A stretch of 64,000 nt of DNA from Candidatus Nitrosocosmicus franklandus (GCF_900696045.1 NZ_LR216287.1:124001-188000), one strand, 5' to 3'; positions 1-64,000 are shown, counted from the first letter of the stretch. Program-made: numbers and translations. The notes: generated by a model not told the origin, from the sequence alone.

Positions 1-1
1 A

Positions 2-1162
2 GACGGCCTTCTAAGTCCTCCCCATCTTACTCTGCTTAGCGGATGGTTGTTGGTAGCACTTGGAAATTTACGAATTACCAATTTTCGTTTGAATGAATTA
101 AGAGTCAAAAGCCAAAATTTACATGACGATCTTAGCAAAGCAAATCACAATTCTGCTGCTTCAGCTGCTATTACTACTACTACTAAAGCTCATGAAATAA
201 AAGAATTTGATAGTCGTGGTCATGAGCTTGTTGGGGATGATGAACAAAAAGAAGTTCAGGAGGAGAAGGAGGAGGAGAATGATGAGGGCCATTTAATGAA
301 GAAAGGTGAAAAAACCATATTAAAGAATCAAATGCAAAAGAATTATGGTAAACTGATTCCCAACAGTATTATAAATGGGGGACCAAAATTATACAAGCTT
401 CAACTGTTTCTTAATCTTTCAATCCTTTTACTGATCATGTCTGGAATTTTGTACTTTTTCTCACTTCCATTTTCTGAGACGGAATTTTACAATTTCAATC
501 CACCATCTCTTTTGGCATTATTTGTTTACGGACTAGGTTTTCCTATTTTATTCTCGGCATATCTGGTCAAAATTCTTTTGAACTATCCTGATTTAAAAAT
601 AATGGTACCGCTAGTAGGAATCTTTTATGTTATTGTAACTTTAATAACACAGATTTCATCAAACTCATTTCTGGCTGAATATTCGGGTTATTACTTACTA
701 AACCTCATCCCGTTTGTCCTTTTGTATGCGGTCATGGCGAGAAGCAGTAGCAGTAGTAGCAGAAGACACCATCTCAGATTCAAAAATAAATTATTAGATA
801 ATAAGAGTTCACAGTTTCAACAACAACAACAACAACAACAACCGTCACCAAATCCAGACAATAAAAAAATAATGAATGTTATTTTCTCTCACATACCATC
901 ATCGTCTAATTTCAAATATCTTGCTCTTGCCACGACATTTGGATTACTTTCATATTCACTTTGTTTTCCACTGAATACTTATGTTTATAATGAAGAGTTG
1001 TACGGATATCTCATATACCAAAATTTGGTAGTAAAGGTTTATCAGGAAATCTTTTTTGAGAATTATGTTATTATAGCGGCCATGTCGGTTGCTGGTGGGT
1101 TCTTAGGGTATATGATTCTGCACATAACCAAATCCATGAGGATCCAAAACCATACAAGATAG
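2..1162 (+). CDS. Multi-pass membrane protein, 5' end outside the window
   Basis: Function not recognised. A TTG at 47 could start a 371-residue protein, but the frame stays open to the window edge and encodes a hydrophobic stretch (LLSPPHLTLLSGWLLVALGN), so the gene probably begins upstream. A charged, acidic low-complexity segment (about residues 30-110 from the TTG) is followed by six or so membrane helices. A long polar loop between helices 4 and 5 holds a serine run and a glutamine run encoded by a CAA microsatellite near 819-842. The polar segments are probably cytoplasmic or surface linkers. No catalytic motif is visible. Confidence 0.7.
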   Translation, partial: DGLLSPPHLTLLSGWLLVALGNLRITNFRLNELRVKSQNLHDDLSKANHNSAASAAITTTTKAHEIKEFDSRGHELVGDDEQKEVQEEKEEENDEGHLMKKGEKTILKNQMQKNYGKLIPNSIINGGPKLYKLQLFLNLSILLLIMSGILYFFSLPFSETEFYNFNPPSLLALFVYGLGFPILFSAYLVKILLNYPDLKIMVPLVGIFYVIVTLITQISSNSFLAEYSGYYLLNLIPFVLLYAVMARSSSSSSRRHHLRFKNKLLDNKSSQFQQQQQQQQPSPNPDNKKIMNVIFSHIPSSSNFKYLALATTFGLLSYSLCFPLNTYVYNEELYGYLIYQNLVVKVYQEIFFENYVIIAAMSVAGGFLGYMILHITKSMRIQNHTR

Positions 1163-1320
1163 ATGAATCCGTATTGTATCTACGGCTACCACCACCGCCA
1201 CCACCAGTAGTAGTAATAATAGAGTAGTCAATCAAGTCCCAAATCAAATAAAAAGACAAAAGTGAAATTGATGGCTGCTAGATAACAAGACTTAATTTTT
1301 TGTAATATTTAAAGGTCCAT

Positions 1321-1728
1321 ATGAACAAGGGTATTGGCCCTCTGCCTGACGTCTCTGAAATGTTGTCCAAGTCTAAAGAAGACAGGATCGTTAGCTATAG
1401 GAGGTTTTTTGCAGATTTGAGATTGAGCAGGCTTTATTTTCACTTAACCGTACTCGACTATTTCTCTGGCATGGATAACCCAGATAACAAGAATAATTTT
1501 TCTAAAGAGCTGGAGGATTTTGTTTCTTATTATGATGGAGTAAAGCTTTGGTTAGATAATCTGACCAACGAAAAGAGCATTTATGAAGAATTCCGAGACC
1601 AATGTTTGCAAGAGATAAAGGCGATCAAGGTCATTATTCAAACTTATGAAGATAGAATGAAACAATCTTTGACTGACTCTACTTCGACTTCATCTTCTAC
1701 CTCGGATATGACATCTGTGAAGGACTAG
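1321..1728 (+). CDS. Hypothetical soluble helical protein, 135 aa
   Basis: I do not recognise the family. The sequence is predicted mostly alpha-helical (many Lys, Glu, Leu, with FADLRLSRLYFHLTVLDYF near residue 30) and ends in a Ser/Thr-rich tail. There is no signal peptide or membrane segment. The ATG follows directly on an AT-rich stretch (aatatttaaaggtccat), which suits a short leader. The gene converges on the next one, and the two stop codons overlap within the tetranucleotide CTAG at 1725-1728. Confidence 0.65.
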   Translation: MNKGIGPLPDVSEMLSKSKEDRIVSYRRFFADLRLSRLYFHLTVLDYFSGMDNPDNKNNFSKELEDFVSYYDGVKLWLDNLTNEKSIYEEFRDQCLQEIKAIKVIIQTYEDRMKQSLTDSTSTSSSTSDMTSVKD

Positions 1729-2117
1729 ATATCATCATATCTATCTGGATCCAAAGGTTTCAAAAAACTAAGAACGTTTTTGATTATTTTTTCATGATCG
1801 GCGTCTTTTTCAAGAGATAACCTGATTATATGGTCAGTGATAGGAAAAGATAGCATTTTTACTTTTTTTCTTACAGTCATTGAGTAAAGTACCTCTCCTA
1901 GTTTGGGATCAAAATCTGTATGTAATTTAGATATAAGTGCAAATTCCATATACATTTTAATGGACTCGGTTTCACTTTCTAGGGACATAATTCCAGGTCG
2001 CATTCCACCATAGACCAGTCTACCCAAATCATTTATGATTCCTACAAATCTTATTTTCTTGTCTATTCCAAGGATAAATTCATAAATTTCTTTATAGTTT
2101 AAGCCTTCTTTCACCAT
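1725..2117 (-). CDS. DUF6659-like small protein
   Basis: The sequence KKIRFVGIINDLGRLVYGG followed by a beta-rich domain looks like the small proteins of ammonia-oxidising archaea that I recall as DUF6659; this is from memory of the pattern and no search was run. The function is unknown. The fold may be roadblock/PAS-like, since a 'what does this sense' opening (IRFVGIINDLGRL) is followed by a helix and strands. A GTG at 2126 is possible, but the ATG at 2117 is preferred because GGTGAT lies just upstream. The stop overlaps that of the convergent neighbour. Confidence 0.7.
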   Translation of the reverse strand: MVKEGLNYKEIYEFILGIDKKIRFVGIINDLGRLVYGGMRPGIMSLESETESIKMYMEFALISKLHTDFDPKLGEVLYSMTVRKKVKMLSFPITDHIIRLSLEKDADHEKIIKNVLSFLKPLDPDRYDDI

Positions 2118-3115
<998 letters not shown>

Positions 3116-3682
3116 ATGCCACGGGGAATCAAAGTATTAATCGCAAGTGGAATTCTCTTCTTGATAGCTATAATTGTCTTCTTTGCATGGGGAACGTCCT
3201 TTAGCGAGATGTTTGTACAAAATAATCAAAGCATTTCGACTAATCAAATCACTCTCGCACCTCAAGAATCATACAATTCTAGTGTCACGATAGATTCTCC
3301 TTCAAAACTGCTGACAATAACTATTGACGCAGTCAATAGTGACCAGATTGTTCTCAAGCAACTGGTAATTGACCCCGACGGCAAAGTTGTTTCTAATTCT
3401 ACTTTTCAAAAAACTTATTTTTCTACAATAACACCTGAGGTAACAGGGATTTATCGGTTTTCTGTAACTAATATGGACAACAACGATGATGCCACTATGT
3501 ACATCTTCTTTGGTAATTTGCCGTTTTTAAATGAATCTGGACAAATTGAATTTACCGTCTTTGCAGGTCTTATCGCTGGAGTAATATTGTTTATAGCCGG
3601 AATTGTTACTATGATTATAGGGATTATCTTGTACATTAAAGACAGGAATCAAGAAAAATACAGAGGTTTTATTCCAAGGTAA
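3116..3682 (+). CDS. Membrane-anchored extracytoplasmic protein, two TM helices
   Basis: Residues 6-26 form an N-terminal membrane helix (KVLIASGILFLIAIIVFFAWG). A beta-rich outer domain of about 110 residues follows, with several N-glycosylation-type NxS/T sites. A second helix near 146-172 ends in a short basic cytoplasmic tail. The outer domain (PDGKVVSNSTF, GIYRFSVTNMDN) reads like an Ig-like or GOLD-like beta sandwich of the kind that follows 'pre-peptidase' patterns, but I cannot assign a function. ATG start with a TATA-like tract (aaattatatttgag) about 30 bases upstream. Confidence 0.7.
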   Translation: MPRGIKVLIASGILFLIAIIVFFAWGTSFSEMFVQNNQSISTNQITLAPQESYNSSVTIDSPSKLLTITIDAVNSDQIVLKQLVIDPDGKVVSNSTFQKTYFSTITPEVTGIYRFSVTNMDNNDDATMYIFFGNLPFLNESGQIEFTVFAGLIAGVILFIAGIVTMIIGIILYIKDRNQEKYRGFIPR

Positions 3683-4006
3683 AAAAGATTATTGATTCAC
3701 TACTATGTTGTATTTTAAGACAGATCGACCACTTTTTTTCTTGCAGAAAAATAAGTTTTCGTCAGGATTCCTAATTTCTAGATATTTAGGAAACTTGGAA
3801 GTACATTTACTGCACAATCATCTCGTCCTGGCAAAAGACAAAGTAAGCGAGATAGTGGTATGGGTAGCAGTAGTAGTAGTAGTACCAACCACTGAAATAG
3901 TGTACCGAAATAACAACTATGTAACAATAGTCGTTGCAGAAAAAACAAAAAAAATCAGCTTGTCAATTAGAATCCTTTTCTATTAGAACCCTCATAATAA
4001 TAAACA
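3683..4006. other. Spacer without a credible gene
   Basis: An open frame at 3705-3986 (+) exists, but its product is compositionally odd (a run of valines from AGT/TAG repeats near 3870-3890) and has no family resemblance, so I do not call it. Nothing else is seen. Confidence 0.4.
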
Positions 4007-4627
4007 TTGGAAGACAACAAGATTTTGGAAAGTATGTTTCCTTCTGACATACTTCCAAAGGTTTATCCAAAAGAGGTCATCCCACAAGAAAAATCAGAGA
4101 TCGATGAAATTCTAAATAGTAATATATTCAACGTCATGCTCAACCGAAGATCCCAGAGAAAATTCGAAGATAAGGAAATAGAAAGTTGGAAAATTGATAT
4201 AATATTTGCTGCAGCTGACACCGCTCCTACTGCCGGTGGTTTTCAGGGATTTGAAATTTACCATGTTGTCAATGAGCAAAAAAAACAAGATCTTGTCAAA
4301 GCTGCAAATAACCAACCATACGTGCAGGCTCCACTAGTACTTGTGTTTTGTATGAATCCTGATAGAATTAAACTGAAATTTAGCTTTGAGATATTGCACA
4401 AGTTTTCAATACAGGATGCCACCTTGGCAGCGGGGTACGCTCAACTTGCCGCTCATGCTTTGGGATTAAGCTCGATTTGGATAGGAATGATAAATGAGGA
4501 TATGGTCAAAAGTGTAATAGGAACAGATTTACAGCCATCTTCAATTCTCTGCATCGGATATCCAAAAAAGATGTTAATGCCAAAACCAAAGAGAAACTTG
4601 ACCGATTTGATTCATACAGTTCAATAA
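4007..4627 (+). CDS. Nitroreductase family protein
   Basis: FMN-dependent NAD(P)H oxidoreductase of the nitroreductase fold, probably reducing a quinone, nitro compound or flavin-type substrate. The FMN-phosphate-binding signature is near residue 46 (LNRRSQRKFEDKEI). The central AAADTAPTAGGFQGFEIY segment and the later DATLAAGYAQLAAHALGLSS helix are typical of the family. At 206 residues it has normal length. The start is a TTG at 4007 (an ATG ten codons later is the alternative). It is monocistronic, followed by a long pyrimidine tract. The physiological substrate cannot be read from sequence. Confidence 0.88.
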   Translation: MEDNKILESMFPSDILPKVYPKEVIPQEKSEIDEILNSNIFNVMLNRRSQRKFEDKEIESWKIDIIFAAADTAPTAGGFQGFEIYHVVNEQKKQDLVKAANNQPYVQAPLVLVFCMNPDRIKLKFSFEILHKFSIQDATLAAGYAQLAAHALGLSSIWIGMINEDMVKSVIGTDLQPSSILCIGYPKKMLMPKPKRNLTDLIHTVQ

Positions 4628-4637
4628 TAAATCAAAG

Positions 4638-4702
4638 TTTTTTCCTTTCTCTTCCACTTCTTCTTCCACTTCTTCTTCCTCTTCTTCCTCCTTTTTCTCT
4701 AG
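4638..4702 (+). terminator. Pyrimidine-rich tract after the nitroreductase gene
   Basis: A 65-base stretch of almost only T and C (TTTTTTCC then repeated CTTCTT units) begins 10 bases after the nitroreductase stop. T-rich tracts terminate archaeal transcription, so this is a probable terminator; the CTT repetition is also a microsatellite. Confidence 0.45.
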
Positions 4703-4925
4703 AGCGCTCTTGAAATTAGTACTATAGTTAGTTACTAACTAATTGTTACAAATCAATACTACACAATTATAGCATTTTTTATTGTATTATTTTCGAATTC
4801 AAAAGCCTTTGCAAAGCTAGAAGAATTAAAGTTATGATAATTGTAAATCGAGGATTAAAGTTTATTATTGCTGTAAATAAAATTAAAAATTGTTACTTAA
4901 AATATTATCAACAAAAAATTAGAGT

Positions 4926-5459
4926 TTATGGATTTTTGTACAAGGCTGTATAGGGCAAATCAAATGATTCGTATAGTTCTGCAACGTTAGATGCTTTGTT
5001 TTGCAATTTTTGGTTGTTGAACTTGAATTCATCTTGAATAACTTTGACTGAATCAGTTTTATCATCTTGTTGATTACTCTTGTTGGTTTTCAATGGTTTG
5101 TCATTATCAAAGCCCTTGTTTAGATTGATTGGTTTTATGATGTTGTCCTTTGGATCTGCCGTTGCTGGAGAAGTGTTGACTATATTTTGTGGTTGGGCAT
5201 TTGTGCTACTGCTACTGCTACTGCTTGAGTTATTTCCTTCATCTTCATCTTCATCTTCATTAGCACATGATGTAGTATCATTGTTCATTTCAGTATCCTT
5301 AGAGTCATTATCCACTTCAGCGCTGCAGTCAACATTTTCACTTTGAGCCATAACTGAGGAGGTTACTGGACTTAATCCCATAGAAATCGCCATCGAAAAT
5401 ATTGCTACTACTAGAAGAATACCTGCGTTTTTTGTAGAAAAGGTTTTAGTACTGGTCAT
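4926..5459 (-). CDS. Secreted acidic low-complexity protein
   Basis: A signal peptide at residues 13-38 (ILLVVAIFSMAISMGLSPV, then VMAQ) suggests export. The mature chain is acidic and repetitive (Asp/Glu runs near 70, a Ser run near 78-85), and the last 40 residues look folded (VIQDEFKFNNQKLQNKASNV). Two cysteines (about 45 and 65) could form a disulfide. A TATA-like box (ttataataaat, 5489-5499) sits about 30-40 bases upstream of the ATG. No known family; probably a surface or matrix protein. Confidence 0.7.
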   Translation of the reverse strand: MTSTKTFSTKNAGILLVVAIFSMAISMGLSPVTSSVMAQSENVDCSAEVDNDSKDTEMNNDTTSCANEDEDEDEGNNSSSSSSSSTNAQPQNIVNTSPATADPKDNIIKPINLNKGFDNDKPLKTNKSNQQDDKTDSVKVIQDEFKFNNQKLQNKASNVAELYESFDLPYTALYKNP

Positions 5460-5975
5460 AGACTAATTGATCTTCCGCTTCATAATTTATAATAAATTTG
5501 AATAATGTTGCAGTAAAAAATTGCTAACCAAAAGAGCTTCTTTATTCATCCAATCTAATCCTATCGAAGAAATCACCCCATGACGGTGTGATAACTTGAT
5601 TATAGGGGAATTTTATCTAAAATTTCACCTAATTAATCTTCTTGTTTTTCTTTGCAATATAATGAGAGGCAATAGATAGTCCATCTTAATCCATTCCCTA
5701 TTCTCCCCCTTCTTCTGCCCCTTCTCCCCGTTCTTCTTTTCTGTTACTTGATTTTCGATAAAGCAAAGATGAACAGAATTGTTGTCACAATTTAAGACTC
5801 TTGGAGTAAACTAATAATATTGTAATCGGTCTTTTTAGTAGTATTAGTAACACAAGGAGTAGCAATAGTAATACTAGTAATAGTAGGAGATAATTTGGTT
5901 TTACTACTGAATTAGCAAAGAGTCGATTTTGTGTTAGTTATTAATAACCAAAATAACAAGGATTTATTTTAGCGC
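5460..5975. other. Spacer with low-complexity tracts
   Basis: No gene seen. It contains a C/T-rich tract (about 5695-5745) and an AGT/AAT-rich stretch (about 5840-5890). The left end holds the promoter of the secreted protein on the minus strand, and the right end that of the following small gene. Confidence 0.4.
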
Positions 5976-6236
5976 ATGCGTAATATACTGTCTAGATCTC
6001 ACATGACTGATAATTGGAATGTAGGAATCAAATTAAGCGAGGCTGAAATAAAGAAATTAGAAGCAATAGTTGAGGATTTATTTGAGTCAAAGGCAGTAGA
6101 TTCAAAAGATATCCAGGATTTTTTAAGGTTCACCGTCTTTATCGTATTTGATGAAGCTGACAAAAACAAAGAGTCTCTTCGGAAATTCTACAAGTCAAAT
6201 TTACAAAAATACAATATTTATAAATCTAAAAGATAA
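5976..6236 (+). CDS. Hypothetical small helical protein, 77-86 aa
   Basis: The family is not recognised. The product is charged and helical (LSEAEIKKLEAIVEDLF, then a conserved-looking FLRFTVFIVFDEADKNKESLRKF), with no membrane segment. Two starts are possible: ATG at 5976, or ATG at 6003 giving MTDNWNVG. The AT-rich box near 5962-5970 is better placed for the second, so the true protein may be 77 residues. It is monocistronic. Confidence 0.6.
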   Translation: MRNILSRSHMTDNWNVGIKLSEAEIKKLEAIVEDLFESKAVDSKDIQDFLRFTVFIVFDEADKNKESLRKFYKSNLQKYNIYKSKR

Positions 6237-6340
6237 TGATTTTTTTGTTAGAATTATAAACATGAATTTAAGATTGTTTGATCGTCAATATCTTTCCTTA
6301 TTTGTCGTCGTATTTTGTACATTTTCTTGCTAAAGTGTTG

Positions 6341-7324
6341 TTAGTAGTGGAATACGGTGTCTCCTATTGTTTTCTTCCAGTCTGAACGAATACCTGGTTT
6401 TCCCTTTAATTTTTCGACATAATTGAATGCAGACAAGCCAGCAGCAGCACCATCACCACATGCAGCAACGATCTGCTTATATGGAATGTTAGTTGCATCA
6501 CCGGCTGCAAATATAGCAGGATGTGTAGTCTTACCACCATCGGTAACTTCAATTTCGCCCTTAGTGTTTATCTTTATCAAGTGTTTGACAAAGTCTAGGT
6601 TTATTTTTGATCCCATTTCAATAAACAATCCATCCACATCCAAAGTTTTACTTGAACCCGTACTATCTTTAATTTGAATTTGCTGTAATGCGTTAGAACC
6701 CTTTACTGATGTAACTGAGCTATTGGGTACAAGCTCCACATTGTTTTTTCTTTTGAGTGATTCAATCATTTCTTTGTCACCTCCAAGCTGACCTCCTCTA
6801 TAAATTAGGTACACTTTGGAGGCCATTCTTGAGAGTAAAATTCCTGACTCAAGCAGGTAGCCTCCCACACCTACTGTTGCCGTTACCCTTCCCTGATAGA
6901 AAGGTGCGTCGCACTTTGTACAATAGTGGACTCCTTTGTTTTGATACTGAACTTCATTTTCCACCCCCAAATTATTTGGAACCTTACCTGGAGCCAACAC
7001 TAGAGCCTTAGTAAGGTATTCGGCCCTAACGGTTTTTATCCTTAAATCGGTAGTGCCTTCGATTTCTTCTACCTTTTGTACTGTGTCATAGGTCATTTCA
7101 CCACCAAAGGTCAAATATTGATTCTCTAGTGTTTTAGCAAGCAAAGGTCCGCTAGACATTATCGTTCCAGGATAATTTTCCAATTTAGGGATCAGGTTTA
7201 ATTGTCCTCCCAAATCCTTTGTAATCAGCATACATTTGGCTCTTTGTCTTGCAACAAATATGCCAGCTGATAGACCAGCGGGACCGGCTCCTACTACTAC
7301 AATTTCGTATTGTTCAACACTCAA
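6341..7324 (-). CDS. trxB: Thioredoxin-reductase-like FAD oxidoreductase
   Basis: Flavoprotein disulfide reductase of the low-molecular-weight thioredoxin reductase type. The FAD dinucleotide motif is at residues 12-17 (GAGPAG), the redox-active cysteines at 135-138 (CTKC), and the second FAD motif near 275 (FAAGDATN). Length (327 aa) is normal. The NADPH half is unusual: the Rossmann motif reads GVGGYLLES and the arginine patch HRRxxxR is replaced by YRGGQLGG, so NADPH may not be the electron donor. The upstream stand-alone Lrp/AsnC domain gene is on the same strand 79 bases away. Electrons presumably go to a thioredoxin elsewhere in the genome. Confidence 0.88.
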   Translation of the reverse strand: MSVEQYEIVVVGAGPAGLSAGIFVARQRAKCMLITKDLGGQLNLIPKLENYPGTIMSSGPLLAKTLENQYLTFGGEMTYDTVQKVEEIEGTTDLRIKTVRAEYLTKALVLAPGKVPNNLGVENEVQYQNKGVHYCTKCDAPFYQGRVTATVGVGGYLLESGILLSRMASKVYLIYRGGQLGGDKEMIESLKRKNNVELVPNSSVTSVKGSNALQQIQIKDSTGSSKTLDVDGLFIEMGSKINLDFVKHLIKINTKGEIEVTDGGKTTHPAIFAAGDATNIPYKQIVAACGDGAAAGLSAFNYVEKLKGKPGIRSDWKKTIGDTVFHY

Positions 7325-7403
7325 TTACGATCTTACCTTCTCCAAACAAAAATTGCACTTGTATTACTATTTGTAGTACTGTTATTACTGCTTTCCATTC
7401 GTC

Positions 7404-7634
7404 CTAACCAACTGAAATCAAAGTTGTAAGGTTCTCTATACCATCTATCTTTCCAAGCTTTTCATCTATTTCGCTCTTGATTTTTTGTAAATCATCTGAT
7501 TCAAATATTACCAGTAGATCATAAATACCATAAACTGATTTGACTTCTCTTACCGTGGATAATTGTTTAACCTCATCTATAATACTACTTTGTTTTTTAT
7601 AATTTACATTCAACAATACATAGGCTTCACTCAT
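7404..7634 (-). CDS. Stand-alone Lrp/AsnC ligand-binding (RAM) domain protein
   Basis: At 76 residues this equals only the C-terminal effector domain of Lrp/AsnC regulators, with no helix-turn-helix. The beta-alpha-beta pattern is clear: AYVLLNVNY, the helix with IIDEVKQL, VREVKSVYGIYDLLVIFES, and ENLTTLISVG at the end. Such stand-alone domains assemble into oligomers and bind amino acids or similar effectors. The gene precedes the thioredoxin reductase gene on the same strand and may be co-transcribed with it. The ligand is unknown. Confidence 0.88.
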   Translation of the reverse strand: MSEAYVLLNVNYKKQSSIIDEVKQLSTVREVKSVYGIYDLLVIFESDDLQKIKSEIDEKLGKIDGIENLTTLISVG

Positions 7635-7736
7635 TTTCTATATCTTGGAATTAATCTTTGGTCTTTGTTAATAAATCTTGGTGAGGCAGGAATAATTACT
7701 CCAACTCTTTAAAATTTTTTACAAAAAATCGCATAA

Positions 7737-8585
7737 TTAATTAAAAGTTTCTAGATTTTTTATAAATTCTAATCCTGATTTTATATGAGTTTGATAGTCA
7801 GAATCTGAAATTGTTGGTTCAAAACTGATATAACCCAAGTAAGAAATTTCTTTTAGCGATTGTACTATACTCTTAAAATCAATATGGCCCTGGCCGGGCA
7901 TTTTTCTGTTGTTATCGGCAAAGTGCATATGAACAAGCCTTTGACCGACATCATTATTAGCTCGTAATATGGTCTTTCTGAAAGAGTCTTCTTCTATGTT
8001 CATGTGAAATGTGTCTAACATAAGCTTCAGGTGTGGACAGTTTTTAAGCAGAATCAAAGTGTCATCATAGTTGCAGCAGTAGGGAGTTGAGTAACGATTA
8101 AGCGGTTCTAAAACTAATTGCACGTCATTGTCCTTTGCAATCGACGATAGCTCATTTAAAATTGGTATACTATTATAAAGTAATCTGGTCTTTTCATCTT
8201 TGGCTACATTACTGTGTGTAACATCAAGATAATTTATCGGATCGGATAATAGGCAAATGTTGATTTGGGTTCCTCCCAAGTATCTGCAAAGATCAATACA
8301 TTTTAAAACATAATCTCTTGTATATTTTACCATGCTTTGATCGTTACTTAACAATCTTCTTTTCCAACCATTAGTACTAGATTTGCCCCACATACCCGTC
8401 AGACCTATAATGCGAAAATTAAATGTAGAAAAAATATCTTTATAGAATTTTTTGTTGACTTCGTCAGGTTCTCCAAACATTTCTAAATTTTGGAAACCAA
8501 TCTGACTTAGATTTGAAAGTGTTTCATCGACATCCTCTTTTAGCCTTAAAAAGGATGATAATGTTATTGAATAAGAAAAAGCCAT
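7737..8585 (-). CDS. Sugar-phosphate isomerase/epimerase, TIM barrel (ebo-like module)
   Basis: Xylose-isomerase-like TIM barrel, closest in pattern to D-tagatose/psicose 3-epimerases: the metal and catalytic acids lie in LVLEPLNRYST, LMLDTFHMNIEE, HMHFADNNRKMPGQGHIDF and YISFEP. It should interconvert a ketose, inosose or related polyol using a divalent metal. It follows the EboF-like phosphatase gene with a 40-base gap, so the two probably form one transcript. In bacterial ebo modules a TIM-barrel protein (EboE) accompanies the phosphatase; this one is shorter than EboE as I remember it (about 280 versus about 390 residues), so it is a functional analogue at best. Confidence 0.85.
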   Translation of the reverse strand: MAFSYSITLSSFLRLKEDVDETLSNLSQIGFQNLEMFGEPDEVNKKFYKDIFSTFNFRIIGLTGMWGKSSTNGWKRRLLSNDQSMVKYTRDYVLKCIDLCRYLGGTQINICLLSDPINYLDVTHSNVAKDEKTRLLYNSIPILNELSSIAKDNDVQLVLEPLNRYSTPYCCNYDDTLILLKNCPHLKLMLDTFHMNIEEDSFRKTILRANNDVGQRLVHMHFADNNRKMPGQGHIDFKSIVQSLKEISYLGYISFEPTISDSDYQTHIKSGLEFIKNLETFN

Positions 8586-8625
8586 TTTAAAAATAAAGGT
8601 ATTGTTTATTTATTTATTGGATCTT

Positions 8626-10101
8626 TTATATAAAATTATTATTTGTAACCAGCCTGAATACATCTAAACAGCTAATTATAGGAAGGCCATTGTACTTTTC
8701 TAAAGTAATGTTACTGTCGATTTTTTTATTACTAGCAAAAGCTGCTAGTCCTTCTCCAGTTTCAAGATTATATGGTCGTCCATGAGAACCTTTGATGAGC
8801 TTTACGTTTGTTGAAATGCATTTTCGTTGAGGGTCGATAAAGAGATCAAGTGGATCGTATCCGGGCTTTCTGTGAATGTCCACTGTTTTGGTAAAGGTCG
8901 GAGCTTTATAAATTTGAGGATTTGCCGATCTATTTTCAGTAAGAGAGTCTGTGTTTGAAGTTGGTGGTTCGGTTGTTGTTGTTGTTGTTATTTCTGCCCC
9001 TCTGTCATCATACCACCAGTAATAACTAAACCATTTATCTTTGTCTGAAATTGCAATCAGGTCACCGCTTCTACTATGATTTATTTTTAGATTTACTTTT
9101 TCGTTTTCGTCACATACCTTTTCTATACCTGAAATCTCTTCTAGGGTTTTTTTGATTGAGCTGATTTTTGATTTTCCATTCTTATTGAGGTAAATATGGG
9201 CTATCTGATGGTCGACCATAGCAAAGGCTTCGCTAAATTCAAAATCAATGTATTCTTTATTCTTGATAGTTCTAACCTTTAGTAAACCCTTGTCTCTGAG
9301 GATTCTGTTGATTGGCACAGCGTCAGATACATCGTTAAAGCCGTACTCTGACAGCAAAAGAAATTGTGTTTGATCAAAAATTCCTGCTTTTTTGGTGCTT
9401 TCAACGATAGAGCCTATATAGTTGTCTATCTTTTGTAAATCCTCTTTTACCTGAGTGCTAGATTTACCGTGTTTTTGTGCAGAGTAATCAAGCTGGGGGA
9501 AGTAAGCGTATAACAGGTTTGGCCTTTCATTATCAATGGTATACTGAACGGATTTGGTAATCCACTCTGAGGACTTTATTGAGGCAAACGGACCCCAATA
9601 ATCCATTAAATTAAACTCCCCAATCTTGTCCATAATTTTTTCATAGTAGTTAACAGGCCTTGAGTAACACCATAGATCCATCTTACCTGTCTCTAGGTGA
9701 ATTGGGCGTGGAGAAATAACAATGTCATTATTTGTGTATAGCGAGTTTTGCCAAAATAACATGGCAGTCTTTAACTGATTATTTTTTTCTTTTATGATAT
9801 CCCATGCTTTTTGTGACTGCACAAGATTGGTAGACTGCTCCCAAAATAGGGTCTGGAGGTTTTCTCTGTCAAACATTCCGTTTGAAATTATTCCATGCTC
9901 TTGAGGATATTTACCCGTAGTGATACTTGATTGGACTGTGCATGTTACTGATGGAAAGACTGGCTTCATATATCCAAAATCACCATCATCATTTCCAATT
10001 AAATTTGAAATGTTAGGACACAAATTTGTTTGAGAACTTAGGTGTGAAACATCTAATCCAACAATATCTAGAACAAAAAAATATTTGTTACCTGCTGACA
10101 A
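8626..10101 (-). CDS. EboF-like alkaline phosphatase superfamily protein
   Basis: Nucleotide pyrophosphatase/phosphodiesterase-type member of the alkaline phosphatase superfamily. Metal and nucleophile motifs in order: LDIVGLDVSH (first Asp), PSVTCTVQSS (Thr nucleophile), YFPQLDYSAQKHG (Asp and His), LLSEYGF, AMVDHQIAHIY, and near the end TVDIHRKPGYDPLDLFIDP and IKGSHGR. The last two signatures match what I remember of EboF from ebo clusters. There is no signal peptide, so it is cytoplasmic. A Thr/Pro/Ser-rich insert (about residues 366-395) sits just before the HRKPGYDP motif. The start is a TTG. The TIM-barrel gene follows in the same operon. Confidence 0.85.
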   Translation of the reverse strand: MSAGNKYFFVLDIVGLDVSHLSSQTNLCPNISNLIGNDDGDFGYMKPVFPSVTCTVQSSITTGKYPQEHGIISNGMFDRENLQTLFWEQSTNLVQSQKAWDIIKEKNNQLKTAMLFWQNSLYTNNDIVISPRPIHLETGKMDLWCYSRPVNYYEKIMDKIGEFNLMDYWGPFASIKSSEWITKSVQYTIDNERPNLLYAYFPQLDYSAQKHGKSSTQVKEDLQKIDNYIGSIVESTKKAGIFDQTQFLLLSEYGFNDVSDAVPINRILRDKGLLKVRTIKNKEYIDFEFSEAFAMVDHQIAHIYLNKNGKSKISSIKKTLEEISGIEKVCDENEKVNLKINHSRSGDLIAISDKDKWFSYYWWYDDRGAEITTTTTTEPPTSNTDSLTENRSANPQIYKAPTFTKTVDIHRKPGYDPLDLFIDPQRKCISTNVKLIKGSHGRPYNLETGEGLAAFASNKKIDSNITLEKYNGLPIISCLDVFRLVTNNNFI

Positions 10102-10402
10102 CTTTCTAATCTATCCTAAATTAGAACTTGATTCATTTATTAGTTGTTTTTTTTTTGGAATGTAGAAAGAAAGGAAGGTATGAAAAAAGAAGAAGAAGAA
10201 GGATCTGAAAAGAAAAGAAAAGAAAAGAAAAGAAAAGAAAAGAAGAGCAAACCACTAACAAAATTGGCTTTTGTAATTTAATCTCTATTACCTAGACACA
10301 AATATGTCATTTGCAAAAATAGCCTCAACAAAATAAATAGATTGAATTTCATTCAATCTTTATTATGAGCATTTATTGTAGACTAAAACTCAGATAGATA
10401 CC
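10102..10402. other. Spacer with a pentanucleotide microsatellite
   Basis: No gene. Contains the promoter region of the phosphatase gene on the left and an (AAAAG)n run at about 10207-10245. A short direct echo (ttgaatttcattcaatc, about 10342) forms a small hairpin. Confidence 0.5.
10207..10245. repeat. (AAAAG)n microsatellite
   Basis: About eight tandem copies of a five-base unit, about 105 bases upstream of the TTG of the phosphatase gene. It is prone to slippage and is purine-only on the plus strand. Confidence 0.9.
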
Positions 10403-10549
10403 CTAATCAATTTTTTGTATCTTTAAAAGAACTTCGCATCGAGGACAACTCAAGCCTAGAAATTTAAATAACAAGTCACCATCTTCGAATTCTTCTGTGA
10501 TTAGCTGACTAAGATTAATACTCTCCTTGCAGTGAGGACATTTTGCCAT
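10403..10549 (-). CDS. Small zinc-ribbon protein, 48 aa
   Basis: Two CxxC knuckles (CPHC near residue 4 and CPRC near residue 36) frame a short acidic middle, which is the pattern of a zinc ribbon. The frame is open further upstream, but the ATG at 10549 is chosen because a TATA box (10571-10582) lies 25-30 bases before it, giving a leaderless message, and because the protein then begins MAKCPHCK. Likely a nucleic-acid- or protein-binding accessory factor; no specific role can be stated. Confidence 0.72.
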   Translation of the reverse strand: MAKCPHCKESINLSQLITEEFEDGDLLFKFLGLSCPRCEVLLKIQKID

Positions 10550-10570
10550 CGAAAGATGATATAGGGTTCG

Positions 10571-10582
10571 TATATATTTAAA
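10571..10582 (-). promoter_or_regulatory. TATA box of the zinc-ribbon gene
   Basis: On the minus strand this reads as AAATATATA-type sequence, centred about 28 bases before the ATG at 10549, the spacing expected for a leaderless archaeal transcript. Confidence 0.65.
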
Positions 10583-10677
10583 TTTATTAAGGTTTTTTGG
10601 GTTCATGGGAAATTATTGTCTTTACCGTATTCAGAGATAGTAAGTTAGTCATTTTATTTGCTGAGAATAAAGGGATT

Positions 10678-10704
10678 GTTTATATAAGTGTTAGGTGCAC
10701 CTAA
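10678..10704 (+). promoter_or_regulatory. TATA box overlapped by a palindromic operator-like site
   Basis: GTTTATATAAG at 10678-10688 is followed at 10691-10704 by the perfect 14-base palindrome TTAGGTGCACCTAA and then by a similar half (TAGTGCATCTAA). A dimeric regulator bound here would cover the start site of any transcript running right. Confidence 0.45.
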
Positions 10705-10734
10705 TAGTGCATCTAATAAGCGAAAAGCATTTGT

Positions 10735-10772
10735 TGTCAAGCAAAAAAACCACCAAATCCCTTTGCTTGACA
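10735..10772 (+). repeat. Perfect 11-bp inverted repeat (hairpin)
   Basis: TGTCAAGCAAA (10735-10745) and TTTGCTTGACA (10762-10772) pair perfectly around a 16-base loop. In a transcript from the promoter at 10678 it would be a hairpin near the 5' end, immediately before the short frame at 10778. Confidence 0.6.
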
Positions 10773-10777
10773 TTCCA

Positions 10778-10855
10778 ATGGCTTATCTCAAAACCAATAC
10801 ACGTCTGGAAAATCTGGAAGTTGTAGATAGGGGTGACGACCACCGACTGGTATAA
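10778..10855 (+). CDS. Possible 25-residue leader or micro-ORF
   Basis: ATG at 10778 opens a short charged peptide (MAYLKTNTRLENLEVVDRGD and five more residues). It is supported only by position: a TATA box, a palindrome and a hairpin precede it. It could equally be part of a non-coding RNA. No homologue is recalled. Confidence 0.25.
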   Translation: MAYLKTNTRLENLEVVDRGDDHRLV

Positions 10856-11192
10856 TAGAAAAAAAAGGTTGGCAAATCAAAAAAGCAGAAAAAAGGCGGA
10901 TTTTAAAAGTCACCCAATTTTCAACTTTCATTTTAGCATATCAAGAAAGTTTAATTCAAAATTTTAGAGCGAATATCTTATCGGGATAATGTATTGGTCG
11001 GAACAAGTTTCATTCTCAATGTCTTAAAGGACCAAATTGGAGAGATAAACCCATTTGCATATGATGATACAATGGCTTGTTCTAATGTTATTAGCAAAAT
11101 ACCTGGTATCTTGTCCAAGTCATCAAAAATAAGTCAATTTTCCAAAAATTGTATGTTATATTTAACTATTATTAATTGAATAATTATATAAA
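10856..11192. other. Spacer, possibly with a short frame
   Basis: A TTG-started frame at 10994-11179 (+) would give 61 residues ending 13 bases before the next gene, but neither composition nor promoter supports it strongly. Nothing else is recognised. Confidence 0.35.
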
Positions 11193-11561
11193 ATGAAGAA
11201 TTATCAAAAGCTCACTATTATTACTGCTATTTTGGGACTTATAATTCCACTTATTGGGATTGCCCTTTATTTTTTCATCAATAGCTTTGTAGGCATTCCT
11301 ATATTGGCATTATTTGTTGGATGGGCCTTGCTTATTGCAATCGGAATAATCGCTATTAATGTAGGTGCAATAATTGCTGCTTTTAAGATCAGAAATAAGA
11401 AATTGGTAGGAGGTATTCTGATTGCCTGCGGTGTGTTGTTGTTTGCTTTAATTCAATGGTTTGCCATTCCTGCACTTGTGTTATTTATAATTGCAGGAAT
11501 TATGGCCTTTAGAGACAAAGACCAAGTTACTAATTTGAAAGAAAAAATTGGTAAAGAGTAG
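11193..11561 (+). CDS. Small membrane protein, four TM helices
   Basis: The 122-residue product is almost entirely hydrophobic: helices near 7-29, 33-58, 70-86 and 88-108, then a charged tail (RDKDQVTNLKEKIGKE) probably in the cytoplasm. The ATG directly follows AATTATATAAA, so the TATA element is too close for that start unless transcription begins upstream. I know no family beyond generic small archaeal membrane proteins. It lies between parts of the ebo-like module, but nothing links it functionally. Confidence 0.7.
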   Translation: MKNYQKLTIITAILGLIIPLIGIALYFFINSFVGIPILALFVGWALLIAIGIIAINVGAIIAAFKIRNKKLVGGILIACGVLLFALIQWFAIPALVLFIIAGIMAFRDKDQVTNLKEKIGKE

Positions 11562-11639
11562 TAGAGCTTTGCCTCAGCAATTCTCTTGAACAGCGAATTG
11601 TTGAGGCAAATTATCTACTGCTAATAATACTGTAGAGGT

Positions 11640-12122
11640 TTAACCGTTCAACTCTTGTTCGATTTCCCTTTCGGCATCCTCACATTCCGACAGATTTCCA
11701 ATACCCGAGGAACCGGGAACCAAACTGCAGTTGTTAATGTTATAATAGTGTACGCCATTATCATCTACTAAATATTCTCCTCTTTGCATTTCATTTGCAG
11801 TTGAAAGCTCGCTTTGGTTGGAACCTAGAGTGCTGGTATTTTGGACATTGCCTGAAGATTCATTATCGGAATTGGGGTTTGGAACAATTGTTACAGTTGC
11901 CACATCAAGCTGGTCCTTGCTGACACCATCAACACCTGTACTAGAATTCTGGAATGTCGAATTACCTTCGGTGACAGTGTTTGAGGGGCTTGATACTGAA
12001 GTAGATGCTAGTGCAACTAACCCACCGTCGTCTTCAACATGTGTCAATGACGACAAGACTGCACCAAAAATACTGCTCAATAATAGAAGGGTTAAAAACA
12101 ATTGACGCTCTTTTTTCATCAT
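11640..12122 (-). CDS. Secreted Ser/Thr/Asn-rich protein
   Basis: An N-terminal signal (KKERQLFLTLLLLSSIFGAVLSS) is followed by a polar linker rich in Ser, Thr and Asn with many NxS/T sites. A small C-terminal domain (residues about 110-160) has two or three cysteines (NNCSLVPG, SECEDAE), probably disulfide-bonded outside the cell. Two adjacent ATG codons are available. The function is unknown; a cell-surface or secreted small protein. Confidence 0.65.
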   Translation of the reverse strand: MMKKERQLFLTLLLLSSIFGAVLSSLTHVEDDGGLVALASTSVSSPSNTVTEGNSTFQNSSTGVDGVSKDQLDVATVTIVPNPNSDNESSGNVQNTSTLGSNQSELSTANEMQRGEYLVDDNGVHYYNINNCSLVPGSSGIGNLSECEDAEREIEQELNG

Positions 12123-12249
12123 TGATCTTTTTAATTAGATAGAGCTTAAGAATCTATTCCAAACTCTATTACAACAGAAAAGAATTGTAGTTACAAGATT
12201 CTTTTTAGGCCTATTTTTATACCGTTTAAATCCATCCAGCGAAGAAAGA

Positions 12250-13251
12250 TCAGGTCATGCTAATCCTTTTGCTTAGATAGATAGACGGCAATATTAGAAG
12301 AGCGGTCGAAATGCCTGCGATTGGTCCTGATAATCCTGCAATGAATGCCGAGTCCAACAGGATTAGCAAAAGTAGCATATTTTTTACTATGAACTGCATT
12401 ATTAGACTTCCTTGTAAATGACGTTGGAGTGTCTGAGCTTTATGGTAAATAAAGGTTACAACAATAGCTATAGCCACAATAAAAATCAAGTATTCTTGTA
12501 GGTGTACTACCAGAAAAGAGCCAAAAAAACCAACAATTACCAGGAAAATTATATAAGTGTAATAAACATTTTTGACACTTGCAACTTTTACTTGTTTATC
12601 ATCAAACTCTCTTCTTGTTTCTTTAGAGCTTATCCAAGTAAGTACAAATACGTGAAAAAAGACCGAGCCTAGAGCTAATAATAATAATAATAATATTGTC
12701 GGCTCTAGATAGGCAGGATTGAAAGATGGAGGAAATGTGACATTGTTAGGAGTTTGACTGGAAAAGCCAAATAGAATACTAAATCCATAGAATACGTTTA
12801 GAGCTCTAATTCCTCCCATGAGAAAAGGTCTAAAAAATCCGGACTTTAGTTTATAGTTGTATACAAGTATAGAGAGTACAAGCGTACCAGAAATTCCTAC
12901 TGCGATTATGTTAACAAAAAAAGACAAAAAGAAACCTGCACAAAATAAGGCAATCATGAGAAAAATCGCATGCCTTTCTTGTACCCTACCTGAGGACAGC
13001 GGCCTTGTTGGTCTTTCAATCTTGTCAGTCTTTATATCAAATAGATCGTTAGATACTAGTCCTCCCAAATATAACGATATTGATGAAAAGATCAATATTA
13101 CAAGTTCTTCTAAATTGCTTTCTGACGTTCCAAATATTACAGCACCCTGAAACGCAAAATGTGCTATCAAAAATCCCAATATAATATCTGAAGGTACTGT
13201 AAAGATATTGGGGATTCTTAGAAGCTTAAGGTATGGATTGTCTAGCAACAA
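12250..13251 (-). CDS. EboC-like UbiA superfamily membrane protein
   Basis: Polytopic protein of the UbiA prenyltransferase superfamily with about nine helices. The first Asp-rich motif is intact (SNDLFDIKTDKIERPTRPLS, near residue 65-85). The second canonical DxxxD motif of true prenyltransferases is not visible: the corresponding loop reads FVLTWISSKETRREFDD. Lack of the second motif and the opening LRIPNIFTVPSDIILGFL both recall EboC. It may therefore carry or transport a substrate rather than prenylate one. TTG start. It lies 40 bases after the second TIM-barrel gene on the same strand, so they are probably co-transcribed. Confidence 0.82.
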   Translation of the reverse strand: MLLDNPYLKLLRIPNIFTVPSDIILGFLIAHFAFQGAVIFGTSESNLEELVILIFSSISLYLGGLVSNDLFDIKTDKIERPTRPLSSGRVQERHAIFLMIALFCAGFFLSFFVNIIAVGISGTLVLSILVYNYKLKSGFFRPFLMGGIRALNVFYGFSILFGFSSQTPNNVTFPPSFNPAYLEPTILLLLLLALGSVFFHVFVLTWISSKETRREFDDKQVKVASVKNVYYTYIIFLVIVGFFGSFLVVHLQEYLIFIVAIAIVVTFIYHKAQTLQRHLQGSLIMQFIVKNMLLLLILLDSAFIAGLSGPIAGISTALLILPSIYLSKRISMT

Positions 13252-13291
13252 AATATTTCATAAAGTAAGATTGATAACCCTTCTTTCTATA

Positions 13292-14122
13292 TCAATGGTC
13301 TAAATTTTGCAGATAATTAAAGGAAGTTGTTGCAGCCTCCAAGGGTTTATCCTTGTATGGGTACAGTTCAACAGTTATGTATCCATCAAAGCTGATATCT
13401 TTAATCGCTTTAAATACCTGTTTAAAATCAATTGTACCTAATCCAGGGATTAAGTGATAGTGAACCCTGTCTTTGATATCTGCCATATGAAAATGCTCGA
13501 TATACTCTCTAAGATCTGATATCAAGGTACTTGGATCCTCATTGACACAGTAAAAATGCCCAATGTCAAAGTTTAGGCGCAAATATTTTGAATCAAAATT
13601 CTTCATAAATTCTAAAAATTGTCTAGAGTTTTCTATCAATAGGCCTGGCTCTGGTTCAATAAGGATTTTAATCTGTTTTTTTTCAGCAACTGGTAATACG
13701 GATTCTATACCCTGTCTAAAAAATTGTAAGGCTTTTTCTTTTGACAAATTTTCGGAAGGAAGTAGGGGACCACCTGGTTCTACAGAGATATTTTTGGCTC
13801 CCAATTGATATGCCAGATTTATGCAGTCTATGGTATGATTGATTCTTTGTTCTCTTTTATCTTGATTCTTTTCAATCCATGAAGGGTGATACGTATCGCC
13901 TAATGCAAATAAAGTAAATGCATTAAGGTTAGAGATTTCGAGTTTATTTTCCTCTAACATGCTTTTTAGTTCTTGCAACATTTTATCTGTAAAGTTAGCA
14001 GGATAAGCATGAGGAACATCACACATTATTTCAATACCTGTATAACCAACTTGAGATATCAATTTTGTAGAATCGATTAGAGAATAATTGGTAAAAGCAT
14101 TAGAACTAAATGCAAATTTCAT
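13292..14122 (-). CDS. Sugar-phosphate isomerase/epimerase, TIM barrel (second copy)
   Basis: A second xylose-isomerase-like TIM barrel, only distantly similar to the one at 7737. The metal-binding acids and bases appear in ILIEPEPG, LNFDIGHFYC, EHFHMADIKDRVHYHLIPG and YITVELYPY. At 276 residues it is a normal single-domain member. It is the first gene of a unit that continues into the EboC-like gene. A TATA box about 20-29 bases upstream places the transcript start at the ATG. The substrate is unknown, but an inosose, keto-sugar or hydroxypyruvate-like compound is typical of the family. Confidence 0.85.
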   Translation of the reverse strand: MKFAFSSNAFTNYSLIDSTKLISQVGYTGIEIMCDVPHAYPANFTDKMLQELKSMLEENKLEISNLNAFTLFALGDTYHPSWIEKNQDKREQRINHTIDCINLAYQLGAKNISVEPGGPLLPSENLSKEKALQFFRQGIESVLPVAEKKQIKILIEPEPGLLIENSRQFLEFMKNFDSKYLRLNFDIGHFYCVNEDPSTLISDLREYIEHFHMADIKDRVHYHLIPGLGTIDFKQVFKAIKDISFDGYITVELYPYKDKPLEAATTSFNYLQNLDH

Positions 14123-14141
14123 AATTTATCTATTTTAATTA

Positions 14142-14151
14142 CTATATATAG
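14142..14151 (-). promoter_or_regulatory. TATA box of the TIM barrel-EboC unit
   Basis: CTATATATAG (its own reverse complement) ends 20 bases before the ATG at 14122, consistent with a leaderless transcript. Confidence 0.65.
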
Positions 14152-14338
14152 TCATTTTATTTCGCCTCTTGTCCTTTTATCCAAAAATGGGAACTAGGTA
14201 CAAAAAAAAGAGTTGTTAACTTTTTATCTTAAATTTATCAATCAATTTCAGAGTTAAAAAAAATGAAAAATAGATTTATCCACAGACCGAAATCTTATTA
14301 ATCGTATATCACAGCGTTTCAAACTAAGCGTATTTTGG

Positions 14339-14959
14339 TCAAACAGTCGTTGTAGGCTTAGGCTCAGGATTGTTATAGACTCCACTATTCGTCGTGTGAC
14401 CATAATCTTGGAGAAAATCATACAATACAACGTGATGTCCAGCTCCTCCACTACCTCCACCTGCTAGAAAATCCATGATAAATATCATAGCGATAAAACC
14501 GACGACGACAGCCACCAGAATTATAATTTTGTTCTTCATGTTAGCCCAAGTCATCTTGTTCTTTTGATTCGGACTCGGTGAACCTGGGGCAGTAGATGAG
14601 GAGATTGCCGATACAGATGGGGTGGGATTATTCTTCTTCTCGTAAAAGGCTCTTATTCTTTCTTCTTCTTCCAGTTCGCGCAACCTTTGTTCATGCTTTG
14701 ACGTATTTAATACTGGAACCTTTTTAACTGTAGCGCCATCGATGGCAGATTTATGAACCTCATAAAGGATAAGAGTTTTTTTTCCTTCTTTGGAATACCT
14801 ATTGAATAAATCCAGGGCCTCCTCATAATTTGAAAATTCAACGGTAGAACTAGTTTTAAATTTGCCACTTATCTCTAGTAGGAATTTTTTTATAACATTT
14901 GAATCGTTTTCATTGTTATCTTCTATTCCTTCCATGTTTAATTCGCTACCTTTTTCCAC
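14339..14959 (-). CDS. Single-pass membrane protein with cytoplasmic N-domain
   Basis: Unrecognised. The N-terminal 110 residues are charged and look folded (VIKKFLLEISGKFK, SSTVEFSNYEEALDLFNRYS, KKTLILYEVHKS), followed by a coiled-coil-like Glu/Arg stretch, a Ser/Pro linker and one membrane helix at about 144-165. The C-terminal part is Gly- and His-containing (GGGSGGAGHH) and ends in PKPTTTV. The helix near the C-terminus leaves about 40 residues outside. A second ATG eight codons in is possible. It lies between the two halves of the ebo-like set. Confidence 0.65.
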   Translation of the reverse strand: MEKGSELNMEGIEDNNENDSNVIKKFLLEISGKFKTSSTVEFSNYEEALDLFNRYSKEGKKTLILYEVHKSAIDGATVKKVPVLNTSKHEQRLRELEEEERIRAFYEKKNNPTPSVSAISSSTAPGSPSPNQKNKMTWANMKNKIIILVAVVVGFIAMIFIMDFLAGGGSGGAGHHVVLYDFLQDYGHTTNSGVYNNPEPKPTTTV

Positions 14960-15070
14960 TTAAAATACAATATTCTAGTATATACATTCTTTGGAAATAA
15001 AAAAAACGAACAATGTATAATTCCAAAAACAGTTGACACTCCTTCATTTATACAATGCTTATATCCAAAT

Positions 15071-15229
15071 ATGTCTAAAGGTATTAGTATGGCAACCGAT
15101 CAATCTGGTGCTACAAATTCAGGACACACCTGTAACCTTTGTGGTCTCACTTTTCAAACAAAAGATGAGAAAGAAGAGCATATGAAACTCGAACACTCAG
15201 AACACAAGCAACCTAGTGGCGTGTCTTAA
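15071..15229 (+). CDS. C2H2 zinc-finger mini-protein, 52 aa
   Basis: A single classical zinc finger: CNLCGLTFQTKDEKEEHMKL with the final His four residues later gives C-x2-C-x12-H-x4-H. The rest of the protein is short and polar. Two in-frame ATGs are possible (15071 and 15089). The AT-rich boxes near 15045 and 15058 and the AAAGGT before the second make the second ATG (46 residues) at least as likely. Such one-finger proteins occur in Nitrososphaeria and may bind DNA or protein; no target is known. Confidence 0.72.
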   Translation: MSKGISMATDQSGATNSGHTCNLCGLTFQTKDEKEEHMKLEHSEHKQPSGVS

Positions 15230-16045
15230 ATTTTTTATAATTATTTCGAATTTTCATTTTTCATTCGAAATAAAATCAAGCATTTTATCTTTAAAGTTTA
15301 GGAGTCTCTGACTAAGGGATCTTTTAAGTAAAAAACACAATTGCAATAAATAAAATGAAGAGACAATTAAGGACGGTTTATGACTCTAGTATGTTAGTCA
15401 TTTAAATTATGATGATAGTCTATAATAATAATAAATCAGAAAATTATCATTTGAAGTTTCTTTGTCGTAATATGAATTTAAAAATGCTTATGCACTGAAT
15501 CTTGTCCAACTCTTGAATCACTACATGATAACAAAATTAGAAGCTCAAGGAAGAAGAGTTTTAAAATTGAATTCAAAGCATTAAAAATAGAACACAAAGA
15601 AATTGAAAACTCTCATTATGCCAAACCCTCAAAATTCTGAAAAATAACTACTCAACAATCAAAATATATTTCTGCGGTAACGGTATAATATGTGACACAA
15701 TTTGGAATTTTTCTCTGAATAATCCAAAATAGTACCATCATGTTATCACAGATAAGCTATTTTTTGGATCAGGGTATAAATTGCTACACTAAGACAGAGA
15801 TAAGAAATGATGATTTTTTTGAGTAATGAATAAGACCAATTACTTATTAGCCAGATATATTATGACTTGACTTTCCATCCAAAAATGAATGTGTATTGCG
15901 CAGCTCAAAGTATTAGATAATATATTGGGGATTGATATTTCGAATCGCTTTATAGGTTAATAATTTCAAACTAAAATCGCGAATTTTATCCAACTCTACT
16001 GAAGCTAGAGTTTACAAAAAAGAAATGAGCATTATAATGCAATTC
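15230..16045. other. Gene-free spacer
   Basis: About 800 bases of AT-rich sequence with no frame worth calling and no repeat or hairpin that stands out. Confidence 0.4.
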
Positions 16046-16585
16046 TTATCTAGAATCTCTGCCGTCACCGCCGTTACCACCATCTCCTCCAGAGCCACCT
16101 GAGCCACCTGAGCCACCGTCACCGCCGTTACCACCATCTCCTCCAGAGCCACCTGAGCCACCTGAGCCACCTGAGCCACCGTCACCGCCGTTACCACCAT
16201 CTCCTCCAGAGCCACCTGAGCCACCTGAGCCACCATCATCTATATTCTGTAAAATTCTAACCCTTTGATTATCATCCGTCATGTTCTTATTCTCTATCCA
16301 ACAGGCGGTGCTACCAGAGCCACCGTCACCACCGTCTCCTCCAGAGCCACCATCACCACCACTACTACCTATCGCCCGTTCACCAGGCTGTCCTTCTTCC
16401 CCAGGTTGTCCTTCTGTTACATTATTCTTACAGTATATTACATAGGATTCTTCATCCACTGAGCTCGTATTTTGAGTTAAACTTGCATTGTCGGAGCTGT
16501 TGTTAGTTGAATACGCACTATTACCATACGGAAACCCGAAAAGTGAGAAAGCTAAAAGAACTGTACATACAAGGATACTATTCAT
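16046..16585 (-). CDS. Secreted glycine-rich repeat protein (GGDGGSGG type)
   Basis: The signal peptide covers residues 1-24 (ILVCTVLLAFSLFGFPYGNSA). Next comes a short collagen-like GQPGEEGQPGERA stretch, then glycine triplets GGx with x = Ser, Asp or Asn. These are interrupted by one 30-residue non-repetitive island containing a cysteine (TACWIENKNMTDDNQRVRIL). The last 60 residues are near-perfect copies of a 19-22 residue block at DNA level. Start fixed by a TATA-like box (16611-16620) 26-35 bases upstream. Likely an extracellular matrix or envelope protein. The antisense frames are artefacts of the repeat. Confidence 0.8.
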   Translation of the reverse strand: MNSILVCTVLLAFSLFGFPYGNSAYSTNNSSDNASLTQNTSSVDEESYVIYCKNNVTEGQPGEEGQPGERAIGSSGGDGGSGGDGGDGGSGSTACWIENKNMTDDNQRVRILQNIDDGGSGGSGGSGGDGGNGGDGGSGGSGGSGGSGGDGGNGGDGGSGGSGGSGGDGGNGGDGRDSR

Positions 16586-17118
16586 ATTATGTTAATTTAT
16601 GCATCACAAAATATTAATATTTATGACTATAACCCAATCAAATCTCTTCCGATAACTTTAAGAGATATTCATGGATTTCAAAAATAAAAATGAGGGCTAG
16701 ATCTTGCAATTGTATCTTTCTTTGTGGTTACTTATAGTCTTCTGATATGTGATGCAAACAAGGCTATGTCAAACTTCTCTAAGATTCAAATTAATGAGGT
16801 CATCATTGAAATATCCTTTGCATGTGCCTTACTAAAAACCTCAAAACTACTCAAATCTTTCAAATATTAGGACAGGATGCGGAAATGTAAGCTCAAATTT
16901 TATTATCAAACATGATATTAGTAGTTAAGAATCATCGAATTCTAGGTGATCTGTTAAAAATCTCGTCCGATTTATTTCCAAAATTGATTTACTCGATGAC
17001 CAAAGTACAAAAGAATCCCTTCCATAAATAGTCCAATTCAAGTCCATCGGTCTCAGAATCTCGTCCATACGCGGTCCAACGCTATTCAAACGAGATTGGT
17101 GTTAATAGAGAGAGAGAT
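16586..17118. other. Gene-free spacer
   Basis: No gene seen. The right end has a short AG run (agagagagag, about 17108-17117) before the HTH protein gene. Confidence 0.4.
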
Positions 17119-17169
17119 GTGATTTATTTTTTTTATATTTGGAAATATATATTACTGTTATGCTTTCAA

Positions 17170-17703
17170 TTGGCAAAAAAAATTCCTTTAATAATTAAAG
17201 AAAAGGTAGGTAAGTTATTGATTTCTGGGATGTCACGTGACATGATCGCTAAACACATGGGGATAGGAGCTGGATCTGTATCAAGGATTGCTGATGAAAT
17301 AATGTCAAGAGAGATTCCTGACTTGTACGCATTGAGAGAGATCGCTGTAAAAATAAAAAGTGATGGTTTTGATTGGAGAAACCTAGCATCTTTTGTTAGG
17401 TTTTCGAATTTGCTAGAACAAATGGGTTTATCTCAATTGGACATTGAGAATTTAATTCAGTATATAGAAAGCCATTGTTATAAAACTGACCAGAATATTC
17501 ACGATTTTGTAATTGGTATGAATGAAAATCTCAAATTTGCATTTGAATTGGGAGTTCCCATTTATGAATTATCAGAGACCATAAAACAAAAGAAAGAAGA
17601 GATAAAAGCTTTGGAAAATGAGCGAAACAGATTAAAGACTTTGATTCAAAAATATAGGTTTGATTATTCAAAAATCCATGGGAGAATGCCTGACTATTTA
17701 TGA
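17170..17703 (+). CDS. Helix-turn-helix plus coiled-coil protein
   Basis: The N-terminal third carries a resolvase/transposase-like HTH (LLISGMSRDMIAKHMGIGAG, then SVSRIADEI). The middle is helical (FVRFSNLLEQMGLSQLDIEN), and the end is a coiled coil (ETIKQKKEEIKALENERNRL). It may regulate transcription or belong to a mobile element, since HTH-coiled-coil orphans of this sort are frequent in Nitrososphaerales. The frame is open to 17119, but the TTG at 17170 is chosen because AT-rich TATA-like stretches (17133-17155) lie directly before it. There is no partner gene nearby. Confidence 0.6.
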   Translation: MAKKIPLIIKEKVGKLLISGMSRDMIAKHMGIGAGSVSRIADEIMSREIPDLYALREIAVKIKSDGFDWRNLASFVRFSNLLEQMGLSQLDIENLIQYIESHCYKTDQNIHDFVIGMNENLKFAFELGVPIYELSETIKQKKEEIKALENERNRLKTLIQKYRFDYSKIHGRMPDYL

Positions 17704-18140
17704 CCTTGAATTCGTAACTGGATCTCTTTTTGAGCTCGTGCATAAGACCCCAGGTACATAATACCAATGCGGATTGTCAAAAGATCACATCATGTTAACA
17801 TCCCCGTCTGTTTCTTTTTTTGAATGAGATATTGTACACTACAAGACATGTTTTCATCATTTTGAATTAATATCCTCTGCTGCTGGTAATCGATACTTCA
17901 AACATTCATTGGAGAATTTGTACATGCTGAAAAATGCACATTATAATCATTATCTTAAAAAGGAGATTCGTATGACGGGAATCAACCTAATTGTTTCTCA
18001 TGTTTCAAAACAAAAGAGCAATATTCCAACCACATGTCAGTTGCATAGTTTAATTAATTTGAAATTATTTATCAAAGATTTAGATGTTTGTTTAGAGTGC
18101 GAAACGAATCATCCAAAATCATCGGTGAAATAATGCATGA
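17704..18140. other. Spacer, doubtful small frame
   Basis: A frame at 17909-18133 (+) of 74 residues runs towards the end of the dehydrogenase gene. It contains a possible Cys pair (DVCLEC), but no promoter or family supports it. Otherwise nothing is seen. Confidence 0.35.
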
Positions 18141-19226
18141 CTAAAATTTGTTGATTGTGGACTTTAATCCTATGAAAGATTCGGAGGTTTTTATGGCGTC
18201 CTCAAGCCTTTCAAGTTCAAAAGTATTTGTGATCAAATCTTTAATTCTTATTTCTTCTGAACTTACCAATTCCATCGCCTTCCTAAGGTTTAATGGAGTA
18301 GAAGAAAAACTTCCCATTACTGTGATCTGATTATAGTGAATAGCATTTGCTTCGGCAGTCAAATTTTTAGCAAAGTTATCTGACTCATCAGTTGTTGAAT
18401 TCTTTATTCCAGAAAAAATAATTATCTTGCCATTCTTGTTTGCGAGCATGAATGCGTCTTTAAGTGAATTCACATTATTATTAGAAACAAAGACTAGATT
18501 AGGGGATTGTTTATCCGTCAACTCCTGGGTAAGCTCCGATACATGTTTAAAATTCGTATCGTTGCTAGTAACGTTATAGACTCCATCTGCTCCCAATTTG
18601 GCAGCCATTTTTAACCTGTGTTCTATTTTTCCTATAACTATAACTTTCTTGTCGGTAAAATCTTTTTTTAAAAGCATTAATTGCATCAGTCCAATTGGTC
18701 CATCACCTATGATGACTATAGAATCGAAATTTTTCGATTTAATCTGATTTATTCCGTTTATGCAGCAGGCCAAGGGTTCAATAAGTGAAGCTTCCTCATT
18801 AGTAACGTTATCTAATACTGGTATGATACCATCTATTTCTACCAAAGTCTTTGGAATCGAAATATATTCAGCAAAGCCGCCATTTACAGTAGATCCCAAT
18901 TCTTTTAAATTATAACATAAGTTATATTTTTTTTTATTACAGTACCAGCAATGCATACAAGGAATTACCGGGTATACTGATACCCTTTGGTTAGGTCTAA
19001 TTCTTGAATTTTTTCCTATTATTTCGTTGGTGGTTTCAGCACATATTTCATGTCCAAGAACGATAGGTGGTTTGACCTTAAAACTTCCATTTCTAAAGGT
19101 TCGGACATCGTAACTGCAAACAGAACAAGATAATACTTTTAGAATTACATCGTCATTAGAATGACTTTTCAGGTTTAAATTCTCAATTTTAATATTATTA
19201 GGTCCATAAAAATAAGCTGCTCTCAT
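18141..19226 (-). CDS. Zinc-dependent alcohol dehydrogenase family protein
   Basis: Medium-chain dehydrogenase with GroES-like and Rossmann domains. GHEICAET marks the catalytic zinc site, CMHCWYCNKKKYNLC gives the four structural zinc cysteines, and VIIGDGPIGLMQL is the NAD(P) loop. The frame is open to 19253, but the ATG at 19226 gives the typical start MRAAYFYGP and suits the TATA region at 19266. It is divergent from the EboB-like hydrolase gene, with which it shares its promoter region. This suggests it oxidises or reduces a polyol or inosose in the same pathway, perhaps in place of the missing EboD. Confidence 0.85.
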   Translation of the reverse strand: MRAAYFYGPNNIKIENLNLKSHSNDDVILKVLSCSVCSYDVRTFRNGSFKVKPPIVLGHEICAETTNEIIGKNSRIRPNQRVSVYPVIPCMHCWYCNKKKYNLCYNLKELGSTVNGGFAEYISIPKTLVEIDGIIPVLDNVTNEEASLIEPLACCINGINQIKSKNFDSIVIIGDGPIGLMQLMLLKKDFTDKKVIVIGKIEHRLKMAAKLGADGVYNVTSNDTNFKHVSELTQELTDKQSPNLVFVSNNNVNSLKDAFMLANKNGKIIIFSGIKNSTTDESDNFAKNLTAEANAIHYNQITVMGSFSSTPLNLRKAMELVSSEEIRIKDLITNTFELERLEDAIKTSESFIGLKSTINKF

Positions 19227-19255
19227 CGATTTGTGTTTATTTCTTTTAAACAAAG

Positions 19256-19273
19256 TTATAATTGTTATATATA
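19256..19273. promoter_or_regulatory. Shared divergent promoter of dehydrogenase and TatD genes
   Basis: TATATATA at 19266-19273 is self-complementary. It lies 25 bases before the ATG at 19298 on the plus strand, and about 40 bases before the ATG at 19226 on the minus strand; a second AT-rich element (TTATAATTG) is near 19256. The two genes are likely controlled together. Confidence 0.55.
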
Positions 19274-19297
19274 GAGATATGTTTCAATAGGGTAAGT

Positions 19298-20107
19298 ATG
19301 GCACGATTTTTTGATCCTCATATTCACATGTATTCTCGAACAACAGATGATTATGAAAGGATGTCTATAGCCGGCATTGAAGTGATAGTACAGCCTTCAT
19401 TCTGGCTGGGCTCGCCACGAACTAGTGTGGGGACGTTTGTAGACTATTGGGAACATATGATCACTTTTGAAACTCAAAGAGCAGAAGAATTTGGAATAAA
19501 ACATTATACATGTATTTCGGTAAATCCAAAAGAATCTATGGAACGACCTCTGGCGTTAGATGCATTAGACATGATGATGAAAAAAAAATTTCTAAATCGA
19601 GATGGGGTTGTAGCTTTAGGTGAAATAGGCTATAACTTGATTAACGACCTAGAAGAAGAGGTATTTGTAAAGCAATTAGATATATGCAAGAAAGAAAATC
19701 TGCTGGCAATGATCCATCTGCCTCATAATAATAAACCAGAAGGAATGAAAAGGATGCAAAAAATTTTTGAAACTGGTAATTATGATTTTAAAAAGATTCT
19801 AATCGACCATAATACTGAAGAAACGATCAAAATGACCCTGGACCTCGGAGCATGGGCCGGATTGTCTGTTTATCCTGTTACTAAATTATCTCCTGATCGA
19901 GTTATCAAAATTGTAAATCAGCATGGTAGCGAGAAGATTATGGTCAATAGTGCAGCTGATTGGGGAGTCTCTGACCCCTTGAGTGTGCCATTAACCGCAA
20001 GGGAAATGAGAAAAAACAATTGTAGGTCCACTGATATAGAAAATGTAACCTTTTTTAATGCTTATGAGTTTTATAGGCAGTCAGATAAATTTAAGTGGAA
20101 GCCATAA
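19298..20107 (+). CDS. EboB-like TatD family metal-dependent hydrolase
   Basis: Amidohydrolase-type TIM barrel of the TatD branch. Ligands: HIHM near residue 7, GEIGYN, MIHLPHNN, ILIDHN and VNSAADWG. The opening DPHIHMYSRTTDDYERM and FWLGSPRTSVG match my memory of the TatD-like hydrolase of ebo clusters rather than DNase-type TatD. The start at 19298 (269 residues) is set by the TATA box 25 bases upstream; the frame is open further. The substrate is unknown; hydrolysis of an amide, ester or lactone in a secondary metabolite is the family expectation. It is divergent from the dehydrogenase gene. Confidence 0.87.
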   Translation: MARFFDPHIHMYSRTTDDYERMSIAGIEVIVQPSFWLGSPRTSVGTFVDYWEHMITFETQRAEEFGIKHYTCISVNPKESMERPLALDALDMMMKKKFLNRDGVVALGEIGYNLINDLEEEVFVKQLDICKKENLLAMIHLPHNNKPEGMKRMQKIFETGNYDFKKILIDHNTEETIKMTLDLGAWAGLSVYPVTKLSPDRVIKIVNQHGSEKIMVNSAADWGVSDPLSVPLTAREMRKNNCRSTDIENVTFFNAYEFYRQSDKFKWKP

Positions 20108-20920
20108 CTATTTCTTTTATTCTTCCGGATTAATTTTTGAGAATAGAAAATGTGTATCTAGATGTCTCTGCAAATACTGCAAACACCATTAATCAATTTT
20201 GAATAATTAAGTAGTTATATTACAAAAAAACGCGAATTGCTGTAAAGAGATTTCTTATTTTTCATTTGGTCTCGATGGGACCTTTCCCTCCTTTAGTTTT
20301 TGTATATAAGATAAGGAATAATAAATTGTGATAATCCACTATTTCATGAAAGCAAATTTAACGCGTATTTATTGCTCGTAACAATTTTATGAAATTCAAC
20401 TTACAGTTTCATTATAATAACCAAACCTCTACAGAACAACGGTATGTCTTTAATACCATTATCAATGATTTTCAAAATTTATATTTGTTGCCTTGTATAG
20501 GATCGACTAATATTTGCTCGAAGTAGTTAGGCTGCAAAAAGCGGATCGCATCTACGTGTAATCAATATTTTGTTCACTTGGGTAAAAAAAAGCTCTTTCA
20601 ATTCATTCAACGCTCAAGAAAAAAATCGATTCCCTTGGTTGACTTTATATTAACAATTGATCTTTTCAAGACTTTTAAACCCAATCCAGTAAACTAAAAC
20701 CTATCAGAACTAGCATTATGAAGTAAGTATTGATAGTGATTATTCTGTGATTCGTAGCAAAAATACTAGATCATTTGGCTAGGGTTGTTAATATGTCATT
20801 TTTGACATCAAAATTCTGATAGAAGAATTTATGAAAGAAGATAAAAAGGTAGTAGATTTTTCTAATCTACCTTATGAATTAGGTTTTATTTTTTGGTATG
20901 TTATCTACTTTTGGTGTTGA
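20108..20920. other. Gene-free spacer
   Basis: About 800 bases with no convincing frame. The last 60 bases contain the 3' region of the glycine-rich gene on the minus strand, with a hairpin-like tract (tagtagatttttctaatctacc, about 20850). Confidence 0.4.
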
Positions 20921-21463
20921 TTAGATGCAACCTAATGTGTTGCATATTGCAATTGCGTGACCACCATTGCCACCGTTTCCAGCGTTACCAGCATTACCAC
21001 CATTAGCGTCTCCTGAATTTATATCTCCTGCGTTCTGTGTACTTCCACCATCAGCGTCTCCGCCTGAACCACCGTTACCACCATCAGCGTCTACTTCACC
21101 AGATATGCTGTATCCAACTGTTTCTTCAAGTGCTGCATCTAATGGTTGTAAGAATTCAGGGGTTACAACACCTGTATTGTCGTTTCCACCGTTTCCACCG
21201 TTTCCACCATCGCCAGCAAATCCACCGTTTCCACCATCGCCAGTTTCAATTTCATTCTCACCAGTGTCTCCACCAGCTCCACCGTTTCCACCGTTTCCAC
21301 CGTTTCCACCGCTACCTGCAGTTAGTTCAAATGCAGAAACAGAGAGCGAGGATGGGATTAACGTTGCCAAGAGAGCAAATGCTAGTGCTCCAAAAATTGC
21401 AACGCTTTTCACAGTTAATCTTTTTTCCTTGTTGCTATTTGATTCATTATTTAGTTGATTCAT
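20921..21463 (-). CDS. Secreted glycine-rich repeat protein with GGNGG module
   Basis: An unusually long signal region, with a basic polar lead of 20 residues followed by a hydrophobic core at 21-44 (VAIFGALAFALLATLIPSSL). The mature chain has a GGN repeat block (50-95), a non-repetitive segment (100-120), and the module [17 protein letters not shown] with STQNAGDINSGD (122-152), which recurs in the protein at 24369. It ends in CNTLGCI, a potential disulfide. The TATA-like box at 21484-21494 predicts a leaderless message. Presumably a cell-surface or matrix protein. Confidence 0.8.
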   Translation of the reverse strand: MNQLNNESNSNKEKRLTVKSVAIFGALAFALLATLIPSSLSVSAFELTAGSGGNGGNGGNGGAGGDTGENEIETGDGGNGGFAGDGGNGGNGGNDNTGVVTPEFLQPLDAALEETVGYSISGEVDADGGNGGSGGDADGGSTQNAGDINSGDANGGNAGNAGNGGNGGHAIAICNTLGCI

Positions 21464-22154
21464 ATTAAATGGTTTAATGTATTATTATTATATTACAATT
21501 TGGAGTATTATTTTCATTAAAATTTTCTAGTATTATATTTGATAGAAGTTATTAGTGCCGTATTGACTTTGATACTGAGAGTGGATGATTTATTTAAAAG
21601 AAAATTTAGTACGAATATACTCCAATTAAATAAAGTATTACAAATAGTTAAAAAACTTTAGTGAGGTATAATGTCCTTTCATAACGGTAAATTCTACAAA
21701 ATTCAACATTTTTCTCTAGAATATTAAAAATCTTTTTCCCCCATAGTCGAGGTTTGTATCCTGAGTTGCTCCTGTTGAATTTATTTTTTCATGCTTTTTA
21801 ATATTAAACAAATTTCTTGCTGTTCGAAGAATTCAAGTATTCTTGATGAGATATCCTAGAATTTGATTAATGATTTTTCAGGAGATTAGATTTGTTGTTG
21901 GTATCTGACAAGCAATCTTACAATGCCTTATTCTATTGAAACAAAATGGATATGGCCTGCTTTACTTTTAGACCGCCATCCTTTATTCTTCATTATAGAT
22001 AAATAATTTCAATAGAAAATGGTCAGCACCTGGTTTGTTTCAATTTGTTAGCCTTTTATTTGTGTCTTTAAAAAGGATGGCCTTCTAGAGTCTGATGAAC
22101 ATTATTCTTTTACTTGCTGATAAAAAATATTGTGTCTTAATCGCAAATACGAAT
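21464..22154. other. Gene-free spacer
   Basis: No frame is supported. The left end holds the promoter of the glycine-rich gene and the right end is the IS6 target site. Confidence 0.4.
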
Positions 22155-22162
22155 CAATAGAC
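22155..22162. repeat. 8-bp target site duplication, left copy
   Basis: CAATAGAC directly abuts the left inverted repeat and is repeated exactly at 22837-22844 on the other side of the element. Confidence 0.85.
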
Positions 22163-22836
22163 GGCTCTGTTCACTTAATATGTTTTATTTCATTGTTATG
22201 ATAGTCTACAAAGAGCCGCAGCCAATTCCGTACATGCTTTAACTTGCAATTCTTTATTCTACAAGGAAAGTAGTCATCGAAACTTTCGGTTCTATCCTTT
22301 ATGTATTGCATCTTTCTTTCAATCAGACTTTTCTCCAGAGAGGAATGAATGTGATGATCGAGATTTAAGAATCTACGGGCCATTGGATACCAAGTACCTC
22401 ATCATCAGTCGAAACTGTATGAATTCCATGAATCTTGACTAAACCTGAAATGAATCTTTCAGCTACAAACATGTTTCTTTCTTTAGAGAGATAGACAGTG
22501 CGAGAATTTGCCTGTTTTCTGTCTGGTTCAGTTGCAACCCAGAGCCAGACAAACTCTGATCCCACCTTCAACATGGTCTCATCTATTATATACTCTAGAA
22601 CTCTTCTTCTAGTTGACTTAGCTTTTGAGGCTTGTACTTTTGAATCCAATTCCAGATGGAAACGTGATTTCTCTTGTATATCTGAGATAATCTTTCCGAG
22701 GCTTTCCTTAAGGATAGGCCTGAAAAGTACAAATGCAACCCATAATATACATACTTTGAAGGCGTTCTGTTTCTAGTAAGCATAAAAGAAATGGAATGCT
22801 TTCAAGCTATAGGTTTATCGTTAACTGAACAGAGCC
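22163..22836 (-). mobile_element. IS6-type insertion sequence, decayed
   Basis: The ends are inverted repeats: GGCTCTGTTCACTTAA at 22163-22178, and the complement of GGCTCTGTTCAGTTAA ending at 22836 (15 of 16 match). Exact 8-bp duplications CAATAGAC flank both ends, which is the IS6 hallmark. The element is 674 bp, a little short for the family, and its single transposase gene on the minus strand is frameshifted. Confidence 0.88.
22171..22783 (-). pseudogene. IS6-type DDE transposase, broken by two frameshifts
   Basis: Three overlapping frames on the minus strand add up to one transposase. The N-terminal part (22783 to about 22600) holds YFSGLSLRKASERLSQIYKR and VSIWNWIQKYKPQK. The middle (about 22620-22385) holds the first catalytic Asp in EYIIDETMLKVGSEFVWLWV and the second in VSTDD. 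The C-terminal part (about 22400-22171) holds the catalytic Glu in SSLEKSLIERKMQYIKDRTE. One break lies after KYKPQK and one between VSTDD and GTWYPMARRF. The gene is unlikely to be active as it stands. Confidence 0.85.
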
Positions 22837-22844
22837 CAATAGAC
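22837..22844. repeat. 8-bp target site duplication, right copy
   Basis: CAATAGAC, identical to 22155-22162. Confidence 0.85.
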
Positions 22845-23069
22845 CGTGAGATTGCATTAATACTTTCATGAAATTTAATTGTTCTTGTATTGTTATTTCC
22901 GTCCTATTGTATTTCCACTTACAATTCGCTCGATTCAATCGATTATGGATCTCAAATGAGATATATGATAAGAAACTTTACGAAATATATTTATTTAATA
23001 TAATAATTTGGCAGACTTTTCATATGGACCTCTGATATATCATGTATGTTATTACCTTTTCTGATAATC

Positions 23070-23378
23070 ATGAATACTAGTAGCAAACTCGTGATAACGA
23101 CGTTACTGAGTTTTTCTTTAATGATGGGACTATTTGCTTCACAAAGTTATCAAAGTCTATTCGCACAAACAATAACAGATTTGTACCTGGACTCACCAAT
23201 TCCCTTAGATAACAATCAGACATCTACATCAGAATCTACATTTGCATTGAATGAAGGCCTAGACGGTCAAGACGGTCAAGACGGTCAAGACGGTCAAGAC
23301 GGTCAATCTAGGAATGGAAGTGACGGTCAAGACGGTCAAGACGGTCAAGACGGGAGATCTGAATTAATCCTACCATAA
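23070..23378 (+). CDS. Small secreted collagen-like protein (GQD repeats)
   Basis: The signal peptide is MNTSSKLVITTLLSFSLMMG and onward to about residue 33 (LFAQ). A 40-residue polar linker follows, then two blocks of the triplet Gly-Gln-Asp, four to five copies each, separated by SRNGSD. Gly-X-Y with X=Gln and Y=Asp is collagen-like although no proline is present. The frame begins at 23046, but the ATG at 23070 is preferred because GATATATC at 23034-23041 is a well-placed TATA box. It lies 225 bases from the IS6 copy, in the middle of the glycine-rich gene group. Confidence 0.72.
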   Translation: MNTSSKLVITTLLSFSLMMGLFASQSYQSLFAQTITDLYLDSPIPLDNNQTSTSESTFALNEGLDGQDGQDGQDGQDGQSRNGSDGQDGQDGQDGRSELILP

Positions 23379-24368
23379 GAACAAACTCAAAACAGATTTT
23401 TATAAGCTAAAATCAATTTTTTCTTGGATACCTTTGTATTAAAGCAATATTTCTGAAATTCGATCTTAGGTACGTTCTGTTCTATTTTATGATTTCAATA
23501 AAAGAATTTTTTTGATATTGTAGAGTGAGACAGCATAAAATGTAAATATATCTCAAAAGAACAAATCAAATCTTCGAACACGAAATTTGTGAAAAATAGT
23601 TGCTCTATCGTTACTGACAGATTAGAAAAATATCGTCCATCAGATTTTCACCTTTTGTTAATGTCATTGAAGGAAATCAGTGGAGTAAAATTTTATTTCT
23701 TTCTGTGGTTTCAGATTATTGCTTGTTCCATTTCGATTCTGAATTAGATTTAACTTGTCCTAATCCGAGATCACTTTGTAATCACATATCATGTGATTGA
23801 ATAAATGAATTCTTTTAAAATGCCGACTATACAGGGTTAGACCAGTACCATAATTTGAAACAAACTTTCTGGTTAAAAGCTATCTAAAATCGTTCATTGT
23901 TGATTTAATCTTTCAAGTAGCTTTTGTTAATAATAATTAATTTATTTGTTTAATGGTATTTAATTTTGTAATCAAGAATAAACGAGTACATAAATGAAAT
24001 ATTAATGTAAAAAATGTCGTAGCTTCAAAAAAAAGTGTACTGGTTGTAATTGAAAGCGAAGAGAAAGTCCCCCGACCTCTTGCAAGGTTGGAATATTTGT
24101 GCTCACATTCTTGAGGAAAGAATTTCAGCATTTGAACTAAAACTTCTTGATAATGAACAGAAAATATAATATATTATCTCTACTGGCCTAGGCAGACTAG
24201 CTGTTTGTTACCATTTAATCAGTTATATGACATAATAACAAATGTTGAATGGAAAATAGAAATACTGTCGGAAAATAGTTTGTAGAATTTACAAAATTAT
24301 ATGTTTAGAATAAAAAATGATAAAATCTTAGCCTTTCGGCTATTGATTCTATTCTATGCTATTTGTAG
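23379..24368. other. Gene-free spacer
   Basis: About 1 kb without a supported gene. A 64-codon frame at 23937-24131 (-) has no family or promoter support. A GC-richer patch (about 24067-24090, cccccgacctcttgcaaggttgg) stands out from the AT-rich background and could be part of a small RNA, but no structure is convincing. Confidence 0.35.
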
Positions 24369-25295
<927 letters not shown>

Positions 25296-26000
25296 TGTCG
25301 GTATTTCACCGTTTATTAAAATGTACCCAATATATAAAAAGATATCTAATTTTGAACTATTGCTTTTATATAGAACAAGAACACTTTAGAATATTCTAGC
25401 AAAATTAACAGTATATTGGGAATTAATGGCAATCCTTCGTCATGTTGCCAATTTTATGTCCCTTTGTTTAGTTTATGGAAGCTATATAAAAATTAATCGT
25501 ATAACAAAAATTGTTTGTCATATTTTCCATTATTGGAATCATTTGTATATATGAATTCTCGCTTATTTTTCAATCACGATTCAGATAATCAAATTAAGTT
25601 ATCATTGTTCAATTATAATTAAATGTAAGTAGGTTGTTTATGATAACTTAAATTAATTTGAATATAGAGTATGCATCTCGAAGTAAACAGATACCACGTA
25701 CCACCTTTGGATATAATGATTTGTCATTATTCAAAACTTTTCATTCACCAATATTAATTGATTAATTTGTGATTTTCTTCACATATGATCCACAAGATTA
25801 GGCGTAAATTAAAGTCTTTTAAATCTAGTACAACGTTCTATAATAATAGAACGAATTGAGTTTAGAAACTAATTCGACATTTTCAAACAGATTTAATTTG
25901 TATTGGGCATAGTAAACCAATTACTTTGATGAATTCAATCTAAAGAAAATTCTTGTGTATGATCTTTACAAATATTTAGGTTTACTTTTCACCCATGATT
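25296..26000. other. Spacer between glycine-rich gene and membrane protein
   Basis: Apart from the promoter near 25335 nothing is recognised. The stretch contains a short inverted repeat tctataataatagaacg, about 25838-25854. Confidence 0.4.
25331..25340 (-). promoter_or_regulatory. TATA box of the duplicated glycine-rich gene
   Basis: TTTTTATATA on the minus strand, 36-45 bases before the ATG at 25295. The predicted leader includes GGTGA as a ribosome binding site. Confidence 0.55.
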
Positions 26001-27833
26001 TTAATGATAGATTAACACGAAATTTGCGGCCATATATGCAGACATTATAATTAGCCAGAAACATACTGCTATTGGCAAGTAATGTCCGAGTCTATTTTTT
26101 ATTTGTATTAACGCAATAGCTGCAGGGATTTGGATTGGTATTTCATAAAAAAACCGTGATTGAATCTGTTGATCTCCAAACAAGAATGGAAGTAGAAATA
26201 ATGAAAAAAATATAATGAAAAAAATAGTATACCTTTCCTTTATCTGGACAATAAATAACCAATAAACTACTAAGAGTAAAATAATAGGATTTCCTACTTG
26301 TCCACCTAAAGTGAAATGTGTTGTGGCAATCAAATTTTCCCAAATTGTATGCAAGTCTTGTATTCCTACCTCTCTCTGCACGGCAAAAGCAATTTCCTGT
26401 TTTATACCTGAACTATCCAAGAGTAATAACCGCATCAAATCAGCGATTACTGATGGCAGTATAGAAAATGCAATATAGAGATATTTTTTTTTGCTATCCC
26501 CTCTTTTTAAGAAAAAGTTTACAGCAAGGAATAATGCAATTACGTATAATAGAATATTCCAAGTAGGAGTATGAGAAAATATCAACACTACAAGCAATGA
26601 AGAAAATGCAAGATAATTGATAAGCTTTGGCTCGTCTAAGGTTCTAAAAAGAAAAAGAATCGCCAAGTAGCTCCAGGTTAATGAAAACCAATTTGCATAT
26701 AAGCCTCCATACACACCTATTAACACTTGCAATGGAATTGTAATCAAGGAAGCAAGGATGGATACGAGATGGTTCTTGGTTATCCCCCAGGAAAGAAAAT
26801 ATGTGCTTAATATGAGCATTGGACCTAACAAAATCGGTAGATACTCTAAGAATAATGGAAGATTAACTTGAGGGAATACTGATGATAATAAATATAATAA
26901 CAATAAAGTAAGGGCTCTATCACCACCGGTAATAGTAACGAAGACGCTGTGTAGAAGTTCCTCCAACCCTACTGATTTTGTCATTAATTCTAACCATTTA
27001 GAATAATTATCAGTATCAACACCAATAATCTGATCCCCTTTATTAATAGTATCTAAATGTGGTATCATAGAAATAAGAATTGATAAAAGAATCAACAATA
27101 ATAAATGAAAAAATTTGATTCTTGGTTTCAGATCTTTTTCCTCTGTGATGGATTTATTCTGTATTGAAGCAGATTGTCTTACAAATTTTTTTCTTACGAA
27201 TTGAGAAGTTATTACGATGAGGTAACTGAATGGGATTAAAATCAAACAAATCGGAGAGAAAATGGAAAGAATTATGAAAAAATAATACAGATAATTTAAT
27301 AATGGTGTCGGCATTTCAGGAAAGGTTATATAAGCGACGATTACAATCCCACTAAGAATACCAATAGATATCCCTATTACAGAGATATAGTTTACAGAAA
27401 GCTTCCAATCGAAATTGATAAAGTTTCTTGTAAAAACCCGATCGAACAAAATTAGCAACATAATAGTTGGAAATGATATTGAAACAACAAATTTTCTAAT
27501 TAGATCATTATTCGTATATAAGCTTAGTAAGAAAGAAATACCAATAGCGGCAATGACAAAATACTTTTTGTTATTCAAAATACCAAATTGACACCATAAA
27601 ATAGTGCATAAAATTATGATTATAGAGTCATAGAGACTATTTAGGAAATATTTATCGATAAAGCCAACTATGTAAGTTATACGGTCTATAAAAGGATACA
27701 CAGTCGGTTGAAAAAATGTAAATATGTTTAGCGTATAAAAGCAAATCAGAACTGAAAAAAAAGCACAGCTTGCAACAACACAACGCGATCTGTTAAATCC
27801 CAAATCTTGAATCAAGCTCGGCCTTTTAATCAC
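26001..27833 (-). CDS. Large multi-pass membrane protein, glycosyltransferase-like (GT-C fold candidate)
   Basis: 610 residues with about 14 membrane helices and a first extracytoplasmic loop typical of lipid-sugar-dependent GT-C glycosyltransferases. HLDTINKGDQIIGVDTDNYS (around 260-280) places acidic residues after a helix, as seen in that superfamily. A similar topology, and possibly the DTxxY-type loop, appears in the N-terminal part of the 1117-residue protein at 39307 (YPDATLIPYADTSRHYNH). It probably transfers a sugar from a lipid carrier outside the membrane. It begins the surface-glycan island. Confidence 0.6.
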   Translation of the reverse strand: MIKRPSLIQDLGFNRSRCVVASCAFFSVLICFYTLNIFTFFQPTVYPFIDRITYIVGFIDKYFLNSLYDSIIIILCTILWCQFGILNNKKYFVIAAIGISFLLSLYTNNDLIRKFVVSISFPTIMLLILFDRVFTRNFINFDWKLSVNYISVIGISIGILSGIVIVAYITFPEMPTPLLNYLYYFFIILSIFSPICLILIPFSYLIVITSQFVRKKFVRQSASIQNKSITEEKDLKPRIKFFHLLLLILLSILISMIPHLDTINKGDQIIGVDTDNYSKWLELMTKSVGLEELLHSVFVTITGGDRALTLLLLYLLSSVFPQVNLPLFLEYLPILLGPMLILSTYFLSWGITKNHLVSILASLITIPLQVLIGVYGGLYANWFSLTWSYLAILFLFRTLDEPKLINYLAFSSLLVVLIFSHTPTWNILLYVIALFLAVNFFLKRGDSKKKYLYIAFSILPSVIADLMRLLLLDSSGIKQEIAFAVQREVGIQDLHTIWENLIATTHFTLGGQVGNPIILLLVVYWLFIVQIKERYTIFFIIFFSLFLLPFLFGDQQIQSRFFYEIPIQIPAAIALIQIKNRLGHYLPIAVCFWLIIMSAYMAANFVLIYH

Positions 27834-28568
27834 TATTTTATTCTAGAATTATACTGGTTCATAAGTATTCATATTGAAGCATTTAACTTGATCGTTCTTA
27901 TTCTCCATACTCATATTTTGACGAAGCTTACTATTCCATAGGTATACTAGTTTGTAGACTATCAATACGAGGCGCAGATAAAATTTGTTTGAATTCTTTG
28001 GATTATGTCATATTCACAATGATATCAATGTAGAGGGTTTAAAATACAAACACATTCTATTCTTAATCGAAGCTTTCTCCAATAAAGAGATATTTCTCTA
28101 CTAGTTTTTCTCGTCATTGACAGAAAAATTCCCTCTTTGAATAAATTTTTCAATACCATAGGATTTTCTATGAGGGAATTGTGTTAAGAGCATATTTGTG
28201 AGAATGTCGCTTTTGAATTTATAGAAGATTCATAAAGTAATCACTATGGTAAACCACAACAGTCTGTATTTCTTTTGATTAAGGTTGACACGATTCCATT
28301 TAGCTTCACTACCTACTATTAAGAATAGTAAAACATAATAAATCTTAAGAATGAATTTTCTTACCTGCGCAAGTAATTCAATGAAATTCATCTAAAAAAT
28401 TCTTCTGATTCGCGTTTGTAAACTACCGAATTATTGAATCGTGCAGTTTACCCACAAAAACACTATTGTTTCTAAGAAAAGAGTATATAAACTTTAATTT
28501 CTTCAAATGCATATGTCATACTTCATTGACGGTATGATTATATCTGTTTGTAGTTCTTTACATTACTA
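27834..28568. other. Gene-free spacer
   Basis: Divergent promoter region between the membrane protein (-) and the epimerase (+). No small gene is supported. AT-rich TATA-like elements occur near 28480-28500. Confidence 0.4.
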
Positions 28569-29444
28569 TTGAAAGTATTAATAACAGGTGAAAATGGTTT
28601 TATAGGTAAGAGACTTAAACAGCATTTTCAAAGATTAGGAGTAGATATTTTTTCTAATTATAATGTTAATGATACTAATGTGAATATTAACAAACAAATT
28701 AACATTCTTGAAAAGGAAAAACTGGATCGCCTTCAAGGGAATATAGATGTCATAATTCATCTTGCATCAAAAACCTCTATTCCTCTCTCACTTGCTGATC
28801 CGTATGACACATATTATACAAATATCATCGGAACCCTAAATATTTTAGAGTTTGCCAGAAATAAAGATATTAACAACATTATTAATGTAAGTACATATGT
28901 ATACGGAAGGCCATTGTATAATCCAATTGATGAGAATCATCCGGTAAACCCACATTCTCCTTATAATAAGAGTAAATTATTAGCTGAAGAACTTTGTAGT
29001 AATTATTCAAAGGACTATAAATTAAATATAGTAACATTAAGACCATTCTATATTTATGGTCCGCTTTCTAAACCACTTTCCTTTCTCCCTACTATTATTC
29101 ACCAGATTAAGACAACTGGAAAGGCGATATTAAGTCAAAAGAATACAAAAAGAGATTTTTTATACATTGACGATTTTGTAAAGCTCATTTTGAGGATCAT
29201 AAATGATTTTCCAAATGGTTACAATGTGTATAATGTTGGATCAGGAAAGAGCAACAGCTTAGAAGATGTCATAGAAATACTTGAAAAAAATATGCAAAGG
29301 AAAGTATCAATTGATTATGACGAATCTATCAGGCCCAACGATATTTTAGAAATGGTGGCCGATATTCGTAAGGTATCAAATAAATTTAGTTGGGAACCAG
29401 AAATCGACTTAGAAGAAGGATTAAAACGACTCTTGTCTAACTAG
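28569..29444 (+). CDS. NAD-dependent sugar epimerase/dehydratase (extended SDR)
   Basis: Extended short-chain dehydrogenase: the NAD loop GENGFIGKRL at the N-terminus, IIHLASKTSIPLS, the active-site Y-x3-K in HSPYNKSKLLAEEL, and RDFLYIDDF near 195. 291 residues, TTG start. Family members epimerise or dehydrate nucleotide-activated sugars (UDP-galactose, GDP- or dTDP-hexoses). It is the only gene on its strand here, 2 kb before the first glycosyltransferase, with an acetyltransferase relic between. It presumably supplies an activated sugar for the glycan locus. Confidence 0.85.
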   Translation: MKVLITGENGFIGKRLKQHFQRLGVDIFSNYNVNDTNVNINKQINILEKEKLDRLQGNIDVIIHLASKTSIPLSLADPYDTYYTNIIGTLNILEFARNKDINNIINVSTYVYGRPLYNPIDENHPVNPHSPYNKSKLLAEELCSNYSKDYKLNIVTLRPFYIYGPLSKPLSFLPTIIHQIKTTGKAILSQKNTKRDFLYIDDFVKLILRIINDFPNGYNVYNVGSGKSNSLEDVIEILEKNMQRKVSIDYDESIRPNDILEMVADIRKVSNKFSWEPEIDLEEGLKRLLSN

Positions 29445-30430
29445 AGAGAGTCGCTAACCACTAGAGTATCTGCTGTTAACCTAATTTAACTTCCTTTACT
29501 TATTACTTTATAAGTTCCTTAATGAGAAATCATGTCACAACCGACGTGTTTAGATTCTTTGAATATCATAAGTCAAAATTCTAATATATTAGATAGATAC
29601 CAAAGCCGCCAGCCTTTATATCTTTCGTAAATTCGTAGAGTATTAGAAATTCAAATTAAAACGGCTGAAAGTTGACTTTCTCATTGGATTTGCGAAATAG
29701 AAGATCATTAAGTTGTGAAAAAGTCTCTTGTATTTTTAATCAATTGAAAGAAAGTAACAATCAATAATACAACCATGTAGTAGAAAGTTGACATGTTGAT
29801 ATATGATTAACTAATTAAAGAGAAAATAAATGAAAGTTATACTGAAAATCGTTTACTATTGGTACATGCTTTGTTAGGTAGTTAGTGGAGAATTAATACG
29901 ATTTTTGTATTACTAAACAAATAGATATAACTGTGTAGTCGATCTCAATACCCATATCTAGTGATAAAAGAATGAATTTTCAGATCATTTTCTAAAATGC
30001 AGGAAATGTAACTGGACTATTTTCAAATATACATCAAATCCAATAGATCTCAAATTATAATACAAAACGAATCAAGAGTCTATTTTAAGTATTACTCCAC
30101 GATTTCTGGTATAGCATCTATCTCCATTGCCAAATTGGAGATTTATACTTGAATTCCTCATACACCTCGGATAAATATTAAACTTATATCCCACCGATAG
30201 TAAATAATCTATAAATTTTTCAAATATGGAAAAAAATAAATGTGTTGGAACAAATGTGCTTAATAATTCCTAAGTGAACTATTAAGAGAAAAAGGCATAT
30301 GCAGAGTTAAATGGAATATCATAAGACAAATAGCAAGAGCAAGTTGAAGGCTCATTTGACGAAACCTTGGCTCCTACATTCATTATCTACAAAACCTCCT
30401 TTCTCAAGTATGGCTGTAACAATATACTAA
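29445..30430. other. Gene-free spacer
   Basis: Nearly 1 kb of AT-rich sequence without supported coding frames. Traces of the acetyltransferase gene may reach back to about 30300, but they are too decayed to place. Confidence 0.4.
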
Positions 30431-30817
30431 ATCAGAGGAACTAGAATACGGAAGGACATTTATATTGGCGACAACGTCCACATAGATCTGCTGCGTATTG
30501 ATTTAATAACAATAGACGATAATGTACTAATTGGAATGAAGACAATGATTTTTGCTCACCGATCTCATTGATCTCCATTTCTTGAAAGCATTTATTTAAG
30601 AACTACGTTACCTGTGGTAATAAATAAAGGGATTTGGATTGCTCTGGGGTGTATTATTCTCATTGGTGTGACTATTGGAGAGTATAGCATAGTAGGAGCA
30701 GAATCGGTTGTCCTTAAAGACGTTTAACAATATAATGTCATTGCAGGTAATCCGGCCAAATTTATAAAAAGTAAATCGAATCCAAACCAACAAGCAAATT
30801 TGGTTATTGAATTGTAG
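30431..30817 (+). pseudogene. Hexapeptide-repeat acetyltransferase, broken
   Basis: Read in one frame this encodes RKDIYIGDNVHIDLLRIDL, then DDNVLIGMKTMIFAHRSH, then WIALGCIILIGVTIGEYSIV, then VIAGNPAKFIK. That is the left-handed beta-helix and C-terminal signature of sugar O-acetyltransferases (maa/WecH type). In-frame stops interrupt it at 30428-30430, 30569-30571 and 30725-30727. It once modified a surface sugar and is now dead. The neighbours are the epimerase and glycosyltransferases. Confidence 0.8.
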
Positions 30818-31655
30818 TCAAATGGGACTCATAATTATTATTACCTAATCGATCTAATTTAACTTCTTATATAGTTTGACTTAAAATTCTTTAGCATTTA
30901 ACTTGCTTCCTACATAAGACCACATAATAGAGAGTCAGGTTACTAAGCAGAATCTATTATTTGACTAAGGCAGAGAATTTCTGATGCTTAATTAAGGCAT
31001 GGGATTTCATGTATCTCGATAAACCCATACACTTTACATCAGGCAATTACCATAATATCATTTTTGTGACCAATTTGTTCCTTGAATCTTGTATAATTTA
31101 TGTTCAGTAGTCTAAGTGATAGTCTAGACTTTATTCAAATTGACAAATTTACTCCCAAATTAATTGTTAAATGAAACCTTCGACAATTCGGATTTGTAGA
31201 AAAAATCTTTGAGCTAATATCAGGATTAGATCATCCATCATTTCTTTTGTAATCAAGTAGCATCAATTATAATCTGTAAATGATATTTTTGAATAACATA
31301 AAACAATATTTCGATATTTTTTATGAATGAGCATTTTACGCTCAAATCCCCAACGTTTGTATTTGAGCCTGTGAACATGATACCGATTTTTCTCCTTACT
31401 GCTTATTTCCTCAAGTTGTCTCACTTGATTCTGAAATAAGTAGCTAATTTCGAGTATTATTCTAGTATCATGTATTATAAACAGCCTAATCGGGACCAAG
31501 AAATCTTTTGAATTTTTATTTCCTGTGGTATGTGTTTTGAGAGAATGCTATCATGTTGCAAGTATTTTACTTTCGATAACTCCGTGGGTCATGAAAGATC
31601 TGTAAATCCCAATATCAACGCATGGTTGATAATAAACCCAGCTTTTATATCAAAT
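30818..31655. other. Spacer before the first glycosyltransferase
   Basis: No supported gene. A minus-strand frame at 31263-31499 has no family match I can name. The frame of the glycosyltransferase is open from 31530, but its first 42 codons are not family-like. Confidence 0.4.
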
Positions 31656-32831
31656 ATGAATACTAACTTTAAAGTTTTACATGTTACTCCATTATATATG
31701 CCGAAAATCGGAGGTGTATCTATTTACGTTAGCAATCTTGCAACTCAACTGAAAGATTTGAATTATGATATAACTATTATTGCACCCAAGCACATTCGAA
31801 AGGAAATTGTTCCTACAGATCCACCAAACATTATCAGGGTTCCTTCAATCTATTTTCCAGATTGGCCATTACCGCTCAAAAGTGCCAGTATACCACTAGA
31901 CGGAGGGAAAAAAATTAGTAAAATAATTCAAAGAGGATGTTTTGATTTGATCCATATTCATGGCCATGTCTTTCCAATTTCGTTAATGGCAATAGATTTA
32001 GCTTACAAGTATAAGATACCTTGTATTTTGTCAATCCTTGGAACATTCGGTCTAAATCCTCATAGTCTTGGTGGAAAATTAGGTTTGGAAAAAACTTTTA
32101 ACAAACTATTTTTTTCCAGGGCCTTAAAAAAAGTAAACGCTGTAATCGGATCTACCCCCAATGTTACCAATTATGCTAGAAGTTATGCACCGCTTTCACT
32201 TAAGTATTTTACTATTCCTTATGGAATAAATATGACGCAATTTAGAGAAAATATAAGTAATAAATACATTTATCGTCAGAAATATAATATTCAAAATGAC
32301 AAGATAGTAATACTTTTTAGTGGTCGGTTCGAGCACATAAAGGGAATTATAGAGTTTGCGAGTGCAATAAAACTTCTTTTTATAAACAACCCTAACATAG
32401 AAGTAGTCATCGTAGGCGAAGGTTCCCTAAAAGATAGAGTTTACTCAATGTTGAGCGATATCCCAAATGTACATTTGCTTAAATGGCAACCTCAAGATAA
32501 ATTACACGAAATCTATCTACTTTCAGATATGTTTGTCATCTGTTCCAAAACTGAAGGATTGCCTATTGCCTTGCTGGAAGCGATGGCGGCTTCGCTGCAT
32601 ATCTTATATACACCAGTTGGTGGCATACCTGATGTCCTAAAAGAGTATGCTTCAAAAACACTCATTCCCAGAAGCACTGTGGAAGATATATACAATGCTC
32701 TCAGAAAATCAATTACAGATTATGATAAATTTGACAAGGGGCAATCAAATACGGGTAATGTATTAGATTGGAAGGAAGTCGCAATAGAAACCGATAAGGC
32801 CTATAAACAAATTATTGGATTTTCTTCATGA
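31656..32831 (+). CDS. GT4 family glycosyltransferase
   Basis: GT-B fold retaining glycosyltransferase, 391 residues from the ATG at 31656. The frame continues 42 codons upstream, but MNTNFKVLHVTPLYMPKIGG is the normal GT4 beginning. The acceptor-side motif PKIGGVSIYVSNLA, the VLFSGRFEHIKGI turn, and EGLPIALLEAMA (E-x7-E) for the nucleotide-sugar donor are all present. It probably acts at the cytoplasmic membrane face, extending a lipid-linked oligosaccharide. The next gene on this strand is another GT4. Donor sugar unknown. Confidence 0.85.
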   Translation: MNTNFKVLHVTPLYMPKIGGVSIYVSNLATQLKDLNYDITIIAPKHIRKEIVPTDPPNIIRVPSIYFPDWPLPLKSASIPLDGGKKISKIIQRGCFDLIHIHGHVFPISLMAIDLAYKYKIPCILSILGTFGLNPHSLGGKLGLEKTFNKLFFSRALKKVNAVIGSTPNVTNYARSYAPLSLKYFTIPYGINMTQFRENISNKYIYRQKYNIQNDKIVILFSGRFEHIKGIIEFASAIKLLFINNPNIEVVIVGEGSLKDRVYSMLSDIPNVHLLKWQPQDKLHEIYLLSDMFVICSKTEGLPIALLEAMAASLHILYTPVGGIPDVLKEYASKTLIPRSTVEDIYNALRKSITDYDKFDKGQSNTGNVLDWKEVAIETDKAYKQIIGFSS

Positions 32832-33210
32832 TATTATCAGTTTTTTAATTTTGTCATCACGATTCTCTATTTAGTCAAATGTTTATGGAATAGTAATAAT
32901 ATTGTAAGATTATGCACATCTTATCTGATCTTAGTTAATTCGGATATGCTAAAAAAAACAGACTCAGTCAGTAAATTGCAATTAACAAAGCGTAATGAGA
33001 ATCAAGCTTCAAAGTCTATCTCATCGAATTAGTTTTACAATAATCGGCTATCTTGAATACAATCCATACCTCTATAGATATTTGAGCTATTGTACAATAT
33101 ATACTACAATAAGGTAACTTAAATAAATGGAGATAAATTAGGTTAAGTATCTACTGAAAGATACTTATAGAGAATAGATAAATATATAATGAGATTTAGG
33201 ATAATTATAT
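32832..33210. other. Gene-free spacer
   Basis: No frame is supported. A likely promoter for the following gene lies near 33120-33185 (AT-rich, several TATA-like elements). Confidence 0.4.
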
Positions 33211-34284
33211 TTGGATCCCGAATTATCTATACTATTTTTATGTACTTTTCCGAAGTTAAATAAGAATGGAGTACATCGATTTGCTCTTGAGATAATAAAT
33301 GGGGTAAAGTCTAAAGAGCCTAGGGTTTTTGAATTATACTGGTCTGTTGAAAAAGGGAAATTAAGTAGCTACATCGATTTATTTAATAATTATTTAGCAG
33401 TAATTAAAAGAGCAAAGATTATACATTTTGTATCTCTTACACCTTATAATATCCCGTTTTTAGTACTGGCAAAGTTGCTTAGAAAAAAAATAATTATTTC
33501 GTATCATGGAAATTATTTAGCAGAAGTTTCGATTTTTAAGAAACCACATATTTTTATACCTTTTTGGATTTCTGATAGAATTTCAAGAAGTTTGGCGCAC
33601 AAGATCGTTTCCGCCAGTGTATTCTTGATAAACGAAATGAAGATTAATTCAAAAAAATGCCACGTTATCCCTTATCCATATGATCTGAAGATACTCGATG
33701 ATGTGGTAAAAAAGAACCTAAAAACAATTCCAACTGAGATATTATTTGCAACAGCAACAAATTTTAACATACATGAAAAGGTAAAAGGCTTGAAGTATCT
33801 TCTTGATGCATTCGAGTCTATTTCAAAAAAGGTGGAAGGAGTTCGTTTGTTGGTCTTTGGATTTGGCAAATATCTTGAGAGTTACAAAACGAAATACATA
33901 AATAATCAAAATATTGTTTTCATGGGATTTAGAGATGATTTTAGGGATTTCTTGACAGGTATAGATGCATACGTTCACGTTTCAAGTTTGGATAACCAAC
34001 CTTACGCAATAATTGAAGCTTTGACTAGTGGAAAGGTTATAATTTGTAATGACTTGGGCGGTTTAGTCGAGACCATAGACCCAATTAATAATTACGTCGT
34101 CTCCTTAAATACAGAATCGATTTTAAATGTCCTCCATGAAGTAATAGATTTGATTAGAAATCGGCCTAATGATTTTTATGAAAAAGGAAACAAAAATAAA
34201 AAATTTGCTGCAGATAGATACTCGTCACATATTATATCTAATGAATATATTAAATTGTATAACAAATTATTGGTCAATGAATGA
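33211..34284 (+). CDS. GT4 family glycosyltransferase
   Basis: 357 residues, TTG start at 33211 (MDPELSILFLCTFPKLNKNG), with the glycine-containing first loop, then a Rossmann-like C-terminal half. The donor-binding patch is SSLDNQPYAIIEALTSGKVI (E-x-A form of E-x7-E). Sequence similarity to the neighbour at 31656 appears low, so it likely adds a different sugar or linkage. There is no membrane segment, so it is a peripheral cytoplasmic enzyme. The gap to the next gene is 900 bases, so it is transcribed alone. Confidence 0.83.
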   Translation: MDPELSILFLCTFPKLNKNGVHRFALEIINGVKSKEPRVFELYWSVEKGKLSSYIDLFNNYLAVIKRAKIIHFVSLTPYNIPFLVLAKLLRKKIIISYHGNYLAEVSIFKKPHIFIPFWISDRISRSLAHKIVSASVFLINEMKINSKKCHVIPYPYDLKILDDVVKKNLKTIPTEILFATATNFNIHEKVKGLKYLLDAFESISKKVEGVRLLVFGFGKYLESYKTKYINNQNIVFMGFRDDFRDFLTGIDAYVHVSSLDNQPYAIIEALTSGKVIICNDLGGLVETIDPINNYVVSLNTESILNVLHEVIDLIRNRPNDFYEKGNKNKKFAADRYSSHIISNEYIKLYNKLLVNE

Positions 34285-35136
34285 TTATATCGATTGTCCA
34301 GTATTCAACAAATTCGACTTCAAGATAGAGTTTATCTTTACATAGGTAAAATACATTACAAAAATGCAAATTAGTATATGAACTACATTTTATTGATCAA
34401 GATTTTCATTTCAGTCAAACCTGAGTTCTACTAGAGTCAAAAGACAAACAGGTAATGTCATTGAGTTTCCACCTGCCGAGAAAACAAAGTAAAATTTTCG
34501 AATTATTTCTTCAAATCGTGTTATCTAATTCTTCAATTCATATTAACTATAGGTATTTCTGTAACTTCTACTATCCCTCCAATGGAACCAGTGTCAAGGT
34601 GCAATAGATTAAATCTAGGTATTTTTAGAGTAATTATTAATTATAGAATATTTTATTTATTTTTGGTTTGAGCTGTTATCAAAGCCCTGAACAAGACCAC
34701 TCTTAGCTCTGACGATTTCTAATATAATTTTTTTGAATTCTAATTTTTATAATAAAATCTTGATAATACATGTATCTCTTGAAAGGTCCAAACCATACCT
34801 CTAGATCTAACGGAATAGAGTAACTATAATAATACTCTTGTATAGTATCACAAATATTAATTTGTGTGCATTAGTTGTTGTATCTTATTATAATATTGTT
34901 ACTAACCACAAATGAACTAATAGAAATACCTTAAATAAGTATATTTATGACCTTACTCAAAATATGATCAATGTATTTTCAAAATAAGATCTTTTTTCTA
35001 GTCCAATCATACTATTTGACAGATTTATTGTTGAATTATAGTATGTATAATCCATTCTCAACTGACTCAAGCAAAATATTTTAGAACGAATTAATACAAA
35101 TACATCGATTCATTCGTTCCTCTCATTATATTACTA
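34285..35136. other. Gene-free spacer
   Basis: Long AT-rich spacer without a supported gene; it ends at the left border of the 739-bp duplicated segment. Confidence 0.4.
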
Positions 35137-35875
35137 TTCAAAAGTATGATTTTGGTAAACAATCTTTTAGAAGAATACTAATATAATAGAATTATAAATT
35201 AAATCTATGTGGTTACAAATAATAAAGATGTATTTTAGTTTGATATTTGTCATAGTTATATTATCTGTATTTGTACAATCAGCAGTGCCTTTTCAAATCG
35301 CTAATTCTCAATCACAAGGTAGTAACTATCCTATTCGAGATACAGAATTTGTCGAATACTATGATCCATATTCCATGATAAATATTTCTTATCCATCTTT
35401 TTGGCAAAAATCCAATGTATCTAATTCAGAAAGTATATCATTTGTATCACCCATAAAAACTATTGGTGTGATTGTTCAAAACGCACCTACACTTAATGCA
35501 ACAATTGATGAGATAGCTATGAACACAATCAGTTTCATAAAGGAAAGTTTTTTGAATGCTACTATTCTTGATATTACTACATCATCTTCTGAAGATGGAT
35601 CCACAATTCAGAGTCTAACATTTACCTTCGTGAATGGTAAAGATAAAGAAAAAGTATTACTTTTATCAAAAATTTTCGAAGATAGGACTTTCACCTTTTT
35701 GTATTATGCAGACGATATCTTGTTCGATCATTTTACTCCACTAACATCAGTTATGTTAGATTCATTTCAAATACCTTATTTTAGAGATGCATTTTCACCA
35801 AAGGATTTATACAATGTAGAATTATTATCTAGAGAAGATCTTCTTCCAACCACACAAACATCAAATACTACTAAT
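35137..35875 (+). repeat. 739-bp direct repeat, copy 1
   Basis: Matches 44777-45515 with a constant offset of 9640 bases; the encoded protein is the same residue for residue and the DNA looks unchanged on inspection. It includes the 70-base upstream region and the first 223 codons of the PsbP-like protein gene. Confidence 0.9.
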
Positions 35876-36682
35876 GCAAACACTACCTCTAATTCCTCAG
35901 GCACAAGCGAATCAAATAATCGACAACCCTCAGAAAACCAAAGCCTTCCAACCACACAAACATCAAATACTACTAATGCAAACACTACCTCTAATTCCTC
36001 AGGCACAAGCGAATCAAATAATCGACAACCCTCAGAAAACCAAAGCCTTCCAACCACACAAACATCAAATACTACTAATGCAAACACTACCTCTAATTCC
36101 TCAGGCACAAGCGAATCAAATAATCGACAACCCTCAGAAAACCAAAGCCTTCCAACCACACAAACATCAAATACTACTAATGCAAACACTACCTCTAATT
36201 CCTCAGGCACAAGCGAATCAAATAATCAACTATCTTTAGATACCATAGATTTCGCCACATATGAAAATAATGATTTAGGTATAAAAATTGATTATCCTAC
36301 TAACTTCATTAAGATTGAAAATGACAGAGGAAGCACATTTCTTAATGAGGAAAAAAATTTAGGCGCGACTATAGCGGATATACCAATAAAGAATTCTTTT
36401 TTGAATGAATTTAAGAATCAACAAGTCTTACATCTTAACCGAACCTTGAATGACTTTAACATTTTAGATTCAGAAGTGTCCGATTTTATGGGCTATCCTA
36501 CAGATATGATATTATTTAACTATAAAAATGGAACACAATTATATAAAGGGGTGCAATTTATCAAGGTATCAAATGATAATACCTCTGCAGATATTTTTAC
36601 GTACTTCGCTCCTTCCGTTCAAGTATTTGATGAATTCTTACCAGTTGCTGTGGAAATGTTCAGATCGCTAGAATTATCATAG
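35207..36682 (+). CDS. Secreted protein, two PsbP-like domains with Thr/Asn/Ser repeat linker
   Basis: Signal peptide at residues 1-31 (KMYFSLIFVIVILSVFVQSA). Domain 1 (about 45-205) and domain 2 (about 345-491) both start with the pattern of a PsbP/Mog1-like fold (DPYSMINISYPSFWQKSN; ENNDLGIKIDYPTNFIKIEN). Between them three full 34-residue repeats and one partial copy (LPTTQTSNTTNANTTSNSSG then TSESNNRQPSENQS) form a likely glycosylated, extended spacer. A lone surface lipoprotein-like or secreted protein; function unknown. Its 5' part is duplicated at 44847. Confidence 0.8.
   Translation: MWLQIIKMYFSLIFVIVILSVFVQSAVPFQIANSQSQGSNYPIRDTEFVEYYDPYSMINISYPSFWQKSNVSNSESISFVSPIKTIGVIVQNAPTLNATIDEIAMNTISFIKESFLNATILDITTSSSEDGSTIQSLTFTFVNGKDKEKVLLLSKIFEDRTFTFLYYADDILFDHFTPLTSVMLDSFQIPYFRDAFSPKDLYNVELLSREDLLPTTQTSNTTNANTTSNSSGTSESNNRQPSENQSLPTTQTSNTTNANTTSNSSGTSESNNRQPSENQSLPTTQTSNTTNANTTSNSSGTSESNNRQPSENQSLPTTQTSNTTNANTTSNSSGTSESNNQLSLDTIDFATYENNDLGIKIDYPTNFIKIENDRGSTFLNEEKNLGATIADIPIKNSFLNEFKNQQVLHLNRTLNDFNILDSEVSDFMGYPTDMILFNYKNGTQLYKGVQFIKVSNDNTSADIFTYFAPSVQVFDEFLPVAVEMFRSLELS
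35843..36230 (+). repeat. 102-bp in-frame tandem repeat (34 codons)
   Basis: Copies begin at 35843, 35945, 36047 and 36149, with essentially no differences; the fourth stops after about 27 codons. It encodes the Thr/Asn/Ser-rich linker and can expand or shrink without breaking the frame. Confidence 0.9.
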
Positions 36683-37022
36683 GTAAGCATCAGGAATTAA
36701 TTATATCCTTATACTGCGGTAAGACAATTATATCCTTATACTGCGGTAAGACTTATCAGTCTTCAGAAAAAAACGTTACAAAATTTGATAAGTATAAACA
36801 AGACATACTTACAAATTACTAGATTATAAACCAGAATTTCTTGGTATTTTCTAATAGGATGGAGACAGGCAGGGTATTTCATATAAACTTAGATTCAATG
36901 CAGAGCTGTAACATTTTCCAAAGATGATTCTTCAGAAGGATATGATTTAATAATATATCTATTCTTTCTCAACTATTGGAAGAAACTGATTCTAAAACAT
37001 CCAATTATCATCGTTGTAATAC
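36683..37022. other. Spacer with a 27-bp tandem repeat
   Basis: No gene. A 27-bp unit (aattatatccttatactgcg + gtaagac) occurs twice at 36699-36725 and 36726-36752. The rest is AT-rich, up to the IS5-type element. Confidence 0.5.
36699..36752. repeat. 27-bp tandem repeat, two copies
   Basis: Two exact neighbouring copies just after the PsbP-like protein gene; possible terminator region. Confidence 0.85.
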
Positions 37023-37025
37023 TAA
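37023..37025. repeat. TAA target duplication of the IS5-type element, left
   Basis: Matches 37974-37976 on the other side of the element. Confidence 0.6.
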
Positions 37026-37973
37026 GAACCTATCCCAAAATTCGATAGAAATATAGCTCCTTATCTGTCTTGGTAAACCGTGATCTGTGTCCAGACTAAG
37101 GAAGACAAAGCAAAACACACTCTTCCTACTATCAGAAGGATTCCCGATGAATTATGGGACGAGTGTAAGAAGATACTGCCTAAAGAAAAGCCTCCAAAAA
37201 CTGTGGGTAGACCGATTATTCCATATAAACAAGTACTGGATGGGATCCTTTACGTTCTTAGAACGGGGTGCCAATGGAAGATGCTTCCAAAAGAATATGG
37301 TTCAGGTTCTACCTGTCACAGGAGATTTCAGGAGTGGAATAAACTGGATGTATTTAAAAATGCATGGATCAAACTATTGAAAGATTATGAAGATAAAATT
37401 GGTCTCAACTGGACGTGGCAATCCATAGACAGTATATCCATAAAGTCATCTTTAGGGGGGCCAAGACTGGAAATAATCCCACAGACAGGAGCAAACTAGG
37501 CACAAAAAGACACATTTTGACAGAGAAGAAAGGTATTCCTCTATCGGTTGTAATTTCACCTGCTAGCACTCACGACATCAATCTGGTAACAGATGTAGTC
37601 GATAATACAGTAATAAAAAGACCAAAATCATTATCCAGATCGAGACGACGACGACGACGATTACAACATCTGTGTCTTGATAAGGGATACAAATCTGCAG
37701 AGGAAGAACAGGAATTAATCAAACGAGGATATGTTCTGCACATTCCAATCAAGAAGAAAAAAGGGAAGAAAGGTGAAATTGGCAAAGAAATATCAATGCC
37801 AAACCGTAAGAAATATTCTTCCAAGAGATGGGTTGTAGAGAGAACGAATTCATGGCATAACAGGATTAGGAAACTCTTCACACGATATGAAAAGAAGGAT
37901 GAAAACTATCTTGGTCTAGCACAGTTCTCTTGTAGTATAATCATCTATAGAAAGTTAATTTTGGGATAGGCTC
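37026..37973 (+). mobile_element. IS5-type (IS427-like) insertion sequence
   Basis: 948 bp. The 17-base inverted repeats GAACCTATCCCAAAATT (left) and GAGCCTATCCCAAAATT (complement of right end) differ at one base. TAA is duplicated at 37023-37025 and 37974-37976, the TNA type of target duplication common in this group. It encodes two overlapping frames typical of a transposase made by frameshifting. It lies between the PsbP-like gene and the repeat-bearing membrane protein gene, with no sign of interrupting either. Confidence 0.88.
37080..37969 (+). CDS. IS5-type DDE transposase, two frames joined by probable -1 frameshift
   Basis: Frame A (37080-37499, GTG start) has the N-terminal domain (IPDELWDECKKILP, PYKQVLDGILYVLRTGCQWK) and the first catalytic Asp in QSIDSISIKSS. 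Frame B (ends 37969) continues with GAKTGNNPTDRSKLGTKRHI, the second Asp in LCLDKGY and the Glu in WVVERTNSWHNRIRKL. The frames overlap. The run TTTAGGGGGG at 37451-37460 sits just after the first Asp motif and is a good slippage site for a -1 shift. All catalytic residues are kept, so the element may still be active if the shift occurs. Confidence 0.85.
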
Positions 37974-37999
37974 TAAATCTATCTGTATTCAATCTTATT

Positions 38000-39271
38000 C
38001 TAAGCAGAGTAGTCCTTATCACGTGCATACTTTAGAAAAATAACTACCAGAATGAAAGGAATAGAAATCAGCACTCCCGCAACAACTGTTGGATCACGAA
38101 GAATGTTTAGAAAATTTAGATCATTATATTTAAGCATACTTGAAGGTATTTTCGTAACATTCCCTACCATTGTAACATTACTAGCTAAGGTATTGACATC
38201 TGACATATATACACTAAACGATGTTGTTCCATTAATAAACCGATCTTGTTTTGGATTTATAAATTTCCCATAATAATAATCTTTCAAAACCGTATGTCCA
38301 ATGACATTTACATTTGGTTGATTCATGTATATCGGGATCGGTTCACGACTCGTTAAATAAATATTCGATACATTAGCGATTTCAAATGTCTTGCCATGTG
38401 AGATTCCATTTATGTAAGCATCATCTGAAAAAGTGAACTCCAACGTCGTTCCTTCATCAATAGATATCTTGCTATACAACCCCCTACCATCATTCAATTT
38501 GATCTTGCTATTACTAACATTAAAGAATACATTTGTATAATTTGAAATATCCAATTGCGAAACATCATTATATTTAATCTGATCAAAATTATCACTCTTG
38601 GTTTTTATCACTAGCTCCTCAAGAGCAACCGTAGGAAAGATAACTGATGTGGTATTAATTGCGATATCCCCGCTCGCGTTCATTTCGCGAAAGATATTGA
38701 GATCTCTAAAATTAGTTGGTTTTGAAGCAAGGGGCTCCAGGGGCATTATTTCGGATAGATTTCTAAGGTAATTTGAGAAATTAAATGATGATAACTTATT
38801 CTCGTTCATTAAGGATAGCAAAGGATAAATGTCAACATAGGTAATTGTTCCACTTCCAAAAGGTTTTTTCAAAACTGGTATCGACAAATTCACACTATTC
38901 TCAATGGTGTCACCTAAGGCATTACCTTCACTGTTGAAAATCATAAATGGGGTGCTATCTTGTTGAATAGGTTGATCAGTTATTGTAATATTGCTGGCAT
39001 CACCTAAGGCATTACCTTCACTGTTGAAAATCATAAACGGGGTGCTATCTTGTTGAATAGGTTGATCAGTTATTGTAATATTGCTGGCATCACCTAAGGC
39101 ATTACCTTCACTGTTGAAAATCATAAACGGGGTGCTATCTTGTTGAATAGGTTGATCAGTTATTGTAATATTGCTGGCATCACCTAAGGCATTACCTTCA
39201 CTGTTGAAAATCATAAATGGGGTGCTATCTTGTTGAATAGGTTGATCATATTTAGTACTTGAGTGTAGCAA
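38000..39271 (-). pseudogene. C-terminal part of the split membrane protein, with 30-residue tandem repeats
   Basis: The 423-residue frame begins near a TTG, but its reading frame is open further back and there encodes YVFNTNGYGTLANTIFGNSS, a natural continuation of the preceding gene's ending GGNLY. A 4-base loss or similar near 39345 therefore splits one gene. It contains four copies (three full, one partial) of DQPIQQDSTPFMIFNSEGNA plus LGDASNITIT, an extracellular domain of about 280 residues, and a C-terminal membrane helix (VVAGVLISIPFILVVIFLKY) with a short basic tail. Separate expression of this fragment is doubtful as it has no signal peptide. Confidence 0.75.
38909..39247 (-). repeat. 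90-bp in-frame tandem repeat (30 codons)
   Basis: Units at 39247-39158, 39157-39068, 39067-38978 and a partial one to 38909. Copies differ only by single bases (for example AAATGGGG versus AAACGGGG), so the expansion is recent. Confidence 0.9.
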
Positions 39272-39306
39272 CGATATCTCTGATGAGTTACCAAATATAG
39301 TATTAG

Positions 39307-42300
39307 CTAGTGTGCCATATCCGTTTGTATTAAATACAGATTTCCCCCTGATTCCGCGTACCTGATATAATCTCTAAAGTCTCGTAGAAATAACATTGAG
39401 TTATCGTGACTTTCAAAATCATAAAAGTCAACACTTTTAACTCTACCGTAGCTCAATCCGACATAGCCATCATTAATAGCATTATCACTGTTATAGGGGT
39501 ACGAATAGTTCATACCATTGACAGTCAGGGTTTGAGTGTAATTTGTAAAAGATAAGGACATATCAAATAAATGATTGTCAGGACCAACCTTCAGGTTAGT
39601 TTTCAATCCTGGCCAAGCAGGCTCATTGATCAGTGAACCATTAACTACTTGTGAAAAGAGGACATAAATATCGTTATTGAAAAGATTAATGCCCGTCTGT
39701 TTGTAATTTTCAGGATCTTGAAATGAATATACAATAGAGACATAATTCGGAATCGAAATATTCCTATTCCGATCGTTTAACTCAAACGTAGTAGCAACAG
39801 AAGAAAGATTGGTCGCAAAAAAGGGGCTCAAAATTAGGTTATTTAATGAGTCATATGAGGCGATCTCGCCAGGATCAGTTTCTCCATGCAGACCAGTTAA
39901 GGTTTGACTCCAGGTTCCAGAGATAGGTGACCACGTGTTAGTCTCAAAGTCTCTATTATTGTAACTTATCTGTCGAAAATCATCATAGAATGAACGATTG
40001 TATGAAGTTGGAGGATCAAAACTCAAAACAAGATTCTTATTCTTAAGAATCCGAGGATCTTTATCCAACATTACTGTATAATTCGAAAAACCTGATTGAG
40101 ATTGTGACAAAATATCCTGCACGTACCACGACATTCTTTGATCATTGTTCAATAATTCTGTTGGATATACTAAAACTGAATTAGAATCAGAAACTGGATA
40201 CGACACATTGGTTATGTTATAAATACTAACTTCATCATTAGAAAATACAACAGGTAGAGTTCTAATTAAATGATTAGATAACCAGGTAGTTGGATTTTTG
40301 CTTAATATTGCAACATCACGAGAATGGAGATACAAATATGCATGATCGAGATGGTAGGCTGACAAAGAGAGCAATGGAATGTCTGGGTACTTTGATTGAG
40401 TTAAAAGATCGGGTTGATTGAGAATGTAAGAAGGGGTGGCGAATACTAACATATGAGATGAAACTGTTGAAGGTGCTATTGCAAAAGCATTCTTATCTTT
40501 CTCTAGAACATTTTTTAGAAAATTCAAAGCATCCAATTCAGCATCGCTAATATTTTTTGCATTACTTGTAATACTCAAGTACCATAATTCCGATTGAAGC
40601 ATCAATGATGAGAAACCCAATAACACTATTGAAGACACAAGAGTTGAAATAAGAATAAGAGATGTTTGCTTCTTCCTATTGTTTGAAACGTTGTCAATTA
40701 GCTTAATTAGTGGTATGGGGGCTAATAATGACATGAATGTAAATACAATCATTATGAACCTAATCTCCCAATATCCCGTATTCACTATGTTTACATTAAT
40801 GAAGGAAGTTGCCCTTCCTAAAAGAAAGGATATGGTAATTACAATTAAAATCAAAACGAGTGGAGATTTATAATTTTTCCATATATTAGGTAGGTATCTT
40901 AAACTAAGTATCGCCAGGAGACCCGTTACCCCAAATAACATTGGATAAATGAACCATGGAACAAATCCGTTTGTAATAACCATAGAATATCTAAAATCAT
41001 CAGTTACAATCCAAATAACCAACCCTAATAGAAAAATGACGGTGAATGCTATGGTGATTGTCAAAATCAAAGATCGCATAGTACTGGAAAAATGACGTTT
41101 TATCTTGATGATCCATTCCTCAGAAAATTTGGAAAGCCTTGGCAATATTTTCCATCTATATGCCAAAGTAGCAACAATAATTCCAGGCAGAATAAAGACG
41201 ATCTGAGTAGCGAAATTTAATTGACGATCATCCAGAGGATCTGGCCAAACAAAGACTCTATAAATAACAAACAAAATCGTTACCACTGTTCCAATCAATG
41301 AACCCACAAGAGCATTATTTAGACTTGCTTTATCACGCTCTGTAATTAAAGAATAAATGATCAAGATTACGATGAATATCAAACCCTCCGATATGTGAGT
41401 AAGATTTAACGCTAAAATTAATACAGAGTATAATACAATATGTTTTATCTTAGGTAGGTTGTTGACTTTTAACAACATGAATGATATAATTAAAATTAAG
41501 AAGGCAGCGGACATCGGAGTAAAATAGAGAAATGGTTGCAAGAAATTAATAGTGCCGTTAAAAGATTTTTCTGCAACCTCTGTAAGTATGGTGGTATCAG
41601 TACTGCCATCTTGAATTAATTTTAATTGAGCAAAATAGATGAATGAGAGATTACTAAAGAATGTGTAAAAAATTGTTGCCAATGCTGGAATTCTTTTATC
41701 TATGTTTGAAAGAAATCTCTTTGTCAGGACGTAAATAGATAATGGTAGCAAGAGGTTCAACAAAATTGGAATTGTTTGAATATCAGTCATTTTCTGATTC
41801 ATGCCAGACAATACGTCCAGGGTAGCGCTATACGAGTGAAATAACAAATAATTAAAATGAGTATATAGATCCGGGAAGACTGACAATATAGAAGAATGAT
41901 TATAGTGTCTAGATGTATCCGCGTACGGTATTAATGTAGCATCTGGATACATAGCAAAATTAAAAATACAGTAAAAAGAAATACAGAGCATTATTGCAAG
42001 GACATCAGTTTTCTTTGAAAAGGATGATGGTTTGGATAAATGATTACGAAGTGATAAATCTTTAGTGTCAATTCTTTTTAGAGCTTTTATGACTAGGGCA
42101 ATTCCAATCATAATAAAAATGAATGATAAAATGTAAAACCTGATATGTTCGGTCACAAATATCAAAAATAAGGATGACAATCCTGAAAGTACAAAACTTA
42201 TAATGAATGACAGTAAAACGATCTCTAGCCTTGAAAAATATCGAGATAAGTCGAAAATTTGTAACAAACCATACCCCGAAAGAAAGGAAATACAAATAAA

Positions 42301-42660
42301 AGCAAGGATTAGTTGGACCACATTAGATTCTAAATTTAGAATATCTGAGGCTAACAAAACGGTAGAAAATCCAATAATAGAAATCCCGGTCCAAAGAACA
42401 AATTTATTTATCATGTACCTGTCAAACCCTTTCACAGAGGAATTTAGAACTAATAGAGTGACATGTGGAAATTTGTCGTAATTTTTTAAGACTATATAAA
42501 TTATGATAATAACAAAAATTTCAAGGACAAAAAAAGGATACTTAATCCATGAATCAATCAGCCATAATGTAAAAGAAGAGAAAATAACAGCAATTATAGA
42601 GACGATTGCCAGGTTTCCAAAAAAATTAAGACTTGATGAGGAATCACTCTTATTTGACAT
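39307..42660 (-). CDS. Giant polytopic membrane protein with extracytoplasmic LamG-like domain (N-terminal part)
   Basis: 1117 residues as read. The first 700 carry about 16-18 helices with a GT-C-like first loop (YPDATLIPYADTSRHYNH near 245), so a lipid-sugar-dependent glycosyltransferase or surface-glycan enzyme is plausible. A globular outer part follows. Residues about 905-1084 form a concanavalin/LamG-like domain (WSPISGTWSQ, YVSIVYSFQDPENYKQTGIN, AWPGLKTNL, GYVGLSYGRV) that is shared with the secreted protein at 52512. The reading frame ends at SGGNLYLIQTDMAH, just where the next frame continues; a full-length protein would have about 1550 residues. The GT4 gene lies upstream with 6 bases between stop and ATG. 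Confidence 0.78.
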   Translation of the reverse strand: MSNKSDSSSSLNFFGNLAIVSIIAVIFSSFTLWLIDSWIKYPFFVLEIFVIIIIYIVLKNYDKFPHVTLLVLNSSVKGFDRYMINKFVLWTGISIIGFSTVLLASDILNLESNVVQLILAFICISFLSGYGLLQIFDLSRYFSRLEIVLLSFIISFVLSGLSSLFLIFVTEHIRFYILSFIFIMIGIALVIKALKRIDTKDLSLRNHLSKPSSFSKKTDVLAIMLCISFYCIFNFAMYPDATLIPYADTSRHYNHSSILSVFPDLYTHFNYLLFHSYSATLDVLSGMNQKMTDIQTIPILLNLLLPLSIYVLTKRFLSNIDKRIPALATIFYTFFSNLSFIYFAQLKLIQDGSTDTTILTEVAEKSFNGTINFLQPFLYFTPMSAAFLILIISFMLLKVNNLPKIKHIVLYSVLILALNLTHISEGLIFIVILIIYSLITERDKASLNNALVGSLIGTVVTILFVIYRVFVWPDPLDDRQLNFATQIVFILPGIIVATLAYRWKILPRLSKFSEEWIIKIKRHFSSTMRSLILTITIAFTVIFLLGLVIWIVTDDFRYSMVITNGFVPWFIYPMLFGVTGLLAILSLRYLPNIWKNYKSPLVLILIVITISFLLGRATSFINVNIVNTGYWEIRFIMIVFTFMSLLAPIPLIKLIDNVSNNRKKQTSLILISTLVSSIVLLGFSSLMLQSELWYLSITSNAKNISDAELDALNFLKNVLEKDKNAFAIAPSTVSSHMLVFATPSYILNQPDLLTQSKYPDIPLLSLSAYHLDHAYLYLHSRDVAILSKNPTTWLSNHLIRTLPVVFSNDEVSIYNITNVSYPVSDSNSVLVYPTELLNNDQRMSWYVQDILSQSQSGFSNYTVMLDKDPRILKNKNLVLSFDPPTSYNRSFYDDFRQISYNNRDFETNTWSPISGTWSQTLTGLHGETDPGEIASYDSLNNLILSPFFATNLSSVATTFELNDRNRNISIPNYVSIVYSFQDPENYKQTGINLFNNDIYVLFSQVVNGSLINEPAWPGLKTNLKVGPDNHLFDMSLSFTNYTQTLTVNGMNYSYPYNSDNAINDGYVGLSYGRVKSVDFYDFESHDNSMLFLRDFRDYIRYAESGGNLYLIQTDMAH

Positions 42661-42666
42661 TATTGA

Positions 42667-43869
42667 TCATTTAATAAGTCTATAATATTCTTCAGCCAGT
42701 TTATTTCTATCAAAGTTTTTTTGGATTAACGCAACAGCTTTTTCTCTTGCTCGTTCACGAAAAGATTTTTCATCATAAATTTGCTTTATTATTATAGCTA
42801 ATTGATCAATGTTCTCCGGTTCACAAGAGATCCCAACCTCATTTTTCTCTAATAACTTGCCTAGAATTGAATTACTATCTATAGTAGCGACAACTGGGAG
42901 TCCACATGCTAGATATTCGAGGCTCTTGGAAGGTATCGCATTATTCCATAAAGGATTAGAATCGTACGGTATTATACCAATATCTGCAGAATTTAGTATT
43001 TCAACAATTTCATCTTTCCTATCCTTTTTACCAAGATATAATACATTTTCATTCAAACCAAGATCTCTTACTAAATCTAAGTATTGTTCTAAATTAGATC
43101 CATCTCCAATTACAATGAGTTTTATATTTGTCATATCATTCAATAGAGATTTTAATGCTTTGATAACGACATCTAACTTGTAATACAACCCGATCATCCC
43201 GCTATATACCAAAACAAAATCATTATCATCAATTCCAAATTTTTTTCTAGTCTGACACTTCAATTTGGTATCTTGTTGTGGCTTAAATATATTGACATCC
43301 GCTCCGTTAGGAATAATCTTTACCTTCTTTATCCCTCTTGATAAAAGGTCATCAGATAATGCCTCAGTTACTGTCACTACGTAATCACTTTTCTTATAAT
43401 ATTTAGTAATTAATGATTTGAGCATACCATATAATAACTTGTATATTGATGAACGCGATTGGTTAATAGCATAATCCTCCCATTGGTCCCTATAATCAAA
43501 GATGATTTTCTTCGGTCTAAAGAGCCTAGCAAAGGTATAGGAAATAATAACAGGTTCACCTGGTGGAACCGATATGAGTACAATATCTGGCTTTGTGATG
43601 ATGAAAGGTAACCACCCAGTAAAAATAAGAGAAAGAACATTGAATATACTGGAGAAAATATTCAATTTCAGGATTAATGGTGTTAAATTGAGAATTTGTA
43701 TTCCATTGAACTTATACCGACCTAATTTTTCTCCACTGAAAGGATTAAAAGTACCAGATATAGTTACATTATTACCTTTATTTTTAAAAAAATTAGCAAG
43801 GAATCCAATCCTATTCCAAGCCGCTCCTGAGTAAGGATTAGGCATGTATAACATAAACAAAATATTCAT
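42667..43869 (-). CDS. GT4 family glycosyltransferase
   Basis: GT-B fold retaining enzyme, 400 residues from the ATG at 43869; the frame is open 44 codons further, but MNILFMLYMPNPYSGAAWNR is the family-like beginning. PNPYSGAAWNRIGFLANFF is the acceptor-side glycine loop, VLVYSGMIGLYYKLD the interdomain strand, and IPSKSLEYLACGLPVVAT the donor-binding patch. The giant membrane protein gene starts 6 bases after its stop, so both are likely on one transcript and one pathway. Donor and acceptor unknown. Confidence 0.85.
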   Translation of the reverse strand: MNILFMLYMPNPYSGAAWNRIGFLANFFKNKGNNVTISGTFNPFSGEKLGRYKFNGIQILNLTPLILKLNIFSSIFNVLSLIFTGWLPFIITKPDIVLISVPPGEPVIISYTFARLFRPKKIIFDYRDQWEDYAINQSRSSIYKLLYGMLKSLITKYYKKSDYVVTVTEALSDDLLSRGIKKVKIIPNGADVNIFKPQQDTKLKCQTRKKFGIDDNDFVLVYSGMIGLYYKLDVVIKALKSLLNDMTNIKLIVIGDGSNLEQYLDLVRDLGLNENVLYLGKKDRKDEIVEILNSADIGIIPYDSNPLWNNAIPSKSLEYLACGLPVVATIDSNSILGKLLEKNEVGISCEPENIDQLAIIIKQIYDEKSFRERAREKAVALIQKNFDRNKLAEEYYRLIK

Positions 43870-44776
43870 TTTATTATTCACCTCTTCCAAATCACTATAA
43901 AAATTTTTTAAACAATTAAATCTCAATCTGTTGACTGAAGTATTTATAATAAAAGTGTCATAGAATCTTTGATAATCCTTTTTAAAATCAGTAATTTTCA
44001 ACCAATCCGATAATGCAAAATCATTTTTGAATATATTTGCTAACTAAAATAAATCTATATTTTTAAGTTGTAATTCAACTTGAATCAATGTCCCATCATT
44101 TTAAATCAGAAGTATTATTCTGAATTTTAATACCACTTTTGAGAATTGCAGAAAAACTGCATTATATGACAAAATAAGTACTGGTTTCATGAATATAAAA
44201 TAGTCAACATAAACCATCTCTGGTTTCCTTCTTGCATTATTTGCAACGACATTTAGATTTACATAGAGTTCGTAACTTCTCATGGTAGATGGTATTTGAA
44301 ATGAATCACATCTATGTGCCATGACTAAATTCCAGCATTCTAATTCATGCTTTCTTGTTATCAGATATTGAAATTTGTTTGTAATCATGATTCTAGATAC
44401 CACCAACACACAATTCTTCATCTGTATTTTTCAACGTTAAAAAGTCATCACGGTTCGATTTTCTCTCTGGATTGCGAAAGGAACTGCAAAGTATAACATA
44501 ACCTTAAGCAAATTGGGAAATACCGACTATTATGATACTAATCCAAAGACCTTCAAAACTCTACATTTATTTTTTTAACCTTGCAATTGATTGAGATAGT
44601 ATTGAATTACAAAATAATTCGAAACGATGAGAAAAACGACTTGTGTCTTTATAAGTGCCTATATGGCTATTCTGTTGCTTCCCTAATCTTGGAAAAAAAA
44701 TATAAATTTCTAACAATTACCAAAAGCATTCCTTTATCTTCTGACTCTAGAATGTGACTTGTAAGCAGAATAATTT
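43870..44776. other. Spacer between GT4 gene and repeated segment
   Basis: A minus-strand frame at 44101-44421 (106 residues) resembles no family clearly, and I do not call it; a decayed methyltransferase is one possibility. No other feature is seen. Confidence 0.35.
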
Positions 44777-45515
44777 TTCAAAAGTATGATTTTGGTAAAC
44801 AATCTTTTAGAAGAATACTAATATAATAGAATTATAAATTAAATCTATGTGGTTACAAATAATAAAGATGTATTTTAGTTTGATATTTGTCATAGTTATA
44901 TTATCTGTATTTGTACAATCAGCAGTGCCTTTTCAAATCGCTAATTCTCAATCACAAGGTAGTAACTATCCTATTCGAGATACAGAATTTGTCGAATACT
45001 ATGATCCATATTCCATGATAAATATTTCTTATCCATCTTTTTGGCAAAAATCCAATGTATCTAATTCAGAAAGTATATCATTTGTATCACCCATAAAAAC
45101 TATTGGTGTGATTGTTCAAAACGCACCTACACTTAATGCAACAATTGATGAGATAGCTATGAACACAATCAGTTTCATAAAGGAAAGTTTTTTGAATGCT
45201 ACTATTCTTGATATTACTACATCATCTTCTGAAGATGGATCCACAATTCAGAGTCTAACATTTACCTTCGTGAATGGTAAAGATAAAGAAAAAGTATTAC
45301 TTTTATCAAAAATTTTCGAAGATAGGACTTTCACCTTTTTGTATTATGCAGACGATATCTTGTTCGATCATTTTACTCCACTAACATCAGTTATGTTAGA
45401 TTCATTTCAAATACCTTATTTTAGAGATGCATTTTCACCAAAGGATTTATACAATGTAGAATTATTATCTAGAGAAGATCTTCTTCCAACCACACAAACA
45501 TCAAATACTACTAAT
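44777..45515 (+). repeat. 739-bp direct repeat, copy 2
   Basis: Same sequence and orientation as 35137-35875, 9640 bases further on. Both edges are sharp: unrelated sequence precedes it and follows it. Confidence 0.9.
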
Positions 45516-45530
45516 ACAAGTACGACTTGA
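44847..45530 (+). pseudogene. Truncated copy of the PsbP-like secreted protein
   Basis: Same first 223 residues as the protein at 35207 (signal peptide and first PsbP-like domain), then NTSTT and a stop; the repeat linker and second domain are absent. It could still make a secreted one-domain protein of 227 residues with the same promoter. The 86-base relic of the second domain at 45650 shows it descends from a full-length gene. Confidence 0.8.
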
Positions 45531-45649
45531 GGTTATTCATAGATACAAACAGCGTTGCAAAGAACATGATTTATTATCAATAAAATCGAGTTGGGTTTAT
45601 TGATTTTCTAATATATTATATAATAGTCTCTGACAGAGGCTATATAGAT

Positions 45650-45735
45650 AAATTTAGGCGTGACTATAGCGGATATACCAATAAAGAATTCTTTTTTGAA
45701 TGAATTTAAGAATCAACAAGTCTTACATCTTAACC
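45650..45735 (+). pseudogene. Relic of the second PsbP-like domain
   Basis: 86 bases match 36355-36440 of the full gene with a single change (C to T at 45661), after which the sequences diverge. There is no open frame. It marks the deletion that truncated the copy at 44847. Confidence 0.85.
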
Positions 45736-46004
45736 AATCAAACCTTGAATTATTGTTTCGCAGCTAAAGCATTCTATTCCTCTTTGATTAATATGTTAAT
45801 GAAAGCGTATTCAACGGTGTCTTGGACAATCAAATACGAAAATGACATTGGTCTTGTAGTCAGATGTTAACCCCTACCTCCATTTTATGATTAGATACAT
45901 TACTGATTTGAGTTTATAGATAGCTTAAATTCAAGGTAACATTTGAAAGTTCTTTCTCTGTACTGACAATTGGATTGAGACCAACGTTGCAATAATTGTG
46001 TGGA
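45736..46004. other. Short spacer
   Basis: Nothing recognised between the domain relic and the end of the sugar dehydrogenase gene. Confidence 0.35.
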
Positions 46005-47357
46005 TTAGGCAGGTAAAACTCTGTAAATAATCCCATTATATGTAAGTATATACAAGTAACCATCTTCAGGCCCTGTTTCAAGATCGGTAATATGAATGAA
46101 TCCATCACCAAAAACTATTGAAGATTGTTCCTCTTCAGTGTCTACGACCCGATCAGGAATGTTTGGTAGTGCTAATGCAGTTCTGTTGGGGGTTAACTCA
46201 AAGTAATAAAGATTCCCTTTATTGTAGTCTCCTGCAAATAAATTATTAGAATACCTCTCACCTAGTGTAGAAGAATTCAAGAATTCTAAGTCTGTTATTC
46301 CAATCGGACGAAACCATGAGAGGATAGGGTCAGAATAGTACGAGCCTTCAATTCTAAAAAGATCATCTTCAGTATTGGTCGAATTCGATATAGGGCCAGT
46401 TACAGATTTCCAGCCTCCATTAAACCCCGGCTTTACTAGGTTTATCTCATCATATTTAGCTTCCCCATTCTCTGAGGTCCACACATTCCCGGTGATTGGA
46501 TCATAAGTAATTCCGAAGGAATTTCTTATTCCATATGCATAATACTTACTTAGCGGGTTAGACGGATCTGTGGAAAATGGGTTGCCGGTAGTCGGGATTG
46601 ATCCATCACTTGCATTTACTCTATAGATTATACTAGTATCATCAGGTGGTGGACCGTCTTTAAAATTTTGAAGTTGTCCTTTATGGGTTAATAAATCTCC
46701 AATCATACCATACAGGAGATTATCTGGTCCTATCATCAATTTCCCTGCGTTATGATTTGGACCCGGTAGCGCTTGAAGGTCAACTATAAGGGTCGGGTTT
46801 TCAAGGGTCTTGGTGAAATTATTCCAATCATATTTATAAACTCTATTTCTTAGAGTATCGTTCAACTGTGTGCCGGTTTCTGAATATGATATTCCACTAA
46901 TAACCGGTTCTGTGAAATATAATAAAACGCTAAGATTATTATTTTCTTGTCCTTGGTCGAAAGTAGAAATTTCCGATTTATTACCCTTTGTATTATCAAG
47001 GACTGCAATGCCTAGTAATCCCCTCTCAACGTGAGTACTATTAACCGGCACTTTAAGTATTGGTTGTTCTACAAGTTGTCCATTAGATACTAAACGCACT
47101 GTCCCTCCTCGCTCCAATACCAGCATATTTTCAGAATCAAGAAAAGCCATACTTGTTGCATTAACTAAACCTTCAGTATAAGGTTCAACAACCAAGTTTG
47201 GGTCATCAACCGATTGTGCATATATTGAAACTGGGAAGAAAACGAAAATAAGAGAAAACAGAAAAGCAAAAACTGAACAAATTAAAATGAACGAAGTTTC
47301 AACCTTATTTTTTCTTGACAAGAATCCTACTGCTCTGCTATGATTCCCTATTTTCAT
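46005..47357 (-). CDS. PQQ-dependent sugar dehydrogenase family protein
   Basis: Six-bladed beta-propeller of the soluble aldose (glucose/sorbosone) dehydrogenase type, 450 residues. It starts with a membrane or signal segment at about 21-48 (FILICSVFAFLFSLIFVFFP). Signature pieces: LVLERGGTVRLV, GLLGIAV, PGPNHNAGKLMIGPDNLLYG with the catalytic His, YAYGIRNSFGITYDP, and TSENGEAKYDEINLV for Ca and PQQ binding. It would oxidise sugars outside the cell and pass electrons to the respiratory chain. Whether the archaeon supplies PQQ is unknown. Located in the glycan island, it may act on surface or imported sugars. Confidence 0.85.
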   Translation of the reverse strand: MKIGNHSRAVGFLSRKNKVETSFILICSVFAFLFSLIFVFFPVSIYAQSVDDPNLVVEPYTEGLVNATSMAFLDSENMLVLERGGTVRLVSNGQLVEQPILKVPVNSTHVERGLLGIAVLDNTKGNKSEISTFDQGQENNNLSVLLYFTEPVISGISYSETGTQLNDTLRNRVYKYDWNNFTKTLENPTLIVDLQALPGPNHNAGKLMIGPDNLLYGMIGDLLTHKGQLQNFKDGPPPDDTSIIYRVNASDGSIPTTGNPFSTDPSNPLSKYYAYGIRNSFGITYDPITGNVWTSENGEAKYDEINLVKPGFNGGWKSVTGPISNSTNTEDDLFRIEGSYYSDPILSWFRPIGITDLEFLNSSTLGERYSNNLFAGDYNKGNLYYFELTPNRTALALPNIPDRVVDTEEEQSSIVFGDGFIHITDLETGPEDGYLYILTYNGIIYRVLPA

Positions 47358-47644
47358 GACTCCTGTTATAGCGAATAAATCATATATAAGTTATTCATCC
47401 TAACTTCGGTAACATTCACAATTGATTTGAATTGATATTTTCTCAGTTCCCATGTACTATACTTATATGGATTTTTGGAATAAAACTTGGATCGACTCGA
47501 ATTCTAAATACAGAATGTATAGCATTAATTAATAAAATTATCATGTTTAGTAACAAGAGAAACATAAATTCTTGATCACTATGAAGCCATTTGAGGCCAT
47601 AACCCAACAATTTCGCGTCAAAAAGGTTAAAACTTTGTCGTTTA

Positions 47645-48604
47645 TTACTTCATATAATTTATTCGTGTCCGTATTTTCTTAAGGGCGTAAAAAATAAAGG
47701 AAGCTAATATTAGTAACATACCAATAAAATTGAACCCTAGTCCCAACAGTGCTAAAGGTATACTAAAGTAGCGGGTCTCATTAAATATCATCATCAGATT
47801 GACTAAGGGTATGACCGAAAGCAGAATCAAAGCTATCCCCCCAAGGCCAAAAAAAAGCAATGGTCTTTTTTCAATTATGATTTTTAAAATTGTCGATACT
47901 ATATGAGCTCCATGGGTAACCGGATTCTGTTTTGAGGTTTTTTCCAGACCCTTATATCTAATAGTAACAGGAACCTCCATTATATTTAATCCATTTTGTT
48001 CAGCTTGTGCAAGTTGCTCCATTTCTGCTCCATATCCTACCGACTCGTAGTCAGAAATTATATTAAGAATTGTTTTATTATATGCTCTAAATCCACTCTG
48101 TGTGTCTTTGACTTTAATCCTTGTCAAGGATTGATTAAGCATCCCAATCATAGAAAGCCCTACACCTCGGATTAGAGGAATTTCTCTTAGAGAAGTTGTA
48201 TTATATCGAGAGCCAATTACTACATCAGCTATACCATCTTTGATAGGTTTTATTAAATGAGGTATGTCTTCTGGGTTATGTTGCCCATCTGCATCAATTG
48301 TTATTACTATATCTGGATTATATCTAACACACTCTTGAAATCCCCTCTTTAATGCAAATCCTTTGCCTCTGTTTTGCAGATTCCTAATTATCTTGGCCCC
48401 TGTAGATAAAGCCCTTTGATATGTTTCGTCTGCTGAACCATCATCTACAACTATGACGGCATTTACAAATTTCTTAACAGAATTTACAATATTGGTAATA
48501 TTATTTTCCTCATTAAAAGCAGGAATAATTGCAATAACATTTTCAGAAGCTTGTTGTCTTGAATCGATACTCGAAACAGAATCAATATGGCCATTATGTG
48601 ACAT
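47645..48604 (-). CDS. GT2 family glycosyltransferase, dolichol-phosphate sugar synthase type
   Basis: The GT-A catalytic domain (1-235) has IIPAFNEENNI, VVDDGSADET and VITIDADGQHNPED (DxD-like metal site), plus the QSGFRAYNK motif. Two C-terminal membrane helices follow (LLFFGLGGIALILLSVIPLV and ALLGLGFNFIGMLLILASFI). The pattern is that of archaeal dolichyl-phosphate glucose/mannose synthases that load a polyprenyl carrier for N-glycan or polysaccharide assembly. ATG start. It lies between the PQQ dehydrogenase and the epimerase genes on the same strand, but with long gaps. Confidence 0.87.
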   Translation of the reverse strand: MSHNGHIDSVSSIDSRQQASENVIAIIPAFNEENNITNIVNSVKKFVNAVIVVDDGSADETYQRALSTGAKIIRNLQNRGKGFALKRGFQECVRYNPDIVITIDADGQHNPEDIPHLIKPIKDGIADVVIGSRYNTTSLREIPLIRGVGLSMIGMLNQSLTRIKVKDTQSGFRAYNKTILNIISDYESVGYGAEMEQLAQAEQNGLNIMEVPVTIRYKGLEKTSKQNPVTHGAHIVSTILKIIIEKRPLLFFGLGGIALILLSVIPLVNLMMIFNETRYFSIPLALLGLGFNFIGMLLILASFIFYALKKIRTRINYMK

Positions 48605-49036
48605 CTATTATAACTACTCCAAATACAAAATATAAAAAGTTTTACCATATTAACTAATCGTTTAAACAAATTTACAATTTTAAAATTTTGTTTCTATGAT
48701 CAATCAGCAACGAAGTTTTGGAACAAAACACGTTAATTAAAAACTACATCAAACATATCTATACAGTATAATTTCTTAATCTTGACAAAATTTAACTAAA
48801 ATTGAAGAGTAATGAGAAAATAACATATCCGATATACAGAAATATCCTGAAGGGACATGTTCATATAACACTAAGGACACCGATAATTAACTTGGTTTAA
48901 AATGCATACCGATTTAAATTCTTATTTTACAAATTTTACTTGCATAAAAATAATCCTTAAATGGATAATTAATTAGTATTTTTAGTTTTTCACTTGGATT
49001 TTTCGCCTTCATATTATTTAACCTTGCAGGATATTT
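48605..49036. other. Gene-free spacer
   Basis: AT-rich, no supported frame. Confidence 0.4.
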
Positions 49037-49999
49037 TTAGTACAGCCATAGCTCTGATTTGTAGTTTTTGTACCAGTTTACCAGTAATTCAATACCTCTT
49101 TCAAATTTAACTGAGGGTTGAAAATTTAATGTATTCTTCGCTTTAGATATATCGGCAAATAGTCTTTGAACTTCTGTAGGTCTGGGATCGACATGAATGG
49201 GTTTTAAGCGGCTATCTGATCCAGCATATTTTAAAACTAGTTCTGCTATCTCATTCACAGAAAACTCAATACCACTCCCAAAATTAATACCATATTTTCC
49301 CGGATTATTCGGTGACTTTAAAGTTTTATCATATGCTTCTAACACATCTGCTATATACATATAATCTCGAGTCTGTTTACCATCACCGTATATGATAGGC
49401 GGTTTATTTTGTAATACTCTATTTATAAAAATCGCGATAACTCCGCCATAGCCAGAATCTTTTTGCCTAGGTCCAAAAAAATTAAAGCATCTAACTATAT
49501 CTACTCCTAAATTGTATGTCTCGTTATAAGTATAACAAAGCCTATCTGCAGCAATCTTACTCACTCCATAGGGGTGTTCAGCTGCGAGAGGGTGTTCCTC
49601 GTTCATAGGTACGTATTTAGCTGAACCATAAATCTCACTAGTTGATGCAAATAAGATCTTGCCAATATCATGCATTCTAGCAAATTCCAATATCTTCATT
49701 GTCCCTCCCACATTGATATCAAATGTTTCCTCAGGATTAACAATTGACTTATCAACATGAATTTGCGCTGCCAAGTGAATTATTGCATCCAAATCGGTAG
49801 GCAATTTTCTATATAATTCGGGATTACGAACGTCATCATGGATGAATTTAAAATTTTTCCTATGTAAGAGTGTTCGAATATTGTTTAAATTTCCATTTAA
49901 AAGATTGTCTACTACAAATATCTTGTGTCCTTCGTTTACGTATTTTTCTGATAGGTGACTACCGAGGAACCCAGCACCTCCTGTTATTAGGATTCTCAT
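49037..49999 (-). CDS. NAD-dependent UDP-sugar epimerase (GalE-like extended SDR)
   Basis: Extended SDR, 320 residues: ITGGAGFLGSHLSEKY for NAD, AIIHLAAQIHVDKS, the TSEIYGSA serine region and the active-site HPYGVSKIAADRL (Y-x3-K), then RDYMYIADVLEAY. The pattern suits UDP-glucose or UDP-GlcNAc 4-epimerases or UDP-glucuronate decarboxylase-like enzymes. The exact sugar cannot be fixed. It supplies an activated sugar for the surrounding glycosyltransferases. ATG start; no operon partner within 400 bases. Confidence 0.87.
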   Translation of the reverse strand: MRILITGGAGFLGSHLSEKYVNEGHKIFVVDNLLNGNLNNIRTLLHRKNFKFIHDDVRNPELYRKLPTDLDAIIHLAAQIHVDKSIVNPEETFDINVGGTMKILEFARMHDIGKILFASTSEIYGSAKYVPMNEEHPLAAEHPYGVSKIAADRLCYTYNETYNLGVDIVRCFNFFGPRQKDSGYGGVIAIFINRVLQNKPPIIYGDGKQTRDYMYIADVLEAYDKTLKSPNNPGKYGINFGSGIEFSVNEIAELVLKYAGSDSRLKPIHVDPRPTEVQRLFADISKAKNTLNFQPSVKFERGIELLVNWYKNYKSELWLY

Positions 50000-50771
50000 T
50001 TCGTACCGATGATAGTTTGTATGCCATATTAAGAGTTATTCTTTATTTCATGAATAAGTCGCATAAATGAAAGTTATATAACTGTATAGTAGGATTGATG
50101 AATTCTACGTCTATTTTTGAAAAGAATAGAGCGGAAGTTAGATTTACCTAATGTAAATTTTAATCAATTACTTGTCCTCTGATTTAACTTAGACTATCTT
50201 ACATCTTTGTACTACTTTCGCCATAATTTTTATTTTCAAAGTTATTCTCAATTGAGGAATATGAAAAATATTTTACAATTTTAAAATATCGAGACAATGA
50301 TACTAAACTGATTCATAAAAACTGCACCCATATCACCTTTATTCAGTAGGTTACCTTTCATAAATACATGTTGATCAACCATTTCGGAAGGAATTTTGCT
50401 ATGTTTAGTAATTTAGCTTACTCAATTACGATCTAGTGTCACTCCGCTAAATTAATTTAACATGATCCATTAGTTGTCTGACTGCAATTCCGAAGCAATT
50501 ATAAAGTTACCTAGAAATAGCCTTTATTTTACTCCTTCAGCTTGTTATATTTTCCATTCAAGATAATATTGCTTTGGCAAAGAGGGTAGATAAGAAGAGG
50601 GAGAGCCTTGATTTAGTGTTGGATTTAGGAGATGTTCCTCTCTCTATATAATCACAACTGAAATTAGATATTTAATTGATTGATTGTCACATTATCACGA
50701 ATTCATCAATCATAAAATACTAAAGGTTTTAATTCAGGGTACACAAAAATTTTAGCATAATAAATAGAAAA
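50000..50771. other. Divergent spacer before the flippase
   Basis: No gene seen. The last 40 bases before 50811 already read as flippase-like protein without an ATG. Confidence 0.4.
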
Positions 50772-50810
50772 ACTGTCGGAACGGGGGTTTTATATCTATA
50801 CGCAGATGCG

Positions 50811-52262
50811 ATGAATTCTATAGTATCCGGGTTCCTTTTTTGGTTGATTTTATCGAAAATCACTACCCCTGATGTGATAGGTATATCATCATCAATAATC
50901 TCGTTCGTTACAATATTTTCTATTGTTTCATTGGTAGGTATGCCTGGAGGAATTCAAAGATATTTAGTGAGGAGCATTAACGAAAGAAAAATAGACAATG
51001 TTAGAGGAAACATTAATTCATCCCTATTCATTTTATCCCTTGGAATTACGGGATCATGCGTACTCATATTTTTCATTAAGGACTGGATATTTTATTCATT
51101 TAGCTTAGATTTAGGCTTATCGATTATTCTATTTCTAACTATGGGATTCTTGTCGGCCGCATCCCTGCTAAATGCTATTATGGTCACGACAATGAATACA
51201 AGGATCATAGCAACGTCATCGATTATAGGCACAGTAATTAAATTATCCATTACTCTAATACTTGTTTTATCCGGAATTGAAGTTTATGGTATTCTGACAG
51301 GGTATCTACTTGCCCCATTAGTTTCAACTGTAATCTTGGCAATGACCATTAAGAGAAAAATCTTGAAGCGAGTTGACGACGTTGCTCATGCAGATATTAA
51401 AATCGAACGATTCAAATCATTACGTGATATTTTTGTTTCAGGCACATCATTTTGGATTCCCGGAGTTTGTAACATAATAGGTTCTCAATTAGGAACAGTC
51501 TTAGTATTATTGTCAGTGGGTGCTACGCAAGCAGGAATTTATTTTATATCTTATTCAATAGCAACTGCCATCATACTAATAAACTCAGTTTTATCTACAA
51601 TTGCATATCCTGCGGTTAGTTCAATGGATGACGGTCGTAAAAGTGCTGTGTGGAGATTTATGAAGATATCTATGTTATTGACATTACCTTTGTCCATTTC
51701 AGCCATATTCTATTCTGGAGAAATATTAGGGTTATTCAATAATATTTATTCGGAAGGAAGTTCTTATTTGCAAATTTTACTTTTATCGATATTGCCTACT
51801 ACAATTATGTCAGGTACATCAGTATTGACTTATGCATATGGGAATAATCGTCAGGTTTTGTCAATAGGACTCTTCACGAATATTCCTAGAATTTTGTTAT
51901 ATTTTGTCTTTGTACCACTTTTAGGCGGAATTGGGGCAGCGTTTATCTATCTACTCGGATCGGTCATAGGTTGTGTAGTATCTCTAGTCATAGGGAAGAA
52001 GATCGGTTTAAAAGTATTTTGGAAAAAAACTTCATTAATCATACTTATCCCCGTCATATTGCTGATTCTGTTTAAGTTTTCGGGTGTGCACTATATCTTA
52101 TCAATAATGACAACGTTAGTCTTAACTTATATCTTATTCATAAGATTAAAGATAATCGATAAGGAAGATATAGATGACATAACGAAAATTCTACCCCCGA
52201 AGATATCTAATTTGATTAGTATGACATTTATGAGGATTTCCAAACAAGTAAGGAAACGATAA
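50811..52262 (+). CDS. Oligosaccharide flippase (Wzx/MATE-like)
   Basis: 483 residues with 12 or more membrane helices and charged loops typical of the polysaccharide transporter (Wzx/MVF) family; it would flip lipid-linked oligosaccharides across the membrane. The first helix begins right at the ATG (MNSIVSGFLFWLILSKITTP), and the in-frame sequence before it (RKTVGTGVLYLYADA) also reads like the usual N-terminus of the family. The true gene may therefore start a little further left at a non-ATG codon, or may have lost its start. It is the export step of the glycan island. Confidence 0.83.
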   Translation: MNSIVSGFLFWLILSKITTPDVIGISSSIISFVTIFSIVSLVGMPGGIQRYLVRSINERKIDNVRGNINSSLFILSLGITGSCVLIFFIKDWIFYSFSLDLGLSIILFLTMGFLSAASLLNAIMVTTMNTRIIATSSIIGTVIKLSITLILVLSGIEVYGILTGYLLAPLVSTVILAMTIKRKILKRVDDVAHADIKIERFKSLRDIFVSGTSFWIPGVCNIIGSQLGTVLVLLSVGATQAGIYFISYSIATAIILINSVLSTIAYPAVSSMDDGRKSAVWRFMKISMLLTLPLSISAIFYSGEILGLFNNIYSEGSSYLQILLLSILPTTIMSGTSVLTYAYGNNRQVLSIGLFTNIPRILLYFVFVPLLGGIGAAFIYLLGSVIGCVVSLVIGKKIGLKVFWKKTSLIILIPVILLILFKFSGVHYILSIMTTLVLTYILFIRLKIIDKEDIDDITKILPPKISNLISMTFMRISKQVRKR

Positions 52263-52511
52263 AATGACCAATTGTTTATTCAAAATGGATTTATAGGATT
52301 CTCATTACCATACAAGAAGTCTATACGGTTTTTGATAGAAAAACCTTTGATATCAAATGATTGTGCATAATTTGTTCATCCTGAACTTAAGTTTTACAAT
52401 AGTGTTTGTCTATTCTACACGGCAAAAGAAATATAGTTAATAGTTAATATCTGACTTTTTCGGTCAAAATTTTGATGGTAAATGAACAAATTTGGATTAT
52501 GTGTTCATTAC

Positions 52512-53708
52512 CTAATTGTCTAATGTTGTTTGACTTGCATCCATCCAAATTGGTTCTATCATGGATATCTCACTAATGCTAATCACAATGCCGCTAGTCT
52601 CTGGAAAATCGATTTCATCAGTAGAATTATTTGCAATTGCTATATCGGTGATTGGATCAATATTAGAAGAATTGATATCGGCGTGATACAAGCACATTTC
52701 ATCTGGTATAGAAAGTTCATTGACAAATTCTAGGTCGATCGGAGCTAATGTAGGGGCTTGCCCAGCTAACAATATTGCTTCAGGCATGTTGTCTTCGCCG
52801 CAGGGTAATTTTGCTGCAACATGTCCGCTCTCTATCCGATATGGAGTCGTATCGTATAAGTGTAAATATTCATTTTCTGGCAAACTATTACCTTCTAGAA
52901 GTATGGCCTGACTATCACTTGTGGTGAATGGTCCTGGATTTGTATTTCTCTGTGAATTATTAGAATTTACTGACTGATCAGTAATTTCAGTTTCAAAATC
53001 AAAAAAGGTTATATTATTGATTCTACCATAACTCACACCAACATCTCCAAAATTGGTTTGATTGTCGCTGTTATTCTGCGTAAGGTATTTTGTATCATTT
53101 ACCAAAAGATCCAATGATGATCCTTGTTTTACCATAGTTAAGTTGTATGTTGTACCAGGAGACCATGTCAGATTGGTTGGGACTCCAGGCCAAAATGGCT
53201 CTGCACTTTCAATACCGTTCCTCATAGTAAAACCAATAGCATAAACCGCATTATCATGGATATTAATACCTACAAGTTTAAAGTTATCTGGATTCAAATA
53301 AGAATAAACAATAGAAGCATAGTTATATGTTGAAGAATTCAGATTATTTACTTTAAACGAGGTCGAAATTTTAACAAAGTTATCGCCAGATTCTGGATAT
53401 AATATGATCCTGTTAAGTCCACTATTTTCTGGTAACCCCCCTTGTATAGTGAAAGCTCTGTTTATCCAATTACCAGAAACAACATCCCAACTATCTATGT
53501 CGTCAATCCCCATACCCGTGGTATTCGTATTACTAAAACCCGATGAGGAACCTATTGACATAACACCATTATTACCAATATTTGTGTCAGATGAGTTAAG
53601 TTGTGCATCTATTGGATTAGACATGCTGGTACTAGATGTGACGATTAAAATACCTAAAATCAATAACAAAGAGAACTCCTTGATCATATTTTCATTATGC
53701 AAACTCAT
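52512..53708 (-). CDS. Secreted protein with LamG-like domain
   Basis: The signal peptide is at residues 8-35 (MIKEFSLLLILGILIVTSSTS; the ATG at 53687 may be the real start). Residues about 74-240 form the same concanavalin/LamG-like domain as in the giant protein at 39307 (ASIVYSYLNPDNFKLVGINI, PFWPGVPTNL, GVSYGRINNITFFDFET), probably glycan-binding. A Ser/Asn linker and a small C-terminal domain with two Cys (LPCGEDNMPEA, DEMCLYHADI) follow. Probably a surface carbohydrate-binding protein. Confidence 0.78.
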   Translation of the reverse strand: MSLHNENMIKEFSLLLILGILIVTSSTSMSNPIDAQLNSSDTNIGNNGVMSIGSSSGFSNTNTTGMGIDDIDSWDVVSGNWINRAFTIQGGLPENSGLNRIILYPESGDNFVKISTSFKVNNLNSSTYNYASIVYSYLNPDNFKLVGINIHDNAVYAIGFTMRNGIESAEPFWPGVPTNLTWSPGTTYNLTMVKQGSSLDLLVNDTKYLTQNNSDNQTNFGDVGVSYGRINNITFFDFETEITDQSVNSNNSQRNTNPGPFTTSDSQAILLEGNSLPENEYLHLYDTTPYRIESGHVAAKLPCGEDNMPEAILLAGQAPTLAPIDLEFVNELSIPDEMCLYHADINSSNIDPITDIAIANNSTDEIDFPETSGIVISISEISMIEPIWMDASQTTLDN

Positions 53709-54437
53709 GAATAAAAAGATATTGTATTTTGAAATAATTAAAATAGTAACATATGTAGACTTTACAAATAGAATGAAAATCGATATTAACTTTTCCAGAT
53801 TCTTGGAATGTTTTGATTGACTAGATTCAAATAAATATTTAATATTTTAATATTGATTAAGAATTGTAATTAAACTATTAATTCAAAAAATGTTCAAATG
53901 CGAGAACATGGTACATTTGATTATGATATCTGATAAACATTTGTGATAACATGTATGTCATAGAGACATATAGAGTAGTATTGATTCTTCATTCAATTTC
54001 CTGAGAATCATTTTGAAATGCTAGTATTACCTGCTTGTTGGTTTCTCCTTTAAACTGCCGTTGACTAACTATTTGATATTGGTTTATGCTATAACCCTTG
54101 ATATGAAAGAGACTATTAAGTCTAGCATTCTATATTTATGTCACGGTATCTTAATGACATCTAGCTCACCGTTGTCATCATGCCGTAAGCATTAATTCTT
54201 ATTCTAATGGAATTTTTCATCTATTAGCATCCTTGTCAAAAATGCTTCAATTAGTAATGTAATTGTTATTTTCGTAGTATACTTCATATTACCTTTTTTG
54301 CATCTATTTAATGAAATCCATTTGTAATTAGACCCTTAACAGATGGCAGACATAATCAATATTTTTATCTGGTCGAGGGGTTAATTATGGTAATAATAAA
54401 TAGAACTTTATTGAATTTGGTTATTTGAGACACGTAA
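53709..54437. other. Gene-free spacer
   Basis: AT-rich, with possible promoter elements for the two divergent genes. No small gene is supported. Confidence 0.4.
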
Positions 54438-55529
54438 TTGGGACGACATTCAAAGATTGTTTCTATTGTTGGTGCAAGACCAAATTTCGTAAAATTGAAA
54501 CCAATACACGATATTCTTAAAGATGAACTATCACATGAAATCATTCATACAGGACAGCATTATGATTATAGACTATCAGATATTTTTTTTAAAGAATTTG
54601 ACTTGCCAGAACCTGATTACAATTTAGATATAGGATCAGGTTCCCCTGGATATCAAGTTGGAGAAATGATACAGAAAATTGAAAGAATTTTGATTAAAAA
54701 TGACTATGATCTTGCATTAGTTTATGGCGATACTAATTCAACCTTTGCTGGGGCCTTTGCTGCAGTAAATTCCAAGATCAAAGTGGCACATGTTGAAGCC
54801 GGTTTGAGAAGCTTTGATAGACGCATGCCAGAAGAAATCAACAGAATTTTGACAGACAATTTAAGCGATTTTTTGTTTGCCCCTACAAATACGGCCACTC
54901 GTAATTTACATAATGAGAGAATACTCGGAAAGATATATGAGACAGGGGATTTATCGGTTGAGTTAATTTCAATAGCAAAAGAATTAGCTACAAAATCTCA
55001 CATAACAAGAGATTTGAATCTGGATCATAAGAAGTATATCGTTTTTACGATGCATAGAGCTGAGAACACTGTATTTGATGAAAGTTTCCTCTCGATAATA
55101 AAAGCCTTTAAATCACTCTCAGATATCAGAATTGTATTCCCTCTGCATCCTCGCACAAAAAAAACATTAGAGCAGAAGAATTTGTATCACCAATTAGAGA
55201 ATTGTAAAAATGTATTAATCATTCCTCCTACAGGTTACATCGATTTTATTAGTTTAGTCCAAAATGCAAGTAAAATCATAACTGATTCTGGTGGTTTACA
55301 AAAGGAAGCTTATCTGTTGTCCGTCCCTTGCATAACAATCAGGCGAAATACTGAATGGGTGGAAACAGTGGAAACGGGTTGGAATGTGTTAACCGATACT
55401 AATGCTGAAAAAATTATAGATCACGTTAAAGGATGGAATCCATCTAAGAAGAACCATAGTAAAATTTTAGGAAATGGTGATACGGCCAAAGTTATTAAAA
55501 ATATTATTCTAAATGAGATACTTGCTTAA
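54438..55529 (+). CDS. wecB: UDP-N-acetylglucosamine 2-epimerase (non-hydrolysing)
   Basis: GT-B-like fold enzyme making UDP-ManNAc from UDP-GlcNAc. Signatures: VGARPNFVKLKP at the N-terminus, HTGQHYDYRLSD, VYGDTNSTFAG, HVEAGLRSFDRRMPEEINR, FTMHRAEN and TDSGGLQKEAYLLSVPCITI with the terminal RNTEWVETVETGWN. 363 residues, the usual length; TTG start. UDP-ManNAc or its uronic acid derivative is a known building block of archaeal N-glycans and surface polysaccharides. No wecC partner is in the window. Confidence 0.93.
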   Translation: MGRHSKIVSIVGARPNFVKLKPIHDILKDELSHEIIHTGQHYDYRLSDIFFKEFDLPEPDYNLDIGSGSPGYQVGEMIQKIERILIKNDYDLALVYGDTNSTFAGAFAAVNSKIKVAHVEAGLRSFDRRMPEEINRILTDNLSDFLFAPTNTATRNLHNERILGKIYETGDLSVELISIAKELATKSHITRDLNLDHKKYIVFTMHRAENTVFDESFLSIIKAFKSLSDIRIVFPLHPRTKKTLEQKNLYHQLENCKNVLIIPPTGYIDFISLVQNASKIITDSGGLQKEAYLLSVPCITIRRNTEWVETVETGWNVLTDTNAEKIIDHVKGWNPSKKNHSKILGNGDTAKVIKNIILNEILA

Positions 55530-56099
55530 ACTCGATCCCTTCTAAGATAAAGCCGCATTGTGAAATTTTGAACGGCATAACAATTCACATGCTAAACATT
55601 TCGTCAAAGTCGAAATTCACTAAAATCGTTGATGGATTGATCCCACTGTAAAATAGCAAGATTTAATTTTAGTAAATGCTGTTTGGATTAATGATTATTT
55701 TGATTAAATAGCACTAAATAATTTGATGATACTTTGGTGAAGTGACTCATTCCATCCCTTCAAGAACTGTCTGGTTTGGGGCAGACTATTAAAAGTTTTT
55801 TTAAGATTTAAACATTTGGATATGTAGATTGTTAAAGATTTCGACAACGATCCTCACTAAAGTGAATTTGAGATGGTAAATAAAAAATGAAACATTACAA
55901 TAAATTAAATACATCTATAGCCACATGCACTATTAATTGGGTCGTCACCCTTTATAGATCACAGGTCAACAACATGATGAATACTAAAATTTTATGTTTA
56001 AAAATTCCAGTATTAACTTCTTCAATAATTTAAGCTAGTAAGATTATTTCAGAATCGAATTAAACAATCCAATTATATAATATTGAGATTAAAGAATCA
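55530..56099. other. Gene-free spacer
   Basis: No supported gene. An AT-rich promoter for the small secreted protein lies near 56070-56085 (attatataatattg). Confidence 0.4.
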
Positions 56100-56360
56100 A
56101 TGAATAAAAGAATTCAACTATCAATCATGTCAATCTTTGTTGCAGCAGCATTACTAGGTTCAGTGGTAGCATATGGAGACAACTATGCATACGCAGGTGG
56201 AAAAAAGAAAATCAATGATTCCCTACAGTTAATAGAACAACTTTCTGCTACTAGTCAATCTTCATCTTGTGGTTCTGATGATGATACAGTTGCCTCATGT
56301 AACAACTTGGCCTTTACCGCTAACTTAAACGACGGTAACAACGCAGCAGCTCAACAATAA
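56100..56360 (+). CDS. Small secreted protein, 86 aa
   Basis: A signal peptide (IQLSIMSIFVAAALLGSVVA; cleavage near YAYAGG) is followed by about 50 residues with two cysteines (SSSCGSDDD, VASCNNLAF) that probably form a disulfide. No family recognised. A TATA box (about 56074-56083) about 20-25 bases upstream supports leaderless transcription from this ATG. Likely abundant on or outside the cell, as with many small secreted proteins of this group. Confidence 0.7.
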   Translation: MNKRIQLSIMSIFVAAALLGSVVAYGDNYAYAGGKKKINDSLQLIEQLSATSQSSSCGSDDDTVASCNNLAFTANLNDGNNAAAQQ

Positions 56361-56665
56361 GCTATTTAACTTTATTTTTTATTCTAAACTAAAGTTGTCC
56401 ATACATTATCTTTGAAATATATTGTCATCTAACGCTAAAATTTTGAAGAAATATTAATATATATTATCAAGTGGATTCTCTAGAAAATCTGTTACTATTT
56501 ATTTGTTTAAAAAGGATTTACCATATATTATGTTAAAATTAATACTGGTACCACATACTGAAAGTTAAAACGGAAATAACTCGTCATGTTTTCGTCTCTT
56601 TTATCGGATCATTCGCCTTATTCGTCAAGAAAAATAAAGATAATTAATAAGTTAAATTGAAATGT
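56361..56665. other. Gene-free spacer
   Basis: No feature seen in this convergent region. Confidence 0.35.
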
Positions 56666-57076
56666 TTATCTCCTTAGCCGATGCCAGCTTTTCCCGTAAT
56701 ATTTTCTAACATGAGGTTTATACAGATACCAGATTATTACAGCATTGTATATTACCCCCAAAACAGAAATGAATTGACCATTTGCCACGTTCATCAAATA
56801 TCCTGCAGCACCAAATCCTGACAAGACTAACAGCAAAGTCCATGACCAAGATTTACCTCTGTACAATCCATACGCAGTAAACAATGAAGTAAACCCTAAA
56901 ATCATCAAAAAGGCAGGACCCATTAAATAGGTAGAACCCAAAGGCAACAACAAATTAAGAGCATAAATCCCCATAATCACAAGCAGTACTCCGCTAATGA
57001 CTGTAACAATCGATACTATCAGAATCCCTTTCGGAGGTTTGGACCAATCTATAGTTTTCACTCTTTGTTCTAGCAA
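56666..57076 (-). CDS. Small membrane protein, four TM helices
   Basis: 136 residues. Helices at about 18-40, 45-68, 75-92 and 94-116, with short basic ends (SKPPKGILIVSIV, KPHVRKYYGKSWHRLRR). It resembles the generic small four-helix proteins of archaea (DUF2127-like membrane proteins have the look of ..PKGILIVSIVTVISG), but I cannot name a function. ATG start; divergent from the SIMPL gene 98 bases away. Confidence 0.68.
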   Translation of the reverse strand: MLEQRVKTIDWSKPPKGILIVSIVTVISGVLLVIMGIYALNLLLPLGSTYLMGPAFLMILGFTSLFTAYGLYRGKSWSWTLLLVLSGFGAAGYLMNVANGQFISVLGVIYNAVIIWYLYKPHVRKYYGKSWHRLRR

Positions 57077-57173
57077 ATGTTAATCATGCCTTTTAAATAA
57101 ATGATTTGAATAAAAATGCCTCATTAAATTAGAAACAACAAATCTTAAATAATCTTGATAGTACGCGAAATCT

Positions 57174-57968
57174 ATGTTTTCAATTAGAATATTAGTTATT
57201 ATGATTGCTTTGGCAAGTTCTTTTTTAATTGCTATACAGTTGATATCTAATACTAGCACACCATGGGCTGTTGCACAGAACTTTGTAATTTCAGAAGAAA
57301 AACCAACAATTTCTATTGTTGGTTATGCAGAAAAGGAAATTCCTTCTGATGAGACAAGGATTTCTCTATCTGTGGAGAACACAAATACAAACGCAAATAC
57401 AGCTAGAAAAAATAACGCTGATAAAATGAATGCGATCTTAGATGTCTTAAAGCAAGCTGGCCTCACGGATGACAACATTACTACATCTAATTTCCAAATT
57501 ACACCAAATTATGATTATGAAACTAGTAATTATGATAGAATTATTTCCTATACTGCGATAAACAAAATAGAATTAAAGACTTCAGCTAACTCCAATATAT
57601 CCAATTTCATTGATTTAGCCATCAATAACGGCGCTAATAGAGTAGAAAATATAGACTTTGTAATTTCAAAGCAGACTTTAGAAAATAATAATATGGTGCT
57701 TCTTAAAGAGGCATTTAGAAATGCTAAACAAAAAGCCGAGATTCTTGCAACAGAAGGCAACTTTACTATTGCAGGAGTAAAAAAAATTGATACCAGTACT
57801 GGAGGAGGATATTTCCCTCCATCACCATTTTTGTACGAAAGTTATGCTGGTAGTGATGCCAGGGAAAGTGTTCCAGGCCCATCTACACAAATTATTCCAC
57901 AAAAGAACATTGTGTCCGTTTCTTTACCTGTTATTTTTTACATTGGCGAGGGCAATAGTAATGGTTGA
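57174..57968 (+). CDS. SIMPL (DUF541) domain protein, exported
   Basis: Signal anchor at residues 4-26 (RILVIMIALASSFLIAIQLI). The SIMPL/DUF541 pattern is clear: ISIVGYAEKEIPSDETRISL, NTARKNNADKMNAILDVLK, DNITTSNFQITPNYDY, SYTAINKIELKT and KQKAEILATEGNFTIAGVKK. These proteins form large periplasmic-type ring assemblies and are linked to stress and adhesion. Here it would sit outside the membrane. ATG start with an AT-rich region about 30 bases before it (TTAAATAATC). Confidence 0.88.
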   Translation: MFSIRILVIMIALASSFLIAIQLISNTSTPWAVAQNFVISEEKPTISIVGYAEKEIPSDETRISLSVENTNTNANTARKNNADKMNAILDVLKQAGLTDDNITTSNFQITPNYDYETSNYDRIISYTAINKIELKTSANSNISNFIDLAINNGANRVENIDFVISKQTLENNNMVLLKEAFRNAKQKAEILATEGNFTIAGVKKIDTSTGGGYFPPSPFLYESYAGSDARESVPGPSTQIIPQKNIVSVSLPVIFYIGEGNSNG

Positions 57969-58288
57969 AGGTAACACACCACATAACTACTACTATTTTA
58001 TAAATATGGTATATTTTCTTAAAGTTGTTAATTTGCAGATTGTCTAAAATAGGATAACAATCATTCAATTTATCCAGTGGTTAAAGTCCAGGTTAAACAT
58101 TTGGCTTGACGTTCATACCAAACAACAAAGAATTGTAAATGTACTAAAGCCATCTCATTTGTAGCAAGTCAATCAAGGTTCTACAAAATAATTGAGACTA
58201 GTTAAGGTCTATTCCACATTCAACACTAACATTTTATCACTTGTAGCGATTCTTATAATACAACTAGAGATTGACTCAACTTTTGATT
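57969..58288. other. Short spacer
   Basis: Nothing recognised up to the frameshifted gene on the other strand. Confidence 0.35.
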
Positions 58289-58509
58289 TCATGTTAAGTG
58301 AAGAATAATGTATTTCTCTTTCCTGACATCAAGTCCGTTTTTTTTTGAAAATTCATGCAGTATAGGACCAATATGATCAAAGTTTAAATCTTCTTTTTTT
58401 GATAGAGATATTTGCCCAAAATTCCTATCTGCACTTCCTTCACGGCATATGAAGCGATCGATAAGGCATTTCTTTTTGTGCCATGAGTATATGCTGATAT
58501 AAGATACAT
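58289..58509 (-). pseudogene. Possible small gene broken by a frameshift
   Basis: Two minus-strand frames read like one protein. The first (ATG at 58509) gives MYLISAYTHGTKRNALSIAS and YAVKEVQIG. A neighbouring frame then gives NFGQISLSKKEDLNFDHIGP, ILHEFSKKNGLDVRKEKYII and LHLT before the stop at 58289-58291. Each part alone looks like real protein, while the first frame ends soon after in a Lys-rich tail. The family is unknown. Either a recent frameshift, a sequencing error, or chance. Confidence 0.4.
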
Positions 58510-58596
58510 ATTCACTTTAACTAATGTAGGTATTGGACGAATTGGTTTATTTTATTTCTAATAAGAGATAAATCCTTTGTCATAGAGCACTATTAT

Positions 58597-58962
58597 ATGA
58601 ATAAGAAACTGCTGGATATCTTAGTTTGCCCTTTCGATAAGATTACCGCCTTAGACCTCCTTGAATTTGAAACAGAGTCTAAATCCCAAGACAGATTTGA
58701 GAGCAGTAATTTAGACATCATACAGGATGAAGAAGCCAAGGAATCGCAGACGCAAACAAGAGAAAGTGTCGATAGTACTATTATAAAAGAAGGAATGTTA
58801 CTTTGTAAAACATGTAATAGGTTTTATCCCATCACCGAAGAGATCCCTATCATATTGCCTGATGAATTGAGAGACAAAAAAAAGGATTTAGAGTTTTTAA
58901 AAAAATGGAAAGATGCAGTCCCAAGTGATCTTCTGTCCAAATTGAAACCTTGGAGTGTTTAG
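58597..58962 (+). CDS. Trm112 family zinc-binding protein
   Basis: Small activator of methyltransferases (tRNA, rRNA or release-factor modifying in other species). It begins LLDILVCPFDKITALDLLEF and closes with LLCKTCNRFYPITEEIPIIL and PDEL, the archaeal Trm112 pattern with one N-terminal cysteine (CPFDK) and a CKTC pair. A charged insert (about residues 26-66, rich in Glu, Ser, Gln) separates the halves and makes it longer than the usual 60-70 residues. ATG start; it stands alone. Confidence 0.85.
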   Translation: MNKKLLDILVCPFDKITALDLLEFETESKSQDRFESSNLDIIQDEEAKESQTQTRESVDSTIIKEGMLLCKTCNRFYPITEEIPIILPDELRDKKKDLEFLKKWKDAVPSDLLSKLKPWSV

Positions 58963-59390
58963 CAATTTGGTATTATGCTAGCGACTGATACTCGATTGAA
59001 TCAAATTCAATTGACGTTTTCGCCATTTTCTAACATACTCCTCGTTTGAATCTTGTTATATCTTACTAAATCGAAAATATCCGTTGTGGTCAAGGTATTG
59101 TTGATTGCCAAAAGTTCTTTCAATTAATAGTGTATCTAACAATCTATTTTCCAATCAAATTTCCCAATAGTTTTTCCAAGAGATATCATGACATTATGTG
59201 TTATCATATTATAAAGAATTTGAATCCATGAATTCCCATTATGATAAAAAATATAGAAGATTCATTTAAAAGAAAAAAAACCACTGCGGTTTGGTGAAAT
59301 TTTTGTCTAACAATCCAAATCAAATACCAATAAGAATCATCAGAGAAAATTGGAATCAATTTTTTTATACTAAAACGTTCTCTATCTATT
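58963..59390. other. Gene-free spacer
   Basis: No supported frame; promoter of the next small gene near 59360 (TTTTTATAC). Confidence 0.4.
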
Positions 59391-59687
59391 ATGAAAACAG
59401 AGGTCAAAAAAAGCATAGGGGTATTGAACCTCAGCATACTTTTGTTGATTATAACTATTTATTCAACAAGTATATCAGGAGTAGCATTTGGACAGAATGA
59501 TTCAATACCATTTGAAATTGGAGACATTTCTGACTCTATTGTAAATCCTGCTGACAATCCTTCAAACAATAATAATTCAAATTCGACAGATTATGGACAG
59601 AATGACGAAATCATTAACTGCGACATGCCACCCTGTCCACCAGGACAAGTATGCATTCAAAGCTGTCCCGAAGTCAACATTCAATAA
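59391..59687 (+). CDS. Small secreted Cys-rich protein, 98 aa
   Basis: The signal peptide covers about residues 10-35 (GVLNLSILLLIITIYSTSIS, cut near VAFGQ). An Asn/Ser linker follows, then a compact end with four cysteines: INCDMPPCPPGQVCIQSCPE. The tail resembles short disulfide-rich modules and could also bind metal. A TATA box (TTTTTATAC, about 59359-59367) about 25-30 bases before the ATG gives a leaderless message. Function unknown. Confidence 0.7.
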   Translation: MKTEVKKSIGVLNLSILLLIITIYSTSISGVAFGQNDSIPFEIGDISDSIVNPADNPSNNNNSNSTDYGQNDEIINCDMPPCPPGQVCIQSCPEVNIQ

Positions 59688-60052
59688 TATTAAAAAATCA
59701 TTCTTGTTGGTGAATCCAAAAGCATCCAAAATTTCTTAAAAATCTTTTCTTGCAGTTATAACAACAGTATATTCCCTCCCTATTTGATTACACATGTCAT
59801 TATTTTTGTAACAGTAGATGTATAAGTTACTAATATAGTTACGACAAAATTTGTTTAATCACGATTCAGGATCATCAGAGCACACTCATACAATTTTTGG
59901 ATTTAATTTACTACAAACGAAGTAATCGAACATAAGGTTCATCTTTCTGAAAAAACTATCAATATACTTTGAATGACCAAAACTTCTCTCAAGTTATCTT
60001 ATAGTCCAACAAAAGGATAAGATGAAAGCAATTGGATACAAAAAAAAATAAT
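59688..60052. other. Gene-free spacer
   Basis: Convergent region without a feature; T-rich tracts near 59690-59760 may terminate transcription from the left. Confidence 0.35.
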
Positions 60053-62239
60053 CTAAGAACGTAACGGTAGTCTAAAGGAGAATGTTGCACCCTTTTCATT
60101 TGAAGGGTTATTTTTAGCCCAAATACCACCATGATGCATGTGCATAATTTTCCTGCAGTTATATAATCCAAGTCCTGAACCATAAAAGGACTTTGAAGCA
60201 AACTTTGTGAAAAGTCTGTGCAATATCTCCGGATGTATTCCCTCCCCATTATCTCTAATATGAACAATTACATCCTTTCCACTTTGTGAAACTGTTATTG
60301 TTATCAATCCTTTCTGTTTTAAAGGTATAAAACTAATGGCGTTTTCAAGTATATTGGTTATGACCATTGACATATGTAGTTTGTTTGCATTTACCATACA
60401 CACCTTATCAAAACCTTTGCATTCAAAATGAATTTCTTTTGAGTGTGGCACGTTTGACCTATTTATATTGGCAAACCGCTCTTTATAGAGATCAACTATT
60501 TCTTTGAGAAGCGAGGATAAATCAAATGTCTCCCTCGGAATCTTAGAAAAATATCCTTCGAGTTTGGTTGCAGTCAACACATTTTCGACAAACCTATGTA
60601 ACCTATTACCGTTCTCATTAATAGTAACTAATATATCCTTTGTCTCTTTTTCTTTGGTACGGGACTTTAATATTTCCGTCAGCCCAAGGATGGACTGAAG
60701 AGGAGTCCTAAGTTCATGAGCTACTATATCTATAAATTCTCTTTGCATTCTGTCATGAGTCTTTAGTCGTTCTATAGATTTTTCAATAAGATCATACATT
60801 TTGGAATAATTCCACAGGCTTTCAAACATTGTCGCATATGACTTTGATATTTGAGTGCTATTTGAATATGAGGCCATGCCTATATGGGATAGTATATTGT
60901 CCGAATCCGTTTCTTTGGGCTCTATTACAATAGATTTACATTTGTCGACTATGATCATTCCCATTTGGGGTCTAATATTTTCACTAAATACCGATCTCAA
61001 TGTCAAATTATTCATTTCATTAATAGTAAATTCACTAGTCTTGTCAGCACTATTCATATCTTCAGAATTCTTTCTTCTCAAAGACAGGCGGTACTTGCCT
61101 TTCTCTATTGTTATAATACCATTAGAATCTTGGGACTTGATTTTATCTGTCACAAGTATCTTGACAGATATCTTCTTACCTCCTGAGGACTTTACTATAT
61201 GATCAAACATTCCCATATCAATCTGCCTGAGTAAGGCTTCATAGGAAGGAATTATTCCCAAGACTTCATTATTTGCTTTTGCAATCAATCCCCTTATCAA
61301 ACTAATCGTCCTGCCAGAGTTTTCAATTGTTTCTATGAATGGTATCTCTTCGTCTTTTTCAAGTAAATTGATTATCTCGTCTGCAGGTTTGCTATCATTC
61401 CACAAGCGTTCAAAGATCAGCTTAAAACGCTCCACATAATGAGGATCATTACTATATAATAGACTTTCAGCCAATTCTTCCATTTCCATTCGTTCAATAG
61501 TAGCCATCATATCCCTATTAGTAACCGCAAAATATATTGATGGTTCCTGCATTAAATATCGTACTTCAATGCCTAAATCAATATACTTTTTTACCAACTC
61601 GACGTTATCTTTGGAAGCTTCAATCAACACCCTTATTGCACATTTCTCTCTCCGAATCCTTTCTCCTTCTTCTTCTTCTTCTTCTTTTGTCATAAATTTA
61701 AAATAGTTATATCCCATTGACAGACCTTCTGCCGAGGAAACCATGTCAATTTCTTTTGCATTAAACAAAATATCTCCTAACTTTTGCTCATTTAATGAGC
61801 CTTCGGATCTGCTCAAAATCTTGGTTATGTATTCAGTCGTCTTTCCTTCTTCAATCTCCTTTATCCTTTTTACTGCAGGAACAGCATTTTTCCAGAGGGT
61901 TTCAAAAATGTATTGACCTTGCGCCACCACTTCATCTGCGTTGCTATAAATTACCTCTGTTAACGGTTTGGCTTCCTGTAAGATTGTCGTAGCCATGTAT
62001 TCTGATTCATTTAAGGCAATACCTCCTTTCATTCCATCCAAGTGACGCAATTCAGTGACCATTTGAAAAAGTTCTTTACAGTCTTCAATATTATCAGCTG
62101 TAATTTCAGTAATACACCTAATCGTACCTCCCCTATTGAGGATGTCAGAGTAACCATGACGGTATTCCGGAATTTTTACCACGATAGAGGGAGCGTTGCT
62201 GTCGAACGTAATATCCATTCTTGACTTTGTATTACGCAT
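60053..62239 (-). CDS. Soluble sensor histidine kinase with repeated N-terminal sensory units
   Basis: 728 residues without a membrane segment. The kinase core is complete: phospho-acceptor His508 in AHELRTPLQSILGLTE, N box ENAISFIPLKQKG (about 635), G1 DNGEGI (about 663) and G2 GSGLGLYNC (about 687). The N-terminal 490 residues contain three related units, each with a helix FE.LW plus a preceding beta segment (QYIFETLWKNAVPAVKRIKE; FKLIFERLWNDSKPADEIIN; YATMFESLWNYSKMYDLIEK), probably signal-input domains. No receiver domain and no partner regulator gene are adjacent. ATG start. This architecture is common in Nitrososphaeria. Confidence 0.85.
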   Translation of the reverse strand: MRNTKSRMDITFDSNAPSIVVKIPEYRHGYSDILNRGGTIRCITEITADNIEDCKELFQMVTELRHLDGMKGGIALNESEYMATTILQEAKPLTEVIYSNADEVVAQGQYIFETLWKNAVPAVKRIKEIEEGKTTEYITKILSRSEGSLNEQKLGDILFNAKEIDMVSSAEGLSMGYNYFKFMTKEEEEEEGERIRREKCAIRVLIEASKDNVELVKKYIDLGIEVRYLMQEPSIYFAVTNRDMMATIERMEMEELAESLLYSNDPHYVERFKLIFERLWNDSKPADEIINLLEKDEEIPFIETIENSGRTISLIRGLIAKANNEVLGIIPSYEALLRQIDMGMFDHIVKSSGGKKISVKILVTDKIKSQDSNGIITIEKGKYRLSLRRKNSEDMNSADKTSEFTINEMNNLTLRSVFSENIRPQMGMIIVDKCKSIVIEPKETDSDNILSHIGMASYSNSTQISKSYATMFESLWNYSKMYDLIEKSIERLKTHDRMQREFIDIVAHELRTPLQSILGLTEILKSRTKEKETKDILVTINENGNRLHRFVENVLTATKLEGYFSKIPRETFDLSSLLKEIVDLYKERFANINRSNVPHSKEIHFECKGFDKVCMVNANKLHMSMVITNILENAISFIPLKQKGLITITVSQSGKDVIVHIRDNGEGIHPEILHRLFTKFASKSFYGSGLGLYNCRKIMHMHHGGIWAKNNPSNEKGATFSFRLPLRS

Positions 62240-62384
62240 AAATTCAACACCTTTTTCTACGGCGTTTTTTGAGCCGTATATGATTTCTGATTTTTTTGCA
62301 GTATTTTGTTGGCTATCGCTTAATTTTATTCAAAAGATAGATACAAACTCATAGATAAGAAGTTTGTCATCCGTATGCAAGTTA
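62240..62384. other. Short spacer downstream of small minus-strand frame
   Basis: Promoter region of the histidine kinase; nothing else seen. Confidence 0.35.
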
Positions 62385-62546
62385 TTACAATAATCCTTTT
62401 AACCTTCTGACAATCAATACGGTTAATTTTAACTCGTTACTACCGATTTTAGTATCATAATTTTTTATGAAATTTAACAGTAGTTTCTTAGTTGTATTAG
62501 AGGCTAAAGTCAAATTTAAATAACGTGATGAACTGCGCATACGCAT
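62385..62546 (-). CDS. Possible small basic protein, 53 aa
   Basis: MRMRSSSRYLNLTLASNTTK followed by KLLLNFIKNYDTKIGSNELK and LTVLIVRRLKGLL. The frame is open to 62588, but the ATG at 62546 is suggested by a TATA-like element at 62576-62584. No family known. It has a basic, amphipathic look. Confidence 0.38.
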   Translation of the reverse strand: MRMRSSSRYLNLTLASNTTKKLLLNFIKNYDTKIGSNELKLTVLIVRRLKGLL

Positions 62547-63054
62547 GTTATAGATTTTGATGATTAATTGTTGTCTATAAACAGTCAAATCAACCTACTA
62601 ACGAAAACCAAACGAGGGTTTATGCAATAAGAGGACCGTATTCGGATTCTTAGTCGTTGTGTGACTTTTTTTATCAATCTTTAGTAGAGGATTTAAATGG
62701 ATTCAAATATCATAATTTATGATGGTTACAACTTTGAATCTTTCTAAATAATATTGAATATTAGAACTTGTTTTAAATTTATTATATTGGATTATCTGAT
62801 ACCATGTTGTTTGTTCAATTTTGGCCTAAAGAATCTGTTACCACATGTATTGAGAGGAAATACAATAATAAAACAAAAAAAAATGACTCTGGAAATATTC
62901 CACCACTACTGCTACTTCAGTTGATATTGCCACTTCCCTTCTAAAATATTGAAGGCTAAAGTGGATGCTTTCTCTCATACAGATTGTTGTTGGGTTATCT
63001 TAGAAGGCAATTAGGAAACTATAGAATATCTAATACTTTGATCATTATGCATAT
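62547..63054. other. Gene-free spacer
   Basis: AT-rich region between the kinase side and the end of the protease gene; no supported frame. Confidence 0.4.
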
Positions 63055-64000
63055 TCAATAATTTTTTACATATAAAAGAGGCTCTTTAAATTGATCTTTA
63101 TCTCCACCAAAGTATCCAAACCCATTCCCGTCACAATCTGTACCGACCTTTGAAGCATTATTGAGAAGCGCGCTCTTTACAACTGAAGGCGACGCATCGG
63201 GATTGGTGGCAAGATATAGTGCAGCAGCTCCTGTTACATGAGGAGATGCCATACTTGTACCACTCATCGTTGCATAAGCACTATCCTTGAAAGTTGAAAA
63301 TATTTTTGTTCCAGGGGCTGCAATATCTATAACTGAACCATAATTGCTAAAAGTTGCTAACGAATCATCTCCACCATATCCTGTGTTTGGGCCCTGTGCG
63401 CCACACTTTCCATCACTATCTGCTATTGCTGAAACGGAAATGACATTAGGGTTATTGGATGGAGAGGTGTTTATCGCGTCCTTTCCAGCATTACCGGCAG
63501 CAACCACAAATACAATTCCTGCTTTTACAGCCTTGTTAATTGCAGTATCAAACGCAGTGGATTTGCATTCACATCCAAGACTCAAATTTGCTACTTCAAT
63601 CTGACTAGCATGACTGGTAACATAGTCAATGCCTTTTATGACCGTTGATAAAGGACCGGTTCCCTTGCTGTCTAGTACTTTGATAGCCCACAATTTGGCA
63701 CCCGGGGCGACTCCAACTGAACCAATGGCGTTGTCTTTGGCAGCAGCAATTCCAGCTACATGTGTTCCGTGACCATGATCATCATTGGCGGTGGTGATAG
63801 TAGTAGTATCCCCTCCAAATAATCCTGGAAGACCAGTATTGGTATTAACAAAGGATTTTTGATGATACACATTGAGGTCAGGGTGCTTTAGATCAATTCC
63901 AGAGTCTATGATTGCAATATCTACGTCCACATTTTCGTTTCCGTTACCTGATTTCGTTGAGCTCAAATCAGCATCAATTCTGTTTATACCTGTAGGTGTA
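63055..64000 (-). CDS. Subtilisin-like serine protease (S8), N-terminus outside window
   Basis: Catalytic triad in order: Asp in AIIDSGIDLKHPD, His in HGHGTHVAGIA, Asn in VFVVAAGNAG and Ser in MSGTSMASPHVTG. The extra segments LFGGDTTTITTANDD and ECKSTAFDTAIN place it in the subtilase family. A TTG at 63966 could start it, but the frame stays open to the window edge and encodes the TPTGINRIDADLSS segment expected just before the catalytic Asp. A signal peptide and propeptide probably lie outside. It would be exported and cleave proteins at the cell surface. Confidence 0.92.
   Translation of the reverse strand, partial: TPTGINRIDADLSSTKSGNGNENVDVDIAIIDSGIDLKHPDLNVYHQKSFVNTNTGLPGLFGGDTTTITTANDDHGHGTHVAGIAAAKDNAIGSVGVAPGAKLWAIKVLDSKGTGPLSTVIKGIDYVTSHASQIEVANLSLGCECKSTAFDTAINKAVKAGIVFVVAAGNAGKDAINTSPSNNPNVISVSAIADSDGKCGAQGPNTGYGGDDSLATFSNYGSVIDIAAPGTKIFSTFKDSAYATMSGTSMASPHVTGAAALYLATNPDASPSVVKSALLNNASKVGTDCDGNGFGYFGGDKDQFKEPLLYVKNY

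Follow-up and report, generated by a model that had tools for sequence, protein, structure and literature searches.

The window, the 64,000-nucleotide stretch of DNA from the soil ammonia oxidiser Candidatus Nitrosocosmicus franklandus analysed here, lies within a closed genome of 2.84 Mb and carries, between positions 7737 and 20107, five ebo-type genes and a zinc dehydrogenase gene, all six of which are intact open reading frames. The first two, both on the minus strand, encode a xylose-isomerase-like TIM barrel with an intact Glu-Asp-His-Glu metal tetrad, which we call E2 (7737-8585), and EboF (8626-10101), a protein of the alkaline-phosphatase superfamily (PF01663) whose metal site is altered in the manner specific to EboF and which bears the VDIHRKPGYDP signature. 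The next two, also on the minus strand, encode EboC (12250-13251), a UbiA-superfamily membrane prenyltransferase with an NDxxDxxxD motif and the EboC-type TxxSxxE second motif, and the TIM barrel that pairs with it, E1 (13292-14122), which has the same metal tetrad. A gap of 40 bp is found within each of these two co-directional pairs. The last two genes are divergent, with a zinc-dependent medium-chain dehydrogenase of the IolM/sorbitol/threonine dehydrogenase type on the minus strand (18141-19253) and eboB on the plus strand (19298-20107), the latter encoding a TatD-like metal-dependent hydrolase of the EboB clade. The conserved start of eboB is at 19298, although its reading frame opens at 19262, and the true start of the dehydrogenase is probably an ATG at about 19226, because the sibling proteins align only from residue 9 onward.

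This arrangement matches, in coordinates, the two two-gene units and one divergent pair described in the first-pass annotation, and the presence of EboB-, EboC- and EboF-like genes together with two TIM barrels within 12.4 kb agrees with the intact reading frames, the family trees and the motifs. Downstream in the window, at about 28-55 kb, are open reading frames whose sequences suggest surface-glycan enzymes (glycosyltransferase-, NDP-sugar-epimerase- and flippase-like), some of which have homologues between the ebo pieces in sibling genomes.

Family membership of EboB, EboC and EboF

EboB shows 42-45% identity to eight bacterial EboB proteins across 263 amino acids, i.e. over its full length, in pairwise comparisons with reference clusters. 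Plasmid matches found by tblastn cover 97% of the protein at 41-45% identity, and many of them adjoin EboA-annotated genes. All six TatD-type metal ligands (H8, H10, E109, H140, H171, and D221) are kept and invariant. In a tree of 69 proteins, a long branch with a support of 100 divides all Ebo sequences from the TatD-like proteins of the same archaeal class, and among the best 80 of 584 relatives, whose genome contigs were scanned, nearly all typeable bacterial EboB relatives sit in ebo neighbourhoods. On these alignments and this tree, the gene at 19298-20107 is a true member of the EboB family. TatD-like matches from other families of the class (L068-L075) were considered as distant EboB proteins and rejected, having no ebo genes nearby and a long separating branch.

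The best NCBIfam model for EboC is NF035940 (EboC), with an E-value of 1e-42 and 146 bits, below the curated cut-off of 250 bits; the EboC of a compact-operon locus (L030) matches the same model with an E-value of 1e-57. Archaeal EboC, bacterial EboC, and actinomycete SCO3242 group together in the tree and are split from the other UbiA proteins of these archaea with a support of 97. The NDxxDxxxD motif is kept in EboC of both domains, and TxxSxxE replaces the usual second Asp-rich motif. The tree and the motifs together identify the gene at 12250-13251 as a true EboC-family member. Its nearest solved structure is that of an archaeal digeranylgeranylglyceryl-phosphate synthase, and a flavobacterial EboC homologue farnesylates quinoline acids (PMC9235831).

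EboF is 31-37% identical to bacterial EboF over nearly the full length, with E-values up to 1e-105, and the archaeal sequences form a single clade in the EboF tree. In an alignment with the Xanthomonas nucleotide pyrophosphatase of known structure (2gsn), four metal-ligand positions are changed, Asp to Val14, His to Gln209, Asp to Glu252, and His to Tyr253, Thr53 and Asp205 are retained, and His440 likely matches the last ligand. Among 81 EboF proteins from archaea and bacteria, the Gln and Tyr are invariant and the Glu is present in 76. The residues Q209, E252, and Y253 and the VDIHRKPGYDP signature are common to the EboF of the window and to bacterial EboF, and we infer that the altered metal-ligand site is an EboF trait in all lineages, which casts doubt on ordinary phosphodiesterase activity throughout the family. 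That the altered site is shared by archaeal and bacterial proteins is strong evidence that the gene at 8626-10101 is, judged by its residues and alignments, a true EboF-family member, in a PF01663 lineage of its own.

All three proteins thus group with bacterial Ebo proteins, and not with TatD, quinone or lipid UbiA, or ordinary nucleotide pyrophosphatases. The signature phrases on which the ebo assignment was first based in EboB, EboF, and EboC correspond to residues conserved in the bacterial Ebo proteins.

Co-inheritance and origin of the three-piece layout

We surveyed 200 Nitrososphaeria genomes with thresholds of E <1e-80 for EboB and E <1e-15 for EboC. EboB is present in 24 genomes, and EboC in 23, all of them among those 24 and nowhere else. 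Fisher tests over the 200 genomes give p ~3e-29 for EboB with EboC and p 1e-19 for EboB with the dehydrogenase, and p 1e-22 and p 6e-11, respectively, when the genus of the window is removed, values which overstate significance since relatedness makes the genomes non-independent. Within a genus, some genomes carry the module and others do not, so simple shared descent does not account for the pattern. Most carriers outside the genus have a single operon, with ten loci in the order EboB-E1-EboC-EboF-E2 and the dehydrogenase often divergent from EboB. Nitrosopumilaceae-like genomes have the order TIM-EboB-E1-EboC-EboF, with a different zinc dehydrogenase adjoining. EboB and EboC therefore occur in nearly the same genomes and the genes are adjacent in compact operons, which establishes co-occurrence and proximity beyond chance across the class: the module is one patchy accessory unit inherited together in ammonia-oxidising archaea.

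The dispersed state of the module, as it was described at first, is true of the window and specific to its genus, the genes forming mostly a compact operon elsewhere. Within the genus, two genomes (L059 and L060) keep EboB-E1-EboC together, others (L046 and L047) are in three pieces with the ancestral order and orientation, and in the window the dehydrogenase-EboB pair is inverted relative to the rest. The three-piece layout is thus derived from the compact operon by insertion and by inversion of the dehydrogenase-EboB pair, and the intermediate layouts within the genus date this dispersal as a late, genus-level event.

TIM barrels, zinc dehydrogenase, and the absence of EboA and EboD

The two barrels, first noted as sugar-phosphate isomerases, are members of the EboE superfamily, but orthology to EboE is ruled out by low model scores and by the His, instead of Gln, at a metal-ligand position. 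E1 reaches 44.5 bits with the EboE model NF035939, whose cut-off is 250, and E2 gives no match to this model; both score higher on IolO-type epimerases than on EboE. All archaeal barrels keep the Glu-Asp-His-Glu tetrad, whereas the His is replaced by Gln in 15/15 EboE proteins and in 8/8 barrels from actinomycete clusters. E1 is kin to the smaller Streptomyces ebo-cluster barrel over its full length (E 1e-27), with a weaker kinship to EboE. E2, which comes after EboF in the compact operons, has as its closest characterised models the IolO 5-keto-L-gluconate epimerase and the D-psicose 3-epimerase, both below cut-off. More generally, the dehydrogenase and the barrels are closest to the inositol and keto-sugar enzymes IolM and IolO, and well below the cut-off of every characterised family.

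The dehydrogenase subfamily of the window (E <1e-70) is present in 18 of the 19 carriers of the window type, one carrier (G081) having none at this threshold, and in only one non-carrier. For this reason, the zinc dehydrogenase belongs to the module as an integral component. Two genomes with two EboB copies also hold two dehydrogenase copies. Carriers of the Nitrosopumilaceae type have another zinc dehydrogenase (~25% identical) and another second TIM barrel, either because the substrate varies or because the dehydrogenase and the second barrel are loosely coupled to the rest. The proposal that this enzyme takes the place of EboD therefore stands as far as co-inheritance is concerned; that it replaces EboD in function is no more than plausible.

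The absence of EboA and EboD, proposed from the window, extends genome-wide. The EboA model (NF035938), which detected 4/4 bacterial positive controls, gave no match in the 200 genomes of the class or in four further named archaeal carriers. The EboD-type sugar-phosphate cyclase (PF01761) has no match above cut-off in the window's own genome or in any carrier, but is found above cut-off in 12 genomes of the class, none of which carries ebo. A 12-bit match in the window's own genome (G000:C1:2403045), returned by the EboD/EboA search, was discarded as below cut-off. An inositol-phosphate synthase domain is present in 195/200 genomes, including that of the window, where the gene lies outside the module; the archaeal enzyme is poorly picked up by PF07994 on its own. 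Being nearly universal in the class, with or without ebo, this synthase was rejected as a marker of ebo carriers, and its presence in them is permissive only.

Comparison with known ebo systems and possible function

The eboABCDEF operon occurs in Bacteroidota, cyanobacteria, proteobacteria, and eustigmatophyte plastids (PMC5133447, PMC6282210), and the two main papers on it cover bacteria and algae only (PMC5133447, PMC6282210). We found no report of ebo genes in archaea in the searchable literature, in which subscription journals are mostly uncovered, so that priority is uncertain. As in the bacterial and algal operon, the archaeal genes are clustered, the homology of EboB, EboC, and EboF extends over almost the whole protein, with common family motifs, and a barrel of the EboE superfamily is present. 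The archaeal module differs in its host, in lacking EboA, the EboD cyclase, and an EboE orthologue, in its extra zinc dehydrogenase, and, in the window, in being split into three pieces. Membership of three genes in the Ebo families supports an archaeal ebo variant, which would extend the pathway to a second domain of life.

Two bacterial variants come closer. Streptomyces plasmid clusters, whose layout is also found in other actinomycetes, have the order inositol-3-phosphate synthase, SCO3242 prenyltransferase, sugar phosphate isomerase, EboA, EboB, EboE, EboF, and the synthase stands where other bacteria have EboD. Like the archaeal module, they have no EboD and possess two TIM barrels, EboB, an EboC-like protein, and EboF, but they have their own EboA, EboE, and cluster-encoded inositol-phosphate synthase and no cluster dehydrogenase. 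Clusters of Lentisphaerota and Verrucomicrobiota (L140 and L122), in the order B-C-F-D-E, share the B-C-F order with archaea and have EboA in neither cluster nor genome, and their EboB groups with most archaeal EboB (SH-aLRT 92). In contrast to archaea, they retain their own EboD and a true EboE, with no dehydrogenase seen. The Thermotoga-type IolM and IolO models (NF041097 and NF041099) are the top or nearly top models for the archaeal dehydrogenase and barrels, but the archaeal scores are far under the equivalog cut-offs and the module has no other iol gene.

In Nostoc, when any of eboA, B, C, E, and F is deleted, the scytonemin monomer, a sunscreen precursor, fails to leave the cytoplasm, and the export role of ebo is known from this one cyanobacterium only (PMC6282210). 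By analogy, the module would probably serve to make a prenylated polyol used in export, the Nostoc analogy being the weakest step. We lean, with modest confidence, towards an archaeal ebo variant that makes a polyol- or cyclitol-derived prenylated carrier or modified lipid which aids metabolite export. A polyol or cyclitol, most likely derived from inositol, would be oxidised by the dehydrogenase to a ketone, which the TIM barrels would rearrange or epimerise. EboC may then attach a geranylgeranyl-type chain to the ketone or a derivative, EboB may trim the product by hydrolysis, and EboF, with its rebuilt phosphoesterase site, might bind the product or act by non-standard chemistry. The membrane-anchored product would be a carrier or modified lipid that moves a metabolite across the membrane. 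An inositol-derived keto-polyol is the favoured substrate, since inositol-phosphate synthase is nearly universal here and replaces EboD in the Streptomyces clusters. EboD seems to have been substituted twice independently, by inositol-phosphate synthase in actinomycetes and by a polyol dehydrogenase in archaea, which likewise suggests that the prenyl acceptor is a cyclitol or keto-polyol.

More tentatively, archaea might make the core molecule of ebo by a third chemistry, in which housekeeping inositol or another polyol is converted by the dehydrogenase and two epimerase-type barrels and EboB, EboC, and EboF are the minimal machinery, EboF having a non-classical site; elsewhere, that molecule would come from EboD, a heptose cyclase, or, in actinomycetes, from a dedicated inositol-phosphate synthase.

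The module may instead make a specialised polar lipid or surface-glycan precursor, i.e. a prenylated polyol kept in the envelope with no metabolite export, which we judge rather unlikely. The structural proximity of EboC to digeranylgeranylglyceryl-phosphate synthase and the glycan-like genes following in the window, some with homologues between the ebo pieces of siblings, are consistent with it, but EboC is well apart from the archaeal lipid prenyltransferases in the tree, elsewhere the compact operons do not consistently include the glycan genes, and the Nostoc phenotype is one of export, for which all five tested ebo genes are required (PMC6282210).

It appears still less probable that the dehydrogenase, the barrels, and EboB belong to inositol or keto-sugar catabolism, EboC and EboF having been recruited and the likeness to ebo being partial. 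The dehydrogenase does resemble the scyllo-inosose dehydrogenase IolM and the barrels the IolO epimerase, and in two siblings (L049 and L063) a second EboB adjoins a dehydrogenase at a place where no further ebo gene was detected. Nevertheless, EboB, EboC, and EboF are inherited as a set and in many genomes share an operon with the TIM barrels, the operons show neither an inositol transporter nor any further iol gene, and the carrier organisms are ammonia-oxidising autotrophs. The broad names given by Pfam would also suit ordinary housekeeping genes (a TatD nuclease, a quinone or lipid UbiA, a generic phosphodiesterase, and sugar isomerases) that are neighbours by chance, a very improbable reading that is refuted by the family trees, the motifs, the common operon, and the patchy co-occurrence, genes absent from most genomes of the class being therefore not housekeeping.

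With an archaeal ebo variant as the preferred reading, this widespread and little understood pathway would be able to dispense with two of its usual six components, EboA and EboD, and its archaeal form would define a smaller core of EboB, EboC, and EboF. Because single archaeal genera include both carrier and non-carrier species, their lipids and metabolites can be compared directly.

The metal site of EboF and probable transfer of the cluster

EboF, the alkaline-phosphatase-superfamily protein, has lost the canonical metal ligands of its superfamily throughout the family, the window protein (8626-10101, minus strand) included. The changes are His to Gln, Asp-His to Glu-Tyr, and Asp to Val, and the portions of the ebo papers that were consulted apparently do not mention this loss.

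Loci L030 and L066 (genomes G078 and G156) carry Nitrososphaeraceae-type clusters in genomes placed in another family, and their proteins are nested within the EboB, EboC, and EboF trees; horizontal transfer of the ebo cluster between archaeal families is therefore likely.

Genes accompanying ebo genes in relatives

Directly upstream of the TIM barrel gene E1 and eboC, five sibling genomes have, on the same strand, a gene for an NHL beta-propeller protein (L046:12446-13729, L047:6975-8195, L048:5672-6847, L062:6448-7764, and L061:11241-12239), which is absent from the window interval 14122 to 14339. These sibling proteins look secreted, and for the three of them that were tested the best match is ScyF, a scytonemin-cluster protein, at 239 bits against a cut-off of 350, a type of score inflated by NHL repeats. 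Further copies of the NHL protein exist (L086).

Two sibling genomes contain an additional EboB with its own divergent dehydrogenase (L049:8444-10527 and L063:4601-6699), near which other ebo genes were not detected. The EboB-dehydrogenase pair may be able to act alone.

At the Kiritimatiellae-type loci L088, L099, L106, and L139, EboB is preceded by a conserved gene, which contains a UVR motif at L099, the single locus where it was tested. No other ebo gene is seen nearby at L088, L106, and L139; eboC and eboF are also present at L099.

Surroundings of the module

Several window ORFs (16046-16585, 20921-21463, 23046-23378, and 24369-25295) consist largely of GGDGG/GGNGG or GQDG repeats and have signal-peptide-like starts. 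Adjoining the ebo region is an island (28569-55529) whose ORFs look like genes for glycosyltransferases, for NDP-sugar epimerases or dehydratases, and for a polysaccharide flippase; relatives of some of these ORFs lie between the ebo pieces in sibling genomes. Two ORFs (35207-36682 and 44847-45530) are identical over their N-terminal ~220 residues, one of them carrying tandem TTQTSNTTNANTTSNSSGTSESNN repeats, and a transposase-like ORF occurs at 37415-37969.
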